50,845 nucleotides of DNA from Deltaproteobacteria bacterium. Its GTDB lineage: Bacteria; Myxococcota_A; Polyangia; JAAYKL01. How positions within the stretch are numbered: position 1 is the stretch's first letter; each line of letters starts with the position of its first letter. Under the pieces are notes generated by a model that saw only the letters and a list, made by a program, of their open reading frames with translations, was not told the origin of the DNA and ran no database searches. The stretch spans positions 1 to 50,845 of the forward strand of contig JAUVDV010000035.1 of assembly GCA_030595125.1 (NCBI GenBank). Direction: 5' to 3'. Shown here piece by piece: positions 1 through 50,845 of the stretch. The translations under genes and the position numbers were made by a program.

Positions 1-95
1 AAACCCCACCGCTTCGGAAGACCCTCCAGAGGGAATTTGGATCTGGATGGGTATAGTGACCACTTTCCGGTTGGTGTGAGGGTGGGGAAAATACG

Positions 96-464
96 ATGAG
101 CAGTTCTCAACACAGAACGTTACTGGTTGTCGATGACGAACCGCGTATTTGCAAGCTTGTGGCGCGATTGCTGGAGAAGTCATTCGACAGCGTTCACACC
201 GCCACGTCACAGAGTGAAGCGGAGCGGATCCTTGGCGAGGAGCGTGTCACACATCTGATCTGCGATTACAATCTGGGAGATAATACGCCGTTGGGAACCG
301 AGCTGATCTCGGAATGGCGCGGTAGATTTCCGTCGATCGTCCTGGCCGTGTTGTTCACCGCATCTGCTGCGTTCCAGGTAAAGATCTTGCCGGGCGTCGA
401 TAAAGTTTTCTTCAAAACGAGGGACATTCCCGAAATGATCGCATTGTTTTCCGAGCGGGAGTAG
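96..464 (+). CDS. Single-domain response regulator (receiver domain only)
   Basis: A 122-aa CheY-like receiver domain with no output domain. The acidic pocket is D13-D14 in the VVDDEP motif, the phospho-acceptor is D57 in ICDYNLG, the conserved Thr is T88 in LFTAS, and the conserved Lys is probably K107 in VFFKT. Stand-alone receivers relay phosphate or act by protein-protein contact, so it should be cytoplasmic and depend on a histidine kinase. No kinase is in the window. The ATG follows GGTGGGGAAAATACG, an acceptable ribosome binding site. It is transcribed toward the minus-strand tatD operon and is separated from it by a palindrome-rich spacer. The domain assignment is secure and the partner is unknown. 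Confidence 0.9.
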   Translation: MSSSQHRTLLVVDDEPRICKLVARLLEKSFDSVHTATSQSEAERILGEERVTHLICDYNLGDNTPLGTELISEWRGRFPSIVLAVLFTASAAFQVKILPGVDKVFFKTRDIPEMIALFSERE

Positions 465-482
465 GCTTCCCCGCCCAGGTGT

Positions 483-571
483 GTGACGCCCCTCCAGGGC
501 TTTTCCTTTTTTTGTATCCACGATTCCCCAGGCGTTGCCTGGGGCTGAGATGTCTCAGCCTTTCAGGCTGG
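483..571. repeat. Palindrome-rich intergenic element (REP-like, possible bidirectional terminator)
   Basis: Three consecutive short inverted repeats lie between convergent genes: CCCCAGG-cgttg-CCTGGGG, CTGAGA-tg-TCTCAG and AGCCT-ttc-AGGCT. They are preceded by a short T-rich tract. The arrangement resembles the dispersed repeats common in deltaproteobacterial and planctomycete genomes. It differs in sequence from the other REP family in this window. It could also end transcription of both flanking genes. Confidence 0.55.
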
Positions 572-604
572 TCGACCAGCGCATGATGACGAAATCCTTT
601 TGTT

Positions 605-1387
605 CTAAATGGAAATGCCAAAACACCGGGCGGTGTTTTCGACGGTGATGCGTCCTATTTCCTCGGGATCGACGTCGCGAAGCTCCGCGAGTTTATCCAC
701 GATGCATCGTACCCGGGCGGGTTCGTTGACCTTTCCTCGAAAGGGAATCGGGGAGAGAAATGGTGAGTCGGTCTCGGCCAGTATTCGATCTTCGGGAGCG
801 GTGGCGGCGACTTCCTGAACGGGGATAGCCCCGGGGAAGGTGACGATCCCGGAAAAGGACAGGTAGAATCCCATATCCAGAACCGCGCCCGCCAGCTTCT
901 GGTCGGAAGAGAAGCAATGGATGACTCCGCCGATCTCCTGCGCTCCTTCGTCCCGAAGGATCGCTATGGTGTCGTTGTCCGCGTCCCGGGTGTGGATAAC
1001 CACCGGCAGCTTTGCATCGCGAGCCATCTTCAGTTGGCTGATGAATGCTCGCCTCTGCACCGCAGGCTCCGAATGATTGTAATAATAGTCGAGGCCGATC
1101 TCGCCCAGAGCGACCACCCTGTCTCTGTCCAACACGAACCTGAGGCTATCCAGGGCGTCCGGGGTGGCGCGTGAAGCAGAGTGGGGGTGGATTCCCGCTG
1201 CGACCCATATCCTTGAATCATTCTCGGCGATATTGAAGGTATCGTCGTAGCCACCTGTTTTTGTAGCGCCGGCTATGGTGAGAATCCCGACAAGACCCTC
1301 GGCCCAGGCGTTGTCGAGTAAAGTGGCGACACCGTCCATCCCTCCACGGGTCATGTCGAGGTGCGCATGCGAATCGAACAACCTCAT
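605..1387 (-). CDS. tatD: TatD family metal-dependent deoxyribonuclease/hydrolase
   Basis: A 260-aa TIM-barrel metallohydrolase, the usual length of the TatD/YcfH family, whose members are metal-dependent 3'-5' DNA exonucleases or related phosphodiesterases in the cytoplasm. Visible metal ligands are H7 and H9 in DSHAHLD, E96 in ALGEIGLDYYY, H132 in VVIHTRDAD, H157 in GVIHCFSS and D207 in LAETDSPFLSP. The ATG overlaps the TGA of the upstream HEAT-repeat gene (ATGA), which indicates translational coupling. It is the last gene of a holB-ricT-HEAT-tatD operon. TatD genes often sit near holB, which supports the call. The physiological substrate cannot be read from the sequence. Confidence 0.93.
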   Translation of the reverse strand: MRLFDSHAHLDMTRGGMDGVATLLDNAWAEGLVGILTIAGATKTGGYDDTFNIAENDSRIWVAAGIHPHSASRATPDALDSLRFVLDRDRVVALGEIGLDYYYNHSEPAVQRRAFISQLKMARDAKLPVVIHTRDADNDTIAILRDEGAQEIGGVIHCFSSDQKLAGAVLDMGFYLSFSGIVTFPGAIPVQEVAATAPEDRILAETDSPFLSPIPFRGKVNEPARVRCIVDKLAELRDVDPEEIGRITVENTARCFGISI

Positions 1388-2382
1388 TCCCCGTCGCCCT
1401 CCAGTTCCAGTCTCCCCTCCTCAAGTTCCCCGGCAAGATCGGAGTCGAGCTTGCCCTCCAGAGACTGAAACGCACGTTCCACCTGGTTGCTCTCCACGGT
1501 CCAAAGAGAGAGGAGCGCCGAAATAGCGGCGGAGGCCTCCATGGAACTCGACCGAAGAACGATGTCCGCTACGGCATCAGCCATGCCGGTCACCGGGGTA
1601 CCCACGAGGGCTTGTAACGCGGCCATTCGAACGGTTTCTCTCCGTGAGGACAGCATCTTCCCAAGAACGTTTCGCCCCTCTTCGCTTCCGCAGCGAACCA
1701 GCGCGGCGGCCGCAACGGATTTGAGTTCGGGATCGATCAACCAACCGGAAACAACTTCTTTGAGGGCCGACACCGCCGCATGGTCCCCGAGTTCCGCCAG
1801 TGCCTGAGCTGATCTTATGGCCGTGGGAAGCCCTTCTCGCAACATATCGATTACCCGATCACGCCCTCGGACATCTCCGAGAATGACCATCGAGAATGCG
1901 ACTTCTTCACTCACCACATCGTCATCGTCATTCAACAGGCGAGCCAGATTCTCAAGGTATTCTCCTGCCCGCAGATCGGCGAGCATCCGCGCGGCTGTCG
2001 CTCTGACCGACGGCTGCGAATCAGCGAGCATCTGTGATGCGCGAGCAGCGGCGTCATCCATAAACAGATCGAGATTGGCAACTGCGGCGCAGCGGACCAT
2101 GTCACTATCGTCCTTGAGACCTTCCAGAATTCTCCGCGAGGATATCTCGGCGCCCGCCCTTACCTGCTCGGCCAGTCCCTCTATGGCCTGTGCCCTCACC
2201 TCCTGCACCTCGTCGTCGCAGAGCGCTTCCAGCGCCTTTACGGATTCTCCCCTTCCCCCCACGTCCTGCACCCCCAGCGCCATCGCCGCGACCCATCTGA
2301 CCTCTGCAGACGCGCTGCCGCAATCACGTAGCGCCGCCTCCAGATGGGGAAGTTTCATGGGTACTGTGTAGCCGGAGCTCAT
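1384..2382 (-). CDS. HEAT-repeat protein
   Basis: A 332-aa protein made almost entirely of ~30-residue helical repeats. Examples are the segments beginning EVRWVAAMALG, EVQEVRAQAIEGLAE, DMVRCAAVANLDL and SVRATAARMLADL, which have the alternating Ala/Leu-rich helices and conserved Asp/Val-Arg of HEAT/PBS-lyase-type repeats. There is no signal peptide or catalytic motif, so it is probably a cytoplasmic protein-protein scaffold. I chose the ATG at 2382. An in-frame TTG lies two codons upstream and another ATG eight codons downstream, and neither has a clear Shine-Dalgarno. It starts 8 bases after the ricT stop and overlaps tatD by 4 bases, so it is co-transcribed with both. A role linked to RicT or the clamp loader is only inference. 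Confidence 0.8.
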   Translation of the reverse strand: MSSGYTVPMKLPHLEAALRDCGSASAEVRWVAAMALGVQDVGGRGESVKALEALCDDEVQEVRAQAIEGLAEQVRAGAEISSRRILEGLKDDSDMVRCAAVANLDLFMDDAAARASQMLADSQPSVRATAARMLADLRAGEYLENLARLLNDDDDVVSEEVAFSMVILGDVRGRDRVIDMLREGLPTAIRSAQALAELGDHAAVSALKEVVSGWLIDPELKSVAAAALVRCGSEEGRNVLGKMLSSRRETVRMAALQALVGTPVTGMADAVADIVLRSSSMEASAAISALLSLWTVESNQVERAFQSLEGKLDSDLAGELEEGRLELEGDGE

Positions 2383-2390
2383 GAGCAAAC

Positions 2391-3821
2391 TCAGCGTTTC
2401 TCTGCGTCTTCTTGCTCGCGTGGCGCTTTATTGTCGCCGCCGGTGACCGGTTCCACCTCGGATGCCGGAAACTCAACAAGGCCCGGTTCGGTGGCTATCT
2501 GAACTCTCACGACGCGCTTCAGCACATCTCGGTCCCTGATCCTGCCCTCGCCCTTCGGAGTCATGACCCTCCGTCCGACTCGGGGCATGCTCTTCGCTTC
2601 TTCCCTGTACACCCCGTCCTCGTATGCGAGGCAGCACATCAGCCGACCACACAGTCCGGACACCTTCTCCGGATTGAGGACAAGATCCTGATCCTTGGCC
2701 ATCCGGATGGAAACGGGGGCGAACTCTCTGATGTGGCGGTTGCAACAAAGCCGCAGTCCGCACGCTCCCAACCCCCCGAGCAACCGGGATGCGTCCCGCA
2801 CGCCTATCTGGCGCATCTCCACGCGAATGTGCAGCCGCTTGGCCAGTTCGCGGACCAGGTCCCGAAAATCTACTCTCCCATCTGCAGAGAAGTAGAAGAC
2901 CGCCTTGTTCCCGCCGTGAAGATAATCCACTCGAATGAGCTTCATGGCCAGCTTGAACCGCTCGATGCTCTCCTTGCAGAGATCGTACGCAGCCTCCTCC
3001 TTGACGAGGTTGCGATCACGCTGGCGCATGTCGTTGGAGCTGGCCTTTCGAATAACTCGTGAAAGCTTATCTCTCTTGACCTGGCGCCTGGTGGTGGGCA
3101 CCACGACCTTCCCCAGTGCGAGACCTCGCCCTGTCTCCACAATCACGACATCGTTTTTGTCGAGGATCATGTCCTGGCAATCATACAGGGCCAGGGAACC
3201 CGAAGAGTGCAACTTCACTTCGACCAGATCCATCAACGTGCCGTCCCTGAAGTCGTACTCCTGAAAATCATCGAGCAAGGTGTTCTCATCAGCCATGTGA
3301 GGCTTGAGAAAAACCAGCTGGTCCGCGGTCATCGTCTCGAAATCAGGCCTGGGCCCATCGGGATTGGGCTTGTCGGATTCGCCATAGGACGACTCCGAAC
3401 GCTCACCCCACAATTTATCTTCCACGCTGTTTTGGGGGGATGGTTCCTCGCGCGTATCCGAGCCACCCGGCTGAAATCGTCGGTCCTGAGGCTGGGGCCG
3501 TCCATCCCTGCCCCGGGAATCACGCCGGGGAGATTGCTTTGCTCGCGTGTTCTCTTTTGAACCGGTCGAAGGCTTCTGCCTCCTTCCCGATCGACGCCTG
3601 ACAGAGCGTTCTTGCCCTCCGGACGATCCGCTCGTGGCCACGTTTCCCGATTTCTCGGAGGTCTTCGACTGCGCCTGAGGCTGATCAGTTCGATCCTTGT
3701 TTCTGCGCCGTCGCGACCGTCTCGATCGCCTTCGCGGGCTCGATCCTCCACCGTCACCCTGGCCTCCGCCGCCACCCTGGCCTCCGCTTCCACTTCCACC
3801 GCCTGTAGATCCGTCTGTCAT
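2391..3821 (-). CDS. ricT: RicT/YaaT-like PSP1 domain protein with Arg/Gly-rich N-terminal extension
   Basis: A 476-aa protein. Residues ~200-460 match the PSP1/RicT (YaaT) family, which in Bacillus works with RicA and RicF in an iron-sulfur complex affecting RNase Y and mRNA processing. Six conserved cysteines are visible as C354, C359-C360 and C391, C396-C397 in the ACGLRLCC and LCGRLMCC motifs, consistent with [4Fe-4S] binding. Residues 1-160 are a low-complexity Gly- and Arg-rich tail (GGGGGQGDGGG, then RRRSRRSRRRR), far beyond the ~275 aa of Bacillus RicT. This suggests a disordered RNA-binding extension. The gene follows holB with an ATGA overlap, the same holB-ricT order as in Firmicutes. 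No RicA or RicF homologue is in the window. The family call is strong and the function of the tail is inferred. Confidence 0.9.
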   Translation of the reverse strand: MTDGSTGGGSGSGGQGGGGGQGDGGGSSPRRRSRRSRRRRNKDRTDQPQAQSKTSEKSGNVATSGSSGGQERSVRRRSGRRQKPSTGSKENTRAKQSPRRDSRGRDGRPQPQDRRFQPGGSDTREEPSPQNSVEDKLWGERSESSYGESDKPNPDGPRPDFETMTADQLVFLKPHMADENTLLDDFQEYDFRDGTLMDLVEVKLHSSGSLALYDCQDMILDKNDVVIVETGRGLALGKVVVPTTRRQVKRDKLSRVIRKASSNDMRQRDRNLVKEEAAYDLCKESIERFKLAMKLIRVDYLHGGNKAVFYFSADGRVDFRDLVRELAKRLHIRVEMRQIGVRDASRLLGGLGACGLRLCCNRHIREFAPVSIRMAKDQDLVLNPEKVSGLCGRLMCCLAYEDGVYREEAKSMPRVGRRVMTPKGEGRIRDRDVLKRVVRVQIATEPGLVEFPASEVEPVTGGDNKAPREQEDAEKR

Positions 3822-4852
3822 CTCGCACCGATCCTGCCCCAGGCCTCGCCACCGGATGTCCTGCCACGCATGGCCATCACCATCCCTTCAACGGCAAGTT
3901 GTGGGTTCATGTTGTTTCTCGTCATGGCGGTAATCGCCTTGTAAACTGCGGCAATGTACTGTGCCATCCGCCGCGGAGATCCCCTTTGCGCAAGATCTTC
4001 CAGCAGATCTCCGAAGAACCTCACGATGGCTGATTGTGCCACCGTTTCATCCGACGGGCTCGATCTCAGCCACATGAGTTCGTCGAGAACTTGCAGCATG
4101 AGTTCCAGCACAGCGAGCGTCTCATCACGATCTCCCCTCAGGGCCGCAGCGATCGCCATGGCATTCTGAGGCGTGTTGTCGGAAGCGGACCTCAACAAAG
4201 CCGTCACCGCTTGCATGCGTTCGGCCAGGTCCTCTCCCGTGTAGCGCGCCGCACGCTCCATGCTCCCCGAACAGAGAGCGGCCACAACCGCCGATTCCTT
4301 CTTGTCCAGACCCTTTTCCAAAAGCAGATCCACCACTGTCGATTCATCCAGAGCGCCGAACCTGACCGACTGACAACGTGACCTGATCGTCGGCAACAGT
4401 GAGGATGCATGATCCGAAATCAGTATAATGAGGCTCCCGGCTCGCGGTTCCTCCAGTGTTTTCAGCAACGCGTTGGCGGCCTGCTCGGTCAGGAGATCTG
4501 CGGGATCGATGACCAGCACCTTGGCCTTGCCTTCGTGTGGACGAATCTCCATCCAACCCTGAACATTCCGAACCATCTCGATAGGAATTCGTCGCTTGCC
4601 CTCCGGAAGACCGAGAAAACGTACGTCCGGATGAACATCCCCTATTATTTTACGACAGTTTACGCACACGCCGCAGGAGTCGTCACCCGGCTCATCGCAA
4701 TTCAAAATCATGGCGAGTGCACGGGCCGCAATATTTTTGCCCACCCCTGGCGGCCCTTCGAAAAGATAGGCGTGGGGTACTTTATCCCTCGCGACAGCCC
4801 TCTTGAAAATCTCGAGGGCGCTATCCTGATCTCGTATGTCCGCAAAACGCAT
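3818..4852 (-). CDS. holB: DNA polymerase III delta-prime subunit (clamp loader)
   Basis: A 344-aa AAA+ clamp-loader subunit acting at the replication fork. From the chosen start, residues 33-40 give a modified Walker A (GPPGVGKN, with Asn where Thr/Ser is usual), consistent with delta-prime not hydrolysing ATP. The zinc-binding cysteines are C52, C60, C63 and C66. The conserved SRC arginine-finger motif is at 159-161 (TIRSRCQ), and NALLKTLEEP is also typical. The ATG at 4852 is preceded by AAGAGGG. A longer frame from 4924 adds 24 residues with no family similarity. The stop overlaps the ricT start by 4 bases. It is the first gene of the holB-ricT-HEAT-tatD operon. No tmk lies upstream in this window. 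Confidence 0.93.
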   Translation of the reverse strand: MRFADIRDQDSALEIFKRAVARDKVPHAYLFEGPPGVGKNIAARALAMILNCDEPGDDSCGVCVNCRKIIGDVHPDVRFLGLPEGKRRIPIEMVRNVQGWMEIRPHEGKAKVLVIDPADLLTEQAANALLKTLEEPRAGSLIILISDHASSLLPTIRSRCQSVRFGALDESTVVDLLLEKGLDKKESAVVAALCSGSMERAARYTGEDLAERMQAVTALLRSASDNTPQNAMAIAAALRGDRDETLAVLELMLQVLDELMWLRSSPSDETVAQSAIVRFFGDLLEDLAQRGSPRRMAQYIAAVYKAITAMTRNNMNPQLAVEGMVMAMRGRTSGGEAWGRIGAR

Positions 4853-4943
4853 AGAAAAACCCTCTTGGGCTTGACCCCATCCCGACTTTAACCGGCAACT
4901 AGCATGCGCCCCCGCAGGGGTCAATTGCCGTGATGCGGGATTT

Positions 4944-6653
4944 CTAGCTCACATCGATGGGTTCTGGCGGAACCAGGATAAGGACGACGCGATCGTCGAG
5001 GGGGAAACAGCCGCCCGCGGTTACGGTGATCTTTGCCTCGAAGAACTGGGCATCGTCTGTCTGCTCCACGAAATCGTTGAACGCCGTCACGTCGAAAGTG
5101 ACCGTAGTGCCTGGGGTCACGTTTTCAAACCCGGTCGACGTCATCGTCGGAGTGGGCAGTCCGGGTGGATCCACGGGAACCACGAAGGAAACGGGAACGA
5201 TAGCAACAATGAAATCAGCCGTTGTGGTTCCGGCCGGCAACGGGTTACCGTCCACGTCGGCGGTTTCGCCGCTGGTCTCGGTCTCGCAGTCGAACGCCGC
5301 GTAGTGAGTGAGCATATCGATGCCCGTTACGATGGTGTCGCCTAGCCCCGTGCCTCCCGAGTGGATGTATGCGAGAGGACACATGCCCGCCGCGTTGGTC
5401 GCCCTGCCCGCTCCGCTCGTGCCGGTGCAACACATACCCGCCGCACATCCTGGCGGGCGGCTGGCCGCCGGACCCCACGCCTCTGGAGGAATGAGCGCGC
5501 CGGTGTCCTCGGCCATGGCGACCATATCGGGGTCTCCCGAGGTAGTAGCGACACCCACGACCCGGGCGCAGATGTCTTCGAGGGCTACTACCGCGTCCGC
5601 CCTGGTTGCAGCCACTGCGGCCACAGAGCCGGCATAGTCGTAGGCGGGGTTGATGCCGTTATGACTGTAGATGTCGGTCAACGGGACTACCACGGGCATG
5701 CTGTTCGTGCGGAATCCGACGCCGCCGACCCCCGAGGTGTTGGGCGCGACACTGGTGGGAGACGGACCGGTGAGGCCGTATCCCGTCGAGATCTGGAAAA
5801 GCGCTTCGATCATCGACTCGGCTCCGTCCCCACCATAGTGCAAAGGAAGGGCATTGACACCCGCCTGGGCGTCCGCCGCTACACCGGTGACTTCCTGTAG
5901 AAGATAGAACGGTTGATCTCCGGACGAAAAACTGCCGTATGGAGATATTGGGAAATCATCGAATCCGCCGACTCCGAACCATGCGGTCGCCATCGAGGCC
6001 TGGATGCCCGGGATGATCGTTCCGCTGAGCGATGCCTGGAGACTGGAAATTGTGCCCCCCATGGAACCGGTAGTGTCCATGGCGAAGAAAACATCCACGT
6101 CCTGCACGTCGGTGGAGAAATCAAGCGGCTTTTCCTGGGGGCCGCCCTGATCGTTATAGGGCAACTGGAAGAAGAAGTCCTTATTGGGACCGGTCATCTG
6201 ATAGGTCACCACTGTCAACTGGGCATGGGTCTGAAAATCGGCACTGTAGGTTGCGGACACCTTTCCCACGTGGGCTCCCACCGCACTGATGGCCGGGATG
6301 TCCAGCGTAGCGTCGCCACCGAAATCGCCGAGCGTGGCGTTGTCGATATCCCACGTTACCTGGTCAGTGAGATCCTCGTTTACGCCGTCGGCGAAATATC
6401 CGATACACTGGTAAGGCATGGTCGCCGTCGCGTTGAGGTCCATCTCGAAAATGAAGTTCGCGGGCTCGATGGAGATGCCCTCCAGGACGTGATCAGGGTT
6501 CCCAGTATCCGAATCGCTGTCACCGTCACTGTCGCCGTCGGTATCGGCGTCGCCATCGGTGGTCGCCGGATTTGTTCCCTCGCACGCCGCCGTGAAGTAC
6601 ACCGAGAGTAAAAGGCCAAACACCACAACCATAAACAAACGGAAAGTGCTCAT
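4944..6653 (-). CDS. Asp-linker lipoprotein with Ig-like and VWA-type domains (paralogue 1)
   Basis: A 569-aa predicted surface lipoprotein. A signal peptide ends in lipobox FTAAC (lipidated C24), followed by an Asp/Ser/Thr/Gly linker (~33-52) and a Big-like immunoglobulin domain (~58-150). A von Willebrand A-type domain begins at ~186 with a MIDAS motif at D193 (AMDTTGSMGG). A cysteine-rich patch (GMCCTGTS) lies further on, and the C-terminal third is beta-rich. This suggests metal-dependent adhesion outside the cell. The start follows AAAAAGGAGAACGT. It is closely similar at protein and DNA level to the gene at 8154-9848, differing mainly in linker length. The ligand is unknown. The architecture is read directly and the adhesion role is inferred from the VWA family. 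Confidence 0.85.
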   Translation of the reverse strand: MSTFRLFMVVVFGLLLSVYFTAACEGTNPATTDGDADTDGDSDGDSDSDTGNPDHVLEGISIEPANFIFEMDLNATATMPYQCIGYFADGVNEDLTDQVTWDIDNATLGDFGGDATLDIPAISAVGAHVGKVSATYSADFQTHAQLTVVTYQMTGPNKDFFFQLPYNDQGGPQEKPLDFSTDVQDVDVFFAMDTTGSMGGTISSLQASLSGTIIPGIQASMATAWFGVGGFDDFPISPYGSFSSGDQPFYLLQEVTGVAADAQAGVNALPLHYGGDGAESMIEALFQISTGYGLTGPSPTSVAPNTSGVGGVGFRTNSMPVVVPLTDIYSHNGINPAYDYAGSVAAVAATRADAVVALEDICARVVGVATTSGDPDMVAMAEDTGALIPPEAWGPAASRPPGCAAGMCCTGTSGAGRATNAAGMCPLAYIHSGGTGLGDTIVTGIDMLTHYAAFDCETETSGETADVDGNPLPAGTTTADFIVAIVPVSFVVPVDPPGLPTPTMTSTGFENVTPGTTVTFDVTAFNDFVEQTDDAQFFEAKITVTAGGCFPLDDRVVLILVPPEPIDVS

Positions 6654-6827
6654 TACGTTCTCCTTTTTACTTTTCCATTCTAGATATTAGTGAACAGACA
6701 AGACCATAATCACTATTTTTATAATTCTTACATAATTTGCAAAAAATTGTAATCAAATTGTAATAATGACGTCCATGGGTAAACTGTTCGCTTGTCCCAC
6801 GAAACCGTCGGGTGCATAGTTCAGATC
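6654..6827. promoter_or_regulatory. AT-rich divergent intergenic region
   Basis: This spacer between the divergent VWA lipoprotein and metallophosphoesterase genes is far richer in A and T than the flanking genes, especially 6690-6775, and must hold promoters for both. I see no -35/-10 pair good enough to call. A comparable AT-rich leader precedes the paralogous lipoprotein (9849-9950). Confidence 0.4.
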
Positions 6828-7760
6828 ATGAGCACTACCGCCGATCAACAATCAATCAGAATCTGCCATATTTCGGATATTCATCTGCCTTTGTCAAAAC
6901 CGGTGCCGCCGTTGAGTCTTTTCGGAAAGCGCCTGCTCGGATGGGCCAACCTCAAGCTGATCAGGGGAAAGACCCACAAGCAAGAGGTCTTCGAGTCCCT
7001 CATTGGTGAACTTGCGAGGGAGCGCCGGGACCTGATCCTCATAACCGGTGACATCGCCAATCTCTGCCTCGAATTTGAATATCGGCAGGTCGAACGTATC
7101 CTTCGAGCCAGCGGTATTGCCCCCGAGGAGGTTATCATCCTCCCGGGAAACCATGACAGGTACACGCCCCTCGCAGACTCCACGGGATCTTTTGAGAGGC
7201 ACATGTCCGACTGGCTTCCTCCCTGGTTTTCACGCAAAACCGGATATCCGATAATCCGCACCTTCGAACAGGTTGCGGTGGCCGCCATCGACACAGCTGT
7301 CTGGCGTGGTCCAATCCGGGCGGCCGGAATGGTGAGCAAAGGTCAAGCCTCCCGTCTGGCGGACTTCCTGGAAGAATGTGACCGCGCGGGGAGATGGCCC
7401 GTAATCGCAATGCACCATCCACCTTTCGAGCTGACCGGTTCGTTTTTCCGGGACTACAGATCGGGCCTGGCACACAGGGGGCGCCTCCTCGAGGCCATCG
7501 GACGCGGACGCGGCACGATGCTCCACGGACACCTTCACGTCCTCTCCCGCAGCAAGGTGGCGGGCCTCGATACCATCGGCGTGGCCTCCGCCTCCAACGA
7601 CATAGGGCGCCCGGATGTTCAGGCGGCATATCACGTCTATACCTTCGACAAATCGGGCCTCGTGGATGCGGAGATCGTGCGCCACTGGCCGAACACGCCG
7701 GGAAAACCGGCCTTCGAAAGATCTTCGCTTCCCAGGGAGGCAAAAGGAGAACGATCATGA
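6828..7760 (+). CDS. Calcineurin-like metallophosphoesterase
   Basis: A 310-aa cytoplasmic dinuclear metallophosphoesterase. All family motifs are present: D17-x-H19 in HISDIHL, D75 in ITGDIANL, N108-H109-D in LPGNHDRY, the H196-H197 pair in AMHHPPF and H233-x-H235 in LHGHLHV. Members hydrolyse cyclic nucleotides, UDP-sugars, nucleic acids or phosphoproteins, and the substrate here cannot be told. I chose the ATG at 6828. A TTG twelve codons upstream would add residues unlike the family, and neither start has a strong Shine-Dalgarno. The stop overlaps the ridA start (ATGA), so the two are translationally coupled. The pair lies between two paralogous VWA lipoprotein genes on the opposite strand. 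Confidence 0.88.
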   Translation: MSTTADQQSIRICHISDIHLPLSKPVPPLSLFGKRLLGWANLKLIRGKTHKQEVFESLIGELARERRDLILITGDIANLCLEFEYRQVERILRASGIAPEEVIILPGNHDRYTPLADSTGSFERHMSDWLPPWFSRKTGYPIIRTFEQVAVAAIDTAVWRGPIRAAGMVSKGQASRLADFLEECDRAGRWPVIAMHHPPFELTGSFFRDYRSGLAHRGRLLEAIGRGRGTMLHGHLHVLSRSKVAGLDTIGVASASNDIGRPDVQAAYHVYTFDKSGLVDAEIVRHWPNTPGKPAFERSSLPREAKGERS

Positions 7761-8143
7761 GCATAAAGACAATTTCGACAACACAGGCCCCCGGCGCAGT
7801 GGGACCGTACTCTCAGGCGGTCGCGGCGAACGGCATGTTGTTCGTGTCGGGACAACTCGGCCTCGATCCTGGGACCGGCAAATTTGTGGAAAGCGGGGTG
7901 GAGGCCCAGGCCGAACGCGCCCTCGACAATATGGAGGCAATCCTGAAAGCCGCAGGCCTCGGCATGCGCGACGTGGTCAAGACAACTGTTCTCCTGGCAT
8001 CCATGGACGATTTTGCCGCTGTCAACGCGGTGTACGCCGTGCGTTTCCCCGAGAATCCGCCGGCGAGGGCTGCCTTCGCGGTAAAAACTCTGCCCCTACA
8101 GGGTCTGGTGGAAATCGAGGCTATTGCCGTTACCGGGGATTGA
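7757..8143 (+). CDS. ridA: RidA family reactive intermediate deaminase
   Basis: A 128-aa protein of the expected length for RidA (YjgF/YER057c/UK114), a cytosolic trimeric enzyme that hydrolyses reactive enamine/imine intermediates such as 2-aminoacrylate. Family motifs include the N-terminal GPYSQAV, FVSGQLGLDP, the catalytic-site arginine in NPPARAAF and the conserved Glu in VEIEAIA. The ATG follows AAAGGAG and overlaps the stop of the metallophosphoesterase gene, so co-expression is expected. It ends 10 bases from the stop of the convergent VWA lipoprotein gene, leaving no room for a separate terminator. Confidence 0.93.
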   Translation: MSIKTISTTQAPGAVGPYSQAVAANGMLFVSGQLGLDPGTGKFVESGVEAQAERALDNMEAILKAAGLGMRDVVKTTVLLASMDDFAAVNAVYAVRFPENPPARAAFAVKTLPLQGLVEIEAIAVTGD

Positions 8144-8153
8144 CGCGGCAGTA

Positions 8154-9848
8154 TTAACTCACATCGATGGGATTTGGCGGGACCAGGATGAGGACGACGC
8201 GGTCGTCGAGTGGGAAACAACCGCCCGCGAACACGGTGATGGTTGCCTCGAAGAACTGGGGATCGTCGGTCTGCACCACGAAATCGTTGAACGCCGTCAC
8301 GTCGAAGGTGACGACCGTACCCGGGGTCACGTTGTCGAACCCGTCAGTCGTTATTGTGGGAGTGGGCAGTCCGGGTGGATCTACTGGAACCACGAAGGAA
8401 ATTGGAACGATCGAAACTATGAAGTCGGCGGTGGTGGTTCCGGCCGGCAACGCGTTCCCGTCCACGTCGGCCGTTTCACCGGTAGTTTCGGTATTGCAGT
8501 CGAACGCCGCGTAGTGGGTGAGCATCTCGATGCCCGTGACGATGGTGTCGCCAAGCCCCGTGCCTCCAGAGTGAATGTACGCGAGAGGACACAAACCCGC
8601 TGCGTTGGTCGCCCTGCCCGCTCCGCTCGTGCCGGTACAGCACATGCCCACCGCGCATCCGGGCGGGCGGCTGGCCGCCGGACCCCACGCTTCGGGAGGA
8701 ATGAGCGCGCCGGTGTCCTCGGCCATGGCAACCATGTCGGGATCTCCGTTGGTGGCTGCGACGCCCACGACGCGAGCGCAGATAGAGTTGAGGGCTATCA
8801 CCGAGTCCGCCCTGGTTGCGGCCACTGCAGCCACATCACCGGTATAGTCGTAGGCCGGGTTGATCCCGTTGTGGCTGTAGATGTCGGTCAACGGCACGAT
8901 TATAGGCATGCTGTTGTTGCGGAACCCGACGCCGCCGACACCCGAGGTATTGGGCGGAACAAGTGTGGGAGGCGGAGCGCTGATCCCGTATCCCGTCGAT
9001 ATCTGGAAGAGCGCTTCAATCAATGACTCGGCTCCGTCCGCGCCGCTGTGCAAAGACAGAGCGTTGACACCCGCTTGGACGTCCGCCGCCACACCGGTGA
9101 TCTCCTGCAGAATATAGAACGGCTGATCTGTCGATGCACTGCCGTAGGGAGATATTGGGAAATCATCGTACCCGCCGACTCCGAACCATGCGGTCGCCAT
9201 CTGGGCCTGGATGCCCGGGATGATCGTTCCGCTGAGCGATGCCTGAAGGCTGGAAATTGTGCCGCCCATGGAACCGGTTGTATCCATGGCGAAGAAAATG
9301 TCCGCGTCCTGCACGTCGGTGGAGAAATCAAGCGGCTTTTCCTGGGGGCCGCCCTGATCGTTGTACGGCAACTGGAAGAAGAAGTCCTGATTGGGACCGG
9401 TCATCTGATAGGACACCACTGTCAACTGGGCATGAGTCTGAAAATCATCGCTGTAGGTTGCGGACACCTTTCCCATCTGGGCTCCCACCGAAGTGATCGC
9501 CGGAATGTCCAGGGTCGCGTCGCCGCCGAAATCACCGAGCGCGGCATTATCCATATCCCATGTCACCTGGCTCGTAATATCCTCGTTCACGCCATCGGCG
9601 AAATACCCGATGCACTGGTATGGCATGGTCGCCGGCGCGTTGAGATCCACTTCGAAAATGAAGTTCGCCGGCTCGATGGAGATGCCCTCCAGGACGTGTC
9701 CGGCGTTTCCGGTATCCGAATCGGTGTCGGTGTCGGAATCAGATTCGCCGCCGGAGCCGGCCACATCTATTCCCTCGCACCCTGCCATGAAGCACACCGA
9801 AAGCAGAACACCAAATGTTACAACCATAAACAAACGAAAAATATTCAT
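8154..9848 (-). CDS. Asp-linker lipoprotein with Ig-like and VWA-type domains (paralogue 2)
   Basis: A 564-aa paralogue of the 4944-6653 product with the same order of parts: lipobox CFMAGC (C24), a shorter Asp-Ser/Thr linker, a Big-like domain, a VWA-type domain with DTTGSMGG, a cysteine-rich patch and a beta-rich C-terminus ending LVPPNPIDVS. The start follows AGGAGAGCACG. Similarity extends through nearly the whole gene at DNA level, so this is a recent-to-moderate duplication in direct orientation. Differences cluster in the linker (one 5-residue length change overall) and in scattered substitutions. That pattern suggests both copies are expressed and constrained rather than one decaying. 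It is probably an outer-surface adhesin-like protein with an unknown ligand. Confidence 0.85.
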   Translation of the reverse strand: MNIFRLFMVVTFGVLLSVCFMAGCEGIDVAGSGGESDSDTDTDSDTGNAGHVLEGISIEPANFIFEVDLNAPATMPYQCIGYFADGVNEDITSQVTWDMDNAALGDFGGDATLDIPAITSVGAQMGKVSATYSDDFQTHAQLTVVSYQMTGPNQDFFFQLPYNDQGGPQEKPLDFSTDVQDADIFFAMDTTGSMGGTISSLQASLSGTIIPGIQAQMATAWFGVGGYDDFPISPYGSASTDQPFYILQEITGVAADVQAGVNALSLHSGADGAESLIEALFQISTGYGISAPPPTLVPPNTSGVGGVGFRNNSMPIIVPLTDIYSHNGINPAYDYTGDVAAVAATRADSVIALNSICARVVGVAATNGDPDMVAMAEDTGALIPPEAWGPAASRPPGCAVGMCCTGTSGAGRATNAAGLCPLAYIHSGGTGLGDTIVTGIEMLTHYAAFDCNTETTGETADVDGNALPAGTTTADFIVSIVPISFVVPVDPPGLPTPTITTDGFDNVTPGTVVTFDVTAFNDFVVQTDDPQFFEATITVFAGGCFPLDDRVVLILVPPNPIDVS

Positions 9849-9973
9849 CGTGCTCTCCTTTTTTCAACTTAATACATCGCTTATTATTAACCTCATACTA
9901 TCATAAACATGATTTCCAGAATTTTTACATTTGAAAATTTGCATTTATGCGCCATTCGGATTGTCATAGTACT

Positions 9974-10663
9974 ATGAGATGTCGAACTCAAAAGCCTCCA
10001 TTGGCTGACAGTTACCTCAAACATGCCGCCTGGGGACAGGCGCTGACTACAATGCTTGCTTGCATGGCTACGGCGTTCGTGATCTCCGGTTTCGCGTACG
10101 CAGAACCCGCTCCCTCCAACTTTACCGAGAAGGAGGTGGCCCTCCTCAAGAATGGAAAGCCCGTGTTCCGCCCTCTACCCACCTCGCGGAATAACGGTTT
10201 CTACGGTGGCACTGGATTCGCCATCATCAACGCACCCATGGATGTCATCTGGAAGGCAATCCAGGACTGGGCCTCGTATCCCAAAGCCTATCCCAATACT
10301 ATTCATGTGGAGGAGGTCTCACGAAAAGGAAACCGTCACCTTGTCAAAATGGAACTCGGCCACAAGCTCCTTCGCATCACCTATTTCGTGGAGGTCGATT
10401 TCGATAAAAAGCAACGAAAAATCAAGTTCAATCTTGTTACCAATCGCGTGCACGACATTGACGCATCCCAGGGGTACTGGCGGTTCTTCCCGCAAAAAAA
10501 CGGCTCGACCCTGGTGGCCTACGTGGTCGCGGTGAAGGTTCCCATGGGCGTGATCAACCTCCTGTCCGAATCTGTAGAACGCAAGCTCGAAGGCGGCTTG
10601 CTAAACATCCCCACGCGACTCAAACGATGGATAGAAGGCTCGAACGGGACGAGATACCGTTAG
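9974..10663 (+). CDS. Secreted START/SRPBCC-like (polyketide cyclase/dehydrase-type) protein
   Basis: About 229 aa. A hydrophobic signal segment (LTTMLACMATAFVISGFAYA) with a likely cleavage after AYA precedes a helix-grip (SRPBCC/Bet v1-like) domain. That domain shows GTGFAIINAPMDVIWKAI, DWASYPKAYPN and the C-terminal helix region with RLKRWIEG. Such domains bind lipids or hydrophobic ligands in a deep cavity, and a periplasmic place is expected here. The start is uncertain: ATG codons at 9947, 9974 and 10052 are in frame and none has a strong ribosome binding site. 10052 would give the most typical signal peptide. The gene stands alone, with 97 bases to the M16 operon downstream on the same strand. 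Confidence 0.7.
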   Translation: MRCRTQKPPLADSYLKHAAWGQALTTMLACMATAFVISGFAYAEPAPSNFTEKEVALLKNGKPVFRPLPTSRNNGFYGGTGFAIINAPMDVIWKAIQDWASYPKAYPNTIHVEEVSRKGNRHLVKMELGHKLLRITYFVEVDFDKKQRKIKFNLVTNRVHDIDASQGYWRFFPQKNGSTLVAYVVAVKVPMGVINLLSESVERKLEGGLLNIPTRLKRWIEGSNGTRYR

Positions 10664-10760
10664 TTGCCGCCCATACGTCCCTTGACGCGTAGCCTCGCTC
10701 CCGCCTAATAGTAAATTGAGTCCACAACATGAGAACATTCACCTCAAAGGGAGGCCCTAC

Positions 10761-12110
10761 GTGAAACGTTTGCTCTTACTATCGGCGTGCCTGTCGTTTT
10801 GCCTCGCATCGGTCATTGTCCAGGCCCAGGTCCTGCCTCAAAAGCCGCAGGTAGAGACCCTCAAGAACGGCCTCACCGTGGTCACGATGCCGTGGGATTC
10901 GCCCGGGATGGTGTCGTACTACAGCCTGGTTCGCACCGGGTCGAGAGACGAGGTCGACAAGAATCACACGGGGTTCGCCCACCTCTTCGAGCACATGATG
11001 TTCAGGGGCACCAGACGCTTTCCCAAAAAGAAGTACGAGGCAAAGATCCAGGAGTTCGGCGCCGACAACAACGCGTTCACCTGGTTGGATCTCACCTGCT
11101 ATACGATAACCGTGCCGCGAGAGGTCCTGCCGGAGATCGTCGAGATCGAGGCCGACCGCTTTCGCAACCTGCATTACTCGGAAACGGACTTCAAGACAGA
11201 GACCGGCGCGGTCCTCGGCGAGTACAACAAGAACGCCTCCAACCCTGCTCTCATCATGGAAGAGAAGCTGCTCGAGACAGCGTTCGAGCGTCACACATAC
11301 GGCCACACTACCATGGGTTACATCGCCGACGTGAAGGCCATGCCCGGCTACTATCGCTACTCCAAAAAATTCCACCGCCGCTTCTACACCCCGGACAACA
11401 CCACGCTGATCGTTGTGGGGGATTTCGACCGGGCTGCGCTCATCGAGAAAATCGAGGCAGAGTACGGCTCATGGAAGGGCAAACGCCGCAAGACGCGGAC
11501 CAAGACCGAACGCCCCCAGAAGGCGCCCCGCTCGGTGCACGTGGAATGGAGCGGCCCCACCGCCCCCAAGATGACCATCGCCTACAAGATCCCGGCGTTC
11601 GAACCCGGCCCTTACAGCGCCGCGCTCGAAGTTCTGGCCCATCTGGCCTTCGGGAAATCGAGCCCCCTCTATCGCAAGCTCGTGGTCGAGGATCGCAAGA
11701 TCATAAGCATGGAGGCTTCTCACGGAATCTTCGCCCCTCTCACCAGGGATCCCTTCCTCTTCAAGGTGGAGGTTACACTCAGTGAGGAAACCACTTTCGA
11801 CGAGATTCGCGACGCGGTGACTGCGGCCATCGAGGAAGTCGCAAACGGGACGATCGCGGACAATCGCATCGACGCGGTCAAGTCACATGCCAGGTATTAC
11901 TTCGAGCTCGGCCTCGAAACCCCGAACGACGTGGCTGTTTCACTGGCGATGCTCATCTCTGCAACCGGGGATCCCTACTCTCTCGAGGGGTTCGCAAAGG
12001 CGCTCGCGGAGGTGACCCCGGCCGATGTGACCGATGCCGCCAAAAAGTTCCTGACCGAGAAGCGACGCACGGTTGTCACGCTATCCACGAAGGAAGGAGG
12101 CTCGAAATGA
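10761..12110 (+). CDS. Secreted M16 family zinc peptidase (catalytic subunit)
   Basis: A 449-aa pitrilysin-family protease with an N-terminal signal peptide (VKRLLLLSACLSFCLASVIV, cleavage near AQA). The inverted zinc motif HxxEH is H74-LFE-H78 and the third ligand is E154 in AVLGEYNKN, 75 residues later as the family requires. The R/Y region needed for substrate binding is in the C-terminal half. I chose the GTG at 10761 because AAAGGGAGG precedes it by six bases. An upstream start at 10716 has no such signal. The stop overlaps the start of the second M16 gene (ATGA). Catalytic and non-catalytic M16 subunits commonly pair in this way, so a periplasmic heterodimer degrading peptides is inferred. 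Confidence 0.9.
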   Translation: MKRLLLLSACLSFCLASVIVQAQVLPQKPQVETLKNGLTVVTMPWDSPGMVSYYSLVRTGSRDEVDKNHTGFAHLFEHMMFRGTRRFPKKKYEAKIQEFGADNNAFTWLDLTCYTITVPREVLPEIVEIEADRFRNLHYSETDFKTETGAVLGEYNKNASNPALIMEEKLLETAFERHTYGHTTMGYIADVKAMPGYYRYSKKFHRRFYTPDNTTLIVVGDFDRAALIEKIEAEYGSWKGKRRKTRTKTERPQKAPRSVHVEWSGPTAPKMTIAYKIPAFEPGPYSAALEVLAHLAFGKSSPLYRKLVVEDRKIISMEASHGIFAPLTRDPFLFKVEVTLSEETTFDEIRDAVTAAIEEVANGTIADNRIDAVKSHARYYFELGLETPNDVAVSLAMLISATGDPYSLEGFAKALAEVTPADVTDAAKKFLTEKRRTVVTLSTKEGGSK

Positions 12111-13684
12111 CTCGCTTCAATATTGCAGCGGCCTTCCTCGCGTTCTCCTTCGTCATCTCCGGATGCTGCGAGCCGCTCCCTCCCAAAAAACCGACGGTCC
12201 CCAAACCTCCGGTAGTAGAGGTGGACACGGAGCCCGAGCCGCCGCCACCGGTAGACATCCCGTTCGTGATCCTCCCTGCGGACAAGTCCGGCTCGGTGAG
12301 CTTCAGGTTCGTCTTCGACACCGGGTCTTCCGAAGATCCGGCGACAATGCGGGGCATCGCCAACCTGACCGCAACCCTCATGGCGCAAGGCGGAACAACC
12401 GATCTGACTTATCCGGAGTTGACACAGGCCCTCTTCCCCATGGCGGCCGAGATCGGCCTTCACGTTGGAAGGGACCAGACCGTCTTCTACGGTCGCGTGC
12501 ACGCCGATATGGCACAGAGGTACTACTCCCTGATGCGGGACGTGCTGGTCAACCCACGACTTGACCAGAAGGGTCTGAACCGGGTCATGGACAAGACGAA
12601 AACAGCCCTCACTCTCTCCTTGCGCGGAAACGACGACGAGGAGTTGGGCAAGGCGGCCCTGGCCCTGAAGATGTACGGCGATCATCCTTACGGTCCACCC
12701 ACGCTGGGTACCGAGGCAGGTCTGTCCGCTATTACACTCGATGACGTCAGGGTCCACAGGGCGACGACTTTTTGCGCTTCCCGCCTGACAGTCGGTCTCT
12801 GTGGAAACATCCCGGAGGATCTGGAGGAACGGATCCGCGAAGACATGAAGGACCTGCCGGGGGATTGCGAGGAGCGCGCGCAGCTGCCCGAATCTCCGGA
12901 ACCCAACGGTCGAGAGGTGTTGCTGGTTGATAAACCCGGCGCGGAATCGACCGCCATCTCCATCGGATTTCCGCTGCACATAAGGAGAGGTGACCAGGAC
13001 TACGCCGCGCTCAAGCTGGTGGAGGCGTACTTCGGCCAGCACAGGACCTTCTCCGGCAAGCTCCAGGAAGCCCTCCGGGTGCAGCGCGGTTTCAACTACG
13101 GCAACTACGCCTATGTCGAACACTTCGAACAGGAGGGATGGTCCCGGGTTCCCAAAACGAACCTCGGGCGACGTCAACAGCACTTCAGCATATGGATAAG
13201 ACCCGTCGGGGACCAGAACAAGCACTTCGTTCTGCGCATGGCCATTAGCGAGCTCGACGCTCTCGTGCAGAACGGTATCACTCAGGAAGTTCTGGACAGA
13301 ACGCGCACATTCATGAAGCGCTACTATTTGACGTTCGCTCAAACGGAACAACAGCGCCTCGGTTTCGCGATAGACGACCGTTTTTACGGACAGGACTCCG
13401 AGTACTTCGAAACCCTTTTCGCCGCGCTCGACAAACTCACCGTGGAAATTGTGAACACCGCGATCAAAAAACACCTCACATCGGAAAAACTGTTCATAGC
13501 AATGGTCACAAAGGACGCCGAGAAACTCGCGGACGCCATCGCGGCGGACACCCCCTCCCCTGTCACGTATGAATCGGCAAAACCCAAAGAGGTTACCGAG
13601 CACGACAACGAAATCCAGAGCATCGGGCTTTCCATCCCGAGGGACTCTATTACGATCATTCCGGTGAACAAGATCTTCGAGTAA
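12107..13684 (+). CDS. M16 family lipoprotein lacking the zinc motif (partner subunit)
   Basis: A 525-aa lipoprotein: signal peptide with lipobox VISGC (C20), a Pro/Lys/Glu-rich linker (~22-45), then two M16-type domains. In the N-terminal domain the region aligned with HxxEH reads GIANLTATLMAQGG, so zinc ligands are absent. The conserved substrate-binding segment is retained in the C-terminal half (VQRGFNYGNYAYVEHF). This is the pattern of the non-catalytic half of paired M16 proteases. Translational coupling to the zinc-bearing subunit supports a 1:1 complex, held at the membrane by the lipid anchor of this subunit. Membrane side (inner or outer) cannot be decided; the +2 residue is Cys, not Asp. 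Confidence 0.85.
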   Translation: MTRFNIAAAFLAFSFVISGCCEPLPPKKPTVPKPPVVEVDTEPEPPPPVDIPFVILPADKSGSVSFRFVFDTGSSEDPATMRGIANLTATLMAQGGTTDLTYPELTQALFPMAAEIGLHVGRDQTVFYGRVHADMAQRYYSLMRDVLVNPRLDQKGLNRVMDKTKTALTLSLRGNDDEELGKAALALKMYGDHPYGPPTLGTEAGLSAITLDDVRVHRATTFCASRLTVGLCGNIPEDLEERIREDMKDLPGDCEERAQLPESPEPNGREVLLVDKPGAESTAISIGFPLHIRRGDQDYAALKLVEAYFGQHRTFSGKLQEALRVQRGFNYGNYAYVEHFEQEGWSRVPKTNLGRRQQHFSIWIRPVGDQNKHFVLRMAISELDALVQNGITQEVLDRTRTFMKRYYLTFAQTEQQRLGFAIDDRFYGQDSEYFETLFAALDKLTVEIVNTAIKKHLTSEKLFIAMVTKDAEKLADAIAADTPSPVTYESAKPKEVTEHDNEIQSIGLSIPRDSITIIPVNKIFE

Positions 13685-13724
13685 TCTGGCTCATCCTGAT
13701 CGAGATGTGCTGACAGACCTTTTC

Positions 13725-13755
13725 ACCGCGCCCTTATGAGGGCGCGGTCAGGATG
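13725..13755. repeat. REP palindrome, left copy flanking the transposase remnant
   Basis: The stem ACCGCGCCC, loop TTATGA and stem GGGCGCGGT form a perfect 9-bp hairpin, followed by the tag CAGGATGG. The same unit occurs inverted at 14180-14211, and variants occur at 20786-20876 and 30730-30764. It could also act as a terminator for the M16 operon. Confidence 0.75.
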
Positions 13756-13805
13756 GCCTGGTGCCGAATGATCTCTGCGTACCGAACGGCCAAGCCCAGA
13801 GGGCT

Positions 13806-14089
13806 TCAATCCTCGGGTTCCCATTCAGATACGGTGGTTCGAGCTTCGTGGTGTTTTCGTTGGTTGCGAATATATGCCTTCAACCCATCGTAGTTTTCCG
13901 GATCCACGGTCACGGCGTACACGCCGTCCGCCCATCCTCCAGAATGTACGCATCGAGGTGGTGCGCTTTGACTTCGAGGAAGCCGAAAAGCGCGTGTTCG
14001 ACCTCGGGTGTGGTGATGAAGTGCTCCCTCAACTTGGTGCGAAAGACCATGTGATACAGGAGGTTCGTGAACGAATGTCTCTGTTTCAT
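13806..14089 (-). pseudogene. Decayed Y1 (IS200/RAYT-type) transposase
   Basis: Translation of the minus strand from ATG 14089 gives a clear Y1_Tnp N-terminus (MKQRHSFTNLLYHMVFRTK, then VKAHHLDAYIL). This frame stops after 59 codons at 13910. A second frame continues the family's C-terminus (VDPENYDGLKAYIRNQRKHH) and ends at 13806. The tyrosine helix (AYIRNQ) is present. The central part with the HUH metal motif is missing, so there has been an internal deletion with frameshift and the gene cannot encode an active enzyme. Full-length members are ~140-190 aa. Inverted REP hairpins on both sides fit a REP-associated tyrosine transposase that once mobilised the palindromes in this genome. Confidence 0.85.
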
Positions 14090-14128
14090 GCGGATCGACT
14101 ATCCGCGAAATGTTTCTTGGTCAACCGG

Positions 14129-14211
14129 AAAGCCCACCGGGCTTGACCGGTAGCGCCCCCGGGGTTCACCGGAGCATAGGTCATCCTGACCGCGCCCTCA
14201 TAAGGGCGCGG
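14129..14211. repeat. REP element, right copy flanking the transposase remnant
   Basis: It contains the small palindrome AAGCCCACCGGGCTT, a spacer, then GGTCATCCTGACC running into the hairpin CGCGCCC-tcataa-GGGCGCG. The large hairpin is the inverse of that at 13725. The same arrangement recurs at 30684-30764 with a diverged spacer. Confidence 0.75.
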
Positions 14212-14273
14212 CGCGAAGGTCGAATCTCCTCTCCGGCAACCGCCAACACCCTTCATTCAAAACAGAAACTTTG

Positions 14274-14282
14274 TGTTATACT
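14274..14282 (+). promoter_or_regulatory. Putative extended -10 promoter
   Basis: TGTTATACT (TG-N-TATACT) lies ~55 bases before the start of the FG-GAP lipoprotein gene. Similar extended -10 boxes lie at equal or shorter distance before the lipoprotein genes at 20936 and 42529. No good -35 is evident, as expected for an extended -10 promoter. Confidence 0.45.
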
Positions 14283-14337
14283 GTATTCGTTCGCGAGATT
14301 TTCGAGCAAGGTCGGTTTTCACAAAGGAGAACATTTC

Positions 14338-15918
14338 ATGGATGTATTCACGCCCAAAAAAATGACAGCAGGGTTTGCGCTACTCATCCTCGCCGCTCTC
14401 TGCATGGGTTGTGAGAACGCGATAACCCCTGTCGGCAATGATGATCTCGACGGCGGCTCCGACACGGACACCGACGCGGACACGGATGGCGATACCGACA
14501 TCGATACCGACACCGATACCGACACCGATACCGACACCGATACCGACACGGACACCGAGACGGAACAACCGGATCAGGACTCGGACGGAGTCCCGGACGA
14601 TCAAGACGAATTCCCGACCGACCCGACCGAATGGAACGACAACGACGACGACGGCACCGGGGACAACGCGGATACCGACGATGATAACGACGGCCTCGGG
14701 GACGCGGAGGAACTCGATTACGGCGACGACTGCGTGATCTCGGATCCCATGAGCGCCGACGGGGACACGGACGGGATCCTCGACGTGGATGATCCTTACC
14801 CGCTGGATCCGTTCCCCGAATTCATCATCCAGTCCTCCAGTACCCTGGACACTTTCTACTTCTATCTCTCAAACCAGGACGGCACCTTTCAGACCCAGAT
14901 CGCGTGGCCCGCTCTGTCCATCTCGGACAACTACCGCGCCTTCGCCATCGCCGATTTCGATGAGGACGGGCGCACCGACTTCATCGCTCACAACAACACC
15001 GTTGACTTGAGCGGCGATTACGACATGTACTTCTTCTATCGCACCCTCAAGGAGGATGAGTTCGTTCAGATATACGTTGGAACCACGGACCTGCGCGCCT
15101 CGGGCATCGTCGCGGACGTGAACGACGATAATCTTTTTGATGTTATCACCCACACCAAAACGCCTTCGAGCGGCTACATCGATACAGTCACGGGCTGGGT
15201 CTTCCTCAACAACGGCACCATTCGCACGGCTACCTGCGCGGTGGCGGACTACCCGGACACCTCCTGCGCGTTCACAAAGAGGCAGGCCTTCCACCTGGGA
15301 TCCGGCTCCGTTGTCGACGGCCAGTGGGGGTTCTCGCGCAGCCGTCAGGCCATGGACATCACCGGGGACGACAAGAAGGACATCATTTTCGCAACATACG
15401 CCAGCGGCGGATCTTCCTCGGCTCCGTTGTACCGGCTGAACGGAAACGGCGACGGGACCTTCAGCTCCACCCCTACTCTGGTTCTCACTCACATGTATCC
15501 GGTGAACTCCACGGTATTCGGTGACTTCGACTCGGACGATATCGGCGACGCGATAATGGGATTCGACGATGATGGAGATCCCGGTCAGGGATGGCTGTAC
15601 CTTGGCGACGGAACCGGCGGATTCAACTCCACGGCGGCCGAGGCGTTCGACATCGAGCCCACCATCGAGTCCGGCTCCGATCAGCCCGGCACCACAGGCA
15701 GCGCGCGGATCTACGACTTCGATTTCGACGGCAATATGGATGTCATCCTGGGCCACAGCTACACGGCGGCCTGGTCAGGCCCGTCGATTTTGGAGATCTA
15801 CATGGGTAACGGCAACGGCACTTTCGATTTGCCCTACCAGGTGGGACCGACGTTCCCGGATACGCTGGCCTCCTCCTTCGAGATCCCCCAGCGCCTGTGC
15901 CCCTGGTACACGCCCTAG
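14338..15918 (+). CDS. Asp-linker lipoprotein with FG-GAP/VCBS-type repeats
   Basis: A 526-aa predicted surface lipoprotein. The signal peptide ends in AALCMGC (lipidated Cys), followed by a long DTDTDT-type linker coded in part by a perfect 12-bp tandem repeat (14503-14550). A calcium-binding type-3-like Asp-rich segment follows (DSDGVPDDQDEFPTD, DNDGLGDAEE). The C-terminal two thirds carries repeated FG-GAP/VCBS-like blades with DxDxDG-type loops: DFDEDGRTDFIAHN, DVNDDNLFDVITHT, DFDSDDIGDAIMG and DFDFDGNMDVILGH. This is the pattern of a secreted beta-propeller that binds calcium. The ATG at 14338 follows AAAGGAGAA. Its stop is one base from the stop of the convergent gene. The ligand and role are unknown. 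Confidence 0.85.
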   Translation: MDVFTPKKMTAGFALLILAALCMGCENAITPVGNDDLDGGSDTDTDADTDGDTDIDTDTDTDTDTDTDTDTDTETEQPDQDSDGVPDDQDEFPTDPTEWNDNDDDGTGDNADTDDDNDGLGDAEELDYGDDCVISDPMSADGDTDGILDVDDPYPLDPFPEFIIQSSSTLDTFYFYLSNQDGTFQTQIAWPALSISDNYRAFAIADFDEDGRTDFIAHNNTVDLSGDYDMYFFYRTLKEDEFVQIYVGTTDLRASGIVADVNDDNLFDVITHTKTPSSGYIDTVTGWVFLNNGTIRTATCAVADYPDTSCAFTKRQAFHLGSGSVVDGQWGFSRSRQAMDITGDDKKDIIFATYASGGSSSAPLYRLNGNGDGTFSSTPTLVLTHMYPVNSTVFGDFDSDDIGDAIMGFDDDGDPGQGWLYLGDGTGGFNSTAAEAFDIEPTIESGSDQPGTTGSARIYDFDFDGNMDVILGHSYTAAWSGPSILEIYMGNGNGTFDLPYQVGPTFPDTLASSFEIPQRLCPWYTP

Positions 15919-15919
15919 C

Positions 15920-16879
15920 TTACGGATTCTGGCGTTGAACGCTGATCGCCGTGAATATCAATCCCACCGAAACCTCCTGACAAACGCCAAATGGTCCGCA
16001 ATCGATGTCGGCAATAGCGAGCAGAGTAGTGTTCAGGGCGGCCTGTTGAACAGGATCCAGCTCCAGCTCGATGGAGAGAATATCCTGCAACAACACCCTG
16101 TCCACGGAGCCACAGATCAGACCGCTTTCAATTTTTCCGTTCAACATCTGGGTATCCGGAGCCTGCGTTATCTCTCCGAGCATTCGTCCATCCTGCAGGG
16201 TCATGGTGGTAGGCGAATCTCCCAACGGTATTGTTACCGAAAAGTCTGCCGTCGGAGTAAGCAGGAATGAATCCACAATCGAGGTTCCGTCGATGTTCGT
16301 GTGTGGAGGCTCCACAACCCAGACAGTACCGTGCCCGCTGAAAAGCTCCGGCGGCACACCGGCATCATCCACGCCTCCGTCGTCGCCTCCCGCATCCGGC
16401 GCATCCAGCGCGGCCTCGAATACCGAGAGGGTGACATCTGCGTCGTCTGTGAAACTCTCCACGTCAAACAGGCCCATGGCGACCAGTATGTCCCCCGAAG
16501 CCAATCCGTCACTCATGGCCACATTGGGATCTTCGTCGATGTAACCCTGATTGTAGAGCCACGTGGCCAGGCCGCCGAGTTGATTGTCCACCTGCGAATC
16601 GCCGTCGAGATCGCAGCCCTCGGTGCTATCTCCAATTTGCATGTAGTCCAGCAGGAAATACGCATCGGCGAACGACCCGGTGTCCGTGTCTGTATCGGAG
16701 TCGGTATCCGTGTCCGTATCAGTGTCAGAATCCGTATCAGTATCCGTATCGGTATCCGGCCCCGAATCCATTCCCGCGTCAACGGTTTTGGAACTGTTGC
16801 TCGAACAACCCGCGCACATCAACAATGCAAGAAGAAACAGGACAACACTGGCTTTCAAGCTCGCAGAAATTTGACGCAT
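15920..16879 (-). CDS. Asp-linker lipoprotein of unknown function
   Basis: A 319-aa lipoprotein whose signal peptide ends in LLMCAGC, followed by SSNSS and a long Asp-Thr/Ser repeat linker. The mature domain begins near GSFADAYFLLDYMQIG and shows no family I recognise. It has a second short acidic insert (DAPDAGGDDGGVDDAG), and its C-terminus is mixed alpha/beta, ending with paired cysteines (DIDCGPFGVC). The start at 16879 is chosen because it opens directly onto a basic n-region and hydrophobic core. The upstream 24 codons are not signal-like. The ribosome binding site is weak. It converges with the FG-GAP lipoprotein gene, whose stop is one base away, and diverges from another Asp-linker lipoprotein at 17011. 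Confidence 0.75.
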   Translation of the reverse strand: MRQISASLKASVVLFLLALLMCAGCSSNSSKTVDAGMDSGPDTDTDTDTDSDTDTDTDTDSDTDTDTGSFADAYFLLDYMQIGDSTEGCDLDGDSQVDNQLGGLATWLYNQGYIDEDPNVAMSDGLASGDILVAMGLFDVESFTDDADVTLSVFEAALDAPDAGGDDGGVDDAGVPPELFSGHGTVWVVEPPHTNIDGTSIVDSFLLTPTADFSVTIPLGDSPTTMTLQDGRMLGEITQAPDTQMLNGKIESGLICGSVDRVLLQDILSIELELDPVQQAALNTTLLAIADIDCGPFGVCQEVSVGLIFTAISVQRQNP

Positions 16880-17010
16880 CGGTTTTTTCTTTCGCGCTGT
16901 TATTGCAGGTTTGGTGCACTTAATATCCAAACGGCAATCGGATGTCGACATGAAAACATCAGAGGATTTGAGTTTTACTTTAACTGGGCAAATAGATTTC
17001 GAGGAGAAAA

Positions 17011-17739
17011 ATGAGAAATTACCAGGTGATTGTATTGACGTTCCTGGTCATGATATCCGCTTTTACCGGATGCAATGACGATCCGCCCTTCGCAATGGGG
17101 CTCCCTCCTTCGACAGACAGCGATTCCGATTCGGACTCCGACACCGATACAGACTCAGACACCGACACTGACACCGACACTGACAGCGACACTGATACGG
17201 ACACCGGTCCCCCGGCGTGTGCGGATTCCTTCAACCCTGCCAACGAATGGGGCGGTGCGTGGCGGGAAGAAGATCCTGACACGGATCCCGACCCCGATCC
17301 CTCCGATGATCCCTGGGTCGTGTACTGGAACGCCGAGGAAGGGGTCACCGACGCGCCTCCCATGTACACCGTCAAGTGGTACATGGACTTCTCCGCGTGG
17401 GAGAGCTACAGCGCGCCGATGATACCGGAGACCGCCAGCTTCACCGGGGGAAATTCGAGCTGGGATACCTGCTGGTACTGCCTGTTCCTCGACGAAAACA
17501 TCACCTGGGACACAAGTGACGACTGGAGTCTGGTCGGCAAGGATGCACGCTACATGGCCTACGAAGGCGACATCGATATCACCTCCATCGACGTCAACGG
17601 AATGTTCACGGCCGAGATGACCGACGTCTATCTGAGGGAGGTCAACGAGGACAACGACATCGTTACCAACGGCAAGGTGGTTTGTTGGGATTCAATCAGC
17701 TTCTCGGTGGACCTGAGCAGCACCGATGAGGGTCGGTAG
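17011..17739 (+). CDS. Asp-linker lipoprotein of unknown function
   Basis: A 242-aa lipoprotein: signal peptide with lipobox SAFTGC (C20), then a linker of Asp alternating with Ser or Thr (~35-65). The compact globular domain is rich in Trp and Asp (EWGGAWREEDPD, WYMDFSAWESY, WDTCWYCLFLDENITWD). I recognise no family; a beta-sandwich is plausible from the alternating hydrophobic pattern. The ATG follows GAGGAGAAAA. Twelve bases after its stop is the stop of the convergent cysC gene. It is probably on the cell surface. Confidence 0.8.
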   Translation: MRNYQVIVLTFLVMISAFTGCNDDPPFAMGLPPSTDSDSDSDSDTDTDSDTDTDTDTDSDTDTDTGPPACADSFNPANEWGGAWREEDPDTDPDPDPSDDPWVVYWNAEEGVTDAPPMYTVKWYMDFSAWESYSAPMIPETASFTGGNSSWDTCWYCLFLDENITWDTSDDWSLVGKDARYMAYEGDIDITSIDVNGMFTAEMTDVYLREVNEDNDIVTNGKVVCWDSISFSVDLSSTDEGR

Positions 17740-17751
17740 CATCAAGCCTCG

Positions 17752-18357
17752 CTAGCCTATGAGTCCGCGCTTTTTCAGCTCGTCCATGACTACCTTGGCG
17801 CTATCTTCGATGGAGAGCTTGCCGGTGTCGACGACGATCTCCGCGTTTTCCGGCTCCTCGTAAGGATCGTCGATCCCCGTAAAGCCCTTGATCTCACCTG
17901 CGCGGGCCTTTTTGTAGAGCCCCTTGAGGTCGCGCTTCTCGCAAACCTCGAGGCCGGCGTCGCAGAAAACCTCGATGAAGGTGTCGGGCTGGAGAGCGCG
18001 GGCGTTGTCGCGGTCGACCTTGTACGGGCTGATGAACGCGGTCAGGTTGATGATCGCGGCCTCGGTGAAGAGCTTGGACACCTCGCCGATGCGGCGAATG
18101 TTCTCTTCCCGATCCTCGGCGGAGAATCCCAGGTTCTTGTTGAGCCCGTGGCGGACGTTGTCTCCGTCGAGTACGTAGGTGGAAACCTTCATCTCGTGGA
18201 GCATGGCAGCAACGGCGTTGGCCAGGGTCGACTTTCCACAGCCGGACAGGCCGGTGAACCATACTGTGGCGCCCTTGTTCCCGTGAAGCTTCTGAAGATC
18301 CTCGGTGGTGACATTCTGCTCGTGCCAGGTGATGTTTGTGGATTTTTGCTCGGTCAT
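17752..18357 (-). CDS. cysC: Adenylylsulfate (APS) kinase
   Basis: A 201-aa enzyme of normal length that phosphorylates adenosine 5'-phosphosulfate with ATP to give PAPS, the sulfate donor for sulfotransferases and for assimilatory reduction. The P-loop is GLSGCGKST, the APS-binding signature is DGDNVRHGLNKNLGF, and the family segments EENIRRIGEVSKLF, TAFISPYKVDRD and FIEVFCD follow. It is cytoplasmic. It lies 43 bases downstream of the tdh gene on the same strand, so co-transcription is likely. No ATP sulfurylase (cysD/cysN or sat) is present in the window. Use of PAPS for sulfated surface glycans would fit the surface-rich neighbourhood but is inference. Confidence 0.95.
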   Translation of the reverse strand: MTEQKSTNITWHEQNVTTEDLQKLHGNKGATVWFTGLSGCGKSTLANAVAAMLHEMKVSTYVLDGDNVRHGLNKNLGFSAEDREENIRRIGEVSKLFTEAAIINLTAFISPYKVDRDNARALQPDTFIEVFCDAGLEVCEKRDLKGLYKKARAGEIKGFTGIDDPYEEPENAEIVVDTGKLSIEDSAKVVMDELKKRGLIG

Positions 18358-18400
18358 GTTCTTATGCTCCTCGCGCTCCTCGCGCTTTGAATTGTGCAGG

Positions 18401-19375
18401 CTAAAGCTTGCCCTCTTTGTGACGCTTGCCGAGTTTCTCGAGCATATCCCTGGTCATGGACTCGATATCCCATGAGGGGTTCCAGCCCCACTCCTCGCGA
18501 GCGGCGGTATCGTCCACGGACGACGGCCAGGAATCGGCTATGGCCTGGCGGAAGTCGGGATCGTATGTAACCTCGAACTTGGGGATGTGTTTTTTGATTT
18601 CGTTTGCCAGAGCTATGACATCGAAACTCATGGAGCCGACGTTGAAATCGGAGTGATGTTTCAGGTTGTCGAAAGGTGCCTCCATCAGATCCATGGTGGC
18701 CTTGATGCAGTCGGGCATGTACATCATCGGGAGACGGGTATCCGCCTTGACAAAGCAATTGTATTTCTTGTTCTTGATGGCTTCGTAATAGATGGCCACA
18801 GCGTAATCGGTAGTGCCGCCGCCCGGAAGAGTCTCGGCGCTGATGATGCCGGGGTAGCGCAAGCCACGGACATCGAGGCCATACTTGTTGACGTAGTAAT
18901 CACACAGGAGCTCGCCGCAGACCTTGGTGACACCGTACATGGTTGTCGGCTTGAGCACCGTGTCGTTGGGCGTGTTTTCCAGAGGTGTGCCGGGGCCGAA
19001 GACCGCGATGGACGAGGGGATCAGCACCTGGACCATTTTGTGATCCCTGGCGACATCCAGAACGTTCATCATACCGTTCATGTTCACGTCCCAGGCAAGC
19101 GCGGGGTTCTTCTCCCCTACTCCGGAGAGAATGGCAGCCATGTGGACAATGGTGTCGATGTCGTGCTTTTTGACGATCTCTTCAACTGAATCGCGCGAGC
19201 AAACGTCGATGAAGTAAAATGGGCCCGAATCGCGCAGCTCGGGTGAAGGCTCGGTCTTGCGTCCGGTGGCCACGACATTGTCGTTGCCGTACTTCTCGCG
19301 AAGAGCGAGTGAAAATTCCGAACCGATCTGACCTACAGCGCCGGTTACCAGGATGTTCTTGATCTCTTTTGCCAT
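18401..19375 (-). CDS. tdh: Epimerase-type L-threonine 3-dehydrogenase
   Basis: A 324-aa extended short-chain dehydrogenase with the NAD-binding motif TGAVGQIG near the N-terminus and the catalytic Tyr-x3-Lys in TTMYGVTKVCGE. The Ser/Thr upstream is in IPSSIAVFGP. This is the epimerase-like TDH family, which oxidises L-threonine to 2-amino-3-ketobutyrate, not the zinc alcohol-dehydrogenase type. The neighbouring divergent kbl supplies the next step, which makes this specific call much stronger than a generic epimerase. The ATG at 19375 is preceded by GAGGTG; a start four codons earlier is less well placed. cysC follows on the same strand. Confidence 0.88.
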   Translation of the reverse strand: MAKEIKNILVTGAVGQIGSEFSLALREKYGNDNVVATGRKTEPSPELRDSGPFYFIDVCSRDSVEEIVKKHDIDTIVHMAAILSGVGEKNPALAWDVNMNGMMNVLDVARDHKMVQVLIPSSIAVFGPGTPLENTPNDTVLKPTTMYGVTKVCGELLCDYYVNKYGLDVRGLRYPGIISAETLPGGGTTDYAVAIYYEAIKNKKYNCFVKADTRLPMMYMPDCIKATMDLMEAPFDNLKHHSDFNVGSMSFDVIALANEIKKHIPKFEVTYDPDFRQAIADSWPSSVDDTAAREEWGWNPSWDIESMTRDMLEKLGKRHKEGKL

Positions 19376-19596
19376 ATTGCACCTCATTGCGGGGTGTTAT
19401 CGGCCGCGCGGCCGTTGTGATCTTTCGCGGGTAAGCTACAACTTGGCGGAAGGCTTGTACAGACTGTTTCGACCAGGAGCCTACCGAGATAGGCTCTAAC
19501 AACATCTTGCCCGTTTCGAGTACAGCTGTTAGCTTGCCTTTCCGAAATGTAAACAACCCTTTGCCCTGCAACAACAGGGCGTCGGAGGTGATAAAA

Positions 19597-20784
19597 ATGT
19601 TCGACAAATACAAAAGCGAAATCCAATCCGAGTTGAACGCCATCAAGGAAGCCGGAACGTGGAAAGCCGAGCGCATCATCGAATCTCCGCAGAGCGCCGC
19701 GATCACGGTTGGCGGCAAAGAGGTCTTGAACTTCTGCGCCAACAACTACCTGGGTCTGGCCGACAACCAGGAGATCATCGACGCTACCAAGAAGGCCCTC
19801 GACGAGCGCGGGTTCGGCATGGCATCGGTGCGTTTCATCTGCGGCACCGGTGACCTGCACAAGAAGCTCGAGGACAGCATTTCCAAGTTCAACGGCACCG
19901 AGGACACCATCCTCTACTCCTCCTGTTTCGACGCCAACACGGGCCTGTTCGAGATCCTCCTCACCAAGGAAGACGCAATCATCTCTGACGAACTCAACCA
20001 CGCATCGGTGATCGATGGTATCCGCCTGTGCAAGGCCGAGCGTCATCGTTACAAGAACTCCAACATGGAAGAGCTCGAGGAGATCCTCAAGAAAACCCAG
20101 GACAAGCGCCGCCGCATGATCGCCACCGACGGCGTGTTCTCCATGGACGGCTACCTGGTCAAGCTCGACAAGATCTGCGATCTCGCGGAGAAGTACAACG
20201 CAATGGTGATGGTGGACGACTCTCACGCCACCGGCTATATCGGCAAGACCGGCCGCGGCACCCCCGAGCACTGCGGCGTTCAGGGACGCGTGGACATCAT
20301 CACGTCCACCCTCGGCAAGGCCTGCGGCGGAGCTTCCGGCGGATACACCACCGGTCGCAAGGAAATCGTCGAAGTGCTGCGCCAGCGCTCGCGCCCGTAC
20401 CTCTTCTCCAACACCCTGACCCCGGCTTTGACCGCGGCAGCCATCAAGACCTTCGAGATGCTCTCGGCGACCACCGCTCACCGCGACAAGCTGATGGAGA
20501 ACACTGATTACTTCCGCACCAGGCTCGAAAAACTGGGTTTCGACGTGCTCAAGGGCGAAACCGCAATCGTGCCGGTGATGCTCTACAACGCAGCTCTGGC
20601 CGGTCGTTTCGCAGACGAGATGCTCAAAGAGGGCATCTACGTGATCGGCTTCTCTTACCCCGTGGTTCCCAAGGACAAGGCCCGCATCCGCACCCAGATC
20701 TCTGCGGCCCACGAAAAGAAGCACCTCGACAGAGCCATCGACGCATTCGAAGCCGTCGGCAAACGCCTCGAAGTGATCAAATAA
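19597..20784 (+). CDS. kbl: Glycine C-acetyltransferase (2-amino-3-ketobutyrate CoA ligase)
   Basis: A 395-aa PLP enzyme of the alpha-oxoamine synthase family, about the length of E. coli Kbl. It cleaves 2-amino-3-ketobutyrate with CoA to glycine and acetyl-CoA. The PLP lysine is K241 in [15 protein letters not shown], and the cofactor-binding segments [10 protein letters not shown] and [12 protein letters not shown] are present, as is [11 protein letters not shown] near the N-terminus. The ATG follows GGAGGTG. Together with the divergently transcribed tdh it completes threonine-to-glycine conversion. The 221-base gap between them must hold both promoters; it includes a short hairpin (AGCCTA-ccgaga-TAGGCT), and I could not recognise a riboswitch. 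Confidence 0.95.
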
Positions 20785-20785
20785 T

Positions 20786-20876
20786 GCCGCGCCCTGAATA
20801 GAGCGCGGTCAGGATGAATAAAGCCCGATGGGCTTGCGCGGAGCGCATCCTGACCGCGGGTTTTACACCCGCGGGA
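20786..20876. repeat. REPIN-like pair of inverted REP sequences
   Basis: Two palindromes in inverted order share the tags GGTCAGGATG and CATCCTGACC. The left hairpin has CCGCGC/GCGCGG arms, the centre carries AAGCCCGATGGGCTT, and the right hairpin is CCGCGGG-ttttaca-CCCGCGG. This is the two-REP arrangement called a REPIN. It lies between the kbl stop and the promoter of the next lipoprotein gene and may also terminate kbl. Confidence 0.7.
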
Positions 20877-20900
20877 CACAAAACAGGACAATCCAAATCG

Positions 20901-20909
20901 TGGTATACT
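20901..20909 (+). promoter_or_regulatory. Putative extended -10 promoter
   Basis: TGGTATACT (TG-N-TATACT) lies 27 bases upstream of the ATG at 20936 and ~15 bases before its Shine-Dalgarno AAGGAGG. It matches the box at 14274-14282 before another Asp-linker lipoprotein gene. Confidence 0.5.
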
Positions 20910-20935
20910 GCCTTCTCCCAACGAAGGAGGCCCCC

Positions 20936-21931
20936 ATGAAATACATACTGTTCATGCTGCTTGCCCTCGGGCTCGCCACCCTGCCCGCTTGCGGAGACGA
21001 ATCCACCGGCGGCGGCGGCGATACGGACACCGACGCTGATTCAGACACGGACGCGGACTCCGATTCGGACACAGACTCCGATTCCGATACGGATTCCGAT
21101 TCCGATGACGACCCGGGCGCCGGCCTCGTGGGTTTCTGGGGCGGCCTGTCCGTCGGCGCTATCGTGGCCCAGACGGGCATCATCGGCATCGGAGATCAGT
21201 GGTCATCCACGCGCGGCTGGCAACTGGTGGAGATAACCTCCGACGGCGCCGGCAACCTCACACTCACCGAGACCCCGTGCATGGTCAAGGTCAAGACGCA
21301 CGACGGGCTCATCCATCCGGTCGTATCGATTCCTCAGCAAACCGTGGATCACATGCCTGCAGTGGTGCGCCAGGTTACCGTGGACGGAAGCGGCGCCGGC
21401 ACCGAGTTCAATTCGGATCTGGTATTCACCGTGAGGGGCGCAAACCTCTGCGACGTGCAGGGCGGCCCATTGCCGGTGGGACCTGCGGCCGATCCCGACT
21501 CCACCTCCTGCGATCAGGCATGCACCGACTCCCACTGCGATATGGACGAGGACAACCATCCTGGAATCACCTCGCACATGGAAGCGGCGGGTATTCTCAA
21601 CTGCGATATCTACGCCGTATCCCGCTCATGGACCCAGCTGGACGGCGAGGTCTCGGACGCGGACACGATCACGGGAACCCATATCAACGACGGCTCCGAG
21701 ACCAATGTCCTGGCGGCCACACAGGCTCTTTGCGCAAGCAGCTCCGCCACCGTCGATGAAGACGGGTGCGCCGCGCACAAGTATTTCAGGTTACTGCGCC
21801 TCGACAGCGGAAACACATGCGCCGACGTGCTCTCCCTCACCGACTGCGACGAGGACGAGCATTCGTGTGACTCCAACGCCGTTCAGCCCCTCGATCCCAA
21901 CAACGACACCTTCAACGGCCCCGAGTGCTAG
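20936..21931 (+). CDS. Asp-linker lipoprotein of unknown function
   Basis: A 331-aa lipoprotein. The signal peptide MKYILFMLLALGLATLPAC provides lipobox LPAC, followed by a Gly-rich turn and an Asp-Ser/Thr/Ala linker (~28-60). The mature domain opens GLVGFWGGLSVGAIVAQ and has eleven or more cysteines, mostly in the C-terminal half (SCDQACTDSHCD, DVLSLTDCDEDEHSC), suggesting disulfides in the periplasm or on the surface. The beta-rich opening resembles generic secreted binding domains, but I recognise no family. The ATG follows AAGGAGG with ideal spacing. It is a single gene with its own promoter. The SEC-C gene follows after 37 bases and may be read through. Confidence 0.8.
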   Translation: MKYILFMLLALGLATLPACGDESTGGGGDTDTDADSDTDADSDSDTDSDSDTDSDSDDDPGAGLVGFWGGLSVGAIVAQTGIIGIGDQWSSTRGWQLVEITSDGAGNLTLTETPCMVKVKTHDGLIHPVVSIPQQTVDHMPAVVRQVTVDGSGAGTEFNSDLVFTVRGANLCDVQGGPLPVGPAADPDSTSCDQACTDSHCDMDEDNHPGITSHMEAAGILNCDIYAVSRSWTQLDGEVSDADTITGTHINDGSETNVLAATQALCASSSATVDEDGCAAHKYFRLLRLDSGNTCADVLSLTDCDEDEHSCDSNAVQPLDPNNDTFNGPEC

Positions 21932-21968
21932 TAGGGGCGATTCCATGTAATCGCCCTGATCTGAAGTG

Positions 21969-23483
<1,515 letters not shown>

Positions 23484-23496
23484 GGATCTCTATCTA

Positions 23497-23549
23497 CCGC
23501 GGGGTGAACCCCACGGCAACGATGTCCATAGGACAAGTCCTGCGGACTA
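23497..23549. repeat. REP-like double palindrome
   Basis: Palindrome CCGCGGGGT-gaa-CCCCACGG is followed after ~18 bases by AGGACAAGTCCTGCGGACT. The layout is that of 32016-32071: a GC-rich hairpin, then a short CAAG-x-CTGCGG palindrome. It lies directly after the SEC-C gene. Confidence 0.55.
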
Positions 23550-23612
23550 TGTTTTGCACGGCTTGTCGGCCGCCCAGCGCGCCAGCGCTAACGCGTCCAT
23601 CGGAGGAGCCAA

Positions 23613-23745
23613 CCCCGGCGCGTCAACCAGCGACGGAAGCCTCCGCGCCAGCTGCGACAACCGATCCCGCCGCTCCATTTCGGCTTTCTGATCCTCATCG
23701 TCCATGGGGAGGACGATAGAGCCTTGGGGGCTGTGATGCAATGGG
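23613..23745 (-). repeat. Direct repeat, copy A, flanking the toxin-antitoxin pair
   Basis: An imperfect ~133-bp sequence repeated in the same orientation at 24595-24727. Read on the minus strand both copies can encode a similar peptide (DRLSQLARRLPSLVDAPG here), so the repeat is probably the remnant of a duplicated short gene. No good ribosome binding site precedes either reading frame, and I do not call it an active gene. Otherwise 23484-23841 contains only this repeat and the REP-like element. Confidence 0.65.
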
Positions 23746-23841
23746 GAGTGGGGTTGGGCTTGGTATGGTGCAGGGCCAACCTGAAAGTCGGCGGCAATTT
23801 GGGAGGTGGCGCGCGCTTCTTTCATCGCTTGTACAATTTGC

Positions 23842-24237
23842 TTACTTTGGAGGCTCGACGACCGGACAGAGGCCAAGGCCGTCCGAGCGACTTACGAACC
23901 GTCGGTCAAAGGTCATCATTCTGTCCGTATGCTGGCAACCCGCAAGATGCAGAGCGTCGGCGAAGTCCAGGCCACTCTCGTGCCAGTCAAACGCCAATGA
24001 TACCCTTTTCGGATCGGATAGCCGAACGTTGGGAAGCCCAATGAGCAATCGAAATGCGCCCGATATATCCGCAGCAGAGAAGGAATACGCGTAGCGCAGA
24101 ACCCATTCGGTCTCGATAAGCACGGTCTCGCAGAGGAAGACCGCACCCTCGGAGAAGCACTGAACCGAACGCTTGAACTGTCCTTCGTCGTCCCTGGTAA
24201 GCAGACGAACGACAACATTGGTGTCCACGGCGATCAT
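23842..24237 (-). CDS. vapC: VapC-type PIN-domain ribonuclease toxin
   Basis: A 131-aa PIN domain protein of standard VapC length. The acidic metal-binding residues are D5 (MIAVDTNVVVRLL), E42 (LIETEWVLRYA), D94 (GLDFADALHLAGC) and D111 (MTFDRRFV). VapC toxins cleave tRNA or rRNA when freed from their antitoxin. The ATG overlaps the stop of the antitoxin gene by 4 bases, the normal antitoxin-first order. The pair sits between two direct repeats at the edge of the defence-type island. The catalytic set is complete, so the toxin is probably active. The target RNA cannot be predicted. Confidence 0.9.
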   Translation of the reverse strand: MIAVDTNVVVRLLTRDDEGQFKRSVQCFSEGAVFLCETVLIETEWVLRYAYSFSAADISGAFRLLIGLPNVRLSDPKRVSLAFDWHESGLDFADALHLAGCQHTDRMMTFDRRFVSRSDGLGLCPVVEPPK

Positions 24238-24473
24238 GACCGGCGCTCCCGTGCGCCCCGCTCGATGGCGGCCTCCATATCATCGAGCGTCCGGGCCGGA
24301 CCATCGTTATATAGGCAGCCTGCGACATCCTCAAGCCGGGTTTGCGCCGTAGCAGCGCGGGAGCGCTCTTTGTCGACGGGGAACATGATGATGACCCTGG
24401 TGTTGGGCTTGACGTCGAGTTTCTCAAGCGGCCTTACTGTCTCGCCGTCATATACTCCTTCTATCTCCCGCAT
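24234..24473 (-). CDS. Antitoxin, AF2212/DUF104-like
   Basis: A 79-aa protein. The N-terminal half (EGVYDGETVRPLEKLDVKPN, then TRVIIMFP) matches the AF2212-like/DUF104 antitoxin fold, a small beta-structured DNA-binding element found with PIN toxins. The C-terminal half is a charged helix expected to bind and block VapC. It is not an AbrB-type VapB. The ATG at 24473 follows AACAGGAGGTGATCGG, an unusually strong ribosome binding site that fits the need for excess antitoxin; a longer frame from 24497 lacks this. Autoregulation with VapC of the promoter upstream is expected from the family. Confidence 0.85.
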   Translation of the reverse strand: MREIEGVYDGETVRPLEKLDVKPNTRVIIMFPVDKERSRAATAQTRLEDVAGCLYNDGPARTLDDMEAAIERGARERRS

Positions 24474-24594
24474 CCCGATCACCTCCTGTTGCGTCACAAC
24501 TACTCAACTGTAACTATACACGATTCCAGCCTCTTCGACCGGGGAAACTCCTGGCTCATCGTCTCGGGCGACTCGTCGCAGTCCTTCGGGGAGC

Positions 24595-24727
24595 ATCCCG
24601 GCGCGTCAACCAGCGAAGGCAACCTTCGCGCCAGCAACGACAGACGATCCTCGAGTTCTATTTGAGCTTTCCGTTCCGCATCTTCCATGAGGAGGACGAT
24701 AGAACCTGGGGGGCTGTGATGCAATGG
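24595..24727 (-). repeat. Direct repeat, copy B, flanking the toxin-antitoxin pair
   Basis: Second copy of the ~133-bp repeat at 23613-23745. The minus-strand reading DRLSLLARRLPSLVDAPG is shared with copy A almost residue for residue. The interval 24474-24807 holds this copy and the presumed toxin-antitoxin promoter; nothing else was recognised. Confidence 0.65.
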
Positions 24728-24807
24728 ATTGTGAAAGATCCAAGGTACAAGATCGTGTCATCTGGGTGGGGCATATGCCAAGTGGAGAGTAGCGTCCTCG
24801 GACGCTC

Positions 24808-25617
24808 TTATTCCTGTCCTTGAAAAAAGGCCAAGTGTGATCGCAGTGCGGCACATGCAGAACCGACCAGAATACCTAGAGCGTCATCCAGTTGTATTTC
24901 GCACTCTCGGAAAACAGTTCGAAGATCATCGCGGGGTTCGGCCAACCATCCTTCACCGCCCCTATGATTAATGAATGTAACACCGTCGTCCATCGCTTGT
25001 TTCTCGACTCTCTCCCACCCTCCTTCGGAGATTCCAAAAGCAGAGGATGCAAGGGAACTCTGAAAGAAATCGACACCATTTGCGTATCCTGCATCGTGAA
25101 CGAAATGGTTACGGATTGCATATAGGACACTGATCGGCCAACCATAGGATTCTCTTAGGGAGTGAAAGAACGGTGCGGCAACGGATTCCGCTGCAGATTT
25201 ACGCCGAATGAAATTGGGTACGAGTTTAGGAAGTTCCCGGTCGTTACTGCATTTTTCCCGAGTACACACTACCTGCCCAACCATGCCAGTAAGGCTATCA
25301 GCGAGTGCCCACATTGAAGTTAAATATGCTTGCACACCGATGAAACGTGCGTGCCTAAACTTCACTGAGATTGTGCCCAAAAGAACGCGACCTTCGCTAT
25401 CGACATTCAATTCGAGGCGGTCCAAATAATGAAAAGCATCCGCCCGAGCATCAAGGGTGGCAAGCCAATGTTCAATACTGTTTTGGTATGACACAATCCT
25501 ACGAAAAGATTCCCAGGTCTTCTCTGACATGTCGCCGCGCTGGCTTCCCAGCGCTTCGTCAACTTCGCGGAGTTTTCCTTTAGCGTCATTAAGCCGTTCT
25601 TCTAGAGATTTGGTCAT
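24808..25617 (-). CDS. HEPN-like protein coupled to the STAND NTPase (putative defence effector or regulator)
   Basis: A 269-aa, mostly helical protein with no signal peptide. Residues 169-174 read RNHFVH inside the helix VLYAIRNHFVHDAGY, which fits the R-N-x3-H signature of HEPN ribonucleases and of HEPN-like scaffold domains. The N-terminal ~60 residues are charged helices, possibly a coiled coil, and residues ~65-95 form a short beta segment. I recognise no named family. The ATG overlaps the stop of the 1335-aa NTPase gene (ATGA), so the two are made together. HEPN domains in defence loci usually cleave tRNA or other RNA upon activation. That role here is inferred from one motif and the context. 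A dimeric non-catalytic HEPN fold is the main alternative. Confidence 0.6.
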   Translation of the reverse strand: MTKSLEERLNDAKGKLREVDEALGSQRGDMSEKTWESFRRIVSYQNSIEHWLATLDARADAFHYLDRLELNVDSEGRVLLGTISVKFRHARFIGVQAYLTSMWALADSLTGMVGQVVCTREKCSNDRELPKLVPNFIRRKSAAESVAAPFFHSLRESYGWPISVLYAIRNHFVHDAGYANGVDFFQSSLASSAFGISEGGWERVEKQAMDDGVTFINHRGGEGWLAEPRDDLRTVFRECEIQLDDALGILVGSACAALRSHLAFFQGQE

Positions 25618-28600
25618 TCCCCTCGATCCTCCTTCGCCTGTTCTTTTTGGTCTCGGAGTTCTGCCTCTGCCACTTCAAGGTTCCAGACCCAGAATGGTTG
25701 GAATACGGGGTCCTCTTCGTCATCCAGAAGTTGTTGGGCAGTGCGGACACTTTCAATGAACAACTCAGGCACTTCACCACGTGTGCTGGACCAGGACTTC
25801 GAACCTTGATCTGTTAAAGCGCGGAATGGTGAATACCGTTCTTCGGGGGTTAGCTTGTTTGAGAACACAAGAACCGGCTTCGCTATTATTCTCCACACTT
25901 GACTACCCGTTTCGTACATGCCTCCAATTCTCGCCAGTCGGTATACGTCGTCTTTTTCGGTTGCTGACTCTATCCGTTTGACCAACTCATGCGGAAGTAC
26001 GTGTCCTTCTGGATCGACATCGTGGAGAATACTAGGCAGATCGTAGCCGACGGTAGTTGAATCATCGACGAAATCGACGATATTTTTCACCGCCTCTATC
26101 GTCCCTGCAACACTGACCTGTGCGGCGGTGATAGGTAAGACGTATCGGCTTGGGCGTGAGTGATGGCCTATTGCGTGAAAATTGCTATATCCTCTTTCCA
26201 CCTCTAGATCCCGCCTACTTGTAAGGATCTTGAGTAACCACGTGACCGGCATTCGGCCATGGAGTTTCAGGATTTCTTCGAAATACCATGAAACCATATG
26301 ATCAATACCATCGAGGTCGGGAATTCTCAGCAATTGGTCCATCATCCACGGAACAGTGCTCTTTGGAAATTCGGATGGGTCCCTTTCGCGGAATGTCCAG
26401 TACATGGACTCAACGAGTACATGAACCGCAGAGACAATCTGTTCAGTCGGTATTTTATCAAGCGCTGTTTCCAGGGTGTCGCAAAGGCCCTCCCAGTCAT
26501 GCTCTATCGCCCATGAAATTATGGTGATGAACAATGGGCCTCTGTCGTTGTTCAGGAAAAGATCACCAATAGGTCTTAGAAATTCCAGTTCCGCAACGGA
26601 GATACCATCAATTTTTCGTGCGGGTGCGTAGTGAGCGTAGATCCCGCCCAGAAGAAGGATTCGAGTGCTATCATCGGAGCAGTTATCAAGAAGTTCTTTT
26701 ATGTAATCTAAAGTAGTTTCTTTCTCGGTCTCTCTGATTTTTTCTGTCCATCGGCGTGCGGCTACCACTGCGAATTTCTTCCTGGGGGTATCATCCGATC
26801 TTGCGAGTGTATTCCGTACAAACGAGCGAACGCCGTCATTCTCTTGGGCATGCTCTCCGAGACGCCACGCAACACTTTGTACCAGAGGCAGATCCCGTGC
26901 ACTGAAAAATCGTTGGGCTCTGTCAAAAAAAGCGCTGATGGACTTCTCGTCCTCTTCTTTCAAAAGAAGCATGGCCTTGGAAACAGCCGCGTCATCCGAT
27001 TGCTTACTGCTTCCTTGCCGCCGTAAAGGCTCGAACTCGATTGCTAAACTGTCGCCTTTGTAGAGTTCCTCCAAGTTATTAGCTGCTTTTTTTAGTTCGT
27101 CGTCTTTCTCAAACTGGATATGCCAAACCCACAGTGCACGTGCGGCAGACAGTTCTTCCAGTTTATTCTCCCTTCCTCCTAGAGTACCCTTAGCCCAAGT
27201 AAGGTTTTCCAAAAGTATGGAGCGAAACTCACCTTCCGCCTTTTCTCCCTGGAGTAGGCATCGATTGACGGTAGCGTGCGCTTCCGAAACTATTTTCCAC
27301 AGAACTATTCTAGAATCGATGTGTAAGTTTTCGTCTTCGAGAAGCTCCTTCATCCGCTGAACCAGTGAAACGCGTGTTTCCCACGCGGGTTGGCCCGGAC
27401 CAATGGTGTATTTGTTCCAATGTATTGCCCGATCGTCGCTCCAGCTTACGTGTCGCTCAACCGCTATTGCGGGTATTATTAGAGACTCCAGAACACTTGC
27501 AAGAGTCGATGTCAGAGATTTAAACTTGACGCGATCAAGAAGCTCCAATCCGACAACCTGCGCTGCGGCGTGGAAGTCACCCCAGAAGTGAGGGCTACCC
27601 TCCAGTGTACGTCCGATAAGCCGTCCGGCCCGTTTCCCATCGTTGGGAAGGCCTCTGGGCAGTTGACTACCGATGTCGGCTTCGGCCTCTGACAAGTCGC
27701 ACAACTCGCGTAGAATTTGTGTCCTCTCATCTTCTGTCTGTGCACCAAAAGCGGCGTGATATACGGCCCATGCAAGCGCCAAAACGACGTCATTTTGAGT
27801 GATTTCGCGGCTACGCAGGAGGCCCTCAACAATTTCTGCATCTAGCGAAGAAGCACGAAGACTGCTGCATAGGGACACAGTATCTGAAGGACGAACTGCT
27901 GCTACATCTATAAGAACTTCGGCAACTAGTTGCCCGATGGGTGCCTTTATCTGTGATAGCTTCTCTTGAATTCCTTCGAAGAATGGACTTAGCAGCGGTA
28001 CGGGATTATTCGAAAGTCCTAGAATCATCTCCGTGCGAGCTACAGCGGTTAACACAGACCGGTTGGTGGAACTGACGGTGCCACTCAAGACAGACTGAAG
28101 TACTGCGGTTATCAGTCCTTTAGCATCATCGGACGGTATTACAGGCTGGTCGCCGTGACCAAGGTCAACCGATAACCACTTCATCAGAAGATGGTCTCGC
28201 AGAACATCCGGTTTGATTTCAAGCAGTCGCTTTCTGGCTCCGCGTTCCACTATAGCGCGACGGTCGATTAGATTAGAAAGCAGCTGTTTTGTTTTGGTGT
28301 CTGTGTCGACTCCACTGCCTTCTCTCAGGAGATTGATCGAGGCAGGATCCTCTCTGTTTACCGGGCCAATCAGCGATATCCAACGAAGCAGATACCGAAT
28401 TTGATCACGTGGGAACTGGTTCTGCTGGTTAACCACCTCGTTGAGGTATTCCTCAGCCACCTCTTCTGCCTCTGTGGGAACTTGGGACAGGTCTCCATGA
28501 CTTTCCAGTAGATATATTGCGAGGGTCAGCCAAATGGGATGCTGTGAAAACAGTTTCGATAGTTTTTGCGCGGCGTTCTTGCGCCAGGGCTCGGGCTTAC

Positions 28601-29621
28601 TATTCAGCTTTCCAGACGAAAGCAAATCGAAACACATCTCTTCAGCCGAAGGTGTCGACAACTCAACCACAGGCAATTCGTCTACCTGGCGTTTTATCCG
28701 TGGTCCCCGAAGAAAACGAAGGACGGGATCTTTGGGGGAGCGCACAGCTACGCACACTTTCCAACCTGCCGCTCGTCCAACATGACTTCCCAGCTGTTCT
28801 GTAAGTAGTTTCAGGATTTGGTCGGTCTCTGGTTCATCGACGATGAGCAAAGTTCGACGCTCTGGGACGATCCCTTGAAACCAAGCGTCGGACATCTCCA
28901 TGGTCGTGATATTTGCCCATAAGACCTGCCAAGCGCCGTCAGCAGCGATTTTTTCGCCGGCTTCAACGACTAGCCGGGTTTTACCGATACCGCCCGTTCC
29001 GTGGACCAGAAGGAATTGTTTTTCTGTGGAGAGAAAATCCGTAATCTTCTCTACTTCAATTTCACGACCGAAACACTTCCCGATTTCAGCACGTTGTAGG
29101 TAGGGCTCGCTTTGCGGCAGTTTCTCTCGAACTTCTGGGAGAGTGAGGACGGTTCGTGTTGTATCTCCAAAGTAGGAATTGCTGACCTCGGGGTACTTAT
29201 CCAGAAGTGCATTAAGATCGGCCCTTTCCCAGTAGTCAATATCCAGATTCAGTGCTGAGAAGACAGGAACTAACTCGTCTTTCCATCGCTGAAAATCTGT
29301 TGAATTGAAGGTCGCGTTCGTTACCAAACGCCAGTGGGTGATATCCTTCCACTGCTCGTATCGGCTGTTGCCGGATTTGCGATATTCGGAGATTTTGGAG
29401 GCTTCTTTTTTGGCATCTGCTATTGCTTTTGAAGCAGATTCGTCCTCGTGGTGCTTCGCTTGATAAACGAGGGTTCCATCGCCTGATCGCGCGTCTTGGC
29501 CACCATCTTTGCCCTGTCGCCCAAACAATGCAGCTTTAGAGTCTTCAAAAAAAACAAGCGTGGTTGCCAACGCTTCGAACATCGCGCCGCTTGTTATCTT
29601 CCCCCAATTTCTATCAGCCAT
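25614..29621 (-). CDS. PD-(D/E)XK nuclease-STAND NTPase protein (Avs-like antiphage candidate)
   Basis: A 1335-aa multidomain protein. Residues ~10-150 form a restriction-endonuclease-like (Mrr/Cap4-type) domain with E16, D43 in GKDGGQDARSG and Q54-A-K56 in LVYQAKHH, the E-x-D-QxK active-site pattern. Residues ~180-450 form a STAND/NACHT-like NTPase with Walker A G208TGGIGKT215 and Walker B TLLIVDEPE (D262, E263). The remaining ~850 residues are helical, probably a TPR/HEAT-like sensor. This order (nuclease, NTPase, repeats) is that of Avs antiphage proteins, which recognise conserved phage proteins and then degrade DNA. The ATG follows AGAGGTC. Its composition is clearly poorer in G+C than neighbouring genes (22 of 60 bases at 27061-27120), a sign of transfer. 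Coupling to a HEPN-like gene is unusual. Confidence 0.82.
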   Translation of the reverse strand: MADRNWGKITSGAMFEALATTLVFFEDSKAALFGRQGKDGGQDARSGDGTLVYQAKHHEDESASKAIADAKKEASKISEYRKSGNSRYEQWKDITHWRLVTNATFNSTDFQRWKDELVPVFSALNLDIDYWERADLNALLDKYPEVSNSYFGDTTRTVLTLPEVREKLPQSEPYLQRAEIGKCFGREIEVEKITDFLSTEKQFLLVHGTGGIGKTRLVVEAGEKIAADGAWQVLWANITTMEMSDAWFQGIVPERRTLLIVDEPETDQILKLLTEQLGSHVGRAAGWKVCVAVRSPKDPVLRFLRGPRIKRQVDELPVVELSTPSAEEMCFDLLSSGKLNSKPEPWRKNAAQKLSKLFSQHPIWLTLAIYLLESHGDLSQVPTEAEEVAEEYLNEVVNQQNQFPRDQIRYLLRWISLIGPVNREDPASINLLREGSGVDTDTKTKQLLSNLIDRRAIVERGARKRLLEIKPDVLRDHLLMKWLSVDLGHGDQPVIPSDDAKGLITAVLQSVLSGTVSSTNRSVLTAVARTEMILGLSNNPVPLLSPFFEGIQEKLSQIKAPIGQLVAEVLIDVAAVRPSDTVSLCSSLRASSLDAEIVEGLLRSREITQNDVVLALAWAVYHAAFGAQTEDERTQILRELCDLSEAEADIGSQLPRGLPNDGKRAGRLIGRTLEGSPHFWGDFHAAAQVVGLELLDRVKFKSLTSTLASVLESLIIPAIAVERHVSWSDDRAIHWNKYTIGPGQPAWETRVSLVQRMKELLEDENLHIDSRIVLWKIVSEAHATVNRCLLQGEKAEGEFRSILLENLTWAKGTLGGRENKLEELSAARALWVWHIQFEKDDELKKAANNLEELYKGDSLAIEFEPLRRQGSSKQSDDAAVSKAMLLLKEEDEKSISAFFDRAQRFFSARDLPLVQSVAWRLGEHAQENDGVRSFVRNTLARSDDTPRKKFAVVAARRWTEKIRETEKETTLDYIKELLDNCSDDSTRILLLGGIYAHYAPARKIDGISVAELEFLRPIGDLFLNNDRGPLFITIISWAIEHDWEGLCDTLETALDKIPTEQIVSAVHVLVESMYWTFRERDPSEFPKSTVPWMMDQLLRIPDLDGIDHMVSWYFEEILKLHGRMPVTWLLKILTSRRDLEVERGYSNFHAIGHHSRPSRYVLPITAAQVSVAGTIEAVKNIVDFVDDSTTVGYDLPSILHDVDPEGHVLPHELVKRIESATEKDDVYRLARIGGMYETGSQVWRIIAKPVLVFSNKLTPEERYSPFRALTDQGSKSWSSTRGEVPELFIESVRTAQQLLDDEEDPVFQPFWVWNLEVAEAELRDQKEQAKEDRGE

Positions 29622-29720
29622 AGATGACCTCTGAACTCACTTCTCAGAATCCTTGGTTACAGACTGTATCAGCGAATCACTGTTATCGATGATGACGGGG
29701 TGGCAAAATGGCTGCAAAAC

Positions 29721-29867
29721 TTAAGCCTTCAATTGGTTACCGGCAGCATCCGGGTGACCGATTCCGAGAACGTCGCACAGCTCGGTGAGGAACAGATCCT
29801 TGTTCTTCTGCTCGGCAGCCTCGGATTTGGACCACCTATCGATGAATGCGACTACATCGTTTGACAT
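29721..29867 (-). pseudogene. N-terminal stump of a type IIG/MmeI-like DNA methyltransferase
   Basis: A 48-codon frame starts MSNDVVAFIDRWSKSEAAEQ and continues FLTELCDVLGIGHPDAAGN before stopping. This segment resembles the conserved N-terminus of very large class I SAM-dependent DNA methyltransferases (type IIG, MmeI-like) of restriction or related defence systems. Nothing of the nuclease, methyltransferase or target-recognition domains follows, so it is a truncated relic. It lies 100 bases upstream of the STAND gene on the same strand and marks this locus as a place where defence genes come and go. The match is made from memory of the family and rests on a short sequence. Confidence 0.6.
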
Positions 29868-29967
29868 CAGAACTCCGAAAGGGATGGAACGAGCGTCATT
29901 GCCCCTCCCACATCGTCATCAGTTGAAATTTCACAATAACCTCATGGAACGCGCATGTCGAACCTAT

Positions 29968-30300
29968 CTGGAATACGTCACCCAACGCGCCAATTTCTTA
30001 AAAACGAGTTTTTTTCCCAGCCGCTCTAGGAAATGTTTTCGTCAACGTAGAATTTCCACGTCTCCCAACGTGCGGATTTTTCAAAAACGAGATTTTGCCC
30101 CAGCCGCTCTAAGGGAATTATTCAAAAACGTGGTTTTTTCCCAGCCGCTCTAGGAAATGTTTTCATCAACCTGGAATTTCCACGTTGCCCAATGGGGAGT
30201 TTCTATTTCGACCTGGAATTTCCACGTTGCCCAATGGGGAATTTCTATAACAACCTGGAATTCTCACGTTGCCCAATGGGGAATTTCTTCAGAAACGAGA
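29968..30300. repeat. Array of 40-42-bp tandem modules of two types
   Basis: About eight units in ~333 bp. The type B module begins CTGGAATTTCCACGTTGCCC and is repeated exactly every 42 bases at 30171, 30213 and 30255. Degenerate B copies lie near 29968 and 30049. The type A module carries CCCAGCCGCTCTAGGAAATG and occurs near 30016, 30099 and 30140. Between copies the spacing drifts to 40-41 bases, so no single reading frame crosses the array. Whole units repeat and no unique spacers lie between them, so it is not a CRISPR. Function unknown. Confidence 0.85.
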
Positions 30301-30415
30301 ATCCTTGTGGCTCGATGTCGGAAATTTTGGGAAGCTACTGCGCATTTTGCGAGCGGGAACGCTGTTTTTTCTGGGTTCGCTCGGATTCGTACAGTTCCTG
30401 CCTTATTTGCCTCGC

Positions 30416-30466
30416 TCAGACAGTCCTCGACTATTCCTAATAGGCGAACCTCAGACAGTCCTCGAC
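30416..30466. repeat. Short direct repeat, 16 bp, two copies 35 bp apart
   Basis: TCAGACAGTCCTCGAC occurs at 30416-30431 and again at 30451-30466, in a gene-free stretch downstream of the tandem array. The rest of 30301-30680 shows no convincing gene. Confidence 0.7.
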
Positions 30467-30552
30467 CATTCAGAGGTTTCCCCCTCGGCTGGGGAAAGGT
30501 AGAAGAAAAAAGTTACCCTAAAGTAATTTCCAGCGGTTCGTTGTGTTTGTGA

Positions 30553-30574
30553 GAGCGAGTGCAAGCACTCGCTC
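30553..30574. other. Perfect 10-bp hairpin
   Basis: GAGCGAGTGC-AA-GCACTCGCTC is a perfect inverted repeat with a 2-base loop in the gene-free region between the defence-type island and the next gene. No T-run follows on either strand, so it does not look like a standard terminator. It may be another dispersed palindrome. Confidence 0.6.
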
Positions 30575-30683
30575 GGTGAAGTGGCCTCGCGGGAACTCTC
30601 TTCATGGTCTGCGAAACTCGGTTCGCCCTGGGGTTTTTCAACGGAGGGAGCGATTGCGAGCGCAGTCAATTCGCGGATCTTCC

Positions 30684-30764
30684 CAAGCCCGCTGGGCTTG
30701 ACCGTTGGTTTCCTGAGTTCACGGGAACGTAGGTCATCCTGACCGCGCCCTCATCAGGGCGCGG
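30684..30764. repeat. REP element, same family as 14129-14211
   Basis: AAGCCCGCTGGGCTT, a ~30-base diverged spacer, GGTCATCCTGACC and the hairpin CGCGCCC-tcatca-GGGCGCG match the right-hand REP beside the transposase remnant in order and orientation. It marks the right end of the accessory island. From here to 31037 only short GC-poor sequence with two repeats of GGTTCTCAA was seen. Confidence 0.75.
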
Positions 30765-31037
30765 GACGAGAGAGGTTCACCGCTCGCTATCGAGCAGGTC
30801 ACCGCTCCCCATTGAGACGGGGGGTTCTCAACATTGAGAAGGGAGGTTCTCAATATTTAGACATTCGGGCTCTTTCCCATGTTCCGGTGATATCGTCGGT
30901 TTCCCCCAATAAGCAATGATCAAGGGTTGTTCGGCGAAAAATCCGGTCAACAGCGGATGCTGGCACGTTTCTTCCAATGCAGCGGCGCATCAACAGCCGC
31001 ACAAGGGCGGCCAAATCCAAAGTAGAGGAGATGAAAG

Positions 31038-31985
31038 ATGGAAGAAACAATTGGAAAGTTAACAGCCGGAACAGAGAAGGGAGACGAGACCATGTGTCAC
31101 GAGGAACAGACCAAGGAAGAGATCGAGGCGGCCGAGAACGAGGTGCAAAAAGAGGATTTCCAGGACGAGGACCTGGATAAGTCGTTGCAGAGTATATTGC
31201 CGGAGGTGACGGCGATCCCGGAGCACGAGGTTCGAAAGTACATCGCGAGCATTGTGTACGTGGTGGCGCTCTCAATGCGTATCCTGAGGGCATTCACAGA
31301 AGACCGCGAAAGAATAGCGTCCCTGTTCTCGCCGCAGGGGTTTTTGCTAAAGACATATGACGATCTCATCGATCGCATCAAGGGACTCTGGCAGGCCGAT
31401 GTCCTTTTAAGGCAGGGTGTGGAAGGGAAGAGACCCGGTCGGGAGCTGATGGAACGAGCCCGCTGGGCATGGCAAAAACTGATTCGGGACGCCGAGTACG
31501 TGTTCGGAAACGACCCGGATCGAAAGGAGATCGTCGCGGATCTGCGCGCTGGCAAGGGCACGCTCAACAGGGCCGACGACCTTTTGTCGGTATCGGTGCT
31601 GTTCTCAAACAACTGGGATGAGATCAAGGATCGTTGCAACGTTTCCAGGGAGGAGATCGACGAGGCGAGGTCTCTTGCCCTGCGCATCATCGAGATCGTG
31701 AGCCCGCAGGTAAACGTGAACGAGCTGGAAGAACTGCGCGCCGTAAGAAACGGTGCTTTCGAGTACTTGAGGAGGGGCATCGACGACATCCGCGCCGCTG
31801 CCGCGTTCGCGTTCCGTGACGAGCCGTCCCGCCTCAAGAACTATCCCAGCCTCTTCTCGGGCAGGAAGAACCGCCGCCGAACGACAAAGAACGGCAACGG
31901 CGCAACCGATACACCTGTCGAAGCCGTACAGCCCATCATCGTTCCGGAGCAACCGGAACCGATCATCCAGGCCGTTCAGTCCTGA
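31038..31985 (+). CDS. Alpha-helical protein of unknown function
   Basis: A 315-aa cytoplasmic protein predicted almost wholly helical, with many charged residues. The N-terminal ~50 residues are acidic and probably disordered. The core (~55-265) includes EHEVRKYIASIVYVVALSM, LIDRIKGLWQADVLLRQG and EARSLALRIIEIVSP. The C-terminal ~40 residues form a Pro/Glu-rich tail (PIIVPEQPEPIIQ) after a basic stretch (SGRKNRRRTTKNG). No catalytic motif or membrane segment is visible, and I do not recognise the family. The ATG follows AGAGGAG. REP elements lie on both sides, and base composition is like the backbone rather than the island. A structural or adaptor role is only a guess. Confidence 0.7.
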   Translation: MEETIGKLTAGTEKGDETMCHEEQTKEEIEAAENEVQKEDFQDEDLDKSLQSILPEVTAIPEHEVRKYIASIVYVVALSMRILRAFTEDRERIASLFSPQGFLLKTYDDLIDRIKGLWQADVLLRQGVEGKRPGRELMERARWAWQKLIRDAEYVFGNDPDRKEIVADLRAGKGTLNRADDLLSVSVLFSNNWDEIKDRCNVSREEIDEARSLALRIIEIVSPQVNVNELEELRAVRNGAFEYLRRGIDDIRAAAAFAFRDEPSRLKNYPSLFSGRKNRRRTTKNGNGATDTPVEAVQPIIVPEQPEPIIQAVQS

Positions 31986-32015
31986 TCGAGCCCTATTCCC
32001 ATAGCCCTTCTCAAT

Positions 32016-32071
32016 CCCGCGGGTATAAAACCCGCGGCCACGATGCGCGTCGCGCAAGCCCTGCGGGCTCA
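32016..32071. repeat. REP-like double palindrome
   Basis: CCGCGGGT-ataaa-ACCCGCGG is followed after ~20 bases by AAGCCCTGCGGGCT. The pair resembles 23497-23549 and the right half of 20786-20876. It lies between the 315-aa gene and the FHA regulator. Confidence 0.65.
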
Positions 32072-32112
32072 AAACACTTGATGAAGGCCGGCGTCATCTA
32101 TATATCCGACCC

Positions 32113-33501
32113 ATGGGCGGCGACCACACGAGCACATACAAAGATGTAATCTTCGGCGCGACCGGGGCCAAGCCCGAACCGGTCGTACTGGTGGCCCACG
32201 CGCCGTCCATTGCTGCGGGCGCGGATCGCATCGCCATCGGAGATTCCATTGTCATCGGCAGGGAAAAGGGCTCGGATCTCCAGATAATGGACGCCAACAC
32301 ATCCAGAAACCACCTTTCAATAACGAGCTACAAGCGAGGCTGCAAGATAGAAGACCTGGGCAGCAAGAACGGCACCTACCTGAACGGCAAGCTCATCAAG
32401 AAGGCCAAGAAACTGCCGGACCGGGCGATAATCCGAGCCGGCAATACCATCCTGGTCTTCCTTTCGGACGGCGGCGACATCCTCTCTTTTCGGGAAACCG
32501 ATAACTTCGGGATAGCGGGCAGGTTTCACACCGCCGTGCTGGCGAGAAAACTCCTCGAAGGCACCATGTCGGGCCGCAGCCTGCTGCTCGCGGGACCGTC
32601 CGGCACCGGCAAGGAACTCGCGGCCCAGGCGTTTGCGGAGATCACAGGGAAAAAGCTCGTCATTCAGAACGCGGCCAGGTTCTCGTCGCAGGAAGAGGCC
32701 GCCGCCACGCTGTTCGGCGTCGGACAGAAGGTCTTCTCCAATGTGGAAGCAAGACCCGGCTACATCGAAAAGGCCGACAAGGGGGTGCTGTTCCTCGATG
32801 AAGCTCACAACCTGCCAAAAAGGGTTCAAAAGAGCCTCCTGCGAGTAATAGAAGACCGAGAGCTCGCCCACATAGGCGAGACGCAGACAACACCGGTGGA
32901 TGTGCGGTTCGTATTCGCCTCCAATGAACCGCCGCCGTCCTTCTCCCTCGCGAGAGATCTTCTGGCCAGGCTCAGAGTGGTTACAATCCCTCCCCTGACC
33001 GACCGACCGGCCGACATCCCGAGCATCTTCGATCATGTGCTGGAAAAAGCTCTCGAGCGAACGGGTTCGCCCGCCGGACCGGTGCTGTCGCTCCTGACCG
33101 CAAGCCATTACGAATCGCTCATGCTGGACGGATTCAAAGAAGACAACGTGAGAGGCCTGATAGACATCGCGGACAGGATCGCAACCCGCATCGCCTCGGG
33201 AACCGAGCCCTCAGAAGCGATTTTCGAGATCTTCTCCGAACGCTACAAGACAGAATACCCGTCATTCGAAGAGGCCGAATACGACGAAATGGGAAAAGCG
33301 ACGGCGGAGATCAGGCGGCCGGTCGACGCGACGGAAGACATCTACATGATAGTTGAAGACGCGTACCACAATCACGGCGGCAACGTCTCCGCCATCGAAC
33401 GAGAGCTTCGCGAAAAAGGCATCAACTATTCCAGGCGCAAGATATCCAGGATCCTGGACAAGATCGCCCTCCCCCGCGCCAAGAAGACCAGAAACCATTG
33501 A
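32113..33501 (+). CDS. FHA-AAA+ regulator (sigma-54 activator-like, GAFTGA absent)
   Basis: A 462-aa regulator. An FHA phosphothreonine-binding domain (~44-118) shows IGREKGSDL, SRNHL and NGTYLNG. A bacterial enhancer-binding-type AAA+ domain (~135-370) follows, with Walker A GPSGTGKE and Walker B VLFLDE. A Fis-like helix-turn-helix lies at the C-terminus (NHGGNVSAIERELREKGIN, then YSRRKISRIL). The L1 loop that normally reads GAFTGA is replaced by QKVFSNV, so productive contact with sigma-54 is doubtful. FHA-type regulators are numerous in Myxococcota and respond to Ser/Thr kinases; no kinase is in the window. No Shine-Dalgarno is visible before the ATG. tatA follows after 67 bases. Confidence 0.87.
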   Translation: MGGDHTSTYKDVIFGATGAKPEPVVLVAHAPSIAAGADRIAIGDSIVIGREKGSDLQIMDANTSRNHLSITSYKRGCKIEDLGSKNGTYLNGKLIKKAKKLPDRAIIRAGNTILVFLSDGGDILSFRETDNFGIAGRFHTAVLARKLLEGTMSGRSLLLAGPSGTGKELAAQAFAEITGKKLVIQNAARFSSQEEAAATLFGVGQKVFSNVEARPGYIEKADKGVLFLDEAHNLPKRVQKSLLRVIEDRELAHIGETQTTPVDVRFVFASNEPPPSFSLARDLLARLRVVTIPPLTDRPADIPSIFDHVLEKALERTGSPAGPVLSLLTASHYESLMLDGFKEDNVRGLIDIADRIATRIASGTEPSEAIFEIFSERYKTEYPSFEEAEYDEMGKATAEIRRPVDATEDIYMIVEDAYHNHGGNVSAIERELREKGINYSRRKISRILDKIALPRAKKTRNH

Positions 33502-33568
33502 ATACTTGTCTACCACTTGATGAGAGTATATCTTTCACTCAGTCAGGATAGACAAAAGGAGCTAACAG

Positions 33569-33799
33569 ATGCTTTCACAAGCAGCCAGTATCCCCCTCAT
33601 CGGCATGCCGGGCCTCTGGGAGTGGATCATTATCATAGCGATCATACTCCTCCTCTTTGGAGCCACAAAACTTCCAAAGCTGGGCAAGGGACTCGGCGAG
33701 GGAATCAAGAACTTCAAGTCCGGACTCGGGGGAGACGAAGAAACGGAAGCCGAAACGGCGGACAAGGACAAAAAAGACAAGAAGGAAATGTCGTCCTGA
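33569..33799 (+). CDS. tatA: Twin-arginine translocase subunit TatA/E
   Basis: A 76-aa membrane protein. A short periplasmic N-terminus leads to MPGLWEWIIIIAIILLLFG, the single transmembrane helix with its conserved Gly hinge. An amphipathic helix (KLPKLGKGLGEGIKNFKSG) and a charged tail (DKDKKDKKE) follow. TatA forms the variable-size pore for folded proteins with Tat signal peptides. The ATG follows AAGGAGCTAACAG. No tatB or tatC is nearby, so the rest of the system lies elsewhere. It converges with the lipoprotein gene at 33815, 15 bases away. Confidence 0.95.
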   Translation: MLSQAASIPLIGMPGLWEWIIIIAIILLLFGATKLPKLGKGLGEGIKNFKSGLGGDEETEAETADKDKKDKKEMSS

Positions 33800-33814
33800 C
33801 CAAAAGAATCAAGC

Positions 33815-34963
33815 CTATCTGATCTTTCCCGCAACTCCCTTCACCAGCGGTTTGAGCGCCTCGAATTTGGACAGTCTGGCTTTCACGTCTTCCACCACTT
33901 CCTCGTTGCCGGTCAGTTCCGCGACCCCGTCGATCACCGCCCTCACATCGCCGTGAGCCGCCGAAGCGAGCGTATCCAATGCCGTGCGAACCTTGGTGTC
34001 CTTTGGCGCGAGCTTCGCGGCAGCGTCCAGGAATCCTCTGGGATCGCGAGAGACGACCGCCTTGGCCACGTCGAAGACGGCCTTGGCGAAACCGAGATCT
34101 CCCATGAGTTCATCCACCAGCTCTTTTGGATCGGGCAGCGCGCGTGCCACTACGCCGAACTCCTCCGCGGTGGCTGCCTGAGGAATATTACCTCCACGAA
34201 CGATGGCCGCGTCACAAAGCGAGTCCAACTCTTCGAGGACACCTTCGTGAGCGTACTGGGCTGCCAGAGTGGTCGCCACGAGCACCTCCGCCCTCGACTG
34301 CTGGACTGTCCTGTTGAATGCGGCGATGACCGAGAGGCTGAGATCCACGTCGGCAAGACTTTCCTCTACGGGACGATTCGGATCAAAATAGTCGATTTGC
34401 CGCTCGCCGGCCTTGAGCTTTTCGGCCATTGCGATACGGGCGAAGGCCATCCCGTTCATTGCCTCGTAGGAGACGTTCAGGGCGACCATCATGTTGGCCA
34501 TGGCGTACAATCCCATGTGGGCAGACCGCACTTGTTCGAGGGGCAACCCGGTCGCCTTTGCCATCTTTGTGACGTGGGCCTCGAACGCTTCCGGCTCACC
34601 GGTCGTTGCGGTGGCCCTCACCTTCTTGCCGCCCTTCCTGATGTAGACGAGGTCGACATCGTAAACAATAGTCTCGCCGATCAGCTTTTCGTTGACCTCT
34701 ATTCGAAATTTTATCTTGTCGTCTCGCGCAGCTCGCAAGAACGGGATGACATCGGCCTTGACCATGCGCATTGTCTGTTGCCACTGCATCAACGCGCTGG
34801 TCTCGAAGGTACGAGCGAAGGCTGCGGTCTGGTAGGCGAGCGGCCGGGAGCCCTCCTGCAACATGCTCCTGTTCAAGATCTGCCCACCGACCCCACCGTG
34901 GGCGCAACCGAGTGACACCAATACTATCGTTGAGAATACAACGAACGTTCTGATGCGGCGCAT
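33815..34963 (-). CDS. Lipoprotein downstream of the OmpA-family gene
   Basis: A 382-aa lipoprotein with a signal peptide ending in LVSLGC. The mature part is helical and charged with no linker of the Asp-Ser type, unlike the other lipoproteins here. Segments such as MRMVKADVIPFLRAARDDK, YAMANMMVALNVSYEAMNG and repeated Ala-rich helices toward the C-terminus suggest a helical bundle or coiled coil. I recognise no family. It starts 9 bases after the stop of the OmpA-family gene and is surely co-transcribed. It may act with OmpA at the outer membrane-peptidoglycan interface; that is inference from linkage only. Confidence 0.75.
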   Translation of the reverse strand: MRRIRTFVVFSTIVLVSLGCAHGGVGGQILNRSMLQEGSRPLAYQTAAFARTFETSALMQWQQTMRMVKADVIPFLRAARDDKIKFRIEVNEKLIGETIVYDVDLVYIRKGGKKVRATATTGEPEAFEAHVTKMAKATGLPLEQVRSAHMGLYAMANMMVALNVSYEAMNGMAFARIAMAEKLKAGERQIDYFDPNRPVEESLADVDLSLSVIAAFNRTVQQSRAEVLVATTLAAQYAHEGVLEELDSLCDAAIVRGGNIPQAATAEEFGVVARALPDPKELVDELMGDLGFAKAVFDVAKAVVSRDPRGFLDAAAKLAPKDTKVRTALDTLASAAHGDVRAVIDGVAELTGNEEVVEDVKARLSKFEALKPLVKGVAGKIR

Positions 34964-34972
34964 CTTCCCCCC

Positions 34973-36838
34973 CTATTTTTTCGCTGCCTTCTTCTTGGGC
35001 GCCTTCTTCTTGGGTGTCCCCTTCTTCTTGGGCGCCTTCTTCTTGGGCTTCACCTTCTTCTTGGGCGTCGCCTTGACGGGCTTGGAAGTGATCCCTTTAC
35101 GCTTGGCCCGCTTGCACGATGGATCTACGCCTGTGGGGTGCCCACTTATCTTGAGCACTATGAACTCGACCCTCCGGTTTTGCTCCCATGCCTCCTCGGT
35201 ATGACCCTGCTTGAGGGGGCAGTATTCCCCGTATCCGACCGACCGGATCATCTTTTTCGGCAACCCCTTCTTTACCAGATAGCGCTTCACGGCGGCGGCG
35301 CGCTTCTTGGTGAGCGTAAGATTGTAGCGTTCCGGTCCGCGCTCGTCCGCGTGACCCTGCACCTCGACGAGTTCTATCTGGGGGTTGGCCTTGATGGCCG
35401 CAGCCACCTTGTTGAGGATCTTGAAGGACACCTTCTTGATGACGTCGGAATTGTACTCGAAATAGATTTTCTTGAGGGTCTTGATGACACCGGATGTGAG
35501 CTCCACGTCACCCTTGTCGGGACACCCGTCATCGTCGTCCAGGCCGTTGTAGGTCTCCGGATCGTCGGGACACTTGTCGACAAGGTCCGGTATTCGATCG
35601 CCGTCCCTGTCATCGGTGGGATCTGCCGGATCCTCCGGGCATCCGTCCTCGTCCCGATCCCCGTCCATGTCCTCGGGAACCAGCGGACAGGCGTCCTCGA
35701 GATCGGGGATACCGTCGCCGTCGTTGTCCAGATCCGGACATCCGTCCGAATCCTGGAAGCCGTCCCTGTCTTCGGGATCGTTGGGACATTGATCATCGGC
35801 GTCCCCGATGCCGTCCCCGTCGCGATCCGGGATGGAAGGCTCGAAGGCGAACCCCAGGAACATCCTGTGTTCCATGCTCTGATAACCGTAGCCCGAATTC
35901 GTTTTCCCAGTTGGAATACCGTGGGCGTATCCGACCATCAGGTAGGAGCTCTCCTGCATGTAGAACTTGAACCCTGCGTTGGCTTCCAGTGATGTGTACG
36001 CGGCATTCCCGAACTCCGAGACGAGCTGGTTCCCGTAGAACTCCAGCACGAAATCCATGAGCCCCGGCCACATCACGAAACTCTGGCCGAGCCCGAAGTT
36101 GAGGGTCGAGCCGTACTTGAAGAGCAGTATCTGATCCGGCACGTTTAGGTTTCGCAGGTAATTGTCCTCTTCAGCCTTGATGGGATACCTGGCCCCGACG
36201 TTGATGGCCATTCGATATCTGCTGGCCGGCTCGATGTCGAAGATCAATTTTCCGGAGAGCGCCCCGCCCGGATCGCCGCCCAACAACCGCGGCTTGCCCG
36301 AGGGAGCCTCGTACTGGATCACCGCGCCGATTCCTATGAGGTGCAAGTTCGCCCTGGTGATGTGCATCTTGGCGTGAAAGGCGATGTCGCCGAACGCTCC
36401 CTTGCTGGACCATCCCGTCTTGGTAGGATCGCCCGCCGCGTTTAAACCGTCGTACATGTCGCCGCCGGGGATGATTATCGGAATCTGCGCGCCGATCACC
36501 AACCTGTCGAACAGCCCAACGTCGAATAACAGCCTCGTGGCGATATACTTGTCGACAGTCGTCCTGTTGTATGGGTCGAGGTTATTCTGCTCCACCGCAA
36601 CCCACTCGTGGAACCCGAAATCCAGCACCATGCCGAGGGAAATGGCCAGGTGCGGAAGGACGGGAGTGCTGTCAATTGTGAAGTGTCCCTTTGTGTCCAC
36701 GGCGGGCCGAAAGAGGCTCGGCGCCATACCCTGGCCGTCTTCCACAAGCGGTGTATCCGCGGCGTAGGCGTTGTCCACCGTCAATGAGACTGTCAAAAAC
36801 GCGGCCGCGAGCAAAATGTGTTTGATATAACCCCTCAT
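34973..36838 (-). CDS. OmpA-family protein with thrombospondin type-3 repeats and Lys-rich tail
   Basis: A 621-aa outer-membrane protein. A signal peptide (cleavage near AYA) precedes an N-terminal beta-barrel-like region to ~residue 330. Calcium-binding type-3 repeats follow (~335-440: DRDGDGIGDADDQCPNDPED, DNDGDGIPDLEDACP), then an OmpA-C peptidoglycan-binding domain (VEVQGHADERGPERYN, with the conserved Asp and Arg). Beyond it is a ~50-residue tail of Lys/Pro/Ala repeats (KKKAPKKKGTPKKK). ATG 36838 is chosen because AAAGG lies nine bases upstream; an ATG three codons earlier touches the Shine-Dalgarno. The helper lipoprotein gene follows after 9 bases. The role is envelope integrity, from the family. 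Confidence 0.92.
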   Translation of the reverse strand: MRGYIKHILLAAAFLTVSLTVDNAYAADTPLVEDGQGMAPSLFRPAVDTKGHFTIDSTPVLPHLAISLGMVLDFGFHEWVAVEQNNLDPYNRTTVDKYIATRLLFDVGLFDRLVIGAQIPIIIPGGDMYDGLNAAGDPTKTGWSSKGAFGDIAFHAKMHITRANLHLIGIGAVIQYEAPSGKPRLLGGDPGGALSGKLIFDIEPASRYRMAINVGARYPIKAEEDNYLRNLNVPDQILLFKYGSTLNFGLGQSFVMWPGLMDFVLEFYGNQLVSEFGNAAYTSLEANAGFKFYMQESSYLMVGYAHGIPTGKTNSGYGYQSMEHRMFLGFAFEPSIPDRDGDGIGDADDQCPNDPEDRDGFQDSDGCPDLDNDGDGIPDLEDACPLVPEDMDGDRDEDGCPEDPADPTDDRDGDRIPDLVDKCPDDPETYNGLDDDDGCPDKGDVELTSGVIKTLKKIYFEYNSDVIKKVSFKILNKVAAAIKANPQIELVEVQGHADERGPERYNLTLTKKRAAAVKRYLVKKGLPKKMIRSVGYGEYCPLKQGHTEEAWEQNRRVEFIVLKISGHPTGVDPSCKRAKRKGITSKPVKATPKKKVKPKKKAPKKKGTPKKKAPKKKAAKK

Positions 36839-36904
36839 TATCACCATCCTTTAATTGATACAGACCATTAAAACACGATCTCAATGATACCACACTCGCA
36901 AAGC

Positions 36905-39238
36905 TCATTTACTGAACACCGCGTCAAAAAGAAAATGCCGCCGTGCGTTGTCTGAAGCGCTTATCTCAAAAGAAACCTGCGTCGCATCGGCGCGCAGCAC
37001 GAACGATCTGCCGGACAGCCCGGGCGCGTTGGGAAAGATCTTCTCCCCGAGCACTTCTCCGTCCGCCTTGACCACAACCATGACAGGCGCCTTCCCCCAT
37101 TTCGGCGCCCTGTCTTTGAGGCCGCCATACAATGTTATCCATTTCCACGATCCGTTCAGCGGAGTTCCGATCTTCAGCACCCCATCCTTCCACGGATGCG
37201 CCCATATCAGCTTTCGGGGAATTCTTCGGAACCTTTCCTTCTGAGCTCCGACTTTCCGCCAGCCGTTCCTGCCCCCGAACAACCATCGATCGCCGCTCCA
37301 TTCTCCACGTATTGTCTTCTTTGCCGTCCGGGCGCTGACCATGAGGCGGTCCGGTTTGTCGGAAAGCACTATTCGATCTCCCCCTGCTTTTCTGTCCAGT
37401 CGAAGAACCCTGTAGCGTCCGAAATTCTCTTCGTGGCCGATCTCGTACGGCCCTCCGCTACCTTCCGCCCCAAGATAGAGATCCCGAAAGTCGCCAAAGA
37501 GTCCGTACCTCTCAACCACCCATATTGTCTCGTATCCCATTGGGGAAATGGCGTTTCGACGAGGCAGTACTCCTGAAAACGGATCCGACGCGAGTACAAC
37601 TCCCGCCGGCAACTCGCCGGACCGAATGATAAACGGCGTCTTCATGAAGGCCACTCTGTACCCGCTGCGATCAATCACGAGATCGCCGGCCTCTATCTCC
37701 TCTGCGACGTACTTCTTTGTCTCTCCGATGCCATCCTCGCTGAAGTGTTTCTCGAGAGCCGCGAGGATCAACCATGCCGATGCCGCCACGACGACGGCGG
37801 CGCCAACCTCAAAAACCAGCCATCGACGGGATTTCGCCACCGTTCGCCCTCGCCGGGCAGGTTCGCTCCATTTTTCATCCGTCGCGGCGGTCCCGGCCAT
37901 CGCAATGACACATACCCCTATCCAGAAGCTCATCCAGATGATCGAGTTGAAGGCCACGAACACCGCGTAGACCACTGCCCAGAATGCCATCAAGCCACGA
38001 GTGGTCTTCAGCTTCCAGGCGGCCAGGCCCAGCAAAATGGCGACCCCCCCCAGCTGCACGGGTATCAGCCAGTCGGCCAGATGATGTTTGTACATCTGTC
38101 CGGAGCAGCCGAGCATTCCCCAGAACCACTTGTTGTGCGCGGGGCCGTAGTCGAGAAGCCAGCGAACCGTTCCCGCGTAGAAGGCGTCCGGATCCGCCAG
38201 CACGAAGGGCGTGAAGAACGCCGCCGCGACGAGGCCGGCGACCAGCATGGCCCGAAAAGCTACCCTGATTCCGTGGTGACGAATGAGCCAGATCGCGAGA
38301 AAGGGAAGAAGGATCAGGTTGAACGGCCGCATGGCAAGCGCCAGCCCCATCAGTCCTCCCGCAGGCAACGGTCGGCCCCACAAAACCGCCGCGCACAGCA
38401 GGGCAATCACCGCCCAGTCCACGTTCGGCTCTGCGTAGATACCGTTCCAGTGTATGTCCGGAAGAAAGATATAGGCGGCTAGAGCGAGAAAGAGCGGTCC
38501 GATGGATCTCATTTTGTTGCGAATGCAGATCCCGCCTATTGCAAGGACGACGATCCCGTCGGCGAGCCAACCGGCCCATCTGATATCCAATCCCAGGAAA
38601 TGGGGAGGGAGATGGGCGAGCCAGAGCCCGGGCGGGTATGTGAGCGGAACCTCGGAGCCCACCTGCATCTGATGAAGACCGTAGGGGTTCTCGCCGGACA
38701 GGAATGTGTCCAGCGCGCTCATGACGAGGGCGAGCATATCGCGCCTCGCCGGGTTGATCTCCCACTGCCAGAGTCCGCATGCCCGCACGGCGAGACCGGC
38801 GGCCACAAGAACTCCCAGGGCGATGATTGGCCTGGGGGGCCGCGCCAGTAACAGCGCAAGTAAAGCGGTGCACAACCCGAGAGCGACGTAAATACCGGTG
38901 TCGAGCCTGGGATAGAGACGCATGCCCTGGTAGGTCTGATCGGACAGGAGAACCCACAGAAGTCCGGCAGCTATTACGGCAGCCCCCCGTATCCACCACG
39001 CAACCGCGCCCCTCGCCCAGAACCCCGCGTCGGGCGAATCGCCGGTCTCAACGCTCCCGTTATTCGATTCCGTCCCCGGGCGCCGCCAGAGAAGCCCGAT
39101 GGACAGGGCCCACAGGAGCAGGATGGCGAAGAAAACGGGTGTGGTCTCGAACGGATCCCTGTGAAAATCGCCCACGTAAACCGTCAGCGCAAGCATGACC
39201 GGAAAGCTCAACGCAATCGTTCGGACTGTTCGTTTCAC
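36905..39238 (-). CDS. Polytopic membrane glycosyltransferase-like protein (GT87/DUF2029-like)
   Basis: A 777-aa inner-membrane protein. About 11 hydrophobic segments fill residues 8-500, with a periplasmic loop including RRDMLALVMSALDTFLSGEN, then YGLHQMQVGSEVPLTYPPGL; acidic and YPP-type motifs in this loop are typical of GT-C polyprenyl-phosphate glycosyltransferases. The last ~270 residues form a soluble domain, probably periplasmic. The start is GTG with GAGGG upstream. It is divergent from the LTA-synthase-like gene, separated by 78 bases. The two could build or decorate a surface polymer. The exact GT family is uncertain, and the sugar and acceptor cannot be told. Confidence 0.72.
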   Translation of the reverse strand: MKRTVRTIALSFPVMLALTVYVGDFHRDPFETTPVFFAILLLWALSIGLLWRRPGTESNNGSVETGDSPDAGFWARGAVAWWIRGAAVIAAGLLWVLLSDQTYQGMRLYPRLDTGIYVALGLCTALLALLLARPPRPIIALGVLVAAGLAVRACGLWQWEINPARRDMLALVMSALDTFLSGENPYGLHQMQVGSEVPLTYPPGLWLAHLPPHFLGLDIRWAGWLADGIVVLAIGGICIRNKMRSIGPLFLALAAYIFLPDIHWNGIYAEPNVDWAVIALLCAAVLWGRPLPAGGLMGLALAMRPFNLILLPFLAIWLIRHHGIRVAFRAMLVAGLVAAAFFTPFVLADPDAFYAGTVRWLLDYGPAHNKWFWGMLGCSGQMYKHHLADWLIPVQLGGVAILLGLAAWKLKTTRGLMAFWAVVYAVFVAFNSIIWMSFWIGVCVIAMAGTAATDEKWSEPARRGRTVAKSRRWLVFEVGAAVVVAASAWLILAALEKHFSEDGIGETKKYVAEEIEAGDLVIDRSGYRVAFMKTPFIIRSGELPAGVVLASDPFSGVLPRRNAISPMGYETIWVVERYGLFGDFRDLYLGAEGSGGPYEIGHEENFGRYRVLRLDRKAGGDRIVLSDKPDRLMVSARTAKKTIRGEWSGDRWLFGGRNGWRKVGAQKERFRRIPRKLIWAHPWKDGVLKIGTPLNGSWKWITLYGGLKDRAPKWGKAPVMVVVKADGEVLGEKIFPNAPGLSGRSFVLRADATQVSFEISASDNARRHFLFDAVFSK

Positions 39239-39316
39239 ACGCGTCCCTCAGTTTGCTCAAGTTGACAGAAAACGAAGACTCAATATAAGTGAACCGAAAT
39301 TCACGGTCCATATCAA

Positions 39317-41215
39317 ATGAACATGCTCACCAACTCGTTGAGAGCGATCTTTACTTTCCTCAAGCCGTCTCCGAACCGGCCTTTCTTCGCTCTTCTCGCC
39401 CTGTATTCGGTTGTCCAACTCACCTTCATGAGCGTTGTGCTCTACAAGCACGAGTTCAAGATAACCGACTATACGGTCGCCCTCTACTTCTTCGAAAAGT
39501 ACGTTTTTGATTTTGCGGTGTTTTTCACCGGCAACCTGCTCCTCCTGAGAGTGTTCAAAAAGACTGTTCCATCAATGGTCTTTTCAATTCTGTACCTGAT
39601 CCTCATCGCGGTGAACACCCTTGTCTACTACTTCAGCAGCACCTTGCTCGAGCTTCATCATTTCTCGCTCATCACGCCGTACAGTCTGGCCGGCTTCGTG
39701 AGCGTCCGCTCTATTCTGATTGCAGCCGTCTTTGTCGCAGCGGCGGCGCTCCTGCGGTACCCGATCAGACGGATCGCCGTCACCTGTTCGTGGAAGGCCA
39801 TTATAAGATGGACCCTGCTCGGCGCGGCCATCGGATTGTCCCACATTCCCAGGCACATATCGGATCTCAAGAAATCGGACGAACGCCTCGACAAGGTCAT
39901 CATGGTGTTCAGGAACGCTCAGCTCGAGTATAGCGCCCAGAACCCTGCGGCGGCCTTCGTCAACGACATCGTACTGCGCGGCTTCTTTGAAAACCTGTAC
40001 ACCATGAAGGGCTCGGATACCTACCGCAAGTACATGAAGGCCTACAACCTTCTGTCGCAAGATTACACCGTATCCACGGACATCAAGCCCTTTGGGAAAA
40101 CGATCCGACGATACGATCTCCCCATAGGCAAACGCGCCTACGAGGATCTGAACCTGGAGCAATTTCGGCGGGTCATCATCATCTTCTCCGAGTCCCTGAG
40201 CCTGGATTTCATGCACTGCTACAACCCCGAAATGAAGCTCCCGGTAACCCCCTGGCTATGCTCCGACAAGGTCCGTGCCCATACCTTCAACAACATGATG
40301 ACGTCGGGATCGCCGACCTTGCAGGGGTTGACCGCCCTGTACAGCAGCCATCCCAATTACAACATTCAGAAACTCACGGGGGACCGGAACTCCCTCATGA
40401 AAATATTGAGAAAAAACGGTTTTGAGAACCATTTCATCAGAAGCGCTTCAAAGTTCTTCGCGAACGAGAACATCGTCTTCAAAAAGTGGGGTTTCGACCG
40501 GATCCAGGCGCGGGAGGACTTCTTTCGACGGCCCGAACTCAAGAAATACATCTACGGTTGGGGCCTGGAGGATCGCGTTCTGTACGATGAGATCGTGGAC
40601 TTCCTGGACAAAAACCGAAACAAGAAGATCTTCATTTCGGCTCTCGGAACCGACACCCATCCCCTCCACGGGCAGCGGCACTTCAAACACCTGAAGTACC
40701 CTGCTCTGCCACCCAATTTCAACAAGACCTTCGGACGCGCACAAAATTTCATGAAAGCCGTCCACCACACCGATCACGATCTGAAGAGATTTATCGAACG
40801 CCTCCGGGACAAGGGCCTGTACACAGAGGAGACTCTGGTGGTCATCACCGCGGATCACTCCTGCCCTCCCAACGCTGTCACGCGCGCGATACCCGGCTAC
40901 ACCAGAGCATCCCTTGGCAAGATCCCGTTCATACTGCTTTCGCCACAGGAGCTACCCGGATTCAATAACGACACCCTGACATCTCAAATGGATCTGGCGC
41001 CTACCCTCCTGCACCTGATGGATATCCCGGTTCCCTCCGGGTATTGGGGGGACAGCCTCTTTCACCAGGGCAAGCGAAACCCGGCAGTGGGTTTTCACAG
41101 AGACATCGTCACCATAGACTCGGGCAAAAAGAAGGCCTACGTGAACCTGAAGCGCCTCAAGACACCCGCCGACGAGTCCTTTTACGAACTGTTCTCAACT
41201 GTCATTGAGGACTAA
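39317..41215 (+). CDS. LTA synthase-like sulfatase-fold phosphotransferase
   Basis: A 632-aa inner-membrane enzyme. Five transmembrane segments fill ~20-180, then a periplasmic alkaline-phosphatase-fold domain (~285-620). Metal ligands are E292 in IIIFSESLSLD and D512-H513 in VITADHSC. The nucleophile is probably T334 in SGSPTLQGLTALY. These match LtaS-type glycerol-phosphate transferases and related OPG/Ept enzymes that transfer phosphoglycerol or phosphoethanolamine to surface glycans. In a diderm the acceptor may be an osmoregulated glucan or LPS. The ATG at 39317 has a weak ribosome binding site; another ATG lies two codons downstream. The barrel gene follows after 11 bases, so the two form an operon. 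Confidence 0.85.
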   Translation: MNMLTNSLRAIFTFLKPSPNRPFFALLALYSVVQLTFMSVVLYKHEFKITDYTVALYFFEKYVFDFAVFFTGNLLLLRVFKKTVPSMVFSILYLILIAVNTLVYYFSSTLLELHHFSLITPYSLAGFVSVRSILIAAVFVAAAALLRYPIRRIAVTCSWKAIIRWTLLGAAIGLSHIPRHISDLKKSDERLDKVIMVFRNAQLEYSAQNPAAAFVNDIVLRGFFENLYTMKGSDTYRKYMKAYNLLSQDYTVSTDIKPFGKTIRRYDLPIGKRAYEDLNLEQFRRVIIIFSESLSLDFMHCYNPEMKLPVTPWLCSDKVRAHTFNNMMTSGSPTLQGLTALYSSHPNYNIQKLTGDRNSLMKILRKNGFENHFIRSASKFFANENIVFKKWGFDRIQAREDFFRRPELKKYIYGWGLEDRVLYDEIVDFLDKNRNKKIFISALGTDTHPLHGQRHFKHLKYPALPPNFNKTFGRAQNFMKAVHHTDHDLKRFIERLRDKGLYTEETLVVITADHSCPPNAVTRAIPGYTRASLGKIPFILLSPQELPGFNNDTLTSQMDLAPTLLHLMDIPVPSGYWGDSLFHQGKRNPAVGFHRDIVTIDSGKKKAYVNLKRLKTPADESFYELFSTVIED

Positions 41216-41226
41216 CAGGAGACAAC

Positions 41227-42459
41227 ATGCGAAGAGAACTTATCCTTATTGGAAGCCTGCTTGCTGCCGTCATCGCGTTGGCGTCAACGGGCGCGAATGC
41301 ACAGGATGACGAGGACGCGGACGACAATATGCTTCCCACGGAGGCCTCCGCCGTGGACGATGAGATCGAGCCCGGCTGGCACCCCCTGCTGGTACTGTCA
41401 GGCAACTTCGCCCTTGGGCAAACAAAGAACGTTCCGGGAACCGCAAACGGAGTGATCTACAACTTCGGCTACCTTCTCAACAGCGGAATAGGATATCTCA
41501 GCGACAACCGCGAGCATGAGTGGCTCAACAGCCTCAAGATGCAGCTCGGATTCTCCCGCACAGAGGTCGCGGATGCGGTAGTCAAGAGCCTGGACGCCAT
41601 CGACTTCAAGACGTCGTACCTCTACCATCTTCCCTCCGTCCCCTGGCTCGGGCCGTTCGTCTCGTTCCGCGTGAACACGACCATGCTTCCGGGGTACGAT
41701 ATCCGCGCCGGTGACATCAATGTCCTGAAGCTCGGCGTGACCGAAGAGCTTCAGTTCAGCGATGCGGGAAATCCCATCGACGCGGACGGTAACGTGATCG
41801 ACGCAGGCCATGACCGCGTGCACACTGTGAGCGCCGGAAACAAGATCGATCTCACCGATGCGTTTGCGCCCTCAACCCTCAAGGAGAGCCTCGGCCTGTT
41901 CGCGGCTCCTATCTCCAACAAGAGGATGAGGCTGGAGGCAAGAGCCGGTTTCGGCGCGTGGGAGACCTTCGTACGGGACGGTTATGTAATCGAGGACAAC
42001 GACGCCACGGCCGATCTTTTGGAGCTTCGCGCCCTTCAAGATTCAGTCCAGCTAGGCCCAGAATTAGGATTAACCTTTACCGGTATTATTGATAAAAAGA
42101 TTACATATTCCTTTGGCGCCCTGTTCATGCAGCCGGTGTATCACAACGCCGAAACCGATCTCGACGGAGTCGAGTTGATGAACGTGGAGCTGGAGGCAAT
42201 CCTGGGAGTGGCGTTGGCTGAATGGATCTCAGTTGATTACGCCTTCAAGGCCGTCAGACAGCCCTTGCTCGTAGAAGACTGGCAGATCCAGAACACCCTG
42301 CTGGTGTCCATCAACTTCAACATCGTGGGCGCAGAAATTCCCGAGGATGAGTGCGACTGCAGCAAATGCCCCGTGGTTGAGGCGCCGGCCGAGGAGCCCA
42401 CCCCAGCAGTTGTTGAGGAACCCGCACCGGTGACCGAGGAGCCCACACCTTCAGCCTAG
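41227..42459 (+). CDS. Predicted outer-membrane beta-barrel (DUF3078-like)
   Basis: A 410-aa protein. A signal peptide (cleavage near ANAQ) precedes an acidic stretch, then ~300 residues of alternating amphipathic strands, opening GWHPLLVLSGNFALGQTKN. The pattern resembles DUF3078-type barrels. A cysteine-and-proline/glutamate tail closes it (CDCSKCPVVEAPAEEPTP, then repeated EEPTP/VEEPAP). The start follows CAGGAG. It is 11 bases from the LTA-synthase-like gene. One odd feature is bases 42061-42110, only 13 of 50 G+C, with TTA leucine codons, inside an otherwise GC-rich gene and without loss of frame. Confidence 0.75.
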   Translation: MRRELILIGSLLAAVIALASTGANAQDDEDADDNMLPTEASAVDDEIEPGWHPLLVLSGNFALGQTKNVPGTANGVIYNFGYLLNSGIGYLSDNREHEWLNSLKMQLGFSRTEVADAVVKSLDAIDFKTSYLYHLPSVPWLGPFVSFRVNTTMLPGYDIRAGDINVLKLGVTEELQFSDAGNPIDADGNVIDAGHDRVHTVSAGNKIDLTDAFAPSTLKESLGLFAAPISNKRMRLEARAGFGAWETFVRDGYVIEDNDATADLLELRALQDSVQLGPELGLTFTGIIDKKITYSFGALFMQPVYHNAETDLDGVELMNVELEAILGVALAEWISVDYAFKAVRQPLLVEDWQIQNTLLVSINFNIVGAEIPEDECDCSKCPVVEAPAEEPTPAVVEEPAPVTEEPTPSA

Positions 42460-42489
42460 CGTTTCTTTCCCACCACTTTTCGCGATCAA

Positions 42490-42498
42490 TGCTAAAAT
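42490..42498 (+). promoter_or_regulatory. Putative extended -10 promoter
   Basis: TGCTAAAAT (TG-N-TAAAAT) lies 30 bases before ATG 42529, and the Shine-Dalgarno AAAGGGAGAG lies between. It resembles the boxes before the lipoprotein genes at 14338 and 20936. Confidence 0.45.
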
Positions 42499-42528
42499 AT
42501 CCCCACGTACACAACGAAAGGGAGAGCG

Positions 42529-43092
42529 ATGAAGTGCTGTATCGTTGTCGGGTTGGCGACTTTGATGATGCTCGGTTGTGATCACGTCGACGACCTGAGT
42601 GAAGATGTCGGCCCGAATACCGATTCGGACTCGGATGTCGACACGGACTCGGATGTCGACACAGATACCGATGCCGACACAGACACCGACACGGACTCTG
42701 ACTCGGATTCCGACATCGACGCTGACACGGATTCAGACTCTGACGAGTGCATTGCGCCGGCAGGCATCACCGACTGGGGCGGCCCATGCCATGTCCCGGC
42801 CGACTGCCCGGCCAACACCAGCTGCATCATGTTAGGTGGCCTGGATGAAACACAGGGTTTCTGCGCAGCCGAGTGCTGCAACTTCAGCACGCCGGACCCC
42901 ATCTACTGCACCGATGTGGCCGCCGGCCAGGAGGGTTGCAGCATCGGATCGAGTCCGGACGGGGTTAACTTCGAGCCCCCGTTCTACTGCATGATTCTCT
43001 GCAACACCCCGACTGACTGCCCGGCCGGAGTGGATTGTGTGGATTCCGGCGCCGGTACAACTATCTGCTACGGTTACGCCCCTGCAGAATGA
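42529..43092 (+). CDS. Cysteine-rich Asp-linker lipoprotein (paralogue 1)
   Basis: A 187-aa lipoprotein. The signal peptide ends in lipobox MMLGC (C17), followed by a long Asp-Ser/Thr/Val linker (~28-73). The compact domain is cysteine-rich with about 13 Cys (GPCHVPADCPANTSC, GFCAAECCN, YCMILCNTPTDCP), suggesting an EGF- or follistatin-like disulfide fold on the surface. It shares the lipobox, linker and nearly every cysteine with the gene at 43278, so the two are tandem paralogues. The start follows AAAGGGAGAGCG. No function is recognised; small disulfide-rich surface domains typically bind proteins or glycans. Confidence 0.82.
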   Translation: MKCCIVVGLATLMMLGCDHVDDLSEDVGPNTDSDSDVDTDSDVDTDTDADTDTDTDSDSDSDIDADTDSDSDECIAPAGITDWGGPCHVPADCPANTSCIMLGGLDETQGFCAAECCNFSTPDPIYCTDVAAGQEGCSIGSSPDGVNFEPPFYCMILCNTPTDCPAGVDCVDSGAGTTICYGYAPAE

Positions 43093-43100
43093 CCCTGAAA

Positions 43101-43116
43101 AATGTGTCTGGCACCC
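43101..43116. repeat. 16-bp direct repeat, copy 1
   Basis: AATGTGTCTGGCACCC begins eight bases after the stop of the first cysteine-rich lipoprotein gene and recurs at 43246-43261. Sequences of this TGTCTGGCACC type are known to be dispersed in many genomes. Confidence 0.7.
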
Positions 43117-43245
43117 TTGTGATTGTGGCACAGACTGGCACACCTGACTTTCGCTGCGACAGGTCTAACACGCGTTAATCGCTCACCTATTCAGCCAACT
43201 ACTCGATTTCCCGGCCATGGTATGCCTCGTGCATTAGAACATACA

Positions 43246-43261
43246 AATGTGTCTGGCACCC
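43246..43261. repeat. 16-bp direct repeat, copy 2
   Basis: Second copy of AATGTGTCTGGCACCC, ending just upstream of the Shine-Dalgarno of the second lipoprotein gene, 145 bases from copy 1. The pair brackets the spacer between the tandem paralogues. Confidence 0.7.
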
Positions 43262-43277
43262 CTGGAAGGAGAGCGCG

Positions 43278-43829
43278 ATGAGATGCTTCACAGTTATCGG
43301 GTTTGTTGCCGTGATGATGCTTGGTTGTGACCACGTTGATGGTCTGGATGAAGATGTCGGTTCGGATGTCGATACGGACTCGGATGCCGATACAGATATC
43401 GACACCGACTCGGAGACCGACTCGGATGCTGATTCGGACACGGATTCCGACGCCGACTCCGACATGGATACCGACACCGACGAATCCTCTGTGCCCGTAG
43501 GCGTCACCGAGTGGGGTGGCCCATGCCATAGCAACGCCGACTGTCCAGCCAACACTGAGTGCCTCGTTCTCACTACCCTTGATGATCCACAAGGGTTCTG
43601 CGCTGCCGAGTGTCTCAATTTCGGTACGCCGGACCCCGCCTACTGCACCGATGTAGCCGGCGGCCAGGAGAGTTGCAGCTTAGTCTCCGGTATAGACGGG
43701 GAAGAGGTATGGGAACCCCCGTTCTACTGCGTCATTCTCTGCAATACCCCGGCTGACTGCCCGACCGGAACCGATTGCATGGATCCCTTCGACATCGGGT
43801 TACCTTTCTGCCTCGGTTACGCTTCGTAG
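43278..43829 (+). CDS. Cysteine-rich Asp-linker lipoprotein (paralogue 2)
   Basis: A 183-aa tandem paralogue of the 42529 product. The lipobox MMLGC, the opening CDHVDGLDEDVGS, the Asp-Ser/Thr/Ala linker and the C-terminal domain (GPCHSNADCPANTEC, GFCAAECLN, YCVILCNTPADCP) align almost throughout. It has fewer cysteines at the second cluster (ECLN in place of ECCN) and at the very end. The ATG follows AAGGAGAGCGCG. It ends 17 bases before the stop of the convergent M32 carboxypeptidase gene. The duplication is older than a simple copy, since the linkers differ in composition and length. Confidence 0.82.
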   Translation: MRCFTVIGFVAVMMLGCDHVDGLDEDVGSDVDTDSDADTDIDTDSETDSDADSDTDSDADSDMDTDTDESSVPVGVTEWGGPCHSNADCPANTECLVLTTLDDPQGFCAAECLNFGTPDPAYCTDVAGGQESCSLVSGIDGEEVWEPPFYCVILCNTPADCPTGTDCMDPFDIGLPFCLGYAS

Positions 43830-43846
43830 AAACACCCTCGCGCAGG

Positions 43847-45355
43847 TTAAGCAAACCCGTACAGCTCGCTGTACTTCTTTTTCGCATATTCTATGAAGAA
43901 CGTGGGATCCAGGGCGCTGCCGGTTGCACGAGTGATCATGTCCCTCGGTGAGTAGGTCGCTCCGGGCTCGTGGACTTTTTCCCTCAACCACTTGAGCAAC
44001 GGCGCGAACTCTCCCGCCGCAAATCGTTCCTCCAGATCGCCCAGCTCCTCTTGCGCCTTGTGGAACAACTGCGCCGCAAAGAGATTTCCCAGCGTGTACG
44101 TGGGAAAGTAACCGATGAGCCCCGATGGCCAGTGGACATCCTGCATGACACCGCTGCTCGCATCCGGAACGTCGACCCCCAGATACGATTTCATCTTTTC
44201 GTTCCAGGCGTCCGGCAGGTCCGCCGCCGCGATTTCCCTTCGAAGCAGGCCCAGTTCCAGCTCGAACCTGACCATGATGTGAAGGTTGTAGGTGATCTCA
44301 TCCGCCTCCACCCTGATGAGGCTGGGCTTCACCGCGTTTATGCCCAGAAGGAACTTGTCGATGGGAACATCATTGAGCACCGGGAACTCAAAGAGCGCCC
44401 GGTCGTACGCGTGGCGCCAGAATCCCCGCGAGCGGCCCACCATGTTCTCCCAAAATCTGGACTGGGATTCGTGTATACCAAGCGAGGCGTACTTACCGCG
44501 CGGCGTTCCCCAGTGTTCCTCGGGGAGCCCCTGCTCGTACATGCCATGCCCCGCCTCGTGCAGGGATCCGAAGACCGAAGCGTTGAAAAACTTCTCCTGG
44601 TAACGGGTGGTGATCCTGACATCGCCCGGGCCGATCCCGATGCTGAACGGGTGCGCCGACACGTCGATCCTCCCCGCATCGAGATCGTATCCGACCATTG
44701 AAACGATATGTCTACAAAACCGAACTTGCGAATCCACCGGGAAGAGCCCGTGCAGCACGCTGGTATCCGGCGCGATTCCGGTTTCACTGATACTATCGAG
44801 CAGCGAAACGAGCGCCGGCTTCAGATCTCGAAAGACCTTCTCCAGGGATGAAGCTGTTTCACCGGGCTCGTATTCGCCGATCAGTGCATCGTACGGCTCT
44901 TGCGCATATCCAATGGCATCGGCCTGTTCCACTACCAGGTCCACTATGTCTGCGATTGACGGCGCCAACGCATCCCAGTTGTTCTCGGGACGCGCGCGCT
45001 GCCACATACTCTCGCCCAGAGATGTGGCGCGGGCAAGATCTACCGCTAATCTCCGAGGAATCTTGATGGATTTATCAAAATCCCGTCGCCACTCCCGCAC
45101 GTTGACGGCCGCAGGGCAAAGCGGATCGGCAACCATCTCGCCACCCTCCACCAGAGCGAGGTTCTCGCCTATCCTCTCGTCCGTGGATCGCTCGTGCAGC
45201 ATCTTGGTGAGCAAGACCATCTGCTCGGCGCGATGCTCCTTCCCCTTTTTCGGCATATACGTTCTCTGGTCCCACGCCAGAACCTCGGCCGTGGAGAGGA
45301 AATAGGCAGTCTCGATGCTGTGTTTCTTCAACCACTCGTATGCTTTGTCAGACAT
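43847..45355 (-). CDS. Carboxypeptidase Taq (M32 family metallocarboxypeptidase)
   Basis: A 502-aa M32 enzyme of normal length, cytoplasmic with no signal peptide. The zinc site is H266-EAG-H270 in GSLHEAGHGMYEQ, with the third ligand E296 in GIHESQSRFWEN. The family markers HPFSIGIGPGDVRITTRY and EITYNLHIMVRFELE are present. M32 enzymes remove C-terminal amino acids (not proline) from peptides. It starts 10 bases after the stop of the C25 peptidase gene, so an exported protease and a cytoplasmic peptidase are in one transcript. Protein or peptide use as nutrients is a reasonable inference. No strong Shine-Dalgarno is visible. Confidence 0.94.
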   Translation of the reverse strand: MSDKAYEWLKKHSIETAYFLSTAEVLAWDQRTYMPKKGKEHRAEQMVLLTKMLHERSTDERIGENLALVEGGEMVADPLCPAAVNVREWRRDFDKSIKIPRRLAVDLARATSLGESMWQRARPENNWDALAPSIADIVDLVVEQADAIGYAQEPYDALIGEYEPGETASSLEKVFRDLKPALVSLLDSISETGIAPDTSVLHGLFPVDSQVRFCRHIVSMVGYDLDAGRIDVSAHPFSIGIGPGDVRITTRYQEKFFNASVFGSLHEAGHGMYEQGLPEEHWGTPRGKYASLGIHESQSRFWENMVGRSRGFWRHAYDRALFEFPVLNDVPIDKFLLGINAVKPSLIRVEADEITYNLHIMVRFELELGLLRREIAAADLPDAWNEKMKSYLGVDVPDASSGVMQDVHWPSGLIGYFPTYTLGNLFAAQLFHKAQEELGDLEERFAAGEFAPLLKWLREKVHEPGATYSPRDMITRATGSALDPTFFIEYAKKKYSELYGFA

Positions 45356-45365
45356 GGATTTGTTG

Positions 45366-47660
45366 CTAAATCACTTTGAGGATTGCGCTCAGCAGATACC
45401 CGGTTGATTCGCCTTGTCTCGCAATGGAGCAACCTCCCTTTGCGCTCAGGATTTTACCACCGACCGGAACCACGACGATCGGTCCGGTGTCCGTATCCGT
45501 TCCGGAGTCGGGAATCCCACCGTCGGGGATACATGATCCGGACGGCATGCACGCGTCTTCTTCCTCGTCGCAGGCCATCTGCGCGCACTCCTCGGTTGGC
45601 TCGCATTCCACGGGATCACCGGCCGAAACACAGGAACCGTCGTCGCATATCTCCTCCCCGTCGCAGAACAACTCGTTGTCGCAGTCGGCATCTATACGAC
45701 ACATCACCAGCCTGACCAGGGGATCTCCGTACAGATTCTGGATACACTTCTGATAGAAACTGGCGCCCCCATAACTGCTGTTGCTCGTCGCCGCGAGAGC
45801 TTCTCCCAGGGCGCGCCCCGCCTCCATGCCGTCGAGGAGGTTGTCTGAGTACTCGGTAACAATGTCGATCACGTCCCCATCCCAACTATCGGGCTTCTCC
45901 CAGATTTCCGTCTCGGGGTCGGGGAAGTGCCAGGTGAGCGCCGCTCTCGACGCCGATACTGTCCCGATGGCTCCGCGCCGCAGGAGATTGTAGCCCAGAT
46001 TGTCCGCGCTCTCGGGGTAACCGTTGGAGCACGACCCGTGAATGACGAAAGTGGGAGGCGCGTCCACCAGCATGTGGGAATAGCCTGTCGCCATGAACTC
46101 GGGCGACGACATTTCGTCGTAGTCGGGGTACTCGTTTTCCGGGACGTTGTCGGTATCCCATATCAGGCGATAAACGCCGCTGTGGGATCCGTGCCCTGTC
46201 CAGAACGTTATCCCGTAGCCGCGCGCCCACTGGTCCACCACGGTGGGCGTGTCAACCTGGAAATGGCTCGAAAAGCGACTGGGCTCGAGGCCCTCGTGCT
46301 CGTAAAGGGTGGTCCATTCTATACCGCGCGGGGTCAGCACGTCGCGGATGAAGTACTCGCCCACCGATGCGCCGTCCCATCGATGGCTGTACGGATCGCC
46401 GTATTGCTTTTCAAAGAAATAAATGGAGTTGGGGAGCATCACACGACGACGCCAGGAGACGTCACCGTTCTTTGATTCCGCCTCGTAGTCGATGACCCGC
46501 ACGAGCATCTCGTCAACCGCAATCACCCCGTCGCTGTATACCGGGAATCTTCCCACATAGACGCTTGGAATGAACGCCAGCATGGAGTCCGTGTTCTCGC
46601 AGAAGGTCCCGTTGCCGTTGGAATCCCAGTCGTCGGTGAGATCCGAGTAGTAGAAATCCGTGGGCGCCTGGGTGCCGTCGTATTCCGAGCAAAACTTCAT
46701 GGGAATGCTGAAGAGCACGTTCCCGGAAGGATCCGGATTCCCGATAAGAAGAACCCACCCGATATCGAGGACGCTCTCGTTGTCCACCAGCCACTTTCGG
46801 ATCCTGTCTTCGCGGTTATCGGCGACGGAACCCGTTGGATAGTCCCATTCCACCTCGGTTGCCACGGTCACGTCATAACCCTGGTCGATCCGCATTTGCA
46901 CGTAGTCGTCCAGGTATTCTGAGTCCTGCTCGATGACATCGGTGGTGATGACCGCCAACCCCGGTGAGGACGGCGGCGGCAAACATTTGTCTGTGTACCA
47001 GGCCCTGGCCTCAACGATATTGTCGAGAATCCGTTCGGCAAGTCCCTCTGATTTGCAAACGCTCCGGTCGCGACTGTCCGCGAGAGTCTGTCGCTGATAA
47101 CTGATCTCGACCCTGAGTCCCGTTGCTCTGTGAAGCGTTCCGGTGACAGGGTTATAGCGCACAGGTTGAATCTTTACCTCCACGAAGTCGTGGCGTCCCA
47201 GCCGTTTGACCCCCATCACCGCGCCGCCCCAGTCAGCGGGGAAGAGCGCGTTCACGCCGTAGACACCCATATCGCGCCCGGCGACAACCCTTGACGCAAA
47301 CCGGCCCCACGACAGTTTGCCGTCACTTATGCGAGCAATGGGGCCGGAGGCCGCCACGTCGAATCTGCCGGTGATTTCTTCCACCCCGGTCGCGATCACC
47401 TGAACCGTTACCGTCTGCGGATCGGCTTGCGGGGGAATCGCCAGCCTAAGAGCCCTCCACGGCAAGGCCGGCTGTCCCGGCTCACCGCCGGTCTCGAACC
47501 GGTCCATCTTGACGAGAGCGCTGTTCGCCCTGTCCATTCCGAGTTCGATAGCCCCTGTCTTCACATCGAACGAGATCATCTGTGTCCGGGCCTGTCCCAT
47601 AACCGACCAGGCGGTGCAGAGGATCGCGAATAACAGCGCGAATAGTATTCTTCGCAACAT
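45366..47660 (-). CDS. Secreted C25 (gingipain-like) cysteine peptidase
   Basis: A 764-aa exported protease. A signal peptide (MLRRILFALLFAILCTAWSV) is followed by a propeptide-like region to ~230. The C25 catalytic domain (~233-600) has the catalytic His at H490 (FWTGHGSHSG) and Cys at C544 (FVIHGSCSNGYPE). A cysteine-rich stretch (EICDDGSCVSAGDPVECEP) follows, then a short Asp-Thr linker and a tail with GGCS and a weak hydrophobic segment. The tail resembles the MYXO-CTERM type of sorting signal in form, but lacks the usual basic end. ATG 47660 follows GGGAGGTTAATTG. It lies 3 bases after the upstream gene's stop. Substrate specificity is unknown. Confidence 0.88.
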   Translation of the reverse strand: MLRRILFALLFAILCTAWSVMGQARTQMISFDVKTGAIELGMDRANSALVKMDRFETGGEPGQPALPWRALRLAIPPQADPQTVTVQVIATGVEEITGRFDVAASGPIARISDGKLSWGRFASRVVAGRDMGVYGVNALFPADWGGAVMGVKRLGRHDFVEVKIQPVRYNPVTGTLHRATGLRVEISYQRQTLADSRDRSVCKSEGLAERILDNIVEARAWYTDKCLPPPSSPGLAVITTDVIEQDSEYLDDYVQMRIDQGYDVTVATEVEWDYPTGSVADNREDRIRKWLVDNESVLDIGWVLLIGNPDPSGNVLFSIPMKFCSEYDGTQAPTDFYYSDLTDDWDSNGNGTFCENTDSMLAFIPSVYVGRFPVYSDGVIAVDEMLVRVIDYEAESKNGDVSWRRRVMLPNSIYFFEKQYGDPYSHRWDGASVGEYFIRDVLTPRGIEWTTLYEHEGLEPSRFSSHFQVDTPTVVDQWARGYGITFWTGHGSHSGVYRLIWDTDNVPENEYPDYDEMSSPEFMATGYSHMLVDAPPTFVIHGSCSNGYPESADNLGYNLLRRGAIGTVSASRAALTWHFPDPETEIWEKPDSWDGDVIDIVTEYSDNLLDGMEAGRALGEALAATSNSSYGGASFYQKCIQNLYGDPLVRLVMCRIDADCDNELFCDGEEICDDGSCVSAGDPVECEPTEECAQMACDEEEDACMPSGSCIPDGGIPDSGTDTDTGPIVVVPVGGKILSAKGGCSIARQGESTGYLLSAILKVI

Positions 47661-47663
47661 CAA

Positions 47664-49604
47664 TTAACCTCCCGTCTGGGCATCCAGCCACTGGTTGACG
47701 GCATTCACCGCCGTATCGTCCACAGCCTCCATCGAGGAATGCTCCGGCCACAGCCCCGCCGCGGTTCCCACCGTCAATGCGTGGGTCAGACCGGGGAGCA
47801 CCTGCTTGGTCACGGTGGTGGAGGCGCCGACCAGCGCGGTTTCCAGATCATCGGCGAAGCTCGTGGGGATCAGGTGATCCTCGTCGCCCATAACGATAAG
47901 AGTGTCCGGCAATGTAAACGGGCTGGTGATGAGATCTTCCGCAAAAAGGCTCTGCCATGACGCAATCTTGTGCCCCATGTACGCATCCCCGCTATAGGTG
48001 CCGTCATCCAGGTCCTCGAAGATCCCGATGACATCGTTTTTCTTTGCGTTGATGAAGTTCCCGCCGGATCCCGCATTGGAGAGATAGTGCACCCAGATAT
48101 CATCCGCGAAGTTCTTGTAGTTGTATCCAACCGGGGAGATCAGGATAATTCCAGCCACGTTTGTGCCCGAATCGTCGGCGATCTTGGCGGCGATATGCAC
48201 GCCCAGACCTTGCGCCAGAAGGAACACCTCGGTCGACTCGACCTCAGACATGGCGCTGATCGCAGCGACAATGGCCACCCCGTCGTCGACAAGTTCATCC
48301 ACGGTGCTCATCTCCAGCGCCCCGGTGCTCGCGCCCTTGCCCCGGGCGTCCATTCGAACTACCAGGGTTCCGGATGCGGCCAGTCGGTCAGCGAGTTGGG
48401 AGTACATATCGACGGCGCCGACCTCCCCTATCCGCGTCATGTGATCCCATCCGGGCAACATGATCACCGCCCTGTGGGGTCCTGCCAAAACGGGGTCGTC
48501 CACCTCCCCCGCCAGGGAAATACTACCGGACGTCACCCCCATGGACGCGGTTGTGTAGCCCCCGGAAACCGCCGGCGGATATATCTGCGTGGACGCGGGC
48601 AAGAGAGACATGTTGATCTCCGGCGGCACCGCGCTGACCACTTCCCATTTGTAGTGATGGCGAGTCTCCATATACACTGGAATGCCGTACTCGTACCTGA
48701 ATTCGAGGTCGTTGGTGTCGTAGATCTCCCCTTCATTGTGATCGCTATGCCAGAGCGGCTTGGCTGAATCCACGGGGAAGCTGACCACCAGCGTATCGGC
48801 GCCTTGTTTCCCTACCGCGACCACGTCGAAACGCTCCATCTCCGGTGAGAAGATGGGTATGTACTGGGTTCCCCCCGCGCTCCAGTTGTAACGTTCGGCC
48901 ATCATGAATGCGAAGAGCGACGAGTGGCTGCCGTGAGTCTCTATGGGATACTCCCGGTGGTTGAACATTATCAACGGCGCATTGGGTGTGCTGACTGTCC
49001 GGGTCCAGTTTCTGCCGCCCACGTCGATTGTGTATGTGAACTCATGTGTGAAATCGTCGTACGCGAAAGAGTAGCCCCGGGTCACGACCTTGGAGCTGTA
49101 CATATTGTAGACCGTGACCTCGCCCGAGATGAGGGCGTGGGTGGTCTCGTCGAGCACGTAGTTCGCCAGCATGCGTTGCCGATACCTCTCAATATCGGGC
49201 CATGACCAGTGCATGATGATGGTCGCCCAGTCGACGCCACGGGCCTCTACCTCGCCGAAGCCGCCGGGACTAATGGTAAAGCTGCTCTTGCCCCGAACGT
49301 CATCGAACTCGTACATGACCATGTCGTAAACGTATTCACAATCATTGTTGCAGGGCCCGTCTATGGTGACTGTTCCGTCGTCCCACGTGTTGCCGGCGTC
49401 TTCGTAACGCCATCCGGGGCCGGCGTCTTCATCGATGGCACCCGCGTCGTTCTCGTCGCCCCCGTCGACACCGCTGTCAACGATTGGTACCTTGTCTCTG
49501 CCCCCCCTGTCGCAGCCGGAAGCTGACATTAAAATCAACACCCCCGCCACAATCTGCGCTCCCAGAAGAGCGATGGGGCGTATGACGCTTTCTCTTTTGT
49601 GCAA
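47664..49604 (-). CDS. Lipoprotein with alpha/beta-hydrolase-like domain, nucleophile Ser apparently lost
   Basis: A 646-aa lipoprotein. The signal peptide ends in LMSASGC, followed by an Asp/Gly-rich linker (~45-65) and a large beta-rich N-terminal region (~70-370). A C-terminal alpha/beta-hydrolase-like domain follows (~390-640: VIMLPGWDH, ARGKGAS, VMGDEDHLIP, LPGLTHAL). The Asp and His positions look normal. The nucleophile elbow reads AQGLGVH where G-x-S-x-G is expected, so the catalytic Ser seems to be absent. I chose the TTG at 49604, preceded at six bases by GGGAGG; a TTG at 49634 lacks this. It is first in a probable operon with the C25 and M32 peptidases. Confidence 0.75.
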   Translation of the reverse strand: MHKRESVIRPIALLGAQIVAGVLILMSASGCDRGGRDKVPIVDSGVDGGDENDAGAIDEDAGPGWRYEDAGNTWDDGTVTIDGPCNNDCEYVYDMVMYEFDDVRGKSSFTISPGGFGEVEARGVDWATIIMHWSWPDIERYRQRMLANYVLDETTHALISGEVTVYNMYSSKVVTRGYSFAYDDFTHEFTYTIDVGGRNWTRTVSTPNAPLIMFNHREYPIETHGSHSSLFAFMMAERYNWSAGGTQYIPIFSPEMERFDVVAVGKQGADTLVVSFPVDSAKPLWHSDHNEGEIYDTNDLEFRYEYGIPVYMETRHHYKWEVVSAVPPEINMSLLPASTQIYPPAVSGGYTTASMGVTSGSISLAGEVDDPVLAGPHRAVIMLPGWDHMTRIGEVGAVDMYSQLADRLAASGTLVVRMDARGKGASTGALEMSTVDELVDDGVAIVAAISAMSEVESTEVFLLAQGLGVHIAAKIADDSGTNVAGIILISPVGYNYKNFADDIWVHYLSNAGSGGNFINAKKNDVIGIFEDLDDGTYSGDAYMGHKIASWQSLFAEDLITSPFTLPDTLIVMGDEDHLIPTSFADDLETALVGASTTVTKQVLPGLTHALTVGTAAGLWPEHSSMEAVDDTAVNAVNQWLDAQTGG

Positions 49605-49632
49605 AGTCTTCCTCCCTGAAAGAACGCGACGC

Positions 49633-49653
49633 AAGCCGAACTGAACTCGGCTT
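49633..49653. other. Short hairpin upstream of the hydrolase-like gene
   Basis: AAGCCGA-actgaac-TCGGCTT is a perfect 7-bp inverted repeat in the leader of the minus-strand gene, ~30 bases before its TTG start. It could be a leader structure or a weak terminator for the gene at 49761. A further imperfect repeat lies at ~49667-49690. Confidence 0.4.
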
Positions 49654-49760
49654 GTAGAGTATACAGTTCTCTGACGATGTGTACATCAGAGGAAAATGTA
49701 ATCGATTGTTTCAACGATTGTGTGGGTTGGAAACGGGAGGTTGCTCAGGAACGGAGAAAA

Positions 49761-50471
49761 TCACTCGACGGGTTCGCCTTCAAGGTCGCAATCACACAAA
49801 ACAGATTCATTAGTGACGTAGTGCCAAATTGCCGTAGCCGTGGCCCAGTCCAAGGAAAATGTTCCATCCAACCAAGCATTTTCGAATTCGGTACCCTCAC
49901 AATCGAAATCCAGGTAGTTGTCCGTGGACATCTGGCAATCGATGTCAGAAGAGTATTCGACCGTACCCTCGGTCGGGTGCTCCCCCCATCTTTCCCCGGT
50001 AAATTTCCACGAATTTGCTCCATGGAACATTGTGTACAATGTCCACTCATCGATGCCTTCGCAATATGAGCCGATTTCGGGGCAGTCGACGACCGTCCAC
50101 TCCCAGGTGACATCGTCGATGGTATCGATGGTGTTGGTGTTCTTGACCGCGCCGGCTTCGCAATCCCACGGATATTCCCACATCTCCAACAGATCTTGCA
50201 GGCCGCCCTGGCACGAGTCTTGGCACATCAGAGCCGCGTCGGAATCGTCCCAGCATATAGAGTCCTCTCCGTAAGAGTCCTCATAGGTGGAGGTCATATC
50301 CGGTATAACCAACTCGGAGCAACCGATCAGCTGCACGCAGGCCTCGGACATCTCTATCTCATCTTCTTCATCTTCATCATCGTCGTCGCCGTTGTCGCTC
50401 GTTGTTTCCTTGATGATACACGCCGGCACCATGACGAGGAGCGCCACCAATAAAAGAAGCAAGTATTTCAT
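49761..50471 (-). CDS. Acidic lipoprotein of unknown function
   Basis: A 236-aa lipoprotein. The signal peptide MKYLLLLLVALLVMVPAC gives lipobox VPAC, followed by a very acidic linker (DNGDDDDEDEEDEIEM) rather than the Asp-Ser/Thr type. The mature domain is rich in Asp, Glu, Trp and Cys, with ~12 cysteines (CVQLIGCSE, CQDSCQGG, CDCDLEG) suggesting disulfides. No family is recognised. The ATG follows AAAGGTGGGGAA. It lies on the same strand as the hydrolase-like operon but is separated from it by ~155 bases with hairpins, so it probably has its own transcript. Confidence 0.78.
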   Translation of the reverse strand: MKYLLLLLVALLVMVPACIIKETTSDNGDDDDEDEEDEIEMSEACVQLIGCSELVIPDMTSTYEDSYGEDSICWDDSDAALMCQDSCQGGLQDLLEMWEYPWDCEAGAVKNTNTIDTIDDVTWEWTVVDCPEIGSYCEGIDEWTLYTMFHGANSWKFTGERWGEHPTEGTVEYSSDIDCQMSTDNYLDFDCEGTEFENAWLDGTFSLDWATATAIWHYVTNESVLCDCDLEGEPVE

Positions 50472-50604
50472 TTCCCCACCTTTCGATTTGAACGTGGGAG
50501 CATCTTAACATTGATCGGGGATGTTTGTCCGCTAACGTGTCAGGGCGGGCACGGGGACCTGAAGATCTATCACATCTTCAACGATGCATTTCGCCTGGCC
50601 CTGT

Positions 50605-50766
50605 ACCGCGGAAATAAATCCCGCGGCCAGAAATGAAGAACACAAAAGGCCGGAGGCCTACGAAAAGACACGTCAGAAACAACCCTTAGGACTTTTGGTG
50701 CTTCAGGGCGAAGCCCTTTCCGACACGAAGTGGCGCATTTCTGGCCGCGGGATTTATTTCCGCGGT
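50605..50766. repeat. REPIN-like element with perfect 31-bp inverted arms
   Basis: The arms 50605-50635 and 50736-50766 are exact reverse complements. Each contains its own palindrome, CCGCGG-aaataaat-CCCGCGG. The 100-base centre has further short palindromes (GGCCGGAGGCC and AGGGCGAAGCCCT). The whole 162-bp unit carries no convincing gene and no terminal target duplication that I can see. The remaining bases 50472-50604 and 50767-50845 show nothing recognisable. Confidence 0.85.
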
Positions 50767-50845
50767 GCTGGCGCAGGGAGTTCCGAGAACATTGGGCTAT
50801 TGTGGCGTTGAATAATGTACATGAGAGGATGCGATCAATCATTAG

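Follow-up and report, generated by a model that had tools for sequence, protein, structure and literature searches.

Several described systems place a protein gene beside a row of short direct repeats. Plasmid iterons and the centromeres of type II and type III partition systems (parC, tubC) combine a protein gene with helically registered direct repeats in cognate pairs. In the type III toxin-antitoxin (TA) systems ToxIN, CptIN and TenpIN, the antitoxin consists of tandem repeats of about 35-45 nt and the known toxins have a beta-rich, MazF-like fold. In TIGR-Tas systems, Nop-domain proteins adjoin arrays in which two repeats of 8-12 nt are separated by 9-nt spacers (PMC12045711). Here we analysed a repeat array in a window of 50,845 nucleotides, contig C25 of a 5.39-Mb draft genome of a Deltaproteobacteria bacterium, together with the genes that adjoin it and its counterparts elsewhere in the phylum.

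The array in the window is real and non-coding. Its eight units start at 30000, 30042, 30083, 30124, 30166, 30208, 30250 and 30291, and the spacing of 41-42 bases from unit to unit rules out a coding repeat, as the original prediction had held. TRF reported a period of 42 with 2.9 copies and 91% matches across 30167-30288, and a period of 83 in the left part, across 29975-30131. The identity at lag 42 is 0.475, compared with a maximum of 0.34 in 2000 shuffles (lags 40-43). The array had been drawn as 29968-30300, where it is indeed present, but it continues a little beyond, to about 30345. It had also been described as a mosaic of two modules. Type B does recur at exact 42-base steps, with copies at 30153, 30195 and 30237 that are the predicted 30171, 30213 and 30255 in another register, and three copies of type A (CCCAGCCGCTCTAGG, one with a CTAAGG variant) are found further left, interspersed with B-like and hybrid units. 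A and B units share a start (AAC..G.AATTT) and an end (GG.AATTTT) and differ in their middles, and they are better described as variants of one unit than as two modules. Direct reading and repeat finding gave no unique spacers, in agreement with the earlier view that this is not CRISPR. The array shares direct repeats with CRISPR but has no repeat-length spacers, no cas genes were seen beside it and an Rfam search of the window gave no match. Among the nine proteins flanking it (21912-39238) no Cas family rose above background, the sole Cas-labelled match being a weak one of DinG (E 3.6e-4) to the sigma-54 activator. A non-coding RNA with repeated hairpins, another of the proposed roles, is a weak option: the folding z-scores were -1.4 and -2.3 as RNA and -0.4 as ssDNA, little better than shuffles, and palindromic units are not universal in related arrays.

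The features around the array are collected in Table 1. To its right, the 315-aa gene is probably under sigma-54 control; the candidate promoter element has one mismatch and is therefore weak on its own. The 22-bp dyads are probable binding sites of the activator encoded downstream. The genome has four related sigma-54 activators, of which those on C25, C171 and C198 lie beside the 315-aa gene or a homologue of it, and the fourth is on C134 (60487-60942; L131). On C198 the FHA/sigma-54-activator-like protein is coded divergently next to the homologue. Between array and dyads a direct repeat, CTCAGACAGTCCTCGACYATTC, occurs twice, 35 bp apart (30415-30471), and partly recurs in C171. On the left, the N-terminal stretch of the STAND NTPase weakly resembles PADLOC PDC-S73, and an adjacent 269-aa gene without Pfam match (24808-25617) would form a candidate defence operon with it. 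The coding regions of the window also carry acidic Asp-Thr/Ser tracts in units of 6, 12, 18 and 24 bp (14459-14558, 16678-16758, 17116-17206, 21023-21106 and 42628-42745), and such tracts are common throughout this genome.

Table 1. Features of the array locus and of a related orphan array. Positions are those of the window unless another locus is named.
Feature	Position	Strand	Remarks
STAND-type NTPase, 1335 aa, candidate defence gene	25614..29621	-	Left of the array; absent at the two other related array loci
MmeI-type DNA methyltransferase, N-terminus remnant	29738..29870	-	Left of the array
Tandem array, eight 41-42-bp units	29968..30345	.	Single unit family; the two main internal variants are AGCCGCTCTAGG and ACGTTGCCCAATGGGG, with hybrids
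22-bp tandem dyads TTGAGAAGGGAGGTTCTCAA	30810..30862	.	100-150 bp upstream of the sigma-54 element; conserved in C171
Candidate sigma-54 -24/-12 element CTGGCACGTTTCTTCCA	30960..30976	+	Precedes the 315-aa gene by about 60 bp; conserved in C171
Gene of 315-aa protein, predicted all-helical, basic C-terminal tail	31038..31985	+	Constant partner of 21/42-bp arrays across genomes
FHA and sigma-54-activator AAA protein	32113..33501	+	Downstream of the 315-aa gene; retained at the paralogous locus on C171
Orphan array related in sequence to that of the window, about 10-11 units	L005 8060-8500 (C113)		No family gene found on the contig

The original prediction depended on the array having copies elsewhere, and it does. 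Contigs C113 and C171 of the same genome each carry a further array of its sequence family, and many arrays of equal period but unrelated sequence adjoin homologous genes (see below). A DNA-level search with the window array found no match in 95 relatives, because the unit sequence is not conserved between genomes. C171 matches the right side of the window, including the array, the sigma-54-like promoter, the 315-aa gene (88% identical) and the FHA-sigma-54 activator. On C113 it is the left flank that matches: positions 29738-29968 of the window are 98% identical to L005 8500-8740 and cover the N-terminus of the MmeI-type enzyme, of which C113 retains more than the window does, the enzyme being truncated on both contigs. 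Despite this flank, the two arrays have diverged to 77%. The near-identity of the flanks suggests that a recent exchange took place between two defence-like loci, with its junction at the array. The number of units varies among the three related arrays. The three loci have different genes on their left, so the defence gene does not qualify as the constant partner; the array was rightly placed beside a defence locus, in that the STAND NTPase and the MmeI remnant adjoin it, but this position is uninformative. The constant partner across paralogues is the right-hand gene, that of the 315-aa protein, whose homologues we call the family. The array does not abut this gene but lies about 740 bp upstream of it in the window, and about 460-740 bp when the window and C171 are taken together. 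This arrangement is unusual among family loci.

Repeat finding next to family genes repeatedly gave arrays of period 42 with unrelated unit sequences, and of period 21 next to genes retrieved with the NCBIfam model NF052641. To assess the association between gene and array we applied a uniform autocorrelation scan to family and control loci alike. Arrays with lags of 20-22, 40-44 or 62-64 were detected at 36 of 55 family loci and at 0 of 27 control loci with sigma-54 activators of the same genome (Fisher 1.4e-9). The other lags at control loci (18, 24, 27 and 60) were mostly coding repeats typical of these genomes. Of 20 held-out loci, picked before scanning, 14 had an array, and two of these 14 belong to other classes of the phylum. 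For the genome of the window itself the figure was 11 of the 12 strong loci, and the twelfth gene, on C198, stops at the contig end. No array was detected at 19 of the 55 family loci, several of them at contig ends. Over 140 kb of other sequence, the scan detected no such array beyond those at family loci, the C113 orphan and the window's 22-bp dyads (30745). Most arrays start less than 100 bp from the gene, 22 downstream, usually just past the stop codon, and 10 upstream. One of these 10 automatic calls, at L087, proved to be a coding repeat, the true array there being downstream. Across the phylum, a family gene with a private tandem array of period 21 or 42 bp directly beside it is the usual pairing. 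Many family genes lie at contig ends (C143, C147, C193 and C198 of the window's genome and several contigs of genome G005). Repeats may break the assembly at these places, and the true arrays may exceed those seen in length or number.

The arrays are private, in that the unit sequence differs at every locus, and their period is 42 (41-43) or 21. Of 52 family loci, 16 had 21 as their smallest strong lag and 30 had 41-43; the remaining six showed lags of 8-18, several of which were coding or low-complexity repeats. Periods of 21 and 42 bp correspond to two and four turns of B-DNA. Where arrays are interrupted they jump by 42, 63, 64 or 85, and the phase is kept. In some arrays a short core of 7-12 bp recurs every 21 bp with free bases between, for example CCAATAT (L048), TATCGGA (L090) and SCGGCT (L088), and in others (L021, L053, L152, L164) near-identical units follow each other end to end. 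The period is 21 or 42 whether the conserved block measures 7, 12 or all 42 nt. Such two- and four-turn periods, whatever the sequence, argue for a helically phased DNA-binding array. Palindromic units were significant in L013, L021, L073, L079, L093 and others; in most arrays they were not, so they are not a defining feature. Homology between the arrays of L028 and L030 was not significant in either orientation. Next to two family genes of G005 (L098 2779-3225 and L105 2618-3064) we found 149-bp repeats, about 14 helical turns, outside the 21/42 periods.

Gene and array duplicate as a single block. In two paralogue pairs, C95/C120 and C27/C69, the alignment runs from the upstream region through the gene and ends at the outer edge of the array. 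For C95/C120 the identities are 0.940 in the gene, 0.923 in the array and 0.48 beyond it; for C27/C69 they are 0.91, 0.83 and 0.41. Codon changes comprise 30 synonymous versus 12 nonsynonymous in the former pair and 38 versus 20 in the latter. These genes are under purifying selection, and the array is nearly as conserved. The left edges of the duplicated blocks are not alike between the pairs.

With a profile of 17 sequences, 47 of 193 genomes in the class and 10 of 113 genomes sampled more widely across the phylum proved to contain the family, and a single genome can carry as many as 14 copies. Within a genome the copies are mostly old and have diverged to 20-35% identity. In a genome-contig collection the A4 profile retrieved three named loci from metagenome-assembled genomes of Myxococcota and Deltaproteobacteria, and a single-protein query (P0001) retrieved no relatives. 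No phage homologue was found with the A4 profile in viral contigs or in other phage searches, and no plasmid homologue was found. Neither the window protein nor the 17 members had a Pfam match. The NCBIfam model NF052641 (PQLLE) shows a weak profile similarity to the window protein (15.2 bits, E 0.013), but this lies far below its curated cut-off of 80 bits, and the model matches one of the 17 members at E<0.1. Of 17 loci retrieved with NF052641, 8 nevertheless have an array of period 21 or 42 bp; the two loci L037 and L038, above the cut-off, had none. Searches with Pfam, NCBIfam and PDB profiles recognised no DNA-binding domain in family proteins, and no nuclease or transposase motif was recognised. 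As the AF2 model of the window protein was poor (pLDDT 58), we modelled the relative L055 instead, which is predicted to be all-helical with a basic tail (pLDDT 77.5). Fold searches of the PDB and viral libraries returned nothing at E<=0.001. Nop5 and Nop56/58 chains recurred over model residues 93-187 with Z of 6.0-6.3 across 77 residues, values that, being below 13, are uninformative for helical bundles, as are the BAR rows likewise found among the structural matches. The Nop rows are worth recording because TIGR-Tas effectors carry Nop domains beside arrays.

We propose a two-part unit in which the window array is the cis component and the 315-aa helical protein would be its counterpart. 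This protein, or a complex containing it, would bind its own array, and we put the chances that the array is a row of binding sites for the adjacent protein at about even. Protein-binding sites had rightly been listed among the candidate roles. Because the repeats come every two or four helical turns, the sites would all lie on one face of the helix, and the bound protein could form a cooperative filament or cluster on the DNA, comparable to plasmid iterons and partition centromeres. The protein-array pairs would be cognate. In the window, with the gene probably behind a sigma-54 promoter with an FHA-type activator, production of the unit would depend on a signal. Candidate roles for such a nucleoprotein array include marking or anchoring of DNA, silencing, autoregulation and mobility. 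Some observations count against this reading: no DNA-binding domain was recognised, 19 of the 55 family loci showed no array, a period of 41 or 43 loses register with the helix over several units, the arrays of the window and C171 do not abut the gene, and the C113 array has no family gene on its contig. A ruler of 21 or 42 nt made of RNA or ribonucleoprotein of fixed length would be expected to give the same periods. Like iterons and centromeres, the unit pairs a protein gene with an adjacent private tandem array of helically registered direct repeats. However, the units described here are chromosomal, many unrelated pairs occur per genome, the unit is commonly 42 bp and neither a replication initiator nor a partition NTPase lies alongside. 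Our searches found no plasmid homologue, and family proteins had no Pfam or NCBIfam match to a known initiator or partition protein family.

Alternatively, transcripts of the arrays could be cleaved into small RNAs that the helical protein binds as guides or scaffolds, in the manner of TIGR-Tas. The layout is the same, a helical protein of about 250-300 aa with an array of 34-42-nt units on its upstream or downstream side (PMC12045711). In L088, L048 and L090 conserved blocks take turns with variable blocks of 9-14 nt, and Nop5 and Nop56/58 chains recur among the weak structural matches. We nevertheless consider this reading unlikely. Many arrays, such as the four with end-to-end units, have no variable spacers, the period stays constant for conserved blocks of any size, and the variable blocks are unchanged between the duplicated arrays of C95 and C120. 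The window has a small set of homogenised unit variants, and the units of many sister arrays are almost uniform throughout, unlike the repeat/spacer architecture of TIGR-Tas. Profile searches gave no Nop or Tas chain and no Pfam Nop domain in the 17 members, and the family is chromosomal and multi-copy, with no phage homologue found. Similarly unlikely is a small mobile or self-duplicating element, whose protein would act on the array as on the subterminal repeats of a transposon, the array marking one of its ends. The edge of the copied block does coincide with the outer edge of the array, a genome can hold up to 14 copies, and the orphan array stands at a third place with a 98% identical flank; yet the copies are mostly too old for a recently active element, the left edges differ between pairs, and neither a nuclease or transposase motif nor a plasmid or phage homologue was found.

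The remaining readings are less probable still. The position of the window array between divergent genes, upstream of the sigma-54-like promoter and the FHA-sigma-54 activator, would suit enhancer or operator sites for the left defence gene or the right operon, with no special link to the family. This is improbable, as better candidates for activator sites lie near the promoter (30810-30862) and at most family loci the array follows the stop codon and is not placed at a promoter. Unit length, copy number and the single small protein gene adjoining would fit a type III TA-like pair with the array as RNA antitoxin. We regard this as about equally improbable: the protein is predicted to be all-helical rather than beta-rich and MazF-like, no Pfam or NCBIfam match to a toxin of the ToxN, CptN or TenpN type was found, and arrays lie downstream more often than upstream (22 versus 10, one of the 10 being the coding repeat). 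In addition, 21-nt units consist mostly of free bases, and those in which just 7-8 positions are conserved cannot be a conserved folded antitoxin. Least probable of all is a neutral minisatellite of ordinary slippage repeats, for which the varying number of units among the three related arrays speaks. Such repeats would not explain why none of the 27 control loci has an array and why, in the 140 kb, arrays are confined to the places named above; nor would they explain two preferred periods irrespective of sequence, or an array conserved nearly like a selected gene.

By the available tests the gene-array unit belongs to none of the systems compared here. Searches of open-licence papers on PQLLE, phased 21-bp repeats and Myxococcota repeat arrays found no matching description. 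Our preferred reading, which we hold with roughly as much belief as doubt, is an undescribed two-part unit of Myxococcota in which a helical protein and a private phased array form many unrelated cognate pairs per genome that would build sequence-addressed nucleoprotein clusters on the chromosome or, less likely, a new RNA-array system. An uncharacterised protein family thereby gains a concrete, testable candidate ligand, its own array. If the pairs are cognate, one genome would hold some twelve mutually orthogonal pairs of protein and DNA array, akin to a dozen different ParB/parS-like addresses. They would offer a natural set of orthogonal repeat-array binders and would raise a new question on the organisation, regulation or colonisation of large myxobacterial genomes.
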